Below, in pieces: positions 1 to 21,150 of a stretch of 21,150 bases of DNA; position 1 is the first letter of the stretch; every line of letters starts with the position of its first letter. The notes beneath the pieces are model-generated. The model had not been told where the DNA came from, made no database searches, and worked only from the letters and a program-made list of their open reading frames with translations. Both the position numbers and the translations under genes were made by a program. This DNA comes from a virus. The DNA is taken from the IMG/VR virus record IMGVR_UViG_3300044640_000629, positions 1 through 21,150 of that record; one strand, written 5' to 3'.

Positions 1-942
1 CCAAATCTAACCCCTGAACAAATTGCATCATTAAGTCCAGGTGACAGAAAAGCACGTGAAGCATTTTTTGCTGATAATAGCACAAATGCTGACACCGCAC
101 AAAATGAAATCGTTGTAACTGCTACTAGGTCAGCCGTTGAGTTTGATACTCAAGCAAAAGCATCAGCACAAGATGCGGCAAACTTTGAATCGTTTGAAGA
201 TTGGCGAGTTAGACTAACACTTGCACCCGATGCAGAATATATGTATCGTGCAAGTAATCCTGGTATCATGGCACCGTTGGCGGCGACGGACGGAGTCATC
301 TTCCCGTATACGCCATTGATTTCAGTCAACTACGCAGCCAAATATGATACATCTACTGTAGTTCACAGCAACTATCAAATATATCAATACACTAGTAGTT
401 CAGTAGATCAGATAACAATCTCTTGTGACTTTACTGCACAAGATACCAGTGAAGCGAACTACATATTAGCAACAATCCACTTCTTTAGATCAATGACTAA
501 GATGTTCTATGGTCAAGATCAGTATCCTAAACCAGGTACTCCCCCTCCACTTTGCTTCTTGTTTGGTTTAGGTGGATTTCAGTTTGACGCACATCCATTA
601 GTTATTACAGGATTCTCATATAACTTACCAAACGATGTAGACTATATCAGAACAACAACTACTATTGATAGTACTAGCGTAACTAAGAACGGAAATTTTG
701 AAACTGCCGGAAATGGCAGACTTCCAACTGGTGTATTACCAGGAGGAGTTGCCGCAGGCGCCACATTCGATAATGACGGCGGCGGATTTTCTCCTACATA
801 TGTACCAACAAAAATTCAGTTATCAATAACTGCATATCCAATTGTTTCACGAAATCAAATTTCTAATAAATTCAGCCTTACTGATTATGCTACTGGCAAA
901 TTATTACAAGGCAGTCAACGACAAGGCGGAGGCATCTGGTAA
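1..942 (+). CDS. Baseplate/tail-tube-end protein, gp48/gp54-like (5' end outside window)
   Basis: The frame is open from base 1, so the true start lies upstream; the ATG at 241 is internal because the sequence before it (e.g. DWRVRLTLAPDAEY) continues the same protein. 313 codons are visible. Distinct patches are a GVIFPYTPLI segment, a HSNYQIYQY segment, a helical stretch ending HFFRSMTKMFYG, a proline run (PKPGTPPPLCFLFG), then SYNLPNDVDYI and a closing beta segment PTKIQLSITAYPIVSRNQIS. The last parts resemble in order and character the C-terminal half of T4 gp48 (helix, FG-rich turn, final strand ending in an 'ITMREIITLNR'-type segment), the protein that caps the baseplate end of the tail tube. 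Position just upstream of a gp53-like gene also fits a gp48/gp54 role. Family assignment is inference from weak similarity; that it is a phage structural gene is much surer. Its stop overlaps the next start by one base. Confidence 0.6.
   Translation, partial: PNLTPEQIASLSPGDRKAREAFFADNSTNADTAQNEIVVTATRSAVEFDTQAKASAQDAANFESFEDWRVRLTLAPDAEYMYRASNPGIMAPLAATDGVIFPYTPLISVNYAAKYDTSTVVHSNYQIYQYTSSSVDQITISCDFTAQDTSEANYILATIHFFRSMTKMFYGQDQYPKPGTPPPLCFLFGLGGFQFDAHPLVITGFSYNLPNDVDYIRTTTTIDSTSVTKNGNFETAGNGRLPTGVLPGGVAAGATFDNDGGGFSPTYVPTKIQLSITAYPIVSRNQISNKFSLTDYATGKLLQGSQRQGGGIW
928..932 (+). promoter_or_regulatory. Shine-Dalgarno site for gp53-like gene
   Basis: GGAGG lies 9 bases before the ATG at 942, inside the last codons of the preceding gene. 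It supports the 942 start and translational coupling across the one-base TAATG overlap. Confidence 0.7.
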
Positions 943-1256
943 TGGCTAATCAATCACTATATCCACAAACAAGTCCTTATTTTAGCACCAACGTTGTTAA
1001 CAATAAGTATCTAGACGTAATGAACTATCGTCCGATCCCATTGGATCCTAGCGATGTATATATGGTTCTTACAAACGTGTATGAATTTAGGCCAGACTTA
1101 TTGGCATATGACTTATATGGCGATAGTAGATTATGGTGGGTATTTGCAGAACGTAATCCAAACAGATTAGGTGAAGACCCTTATTTTGATTTTAAAACAG
1201 GAGTGGGTATTTACGTGCCTAAATTGTCAACGTTGAAAACAGCATTAGGTATCTAA
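942..1256 (+). CDS. 53: Baseplate wedge protein gp53-like
   Basis: 104-residue protein. In T4, gp53 is a wedge component that helps join wedges around the hub. The diagnostic part is residues 47-95: YEFRPDLLAYDLYGD, then LWWVFAERNPN, then DPYFDFKTGVGIYVP. This is a LysM-like pattern (a GD pair, a bulky aromatic helix, an N, then G-x-x-I-x-V-P) found in gp53 and in other small tail proteins of the gpX/LysM type. T4 gp53 is about 196 residues, so this is a compact version lacking roughly half the length. The start follows a good GGAGG and overlaps the previous stop by one base; the next gene begins one base after the stop. A generic LysM-type tail protein is the main alternative. Position before the gp5-like gene matches the T4 order 53-5. 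Confidence 0.75.
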   Translation: MANQSLYPQTSPYFSTNVVNNKYLDVMNYRPIPLDPSDVYMVLTNVYEFRPDLLAYDLYGDSRLWWVFAERNPNRLGEDPYFDFKTGVGIYVPKLSTLKTALGI

Positions 1257-1257
1257 A

Positions 1258-4206
1258 ATGGCATCAGTTGCAGAAACGATTGCGTTATATCAAAAAGTAG
1301 TTAATGTCTTTAATATAGCTGAACCACTGCAGGCTCAAACCGTATCCGCACTTCAGAGTTTTAACAACAGCGGATACAAGCAGGCTAATGCACAATCCAT
1401 TTATGACTCGATACTAAAAACTAGAGCAGATTATAAAGCAGAATATGATTCTGTAGTGGCTTCAACACAACAAGCCGCCGGAGCGGCATTTGACACATTA
1501 TCTGACTCACAAAAAACAGAAGTTAATAAAAGTCAAGTTTTACTGAATGTTAGGACAATTATCCCTAAACTTCGAAGTAATAAAGCGTCAATAGATACAG
1601 AATCGGCTAAAGCAAAAGAGTTATTATCACAACAAACAACTGCAAATGCATCTACAGGAACAACGACTCAACCAACAACTCAACCAGGAACTGTACCACC
1701 TGCAGGCGGTGAAACTAAACCATTAACAGGTGCAGCCGACGGCGACAGTGGTCAAAAACAAGACAATCCTGTAGGAAGTGTTACCGGAAGTCCAACAGCC
1801 AATACTGCAGGTGGTGATACCGGAGAAGTTCCGGGTGTAACAACTGGTGGAGGTACTGCAAGTTCCTCTTCTCAAAATGAAGATACTAGTGGTACTGATA
1901 AGATTGTTAAAACAATATCAGGCCCTCAAGATAATACTAATCCGGGTAAAAGACTAAAAAACCCATTAGGTGAATTCTCAAGTTATACATATCAATTAAG
2001 TTTGTATATGATTACTCCCGATGCGTATAATGCTTTTATTGCATCAGGAAGAAGAGAAATCAACGTATTTAACAATGCACTAGGTTCAAATTCCGAATCC
2101 GGAGGTGCATTTTTAATTGCACAAAGCGGCGGAATCAATAATGAAACACAACAACGAGCGCCCGGATTTACATTTGATTATGGAATTGACAATTTAAGTT
2201 TTAACGTTTCTACTAATGCTAAAGCAAATGAAACCGCATCTAACACCACTTCATTTAAGTTTCAAATTGTTGAACCATATGGTTTCTCATTTATTACTAA
2301 ATTAAAACAAGCGAATGATGCACTTGCCGAATATGCTAAATCAATTGGAAGTAGTTGGTCTAAAAATCCATCTAAGCAATTCTTTATTTTAGGGATTAAG
2401 TTCTATGGATATGATGCATCTGGTAATATTATTACCGGTAACGAAAATTATGATGGCAATACATTAGATCCAAATGCAACAGGTAATGGATTGTTTCAAA
2501 CATATTATGATATTGTAATTTCTAGTATCAAGTTTAAAATTGACGGTAGAGCAACTACTTATAATATTGAAGCCGCATCGTTGGCACCGCAATCAGCCTT
2601 CACTATTAAAAGAGGTATGATTAATGGTAGTAAAGAAATTACTGCTGGAACAGTCGAAGAAGCATTTAATGAATTATTCGGTAAACTTAATAAAGAGCAA
2701 GAAGATTTATTAAAAGCAGAATCAATTGGTAAAGCAAACAAGTATAAAGTAAGATTTATTGGCTCCGCAGAAGAAATTGGACTGGCTAGTTTAGTATCAC
2801 CAGAAGACCTTGATAAATTTAAATGGCCTGGAAGTGGCGCAACAACTACAACAGAATCTAGTGCCGCAAGAGAAGTGGTATCTCAGCCTGATAATACTAA
2901 GAGAACAATTACTTTTAATAATGATACTCCTATTTTACAGGCTATCAATAATATTATTGCACAAAGTTCATATTTAAGAGATGCGTTACAAGTTGTATAT
3001 ACCACATCACTTGAAAATGATCAAAAGAAATCAGGAACCGTAGAGAATAAACCGGACACTAAAAAAACAATTAAATGGTATAACTGTAGTGCTGAGATTT
3101 CTAATGCTGAATGGGATGATGTAATTAAAGATTGGGCATACACAATGACCTATATTATTCAAACATATGAAACACCGGTTCTTGACAGTGCTTATGCAAA
3201 TCCAGGTAAAAAATATTATGGTCCCCATAAGCGATATGAGTATTGGTACACTGGTAAAAACTCAGAAGTATTAATGTATGAGCAAAACTTAGACAACTCG
3301 TTCTTTAATGTTGTGCTAGACGGAGGCACCGGAACACCTACTTCAAGTAGTGGAGGAAACGCCGCTCCAAGTAGTACTTCATCAGGTACAGCCCCGGCAG
3401 GTTCAGGTAACTCAGGAGGTAGCGGTGGCGCATCCGATGGTGCCCCTAAGGTAGTCAACAAAAGAACATCACAGGACAGAACCGGTAAATTAGGTAATGC
3501 TATGGAAGCGCAAAATAACTATTTGACTTCACTGTATGATCCGGGTGCATATGCCCTTGCAAAAATTACTATTTTAGGAGATCCTGATTTCTTAGTACAA
3601 GACTCCGCAGGTTCTGAAAATCAAATCTATAGTAGATTTTATGGCACTAATGGTTTTACTGTAAACCCTAATGGTGGACAAGTCTTTATTGAAATTGATT
3701 TTAAAGAAGCAGTTGATTATGTATCTGGTGGCGGAGAAAACTTAGATGGAACTAAACAAGCCGCCGGTACATTGAACATTAATGAATCAATTTTGTTTTG
3801 GAAATATCCTGAAGACATTTCAAAGCAAGTTAAGGGTGTAAGTTATATGGTGCGTGAAGTGCAGAGTACTTTTGCAAACGGCGCCTTTAAACAAGTACTA
3901 CAATGTAACATCAATGACTTTGGTGACCCAGCAAGTGCCAATGAAGCAGAGGCTAGACCGGCTGACAGTGAAGAAAATGGTACTCAACCAAATGCAGGTC
4001 CTGCGGCAGCACCAAACAGTAATGCTTCTACTCCAACAACAGGTCTTAAGAGTGATAACCCATCTAAACAAACTAATGTAGCAACACCTACTCCTACTAA
4101 GGCGCCAGCAACGAACTCGGCTGCTCCAGGAACAGTACCCACTAAAACAGGGCCGGTCGCAGATGATGATAATACTGGCAACGTAACAGATTTAGGACTA
4201 GGATAA
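1258..4206 (+). CDS. Large baseplate structural protein, candidate hub component
   Basis: 982 residues, starting one base after the gp53-like stop. Visible regions are: residues 1-124, helical, charged and Gln/Ala-rich; 125-230, a Thr/Pro/Gly/Gln linker with no predicted fold; 231-688, a folded part opening NPLGEFSSYTYQLSLYM and containing KQFFILGIKFYGYDASGN; 689-731, a Ser/Gly/Ala/Pro linker; 732-890, a second folded part with AKITILGDPDF (about 768-778) and ending GVSYMVREVQSTFANGAFKQ (from about 860); 891-982, an Ala/Pro/Asn/Thr-rich tail. The last folded part resembles the terminal beta-barrel of tail hub proteins (gpD/gp27/XkdQ type), where a 'Y-x-V-x-x-V-x-S-x-F-x-x-G-x-F' motif recurs. 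Placement directly before the spike gene fits a hub on which the spike sits, but no confident family name can be given. No signal peptide or membrane segment is evident. Confidence 0.65.
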   Translation: MASVAETIALYQKVVNVFNIAEPLQAQTVSALQSFNNSGYKQANAQSIYDSILKTRADYKAEYDSVVASTQQAAGAAFDTLSDSQKTEVNKSQVLLNVRTIIPKLRSNKASIDTESAKAKELLSQQTTANASTGTTTQPTTQPGTVPPAGGETKPLTGAADGDSGQKQDNPVGSVTGSPTANTAGGDTGEVPGVTTGGGTASSSSQNEDTSGTDKIVKTISGPQDNTNPGKRLKNPLGEFSSYTYQLSLYMITPDAYNAFIASGRREINVFNNALGSNSESGGAFLIAQSGGINNETQQRAPGFTFDYGIDNLSFNVSTNAKANETASNTTSFKFQIVEPYGFSFITKLKQANDALAEYAKSIGSSWSKNPSKQFFILGIKFYGYDASGNIITGNENYDGNTLDPNATGNGLFQTYYDIVISSIKFKIDGRATTYNIEAASLAPQSAFTIKRGMINGSKEITAGTVEEAFNELFGKLNKEQEDLLKAESIGKANKYKVRFIGSAEEIGLASLVSPEDLDKFKWPGSGATTTTESSAAREVVSQPDNTKRTITFNNDTPILQAINNIIAQSSYLRDALQVVYTTSLENDQKKSGTVENKPDTKKTIKWYNCSAEISNAEWDDVIKDWAYTMTYIIQTYETPVLDSAYANPGKKYYGPHKRYEYWYTGKNSEVLMYEQNLDNSFFNVVLDGGTGTPTSSSGGNAAPSSTSSGTAPAGSGNSGGSGGASDGAPKVVNKRTSQDRTGKLGNAMEAQNNYLTSLYDPGAYALAKITILGDPDFLVQDSAGSENQIYSRFYGTNGFTVNPNGGQVFIEIDFKEAVDYVSGGGENLDGTKQAAGTLNINESILFWKYPEDISKQVKGVSYMVREVQSTFANGAFKQVLQCNINDFGDPASANEAEARPADSEENGTQPNAGPAAAPNSNASTPTTGLKSDNPSKQTNVATPTPTKAPATNSAAPGTVPTKTGPVADDDNTGNVTDLGLG
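4200..4203 (+). promoter_or_regulatory. Shine-Dalgarno site for gp5-like gene
   Basis: AGGA overlaps the last codon of the 982-residue protein and sits 7 bases before the ATG at 4211. It fixes that start and suggests coupled translation. Confidence 0.55.
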
Positions 4207-4210
4207 TTAA

Positions 4211-7200
4211 ATGGCACAAGACGTATTCAAACCAAAAGGTGCAACAAAAGCAAGTAAGCCAGACGCAGGTGGTGGTAATACTCGCAACGTACCGGTGTTT
4301 GGTATTGTAAAAGACAATGTAGATCCTACAAGATCAGGTCGTATTAAAGTTTACATTGCTGACCAGCCCGGCACACAAGACTCTACCAACTCAGATTCAT
4401 GGCAATCTGTAGGTTTTATGAGTAACTTTTTTGGTAAAGTTATTCCAGACGCCGGAGACAAAGGGTTCGGGGACTACAAAGCAAATCCAAGCTCATACGG
4501 TGAGTGGCATGCCCCACCTGATATTGGCACAACCGTAGTTTGCGTATTCATTAACGGCGACCCTAACTATGGTTTCTATATTGGATGTATACCTGAACCA
4601 GACGCATTGCAAATGGTTCCTGCTATTGGTTCTAGTGACAACATCATTGCTAATAGTGGTGAAGCAGAAAGTTATGGTGGAGCCGTAAGACTTCCAGTAA
4701 CAAACATTAATACAAACAATGCAGATTTGGCAAACAGCCCTGATTATGTTTCTGCTCCAAGACCAGTTCATAGTTACTCTGCTTCAATTATGAATCAGCA
4801 GGGTATTATTCGTGATCCTATTCGCGGCCCTATCAGTTCAAGTGCGCAACGTGAAGCGGCTTCACGTGTTGGTTGGGGCGTATCAACACCCGGTCGACCT
4901 ATCTATGAAGGTGGATTTGATGACGAATCAGTTGCATCTAATCTAGATGCAAGTAAATCTGAACAACTTAGAGTTGTAGCACGTAGAGGCGGCCACTCAT
5001 TGGTTATGGATGATGGTGACATTATTGGTCGTGATCAATTAATCAGAATTCGTACAGCATTGGGTCATCAAATCTTAATGAGTGATGACGGTCAAACACT
5101 AATGATTCTTCACTCAAATGGTCAATCATATATTGAATTAGGTAAAGAGGGTACAATTGATATGTACTCTACTAACTCAGTAAACATTAGAACACAGGGT
5201 GATTTAAACTTACACGCCGATAATAATATCAACATGCATGCCATGAAAGATTTTAGTATTCAAGCAAAGAATTTTCATGTTAATACTGAGGAAGAATTAA
5301 GATTACGTGCAACTACTGATATCAAAGCATATGCAGTAAGTAATTTTACAGTGAAAGCAGGTTCGGCAGTTGCATTAGCAAGTGGTGGCGATTCATCAAT
5401 GAATGCAGGTGGACTTGCATATGTCAATGGTTCTAAAGTTAATTTAAACAGTGGTTCGGCAAGTACACAACCTCAAGAAGTTGATATCATTCCAATTGTT
5501 GCACAGACTGATACGTTATATGATGAGAAGAAGGGCTTTATGGCTTCGCCGGGTAAGTTACTTACTATTGCATCACGTGCCCCTGCTCACGCACCGTGGG
5601 CAAACGCAGGTCAGGGTGTAGATGTTAAAACAGATTTGAATGCGTCAAGCCAATTACCGGCTGCGCCATCTGCGGCAGCGGCCGCAACAAATGCCGCGGC
5701 AGCACCAGTTGCTGGTACTCCTGTATCTCCTGCAACGGCAGCATCTGCACCAACAACGCCAGCAGTATCAGGTGCATTAGATAAAAACACTACTGGCGCA
5801 GTATTAGGAACAGTTGCAAAATCAGCCGCAGAAGGTGCCGCGGCCGCGGCCGTAACTCAAGGCGCCGCAATAGTTAAATCTGCAACCGGACAAGCCACTG
5901 CCGCTGTAGGAGCCTTTGCTCAAACTGCAACTCAATTGGCAAGTTCGGGAGTCATTAAACCAGGCGCTGACACACTTGTTAAAGGCTTAGTGCAGTCAGG
6001 TTCAAACATTGCATCATCAATGGCATCGGCTGTATTCACTGGTCAACCTGGCGCACAGAATTTAACTAGTCTAGTTAAGAATGTTTCTGCACAAGCAACA
6101 TCAGTAGTTAGTAACTTACAACAAGCGCAAACTGCGTTGACTGCTGTAGGCGCATTGACTGGCAAAGAAGCCCCTGCACAAGTAGCAGGTTTAGTTAATG
6201 CAGCCGCATCAGTGGGATTAGGTCCAACTGTAGCCGCAGTAAAAAGTATTGCAGGAACAGTGTCTAATGTGGCGGGCGCCGCTGGAGCAATAACAGGCGC
6301 ACTTTCAGGGGCAACTGGCGCCGCAGGTGCTCTTAATGCCGCGGCAGGAGTTGCAAACGCCGCAGGCGCAATCACAGGGGCGGCTGCAGGCGCACTTGCA
6401 GGCGCAACCGGAGCGTTAAAAGCAATTGGAGCAGGTTCAGCAGCCGCCAATCTTGCAACTACTGGCGTAGGTGGATTAGGTGGTATCGCTGGCGCATTGA
6501 CTGCAATGGGCAAAAGCGCACAAGTTGGATTGACAGGATTGTTAGATCAGGCAAAGGGAGTTGCAGGTTCTGCATTCGATGCGATTAAGAATTCATTTAA
6601 ATCACTTGAAGCCGGTGTCCCGCAAAATCTAACAGCGATTGCTAAAACAGCGGCTTCTGAGGCCGCTGAAGTGGCTGAACAAGTAGATCAAACTACTGGT
6701 TCATTATTAGATGCGGGCAAGGCATTAGCAGGAGTTGCAGGAGTTGCAGGAGTTGCAGGAGTTGCAGGAGTTGCAGGGGTTGCTAGTAGTGTCACTGGTG
6801 CAATAGGTTCAGTATCGGCATTGGCATCTACGGCTGCAGGTGTTGTTAATACTGCAGGTGGTGCATTAAATTCAATAACAGGTGCAGTTAATACTGCATC
6901 AAGTGCATTAGGATCAGTATCTAACATTACAGGTGCAGTAAACAATACTGTATCAGGCATTACAGGCGCAGTTACTTCTGCTACAAACGCAGTGGGTTCA
7001 ATTACAAACGCAGTCAAAACAGCAACAACCACAGTAGGTGGAATTACCGCTGTTACTGGAGCAGTAAATTCTGCGGCTGCTCAATCAAACAATGTTGCAA
7101 AATCAATTGCTGGTGCAGTAAACTCAGTAAATGCCGTAGCAGGCGCCGCATCAACTATTGCAGGCGTGGCTGGATTGAAGTCTTTGGCTTCCGCGGCTTC

Positions 7201-8332
7201 ACAAGTACAATCAGGCGCCGCAGCCGCAACAGCATCAACACTGGCATCTGGATTAAGTAATTTGCCAGGTGGTATGAAAACAGTTGGTGCAGTACTTAAT
7301 AATGCAGCCGGCGCAATCAACATTATTCCGGGCGCAGAAAAGATTTCTGGTCTAATCAAAGATGCACAGTCAGCGGCAATGAACGGGCTTGCATTACCAA
7401 AACTACCAGACGGAGTAAACGCTTTAGCAGGACTTGCCGCAGCCGGATTGCCAGCAGGAGCAGCCGCACAGTTAAAATCTGCAATCTCATCATTAAGTTC
7501 TGGCACAGGTGGCTCTATCAAATTGCCAACTATTAGTTTCAATACAACTGACAGAGGTTCAATTACTTCTCAAATTACTAGTGTATTAGGAGATCCTAAG
7601 ATTCCTATGCCAAATCTTATCGGTGAAATTTCTGATAAGGTCAAGAGTGAAGCAGAAAAAGCATTGAAATCGGGTGAAGAAATTCTCAAAGTTAATGCAG
7701 AAATTCGTGCGAACACTGAAAAGGTACTTGAGGCTAGAAAAGCATTCTATGAAGCAGAAGCATCATTGCCACAAGGAGATCCAGGTATTCAGGCTGCATT
7801 TGATAAATGGCTTTCTATTCAAAATAGTCCTGAACGTAAAGCACTATATGCTAAACTTGACGATTTAAAAGACGGGGTAATTCTAAATCTTGCAGGCGCA
7901 GAAGGTGCATCAGCAACTACATCTGCGGCCGCAGCCAGTGCCGGTGAAAACGGAATCACTGGATTAATTAAATCAGCATCAAGTATTGGAACAGATTTGT
8001 TATCTAAAACTACATTAATCGCCGGAGCAGGCTTAGCAGTTGGCGTTCCCGGCGCAATCAGAACTGCCGGCACTGCATACAATACATTTAAGAATGTTGA
8101 TCTTAAAACTGCGTTAGCAACTGAATTGACTGCTGGATTAAGCACATCAAGTTTAACTAATTTAGCGTCTACTGCAACAACTGCATTAAGTTCAGTGAAG
8201 GGTCAAGGTTCTACCGCAGTGAAAGCACTGATAGATTTTCCGTCAGTTTCGTCAAGTTCTCAGGCTATCAATAATTCTCTCTCAGGTATTATAGGTAGTA
8301 TACCGCCTGTTAATGGTACCGGTAGCGGATAA
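4211..8332 (+). CDS. 5: Baseplate central spike, gp5-like, with long Ala/Gly-rich extension
   Basis: 1373 residues. In T4, trimeric gp5 is the membrane-puncturing spike under the hub. Residues about 26-131 form an OB-fold-type domain (VFGIVKDNVDPTRSGRIKVY to YGFYIGCIPEPD), the signature shared by gp5 and VgrG. Residues about 140-280 are a connector with no sign of the T4-type lysozyme domain. Residues about 315-395 are a beta-helix needle with an octapeptide period, visible as LNLHADNN / INMHAMKD / FSIQAKNF / HVNTEEEL. Instead of ending there, the protein continues about 950 residues: Ala/Gly/Val/Thr-rich, weakly hydrophobic, with a six-fold AGV repeat at 840-857, a charged helical stretch at about 1140-1235, and another Ala-rich end. 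T4 gp5 is about 575 residues, so this is more than double. Symbol is by family; the extension's role is unknown. Confidence 0.8.
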   Translation: MAQDVFKPKGATKASKPDAGGGNTRNVPVFGIVKDNVDPTRSGRIKVYIADQPGTQDSTNSDSWQSVGFMSNFFGKVIPDAGDKGFGDYKANPSSYGEWHAPPDIGTTVVCVFINGDPNYGFYIGCIPEPDALQMVPAIGSSDNIIANSGEAESYGGAVRLPVTNINTNNADLANSPDYVSAPRPVHSYSASIMNQQGIIRDPIRGPISSSAQREAASRVGWGVSTPGRPIYEGGFDDESVASNLDASKSEQLRVVARRGGHSLVMDDGDIIGRDQLIRIRTALGHQILMSDDGQTLMILHSNGQSYIELGKEGTIDMYSTNSVNIRTQGDLNLHADNNINMHAMKDFSIQAKNFHVNTEEELRLRATTDIKAYAVSNFTVKAGSAVALASGGDSSMNAGGLAYVNGSKVNLNSGSASTQPQEVDIIPIVAQTDTLYDEKKGFMASPGKLLTIASRAPAHAPWANAGQGVDVKTDLNASSQLPAAPSAAAAATNAAAAPVAGTPVSPATAASAPTTPAVSGALDKNTTGAVLGTVAKSAAEGAAAAAVTQGAAIVKSATGQATAAVGAFAQTATQLASSGVIKPGADTLVKGLVQSGSNIASSMASAVFTGQPGAQNLTSLVKNVSAQATSVVSNLQQAQTALTAVGALTGKEAPAQVAGLVNAAASVGLGPTVAAVKSIAGTVSNVAGAAGAITGALSGATGAAGALNAAAGVANAAGAITGAAAGALAGATGALKAIGAGSAAANLATTGVGGLGGIAGALTAMGKSAQVGLTGLLDQAKGVAGSAFDAIKNSFKSLEAGVPQNLTAIAKTAASEAAEVAEQVDQTTGSLLDAGKALAGVAGVAGVAGVAGVAGVASSVTGAIGSVSALASTAAGVVNTAGGALNSITGAVNTASSALGSVSNITGAVNNTVSGITGAVTSATNAVGSITNAVKTATTTVGGITAVTGAVNSAAAQSNNVAKSIAGAVNSVNAVAGAASTIAGVAGLKSLASAASQVQSGAAAATASTLASGLSNLPGGMKTVGAVLNNAAGAINIIPGAEKISGLIKDAQSAAMNGLALPKLPDGVNALAGLAAAGLPAGAAAQLKSAISSLSSGTGGSIKLPTISFNTTDRGSITSQITSVLGDPKIPMPNLIGEISDKVKSEAEKALKSGEEILKVNAEIRANTEKVLEARKAFYEAEASLPQGDPGIQAAFDKWLSIQNSPERKALYAKLDDLKDGVILNLAGAEGASATTSAAAASAGENGITGLIKSASSIGTDLLSKTTLIAGAGLAVGVPGAIRTAGTAYNTFKNVDLKTALATELTAGLSTSSLTNLASTATTALSSVKGQGSTAVKALIDFPSVSSSSQAINNSLSGIIGSIPPVNGTGSG
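5640..7500 (+). repeat. Low-complexity Ala/Gly/Val/Thr-coding region within spike gene
   Basis: Degenerate GCN/GGN-rich coding sequence, locally much richer in G+C than the rest of the window. It encodes endless variants of AAGAITGA, SAVGSITNAV and similar pieces. Periodicity is irregular at DNA level except for the 9-base tandem at 6728-6781. Three GCGGCCGC octamers occur in Ala-coding parts of this gene (5678-5685, 5840-5847 and, beyond this block, 7925-7932). Confidence 0.7.
6728..6781 (+). repeat. 9-bp tandem repeat, six units (AGV codons)
   Basis: Five exact copies of GCAGGAGTT are followed by one copy with a single change (GCAGGGGTT). The unit is in frame and encodes Ala-Gly-Val at residues 840-857 of the spike protein, so changes in copy number would lengthen or shorten the protein without a frameshift. 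Confidence 0.95.
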
Positions 8333-8335
8333 AAT

Positions 8336-8340
8336 AAGGA
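8336..8340 (+). promoter_or_regulatory. Shine-Dalgarno site for gp25-like gene
   Basis: AAGGA sits 10 bases before the ATG at 8351 and just after the TAA of the spike gene. It shares its last two bases with the late-promoter-like motif at 8339-8346. Confidence 0.6.
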
Positions 8341-8346
8341 TAAATA
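8339..8346 (+). promoter_or_regulatory. Possible T4-type late promoter (GATAAATA)
   Basis: GATAAATA matches the T4 (TATAAATA) and cyanophage (NATAAATA) late promoter pattern in 7-8 positions. If used, transcription would begin about 6 bases downstream, essentially at the gp25-like ATG and past its ribosome site. It may therefore be a chance match or yield a leaderless message. Confidence 0.25.
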
Positions 8347-8350
8347 CATC

Positions 8351-8806
8351 ATGCCACAATATATCGGATTCAGCACTAAAGACTCTTGTAAGCCCAAAAC
8401 ATCCAACGATGTTAGTATTAGTGGCATCGACGGCGGCCCTGGTGGTATCCAAAAGGGTATTGTTTGGGGTAAGAAATATAGATTATTAGATTCTCAGTTA
8501 GTAATACAAGATTTCGTTAATGCATTGAATATTCCATTAGGAAGTAAAGTTGGTCAGCCGGGATATGGTACTAGACTTTGGAACTTTGTCTTTGAACCTA
8601 ATACCGCAGACGTACAATTTCAATTAGAATCTGAGATTCGTAGAGTTGCGTCAAGTGATCCTAGAATTAATTTAAACTATGTTAAAGCGTTCCCCCAAGA
8701 AAATGGCATATTAATTGAAGTACAGTTAGCAGTAGTGCCATTTAATCAAGCGGCAGTAATTAGTGTCTTCTTTAACCGCGGAAATAACACGGCTACCCTC
8801 ATATAA
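8351..8806 (+). CDS. 25: Baseplate wedge protein gp25-like
   Basis: 151 residues (T4 gp25 is 132). gp25 is the small wedge subunit, related to TssE of type VI secretion, that binds the gp6 dimer and helps start sheath assembly. The core is recognisable at residues 58-135: LNIPLGSKVGQPGYGTRLWN with the GYGT turn at 71-74, FEPNT at 81-85, a helix QLESEIRRVA, then DPRINLNYV at 103-111 (the usual 'epRv-l' position) and two final strands. About 35 extra residues at the N-terminus, Gly-rich (GIDGGPGG), precede the family core. The ATG follows an AAGGA site; the upstream in-frame codon run reaches the TAA of the spike gene, so no longer start is possible. Genes for gp25 and gp6 are adjacent here, unlike in T4 but common in other myoviruses. 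Confidence 0.85.
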   Translation: MPQYIGFSTKDSCKPKTSNDVSISGIDGGPGGIQKGIVWGKKYRLLDSQLVIQDFVNALNIPLGSKVGQPGYGTRLWNFVFEPNTADVQFQLESEIRRVASSDPRINLNYVKAFPQENGILIEVQLAVVPFNQAAVISVFFNRGNNTATLI

Positions 8807-8830
8807 GTAAAAACCGTCTTTTTTGATAAT

Positions 8831-8838
8831 GATAAATA
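8831..8838 (+). promoter_or_regulatory. Probable T4-type late promoter (GATAAATA) for gp6-like gene
   Basis: GATAAATA, followed by TA, lies in the only sizeable intergenic gap (8807-8857), 19 bases before the gp6-like ATG. A start of transcription about 6 bases downstream would leave room for the AGAGA ribosome site at 8846-8850. Match to the late promoter consensus of T4 and cyanophages is by eye. Confidence 0.45.
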
Positions 8839-8845
8839 TATCAAA

Positions 8846-8850
8846 AGAGA
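8846..8850 (+). promoter_or_regulatory. Shine-Dalgarno site for gp6-like gene
   Basis: AGAGA, a weak purine-rich match, sits 7 bases before the ATG at 8858 and supports that start. Confidence 0.45.
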
Positions 8851-8857
8851 AACTTAT

Positions 8858-11800
8858 ATGGCCACCAGTTCACGACAATCAGCACTATTTGGAACAAACG
8901 ATTGGAAGACTATCTACCAAACGTTCAGAGAAGCAGACTTTAGAAGTTATGACTATGAGACTTTGCGTAAAAGTTTCATCGATTACTTGCGTCTGTATTA
9001 CCCGGAAACATTCAATGATTATGTTGAATCTTCTGAATTTATTGCCCTACTGGACGTTATGGCGTTCATGGGACAAGGTCTTGCGTTCCGCAGTGACTTA
9101 AACGCACGTGAAAACTTTATTGATACCGCAGAGCGCCGTGACTCTGTTATCAAACTTGCCAATCTTGTAAGTTATACACCTAAAAGAAACATTGCTGGTC
9201 AGGGTTATATCAAAGTAACAAGCATTACTACTTCTCAAAATCTCACAGATATCAATGGTGTAAACTTAAGTAATATTCCTATTTTGTGGAATGACCCTGC
9301 TAACCCGAATTGGCTAGAGCAATACAATACTATTTTAAATGCGGCAATGATCGACTCACAAAGAATTGGTCGTCCTGGTAACATCTCAGAATTGTTGGGA
9401 GTTACTACAAGCGAATATGCATTACAGATTCCACCTAACTCGTTGCCAATTGTTCCATTCAAGTCAACTATTGATGGTCAGTCAATGAGTTTTGAACTTG
9501 TTAGCGCAACATCAATGGATGAAGATTATGTTTATGAAGTTCCACCTGCACCCTCAGGTAGATTTAATATTCTTTATCGCAATGACAAATTAGGATTTGG
9601 TAGTCCAAATACAGGATTCTTCTTTTACTTTAAACAAGGGTCATTGCAAAATTTTGACTTCAATTTACAACAACAAATTTCAAATCAAACTATTGACATT
9701 GGTACTATTCAGGGTGTCAATAACTCAGACACATGGTTGTATCAATTAAACAATGATAACACTAGAACACTTTGGAGAAAAGTAGATAACGTTTATGCTG
9801 ATGCATATTTGCAAACTGAATTTTCTAATAAGAAAATTTATTCAGTTAACTCACGTTTCAATGACCAAGTAACTTATGTGTTTGGTGACGGAGTATTCAG
9901 CGAAATTCCAGTTGGCAACTATCGTGCTTATGTTCGTGCAGGTAATGCATTAACTTATACAATTGAACCTAGCGAAATGAATGGTGTTTCTGTATCATTC
10001 TCATACGTAAGTCGTTTGGGAAGAGTAGAAACATTAACTATGGGTCTTGAACTAACCACAACTGTTTCTACTGCACAAGCACGTGAGACAATTGCTAACA
10101 TTAAACAACGTGCCCCTACTCGTTACTATACACAAAATCGTATGGTTAATGGCGAAGACTATAACAACTTCCCATATACATTGTATAGTTCAATTATTAA
10201 AAGTAAAGCAATTAATCGTTCAAGTGTTGGCGTATCAAAGAATTTAGATTTACTTGATCCAACAGGTAAATATTCAAGTACAAACAGTTTTGGTAGCGAC
10301 GGTGCATTATATCAAAATGATACTGATGGATTCTTGTCATTAACTATTAATAATACCAGTGACGTTATTGCATTCTTTACAGATACACTAGCCGCGGCAT
10401 TAGCAGATAACAATGCTACACAATATTATATTCAAAATTATACTAGATATTCTGCACCAACAAGTCCTTCTGTATTTTGGAGAACTAGTTCAGTAGATTC
10501 AGGAACAGAATCTGGTTATTTCTATACAGTAAGCGGCAGTTTAGAATCACCAATGTCAGTTGGAACATTCTCAACTAGTAATCTTAAGTATATCACAACT
10601 GGTGCAATTTGTAAATTTACTGCACCTTCAGGTTTTTACTTTGATAATAACAATAGACTAGTAGCAGGTATTGCCCCAGCCGGATATTATAATTATATTT
10701 GGACAACAGTATTAAATGTTATCGGTGACGGTAGTAATAATAGTGAAGGTAGTTTTGCAAACGGATCAGGCCCTATTAGATTAAATGGCTATGTTCCTAA
10801 TGGTGTTACTCTTTCACAGATTATTCCTGTGTTCGATAACTCATTGTCAACAACATTGATTCAAGAATGTATTATTAGAATGGAATTACAACAAGACTTT
10901 ACTCTTGTTTTTAATAACGCATTAACTATTAATCAGGAACGTTGGTCAATTCAAGCATTTACTAACCCTAATTATTTTGTAAAGTTCACTAGCGTTGGCA
11001 ACAATCGCTATACTATTACTTACAAGTCATTGACTTATTACTTTGGTTCAGTCGCAGATACTAGATTTACTTTTGCAAGAGATGAACTAGTATACGATCC
11101 ATTTTCAGGTAAGATCATTCAAGACTTTATTAACATGCTAGGTGTTAATCCACAATATAATTCAAACAATCCAATTGGTAGAGATACTAAAGTAAATATT
11201 TTAGGACAAACAGTTGAATCAGATGGTTATATTAATGACTTCCAAGTAGAAGTTGCGGCAACTGACGTTAATAATCGTGAATTGATTTTAAATCCAGACT
11301 TCTTTAGTGATATTACTGGTTACGTAACCGGTGGTGCCAATATTGGTGTATATGTTTTCTTTGAAACAGTAGAAGATGCAATTAGTTTAACACGTGAGTA
11401 TATTATTCCAACAACAGATGTTATATATCAATATGGAACTAAGACTCAGGTTGAAGTTGTAAAGTATGACTATCCACTAGGACAGTTATTCTATGCATTT
11501 ACTGAAAATAAATTTTATAAATCTGTACAAGATCAAACAGTTACTACACCATTTTATATTATGACTGAACAGCCGCAATATAATATGAAGCCTGGTCGCC
11601 AGGGATTAAGTTTCCAATATAGACACAATTCAAACAATACTACACGTATTGATCCTGTTACAACTAACATCATCGACTTGTATGTTGTTACTCAGGCTTA
11701 TTATACTGCTTATACAAATTGGATTACAGATACTACAAATACTATTCCAGAACCTGATAGACCAACTATCAGTGAACTATCAACTGAGTATAGTCAAGTA

Positions 11801-12220
11801 CAAAATTTTAAAATGTTAAGTGATGCAGTGATTGTAAATAGTGTTGTCTTTAAACCACTGTTTGGTCCTAAGGCCGATAGAGCATTACGTGCCACAATTA
11901 AAGTTATTAAAGCAAGCAACACCAACGCAAGTGATAGTGAAATCAGAAGTGCAGTCTTATCAGCAATGAACACTTATTTCAATGTTAACAACTGGAACTT
12001 CGGTGACACTTTCTATTTCTCAGAATTAAGTGCTTATCTACATGCTGAATGCGGTGAACTTATTAGTTCTGCGGTACTAGTACCCAACGATCCTACACAA
12101 CCCTTTGGAGATTTGTATGAAATAAAATGTATGCCTTACGAAATTTTCGTAAATGGCGCTACAGCAAATGATGTATTGGTCATCCCAGCACTCACGCCCG
12201 CTGAATTACAGGTAAGATAA
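8858..12220 (+). CDS. 6: Baseplate wedge protein gp6-like, enlarged
   Basis: 1120 residues. gp6 dimers form the inner ring that joins the six baseplate wedges; the family is related to phage P2 gpJ and TssF. Residues about 57-111 carry the strongest signature: ESSEFIALLDVMAFMGQ, then DLNARENFIDTAERRDS, then LVSYTPKRN. A middle landmark is RAPTRYYTQNRMVNGEDYNN (about 415-434), followed by GVSKNLDLLDPTGKYSSTN. The C-terminal domain (about 1025-1120) has NNWNFGDTFYFSELSAYLHA and ends in a PYEIFVNGA segment. T4 gp6 is about 660 residues, so roughly 460 residues are extra, mostly in the region 480-950, which is rich in Tyr/Asn/Thr beta-type sequence. Preceded by a late promoter motif and AGAGA. 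The next gene starts 8 bases after its TAA. No internal stop or frameshift is seen. Confidence 0.88.
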   Translation: MATSSRQSALFGTNDWKTIYQTFREADFRSYDYETLRKSFIDYLRLYYPETFNDYVESSEFIALLDVMAFMGQGLAFRSDLNARENFIDTAERRDSVIKLANLVSYTPKRNIAGQGYIKVTSITTSQNLTDINGVNLSNIPILWNDPANPNWLEQYNTILNAAMIDSQRIGRPGNISELLGVTTSEYALQIPPNSLPIVPFKSTIDGQSMSFELVSATSMDEDYVYEVPPAPSGRFNILYRNDKLGFGSPNTGFFFYFKQGSLQNFDFNLQQQISNQTIDIGTIQGVNNSDTWLYQLNNDNTRTLWRKVDNVYADAYLQTEFSNKKIYSVNSRFNDQVTYVFGDGVFSEIPVGNYRAYVRAGNALTYTIEPSEMNGVSVSFSYVSRLGRVETLTMGLELTTTVSTAQARETIANIKQRAPTRYYTQNRMVNGEDYNNFPYTLYSSIIKSKAINRSSVGVSKNLDLLDPTGKYSSTNSFGSDGALYQNDTDGFLSLTINNTSDVIAFFTDTLAAALADNNATQYYIQNYTRYSAPTSPSVFWRTSSVDSGTESGYFYTVSGSLESPMSVGTFSTSNLKYITTGAICKFTAPSGFYFDNNNRLVAGIAPAGYYNYIWTTVLNVIGDGSNNSEGSFANGSGPIRLNGYVPNGVTLSQIIPVFDNSLSTTLIQECIIRMELQQDFTLVFNNALTINQERWSIQAFTNPNYFVKFTSVGNNRYTITYKSLTYYFGSVADTRFTFARDELVYDPFSGKIIQDFINMLGVNPQYNSNNPIGRDTKVNILGQTVESDGYINDFQVEVAATDVNNRELILNPDFFSDITGYVTGGANIGVYVFFETVEDAISLTREYIIPTTDVIYQYGTKTQVEVVKYDYPLGQLFYAFTENKFYKSVQDQTVTTPFYIMTEQPQYNMKPGRQGLSFQYRHNSNNTTRIDPVTTNIIDLYVVTQAYYTAYTNWITDTTNTIPEPDRPTISELSTEYSQVQNFKMLSDAVIVNSVVFKPLFGPKADRALRATIKVIKASNTNASDSEIRSAVLSAMNTYFNVNNWNFGDTFYFSELSAYLHAECGELISSAVLVPNDPTQPFGDLYEIKCMPYEIFVNGATANDVLVIPALTPAELQVR

Positions 12221-12228
12221 GTATAGAT

Positions 12229-15200
12229 ATGGCTACAAACAGAGTAAGAACCCTTAATTTTCTCCCAGAGATTTTTCAAACTCCAACTAATGCTGAGTTC
12301 TTAGGAGCAACATTAGATCAGTTAGTTAATCCACCCAACACAACTAAAATTCAAGGTTATGTTGGCAGTAAGTTTGGTTATGGTGTAAATGCCAAAGACT
12401 ATTACGTTATAGAACCTACCAAAGTTCGTACTGACTACCAACTAGATCCGGGCGTTATCTTCACTAAAACTAATTCTCCTGTTGCTCAGGATTTTATTAC
12501 TTATCCGGGCATCGTTGATGCATTGAACCTTCAAGGCGCAGTAACAAATAACAATAGTAGATTGTTTACTAGCCAATTCTACTCATGGGATTCGTTCACT
12601 GACCTAGATAAAATCATTAACTTTAATGAATACTATTGGTTGCCTACTGGCGCACCCGCCGTAACAGTAGCGTCTGCTACAGTGTTTGCTACAAACGATT
12701 TCGTTGTTACAGACTTAACTAATGGTTATAGCATTAGAAGTTTGGGTTCAGAATCGGGAACAATCAATCCAACTCTTACATTATTAAGAGGTGGTACATA
12801 TCGCTTCTTAGTTAATCAGCCATCACAATTTTGGATTCAGGGTGAACCCGGAGTTACTGGATATAGTTTAACACAACCTAATTTGCCAGTACGTGACGTA
12901 TATGGCGTATCAAACAACGGTGCAACACAAGGTGTAGTAACATTCACTGTTCCATCTAAAAATGCACAAGATGAATATAATTTTCCAGGCAACAATGTTG
13001 TAGACGTTGTAAGCACAACTCCTTTCTCTGAAATCAATAGTCAACGTCTAGCCGATGTTGGTAACATTGATGGAATCACAGCCCTTGAAGGCTTGCGTGT
13101 CATGTTCTATGAAACTGGCGTGCCAAATGAAATTGGTTATGTACAAGCATTCTTTGGTGAAACAAACTATGATACAAACAATGACTTAATTGTTCCTCCC
13201 CTAACACTAACAATCGCTAGTACTACTACAAGTTATCTACAGTTAGCATCAGGTGATACTTCTGTATTAACTGAAGGACAAACTGTTACCTTTGATAACC
13301 CTGTATTTGGTAGCGTAGTTGGTGGAAACATTTATTATGTTAATAACATTTTAAGTTCTACTACATTTACAATTGCATCTGAACTAAACGGACCAGATTT
13401 GGTATTAACTGTTGGTTCTGGCGCAATGACTATGAATGCTAATCAGGGCTTGTATGAAGAAGGCTTCTACACAAATGTAGCCGAAAACTTTTATCGTATT
13501 GAATATGTAGGTGATCCTTCTGACCCAGTATTAAGATTGATTCCAGATGGTCTAATCCCAACAGAACAACGAATCACAGCCGCTTTTGGTACTCAGTGGG
13601 TTTCTAGAAACTTCTATCGTAACACTCTAGGTGTAATCGCATTGATTCCATATATCTCTGCTCCGCTTGATACATTGTATTATCAAGACGGCACAACTGC
13701 TAGTAAAGTTGGTGTCATTCGTATTATCGAAAGCAATTTAACTAACACTATTAATGTTGAAGAAGATATTTTAGGTAAAACTAATTACACTTCAACTAAT
13801 GGAATAGTTTTTACTAACGGATTAAAAGTAGAATTTGATGGTGATGTTATTCCCGCAAGTTACTTAAGTGGTCAATACTATGTTGAAGGTGTAGGTACTG
13901 CGATTGAATTAGTGCCAGTAGACTCATTGGTATCTCCGGAAGACTTTGCACTAAGTTCATTTAATCCATATGATATTTTACCATATGACATTGGTAACTA
14001 TGACAGCAACTTGTTTGTTCCAGTTGATCCTGACTATATTACAATTGCTAGAAATGCAATCAGTAGAAATGCATGGGCACGTAGTAACAGATGGTTCCAT
14101 ATCGATGTAATCAATAATACTGCGTCATACAATAACAATCCAAATATTGTTACTACCTATGCAACGGCTGCAAACAAAGCAAAACGACCAATCATTGAGT
14201 TCTATCCAAATCTTAAACTTTTTGATTCAGGTTCATATGGTAAGAGAGCAATCGACTTCATTGATACTAGAACAACTGATGCATTATCAACAGTTTCTGG
14301 TTCGGAAAACTTTTATCCAGATGTTGAAGTATACACAGCATACACCGCATCTATCACACCATTAACAACTACTACTGCTACAATTGCTGTTCCAGCAAGT
14401 GATATCAGCGGTGCATTTCAAGTCGGGATGTATATTGCTGACTCACTAAGTGTGTTACCAACTAATACTCAGATTACTGCAATTAGTGGAACTACCACGT
14501 TAACACTTAATGTCAATTGGCCAACCGCAACATCAATAGGAAGTACAACTAATGTTTCTATTATTGGTACAGATACAACCGTAAACAACTATGCGTTATT
14601 CCCAGAAGCACGTATTGTGTTTGCGGCTGATACTGATTTCAATGTACGAAACAAAATTTACGTAGCAAACTTTTCAACACTTACTCCTAGTTCAACACCC
14701 GTCATTACATTGACTGTTGCTGAAGAAGGTGAATGTTTACCTGATGATCAGGTAGCAGTACTGCGAGGTTATAATTATCAAGGTAAATCATTCTACTATA
14801 CTGGTGTAGAGTGGAATCAAGCACAACAGAAAGTTACTGTTAATCAAGCCCCGTTGTTTGATATCTATGATGATAATGGAATCAGTTTGGGTGACGTTGA
14901 TGTTTATAGAAGCACATCATTTGCCGGATCTACATTGTTTTCATATGGCATTGGTTCAGGTTTGGACGATTCTATTTTAGGTTTCCCCGTACGGTACTCA
15001 TCAATTGATAACGTCGGTGATATCAGTTTTGATGTTACTTTGAACAGCCAAACATTTGATTATGTTCAGGGTAGTAACTCAATTACTGCAAAAGTAAACA
15101 CAGGTTATGTTCACAATTATGTAACACGTGGTAACTATGTAAGAGAATTGGGATGGCAGACCGCTGTTGCACCAAGTGAGCAGTACCAAAACTTTAGTTT

Positions 15201-18200
15201 TGATTATGACATTGCTAACCCAGCAACAACATTTACATGTGATGTAGCCGCATTGCCTGATTTGGCTACAGATGAAAAAGGCTGGCCAAGAATTCAAGTA
15301 TACATTAATAACAACTATCTAAATCCTAGCGATTATGTGTATACTGTTGGTACAAACACAACTACTATTTCACTAGGTGTTACGCCGGTTGAATCAACCG
15401 TAATTCAAGTGCTAGTGTTAAGCGATCAAGTAAGCAGTACTGCTTACTATGGTATCCCTATCAACTTAAATAACAATCCCTTCAACCAAGACGTAACTAC
15501 CGCAAATGTCGGTGATATTCGTTCTCAGTATAGAGATATCTTTATTAATGCACCTAACACAACTGGTGAAATTTTTGGATCAAACAATTTTAGAGATTTA
15601 GGAAATCTTGTACCATATGGCACAAAGATTATTCAGAATAGTGCTTCACTTGCATTACCGGGTACATTCCTGCGCAAACAAGAACACAACTTATTTGATG
15701 CGTTATTATTCAACGGTCGTGAATATGTTAAGTATAAACAATTACTTGTTGACACTGTTAACAATACCGATTATGTTCAACGTTACACACCTGCTACAAT
15801 CTTAGATTTGGCATTAGATGCAATTACTGCATCCAAGAGTGAGTTACAGGCATTCTTTTGGTCAGACATGTTGCCATCAAAGGCTCCGTTTCGTAGCAAC
15901 ACATATACGTTTAACAATGATCTAGATAATGCAATCTATCCATTAACTAAAGTTTATAACTTTGATTCAGCAAACTATGAAGGCGTGTTAGTTTATTTGA
16001 ATAGAACAGTAGATGGTATTCCACTACAAAAGCAATTGCTTAAGGGACAAGAATACATTATTAGTTCTGATGCACCATCATTAACTGTAACTATCAATTT
16101 GCTTGCCGGCGACAAAATTACTATTAATGAATATAATCAAACATATGGTTCATATGTTCCAAATACACCTACTAAGTTAGGATTGTACCCTGCGTTTGAG
16201 CCACAAGTTGTACTCGACTCAGATTACATACAGCCTACATATTTTATTAAAGGTCACGACGGATCATACACTAAATTATATGGTGACTATAACCCAACAA
16301 CTGGCATTCTAGTTGACTTTAGAGACCAAGCATTGCTTGAGTTTGAAACTAGAATTTACAATAACTTGAAGTTAAGCACTCTTGTTCCAATTGAACGTTA
16401 TGAAATTGTTCCTGGATTCTTTAGAGATTCAAGTTATTCATATGCTGAATTCTTAGAGATTTATTCAAGCGGTTTCTTGAATTGGGTCGGTCAAAATCGA
16501 ATCGATTACAAGACTCAATATTTCAATCGTTTGGATGAATATACTTACAACTATACCAACAGCGGAAACAAGTTAACAAGAACTCCAATCGAGCAAGGTT
16601 ACTGGAGAGGTGTATACGAATTTTTCTATGACACATCTACCCCTAACGAAACACCTTGGGAAATGTTAGCATTTGTTAATCAGCCGGACTGGTGGACAAG
16701 TCGTTATGGCCCTGCCCCGTATACAAGCGATAACGGAATTCTATGGGGTGATTTAGAGTTAGGTTTAATTTGGAATAATGGTAACCCATATATTCAACCT
16801 GAACTAGCACGTCCTGGCTTATCAAACATTATTCCAGTAGACAGTAATGGAGACTTGGTATCACCGTTCGTGTCTATCGTAGGTAATTATAATCCAAACA
16901 CTTTTCAGAAAGATTGGAAAGTTGGTGATGATTCTCCGGCAGAATTTTCATATCGCAGAAGTTCTACATACCCGTTTGATTTAACAAGAATTTTTGCATT
17001 GACTCGCCCTGCTGAATTCTTTAACTTAGGTGTAGACTTAGACAACTACAAGTATAACGAAGAATTCAACCAGTATCTAGTTAATAACAGAAGTCATTTA
17101 GTTATCAGTGACATAGAAATCTATGGTAATGGTACTGCCAAAACTTCATATATCAACTGGATTGTTGACTATGAAAAGCAGTTGGGAATCACTGCAACAC
17201 AAAACATTACTACACTACTAGACAATTTAGATGTTCGTCTAGTATATCGTCTTGCGGGTTATAGTGATAAGACCCTTCTCAAGTTTTACGTTGAGAAAGG
17301 TACACCTAACTCACGCAATGCTTCATTGTTAATTCCAGATGAATCATATTCAGTATTATTGTATGACAACCAACCCTTCGACAGACTATCATATAGTTCT
17401 GTGGTCATTCAACAAGATCAGGGCACATGGTCAATCTATGGTAATGGGCAAACATTCGCATACTTCAATATTTTAAATCCAATACAAAATGGAAACTTCA
17501 ACAATATTCAAGTTGAAAATTTAAAAGTAAAAATTGCCAAAGATTATACAACAACAGAAACAGTTGTACCATATGGTACAAAATTCTATAGTGTACAAGA
17601 AGTAGCGCAGTTCTTAATGAGTTATGGTGCATGGCTTGTTGATAGGGGCATGGTTTTTGAAGAGATTGAAAACGGTGTAGGAATCACGTGGCAACTAATG
17701 GTACAAGAATTCTTGTACTGGACACAAACTGGTTGGGAAGATGGTAGTGTTGTTACATTGAATCCATCTGCAACTGTTATCAAAGTTGATAAAGAAAGCA
17801 CAATTGTACAGCCATTGACTTTACAGCAAACTAACTTTGTTCTAAATCAAAACTTGTATCCAATTTCAATTAATCAACTGTGTATCACACGTGATGATAC
17901 TGCATTTAGAGCGCATACCCTAAATCAGGGTGATACAATGTCATATGGTCAATTTGATTTAAGTAACTTTGAACATGGTATTGTGTTTGATAATACTACT
18001 TTGTTTAATGATATCATTTACAATCTTGTTACCGGTCTAAGACAAAATCGTGTCACGGTGCGTGGTACAAAGACTGCTGAATGGAACGGCACCGTAAATG
18101 CATATGGATTCATTCTAAATCAAGATAATGTAAAAGAGTGGGACACTACTGTAAAGTATACCAGAGGTGAAATTGTTCTATACAAGAACAAATACTGGAC

Positions 18201-21150
18201 TGCTCTTAGTATCATTGAACCTTCAACAGTGTTCAGTGAACGTAACTGGAAAGAAACTGATTATAACGATATTCAAAAAGGCTTGTTGCCAAACAGTTCA
18301 ACACGTTCTTATGAAAGCGCACTGTATTATAATGTAAACGAAACAAACCTTGAGCAAGACGCAGACTTGTTGTCATTCTCATTGATCGGATATCGCCCAC
18401 GTGATTATCTTGCACTTGCAGATTTGACTGATATTACTCAGGTTAATGTTTACAAGAACTTGATTAAAAACAAAGGTACTAGAAATGCAGTTGAAGCATT
18501 TAAGGGCGCAAACTTGCCACAAGGTGGCATCGATTATGATGTATATGAAAACTGGGCTATCAAGTCAGGTGAGTTCGGTGGCGTATTAAACGAAAACTTT
18601 GTTGAATTTAAGGTTAATGAAAACAACATGACTGGCAATCCATCTATTGTATCATTGACTGAAGGCATGCCTACACCAGGCTCAATGCAAGAAGTTGAAT
18701 TGTACAATCTATACAATTATGGACGCCCTGTAAATTCACCAAACATTCTAAACACTACAACTGACACAGCACCTAACAATTTATATCCAGATGCAGGTTA
18801 TGTAAACTTCAATGACGTTAAGTTATCTGCATATTTCTTTGCAGGGTTGCCAAGAGGAGTGGATGCGAATAATCAAATTGTTCCTATTCAAGACTTCTAC
18901 GTTAGAGATTATCTATGGATGGCAAACTTCAAAGATAGGTGGAATGTATTCTCATGGAAGCCAGTTGGACAAGTACTACAGGTTCGTAACAATCTAAACA
19001 ATACTGCAACTGTAACATTTAATAAGCCACATAATTTTACTAAGTTACAACCAATGGCAATCATTAACTTCTCACCTTCAGTAGATGGTTATTATATTGT
19101 AACTGATATCGTTAACTTAAACGAAGTTACTATCAACTTAACAATTACTAATGCGAATCAAACTACTATACAAGGTTATGGTATTGGTTTAGCATTCCAA
19201 TCACAACGTGTAACTTCACCATCTGAGATTGCCGATCTTGCTTTATTAGAAGCAGAATTTATTAAGAACAAAGTTTGGGTCGATGAAAATACAGATGGTG
19301 AGTGGGCAGTATATCGCAAGTCAATCAACTATCAGTATCAAAAAGAATTGACTAAGACTAGTGCAACTACATTTGGTTCAGCAGTTTCATATACTCCTGC
19401 AATGGGTTACTTAGTCAGTGACGCTGGACAGGGTAAAGTATATCGTTATGCATACAATGCACTAGCAAGTGAATATGAATTAGCAGAAACATTATTACCA
19501 GTAGTTGATGCAGGATCCTTTGTTATTGGCCAAATATATAAAATATTAACAGTTGGCACAACTAATTTTACTTTAATAGGAGCCTCATCAAATACTGTAG
19601 GAACTCAATTTACTGCGACTGGTATAGGTTCTGGAACTGGCACTGCAAATCACATTAATGCAACATCATTTGGTACAACTATTGTACACAGTGATGACTT
19701 GTATGTAATTTCAGAACCAACTAGTGCTACACCTAAAGTATACATTTATACTTTAAACAACACCATTCTATCTGATGATATCGTAACTTATCAGGCTGCA
19801 ATTGCGGCTCCTGGTGGTGTAACTGATTGGGGTTCTGCACTTGCTATCTCTGATGACAGTAACTGGATTTATATTTCAGATATCGACAACAATCAAGTAT
19901 ATGTCTATCGCAGAGATCAAATTGAAACAACTGCTGGATACTTTACTGTAGGACAAACCTACACAATCACTACAGTAGGTGATACTGACTGGGTTGCAGC
20001 CGGCGCAATTGAAGGCAAGGTAGGCATCACGTTTGTTGCATTAAATGTCGGCAGTGCAACAATAGTAGGAGGAATACCAGCCGGCACCGCAATGCAAGTT
20101 ACATATAAGCAATCAACTATCATTGACGGGTCAGTTCAAGGTTTGGTATCAGGAGATGATTTCAGTAAGTCATTGACAACTGATTACAACGGGGATACAA
20201 TTGTCATTGGTGCCCCGAATAAAGATTACAGTGCCTCAATTACTAATTGGGGTACAGCATATCTATACCAAAGAACAGTACAGAACATTGAAGCACAGTA
20301 TAACACAGTTGGAACTGATCCACAAGTATTCCAACTAGCATGGACTCCTGACACTGAAACGGTAGGGGCAACTTCAACAAACTCATCCGGGAATGTTATT
20401 ACTTGTGTAAGTACATCGGGTCTAGCAATCAATGATCCTATTATGTTTTCAGGAACTATATTACAAAATAGTAATATTTCTCCTAATACAGTGTATTATG
20501 TTAATACTATTCCAAATGGAACTACATTCACTATTAAAACTTTACGAAGTAGTTCAACTGTATTAGAATTAGGAACTGTGGCAACATCAACTATTGTTGC
20601 AGGTTCTTTTGTAGTAGGACAAACCTATGTGATTGCATCAGTTGGTTCTACTAATTTTACATTGATAGGAGCATCATCAAATACAGTTGGAACATTATTT
20701 ACTGCAACGGGTGTTGGTACAGGTACAGGTACAGCAAATGTAGCGGCAGTTGCAAACGTACAAGTCAATCCACTGTACGTTTTTGTTAACGGTAGTCTAG
20801 TACAAGACAATAACTATGGTGTTGTTGGATCATCATTGATTTACACAGGTACATTACGTGCAGGTGATGTTGTCACCGTAAGTGGCAATCAGTTCCAACT
20901 AGCACAGACATTTACATCTGACTTTACTAATAGAACTAATTTCACATATTCTTATGCAATGGATATCACTTCACCTGCATCTGAACTATTGATTGGATCT
21001 CCATACGAAATCGACAATGATAATGTCGAGGGTGCAGTATATCGTTATACTAATGGCGGCGCCAAATATGGTGTAGTAATTGGTGCTAATGAATGTAATG
21101 TTACTACTAACAGAACAGTATTGTTGAATGGATATTTTGTAGCATTAACA
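12229..21150 (+). CDS. Giant modular virion structural protein in gp7 position (3' end outside window)
   Basis: The frame is open from ATG 12229 to the window edge, 2974 codons with no stop (checked codon by codon). An in-frame TGA at 12202 and no intervening ATG fix the start; its ribosome site is weak. Opening sequence RTLNFLPEIFQTPTNAEFLG. Conserved-looking islands are PVDPDYITIARNAISRNAW (about 600-620), GHDGSYTKLYGDYN with RDQALLEFETRIYNN (about 1343-1380), GYWRGVYEFFYD to YGPAPYTSDNGILWGDLELG (about 1458-1515), and YKNLIKNKGTRNAVEAF (about 2075-2091). From about 2380 onward lie FG-GAP-like propeller blades interrupted by repeated insert modules. T4 gp7 (about 1032 residues) follows gp6, contains a propeller and a 'TKG' helix motif, so gp7-equivalence is plausible but unproven; another large wedge or fibre-network protein is possible. 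No membrane segment or signal peptide seen. Confidence 0.7.
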   Translation, partial: MATNRVRTLNFLPEIFQTPTNAEFLGATLDQLVNPPNTTKIQGYVGSKFGYGVNAKDYYVIEPTKVRTDYQLDPGVIFTKTNSPVAQDFITYPGIVDALNLQGAVTNNNSRLFTSQFYSWDSFTDLDKIINFNEYYWLPTGAPAVTVASATVFATNDFVVTDLTNGYSIRSLGSESGTINPTLTLLRGGTYRFLVNQPSQFWIQGEPGVTGYSLTQPNLPVRDVYGVSNNGATQGVVTFTVPSKNAQDEYNFPGNNVVDVVSTTPFSEINSQRLADVGNIDGITALEGLRVMFYETGVPNEIGYVQAFFGETNYDTNNDLIVPPLTLTIASTTTSYLQLASGDTSVLTEGQTVTFDNPVFGSVVGGNIYYVNNILSSTTFTIASELNGPDLVLTVGSGAMTMNANQGLYEEGFYTNVAENFYRIEYVGDPSDPVLRLIPDGLIPTEQRITAAFGTQWVSRNFYRNTLGVIALIPYISAPLDTLYYQDGTTASKVGVIRIIESNLTNTINVEEDILGKTNYTSTNGIVFTNGLKVEFDGDVIPASYLSGQYYVEGVGTAIELVPVDSLVSPEDFALSSFNPYDILPYDIGNYDSNLFVPVDPDYITIARNAISRNAWARSNRWFHIDVINNTASYNNNPNIVTTYATAANKAKRPIIEFYPNLKLFDSGSYGKRAIDFIDTRTTDALSTVSGSENFYPDVEVYTAYTASITPLTTTTATIAVPASDISGAFQVGMYIADSLSVLPTNTQITAISGTTTLTLNVNWPTATSIGSTTNVSIIGTDTTVNNYALFPEARIVFAADTDFNVRNKIYVANFSTLTPSSTPVITLTVAEEGECLPDDQVAVLRGYNYQGKSFYYTGVEWNQAQQKVTVNQAPLFDIYDDNGISLGDVDVYRSTSFAGSTLFSYGIGSGLDDSILGFPVRYSSIDNVGDISFDVTLNSQTFDYVQGSNSITAKVNTGYVHNYVTRGNYVRELGWQTAVAPSEQYQNFSFDYDIANPATTFTCDVAALPDLATDEKGWPRIQVYINNNYLNPSDYVYTVGTNTTTISLGVTPVESTVIQVLVLSDQVSSTAYYGIPINLNNNPFNQDVTTANVGDIRSQYRDIFINAPNTTGEIFGSNNFRDLGNLVPYGTKIIQNSASLALPGTFLRKQEHNLFDALLFNGREYVKYKQLLVDTVNNTDYVQRYTPATILDLALDAITASKSELQAFFWSDMLPSKAPFRSNTYTFNNDLDNAIYPLTKVYNFDSANYEGVLVYLNRTVDGIPLQKQLLKGQEYIISSDAPSLTVTINLLAGDKITINEYNQTYGSYVPNTPTKLGLYPAFEPQVVLDSDYIQPTYFIKGHDGSYTKLYGDYNPTTGILVDFRDQALLEFETRIYNNLKLSTLVPIERYEIVPGFFRDSSYSYAEFLEIYSSGFLNWVGQNRIDYKTQYFNRLDEYTYNYTNSGNKLTRTPIEQGYWRGVYEFFYDTSTPNETPWEMLAFVNQPDWWTSRYGPAPYTSDNGILWGDLELGLIWNNGNPYIQPELARPGLSNIIPVDSNGDLVSPFVSIVGNYNPNTFQKDWKVGDDSPAEFSYRRSSTYPFDLTRIFALTRPAEFFNLGVDLDNYKYNEEFNQYLVNNRSHLVISDIEIYGNGTAKTSYINWIVDYEKQLGITATQNITTLLDNLDVRLVYRLAGYSDKTLLKFYVEKGTPNSRNASLLIPDESYSVLLYDNQPFDRLSYSSVVIQQDQGTWSIYGNGQTFAYFNILNPIQNGNFNNIQVENLKVKIAKDYTTTETVVPYGTKFYSVQEVAQFLMSYGAWLVDRGMVFEEIENGVGITWQLMVQEFLYWTQTGWEDGSVVTLNPSATVIKVDKESTIVQPLTLQQTNFVLNQNLYPISINQLCITRDDTAFRAHTLNQGDTMSYGQFDLSNFEHGIVFDNTTLFNDIIYNLVTGLRQNRVTVRGTKTAEWNGTVNAYGFILNQDNVKEWDTTVKYTRGEIVLYKNKYWTALSIIEPSTVFSERNWKETDYNDIQKGLLPNSSTRSYESALYYNVNETNLEQDADLLSFSLIGYRPRDYLALADLTDITQVNVYKNLIKNKGTRNAVEAFKGANLPQGGIDYDVYENWAIKSGEFGGVLNENFVEFKVNENNMTGNPSIVSLTEGMPTPGSMQEVELYNLYNYGRPVNSPNILNTTTDTAPNNLYPDAGYVNFNDVKLSAYFFAGLPRGVDANNQIVPIQDFYVRDYLWMANFKDRWNVFSWKPVGQVLQVRNNLNNTATVTFNKPHNFTKLQPMAIINFSPSVDGYYIVTDIVNLNEVTINLTITNANQTTIQGYGIGLAFQSQRVTSPSEIADLALLEAEFIKNKVWVDENTDGEWAVYRKSINYQYQKELTKTSATTFGSAVSYTPAMGYLVSDAGQGKVYRYAYNALASEYELAETLLPVVDAGSFVIGQIYKILTVGTTNFTLIGASSNTVGTQFTATGIGSGTGTANHINATSFGTTIVHSDDLYVISEPTSATPKVYIYTLNNTILSDDIVTYQAAIAAPGGVTDWGSALAISDDSNWIYISDIDNNQVYVYRRDQIETTAGYFTVGQTYTITTVGDTDWVAAGAIEGKVGITFVALNVGSATIVGGIPAGTAMQVTYKQSTIIDGSVQGLVSGDDFSKSLTTDYNGDTIVIGAPNKDYSASITNWGTAYLYQRTVQNIEAQYNTVGTDPQVFQLAWTPDTETVGATSTNSSGNVITCVSTSGLAINDPIMFSGTILQNSNISPNTVYYVNTIPNGTTFTIKTLRSSSTVLELGTVATSTIVAGSFVVGQTYVIASVGSTNFTLIGASSNTVGTLFTATGVGTGTGTANVAAVANVQVNPLYVFVNGSLVQDNNYGVVGSSLIYTGTLRAGDVVTVSGNQFQLAQTFTSDFTNRTNFTYSYAMDITSPASELLIGSPYEIDNDNVEGAVYRYTNGGAKYGVVIGANECNVTTNRTVLLNGYFVALT
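13207..13440 (+). repeat. Insert module B, copy 1 (YYVN...TTFTI)
   Basis: Encodes residues about 327-404 of the giant protein: a Thr/Ser-rich strand start, a 'GQTVTF' strand, then GNIYYVNNILSSTTFTIAS and a terminal VLTVGSGAMT. The same plan recurs at 20371-20580. It looks like an immunoglobulin-like beta module placed between more conserved islands. Confidence 0.5.
14341..14580 (+). other. Putative beta insert module C
   Basis: Encodes residues about 705-784: TTTTATIAVPAS, VGMYIADS, then ITAISGTTTLTLNVNW. The Thr-rich strands and 'ITAISGTTTLTL' pattern resemble add-on beta domains of phage structural proteins. Only one copy is seen in the window. Confidence 0.35.
19510..19650 (+). repeat. 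Insert module A, copy 1
   Basis: 47 codons (AGSFVIGQIYKI..., ending GTGTAN) sitting between two propeller blades. Hand alignment with copy 3 gives 38 of 47 identical residues, but about half of the shared residues use different codons. Confidence 0.8.
19933..20100 (+). repeat. Insert module A, copy 2 (diverged)
   Basis: Starts AGYFTVGQTYTITTVGDTDW and keeps the 'F-x-V-G-Q-x-Y-x-I-x-x-V-G-x-T' frame of module A, but is strongly diverged after it and ends PAGTAMQV. It follows the second propeller blade. Confidence 0.6.
20371..20580 (+). repeat. Insert module B, copy 2 (YYVN...TTFTI)
   Basis: Residues about 2715-2784 of the giant protein. NTVYYVNTIPNGTTFTIKT matches the core of copy 1 at 13207-13440, preceded by an INDPIMFSG strand. 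It lies directly in front of module A copy 3, so two inserts are stacked between blades three and four. Confidence 0.5.
20599..20739 (+). repeat. Insert module A, copy 3
   Basis: 47 codons from AGSFVVGQTYVIASVG to GTGTGTAN. The middle stretch TNFTLIGASSNTVGT is identical to copy 1 in protein but not in codons. Confidence 0.8.

Follow-up and report, generated by a model that had tools for sequence, protein, structure and literature searches.

A gp5-like phage spike protein with a lysozyme-fold domain and an Ala/Gly-rich extension behind its needle

The spike gene and its neighbourhood

The DNA analysed here, hereafter the window, is the 21,150-nucleotide stretch at positions 1 to 21,150 of the IMG/VR virus record IMGVR_UViG_3300044640_000629. 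It carries a long gp5-like spike gene set among baseplate genes (Table 1), and this gene combines the traits of a gp5-like central spike, namely an N-terminal OB fold, a needle homologous to that of gp5 and a baseplate gene context. The OB fold matched PF04717 over the cut-off (29.7 bits, scored with neighbours in frame), and the OB fold and needle together correspond to PHROG 13211 (residues 29-416, E 7.5e-33). The closest OB fold and needle from a cultured phage belong to Paride gp5 (tblastn 1e-40; 30% identity over residues 31-462). We infer the exact ends of the needle. Minus-strand ORFs at 6043-8145 were taken as shadow ORFs of the spike coding sequence.

Table 1. Genes and protein features of the window
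Feature	Position	Strand	Evidence or remark
gp53-like baseplate wedge	942..1256	+	PHROG 7145
Virion protein, 982 aa, gp27-like position	1258..4206	+	PHROG 11190; role suggested by gene order
gp5-like spike gene, 1373 aa	4211..8332	+	ORF, Pfam, PHROG
OB-fold domain, about residues 28-130	4292..4600	+	PF04717, PHROG 13211
Conserved linker, residues 131-255, at the T4 gp5 lysozyme position	4601..4975	+	without family match
Beta-helix needle, about residues 256-452	4976..5566	+	PHROG 13211 to residue 416; predicted strands to ~452
End-of-needle motif SRAPAHAPWANAGQG, residues 456-470	5576..5620	+	position of the sister-phage R-x-P-T-x-E-P-Y
Lysozyme-fold domain, residues about 525-690	5783..6280	+	AF2, structure match, profile match
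Ala/Gly-rich variable middle, residues 691-1000	6281..7210	+	alignment, composition; separate-gene start in three homologues
AGV tandem	6728-6783	+	6.2 copies, 9-base unit, 97% matches
Conserved segment, residues 1001-1137, NTTDR ... LGDPxIPxPN motif	7211..7621	+	alignment
Charged helical hairpin, residues 1138-1236	7622..7918	+	pLDDT >90 over most; only coiled-coil hairpin matches
C-terminal tail, residues 1237-1373	7919..8329	+	in a minority of homologues
gp25-like wedge protein, directly 3' of the spike gene	8351..8806	+	PF04965
gp6-like wedge protein	8858..12220	+	PHROG 10646

Much of this gene order recurs in the phages Paride, Atu_ph07, RaK2, XaC1, Phosso, Munch, Hallingskeid, XbC2 and BF, several of which carry an additional small lysozyme gene after gp5. 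The first-pass annotation of this DNA had remarked that no PAAR-type tip gene follows the spike gene, and the genes for gp25 and gp6 indeed come after it instead. It had likewise held that no lysozyme lies between the OB fold and the needle. Residues 130-255 gave neither a lysozyme nor any other Pfam match, so that the T4-type order of OB fold, lysozyme and needle is not found; this region is conserved among the homologues despite the lack of a family match. The lysozyme fold was encountered after the needle instead (~525-690).

As had been noticed earlier, the chain goes on past the needle: the beta-helix runs to about residue 452, and Ala, Gly, Ser, Thr and Val are abundant in the 900+ residues that follow. 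Position 5190, previously given as the start of this feature, is out of frame and falls within the needle near residue 327, but the extension described from there is real and starts near residue 453 (nt about 5567). Over residues 421-1373, Ala and Gly make up 35%, the five residues AGVST 62%, charged residues 10% and aromatic residues 1.7%.

Conservation of the extension and its lysozyme-fold domain

Our scan of IMG/VR revealed 108 loci encoding spike relatives, of which 80 were kept, giving 55 distinct complete proteins that can be aligned along most of the extension. Nearly all are 1037-1412 aa long, the one exception being a split protein of 687 aa. Conservation is high in SRAPAHAPWANAxQGV (about residues 455-470), at residues 550-660 and in the motif NTxDR...LGxxxIPxPN...PxGDP (1110-1190), and low at residues 691-1000 and beyond 1200. 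The closest informative pair consists of L005 and L002, the latter identical to the window; dN/dS in this pair was 0.05 for residues 1-420, 0.07 for 421-690, 0.32 for 691-1000, 0.20 for 1001-1200 and 0.28 beyond 1200. Because of the many homologous loci and the low dN/dS, the extension is a conserved family under purifying selection and not a product of chance. A tblastn search with spike residues 406-703 against cultured phages gave no match, and no relative turned up when bacterial genome contigs were scanned. Matches of single homologues to tape-measure PHROGs and to Pfam were taken as compositional. One domain alignment (A1) was too divergent to support a pattern search.

The AlphaFold2 model from residue 400 onwards was confident at about residues 484-690 and in the hairpin 1138-1236, not in the middle. 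The pLDDT exceeded 90 over residues ~525-690, and the core also exceeded 90 when the domain (480-696) was modelled alone. Foldseek of this single domain against the PDB returned no significant match. With a second structural aligner, two of 28 PDB chains reached Z 2 or more against the domain model, both of them lysozymes: the phi6 lysin 4dqj (Z 7.7, 123/138 residues, 4.3 Å) and the lysozyme 3ab6 (Z 6.4, 102 residues, 3.2 Å). In a viral structure library, a gp5/VgrG OB protein ranked first and the Atu_ph04 baseplate hub and tail lysozyme fourth. A Z of 7.7 is middling by itself, and the case for a lysozyme fold is made by the structure match and the following profile match together.

In Atu_ph04 gp5, a domain with the motif RESSGNY...GGYQF separates the N-terminal part from the needle, and relatives of this unnamed family occur in 40 phage records, mostly from Rhizobiales. 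The profile was built from an alignment of ten sequences that keep the Glu of RESSG...YQ, which we took as catalytic. Compared by hhalign with the window family, it matched over 108 columns (E 2.8e-6) with a score of 45, against 19.5 for the best of 200 column-shuffled controls and 13 for the reversed profile. The corresponding HMM detected 57 of 92 window-type proteins at 1e-3 or better, including the window-identical protein at 9e-7; when viral contigs were scanned with the Atu_ph04 lysozyme domain, no relative came up. Residues ~525-690 are thus a lysozyme homologue. This changes the earlier picture of an Ala/Gly-rich extension, which is right for the overall composition but leaves out this folded, lysozyme-like part seen by both AF2 and profiles.

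The profile match begins at the YQ motif, which corresponds to VGxFAQ in the window family, and since this is downstream of the catalytic site, the placement of that site rests on a helix-end position. Near the expected Glu an acid was present in only 4 to 7 of 47 members, and none is conserved; the window itself has E541 near the site, in a column where 43 of the 47 members have no acid. Given a lysozyme homologue with no conserved acid at the expected site, the post-needle domain is probably inactive, its catalytic Glu apparently lost.

The post-needle slot, the Ala/Gly middle and the opening of the wall

Behind the needle, a loose R-x-P-T-x-E-P-Y-type pattern, which PAHAPW of the window also fits, was present in 122 of 160 sequences. 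What follows it differs among sister phages. In Paride and many other contigs nothing comes after the motif, whereas the RaK2 relatives carry M23 and GH24 there. Atu_ph07 has a trypsin-like domain and Phosso a domain related to it, both with a second shared domain ahead of it and Phosso also with a long Gly/Ser linker. Single loci encode GH19 (L174) or an intact GH24 (L180), and three others (L181, L191, L195) an N-terminally incomplete GH24 whose match to the profile starts only at about position 43. Two loci (L250, L253) hold members of the Atu_ph04-type family, in which the RESSG motif looks changed as well. Judged from these sequences, the post-needle position is a slot for cargo, like that of evolved VgrG. 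The earlier analogy with evolved VgrG proteins hence proved apt, as the window has a spike with C-terminal cargo and cultured sister phages have real enzymes in the same slot.

The Ala/Gly middle varies in length and composition among the homologues, and its pLDDT was mostly below 50, the first model being uninformative for residues about 833-1019. The AGV tandem reported earlier is genuine, and the highest 19-residue hydropathy of the protein (1.97; family median 1.47) lies there. None of the 55 members reached a hydropathy of 2.0 and only 10 reached 1.6; GxxxG was not enriched in the window. The low hydropathy and the lack of GxxxG enrichment are evidence against membrane insertion, and the membrane-active part and glycine-zipper bundle suggested before find no backing here. 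The same applies to a tape-measure-like extension, for which PHROG matches were weak, limited to a few members and lacking for the window. Homologue L101 has long GGAIGGAL-type runs. In L080 and L120 the gene is split by a TAATG junction right behind the lysozyme-like domain, and the Ala/Gly part, together with the conserved C-terminal motifs, is encoded as a protein of its own (465 or 556 aa). In L123 the gene is likewise split just after the lysozyme-like domain, the third such case. The charged helical stretch seen at first reading corresponds to residues 1138-1236 (32% D/E/K/R), modelled as a helical hairpin, and Foldseek of the whole 974-residue extension gave coiled-coil matches only.

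Neither a PAAR tip gene nor a wall hydrolase was seen in the window record, which is only 21 kb long. The search for wall and tip proteins covered six records holding spike relatives. Three of these contain PAAR genes adjoining a large gene, three contain GH24 within tape-measure-like proteins of 1047-1384 aa, and all six encode homologues of the GH24-bearing protein; one record (G001) encodes a tape-measure-like protein with PF01832 glucosaminidase. We infer the label "tape measure" from how long these proteins are, from the character of their sequence and from their resemblance to a similarly built cyanophage gene. Two records, G003 and G004, look like one phage having both PAAR and GH24, because their gp5 genes and a 182-residue stretch of the tape-measure-like protein are identical. 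M15-like and SLT-like domains were read by eye in some tape-measure-like proteins and were not confirmed by Pfam. The missing lysozyme had been thought to raise the question of how the wall is crossed; it has an ordinary answer in the relatives and poses no paradox, since they encode PAAR elsewhere and hydrolases on tape-measure-like proteins.

Interpretation and comparison with known systems

We suggest that the protein is the central spike of a contractile-tailed, uncultured giant phage with an arm joined covalently behind the needle, a reading to which, taken as a whole, we give an even chance. The arm would resemble that of an evolved VgrG, with a lysozyme domain that turned non-catalytic and now probably serves as a wall-binding module, a proposal about equally balanced between right and wrong. 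Computation places behind the end-of-needle motif, in this order, a Pro/Ala linker, the lysozyme-superfamily domain, the Ala/Gly low-complexity stretch, the conserved segment and the helical hairpin. The spike trimer may carry three such arms, which would hang past a separately encoded PAAR tip and pass the outer membrane with the spike at contraction. The pseudo-lysozyme domains would then most likely attach to peptidoglycan, leaving it uncut, and help to seat the tube, while the wall would be opened by the hydrolase on the tape-measure-like protein. The Ala/Gly stretch could serve as a flexible spacer, and the hairpin could take part in packing or docking.

The most likely alternative to this explanation is a purely structural or assembly role, in which the arm lies packed along the needle or within the baseplate hub, or governs how the tip or the tape measure docks, and has no part at the wall. 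We hold it to be unlikely, though deserving serious thought: the Ala-rich helices, the hairpin and the matches of some members to tape-measure PHROGs are in keeping with it, but those matches are few, weak and due to composition, other genes encode real tape-measure-like proteins, and sister spikes manage without an arm. That the domain is still an active wall hydrolase, with a moved or unusual catalytic acid, appears improbable. The lysozyme fold, the homology to a Glu-conserving family, E541 of the window and the enzymes of RaK2-like phages in the same slot speak for activity, against which stand the missing conserved acid in the expected catalytic region, the loss of the YQ motif and the other hydrolases encoded in relatives.

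A membrane-active or glycine-zipper payload made of the Ala/Gly helices is very improbable, as the Ala/Gly/Val-rich composition and the runs in L101 that would suit it are outweighed by hydropathy values that fall short of typical transmembrane helices in 55/55 members and by the lack of GxxxG enrichment in the window. Variation of the middle in length and composition might also point to drifting low-complexity sequence or an assembly artefact, but the many independent contigs, the purifying selection and the conserved motifs flanking the middle leave this idea a negligible probability, and it is contradicted for residues 421-690 and 1001-1200.

With the non-catalytic, wall-binding arm as the preferred reading, a broader scenario can be put forward tentatively: several phage lineages may have placed a lysozyme behind the needle and then inactivated it, leaving a non-cutting wall anchor, with catalysis moved to the tape-measure protein. 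The post-needle position is seen here as a swappable cargo slot across uncultured giant phages, like that of type VI VgrG, and the recurrent lysozyme folds without their catalytic part suggest that tail lysozymes can act as binding modules. Wall cutting is found on tape-measure-like proteins. The idea can be tested in cultured relatives, namely the armless Paride and RaK2 with its enzyme arm.

T4 gp5 consists of OB fold, lysozyme and needle in 575 aa and is capped by gp5.4 (PMC4576200); it shares the OB fold and beta-helix spike with the window, but its lysozyme lies before the needle. In the gp5 of cyanophage S-SSM5 a helical insert precedes the needle, and an arm of this kind is lacking. Paride and PA5oct gp5 have the closest OB fold and needle among cultured phages but, unlike the window, are armless and stop at the motif (477 aa). 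The Atu_ph04 and phiM9 type carries a homologous lysozyme family, yet before the needle and with the Glu kept. VgrG, a protein of type VI secretion, includes a fused gp27-like part; in the window no gp27-like domain is fused in front of the OB fold, which starts near residue 28, and a separate 982 aa gene lies upstream. Vibrio VgrG3 has a lysozyme-like or pesticin-like C-terminal domain (PMC9927483) and thus, like the window, a wall-directed domain fused after the needle, but the VgrG3 domains are active toxins. The gp5 of the RaK2-like jumbo phages (RaK2, CBB, Munch, BF) is like the window in gene order, OB and needle family and post-needle domains; it bears M23 and GH24 behind the needle, in contrast to the different, apparently dead lysozyme family and Ala/Gly tail of the window. 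Post-needle enzymes are already known: CBB_240 is reported to have a gp5 domain at its N-terminus and a lysozyme at its C-terminus, and to be among the confirmed structural proteins (PMC5259590). The new element is the degenerate lysozyme with an Ala/Gly arm behind the needle.

Wall-active domains on tape-measure-like proteins

Wall-active domains were present on the clade's tape-measure-like proteins (L132, L133, L134, L114 and L117), where they are interchangeable between proteins and comprise GH24 and glucosaminidase types. Judged by eye, some of these proteins appear to carry M15-like and SLT-like domains as well.

Sister spikes and other frames

The spikes of the sister phages Phosso and Atu_ph07 carry other sequence behind the needle (table). 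The spike genes of two further loci (L121 and L168) are broken up by overlapping frames, which possibly reflect sequencing frameshifts rather than true splits.

Coordinates of sister spikes and further open reading frames
Sequence	Positions	Feature	Detail
Phosso (L086)	4956-8090	Spike	Needle joined to the C-terminal domains by a long Gly/Ser linker (well over 150 residues)
Atu_ph07 (L083)	7899-10496	Spike	Ends in trypsin-like peptidase domain (PF13365, E 6e-17)
L115	944-2032	ORF resembling ribonucleotide reductase	Intein-like sequence at its start, ending VHNC
Window	12229-21150	Giant open ORF, >2974 aa, PHROG 10938	Sub-threshold CBM5/12 match near residue 1970

GH24 behind the needle

In three relatives of Paride-type spikes (L181, L191 and L195), GH24 is located behind the needle. 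Since the match covers only profile positions ~43-111 of 125, the catalytic N-terminal part seems to be lost here too.
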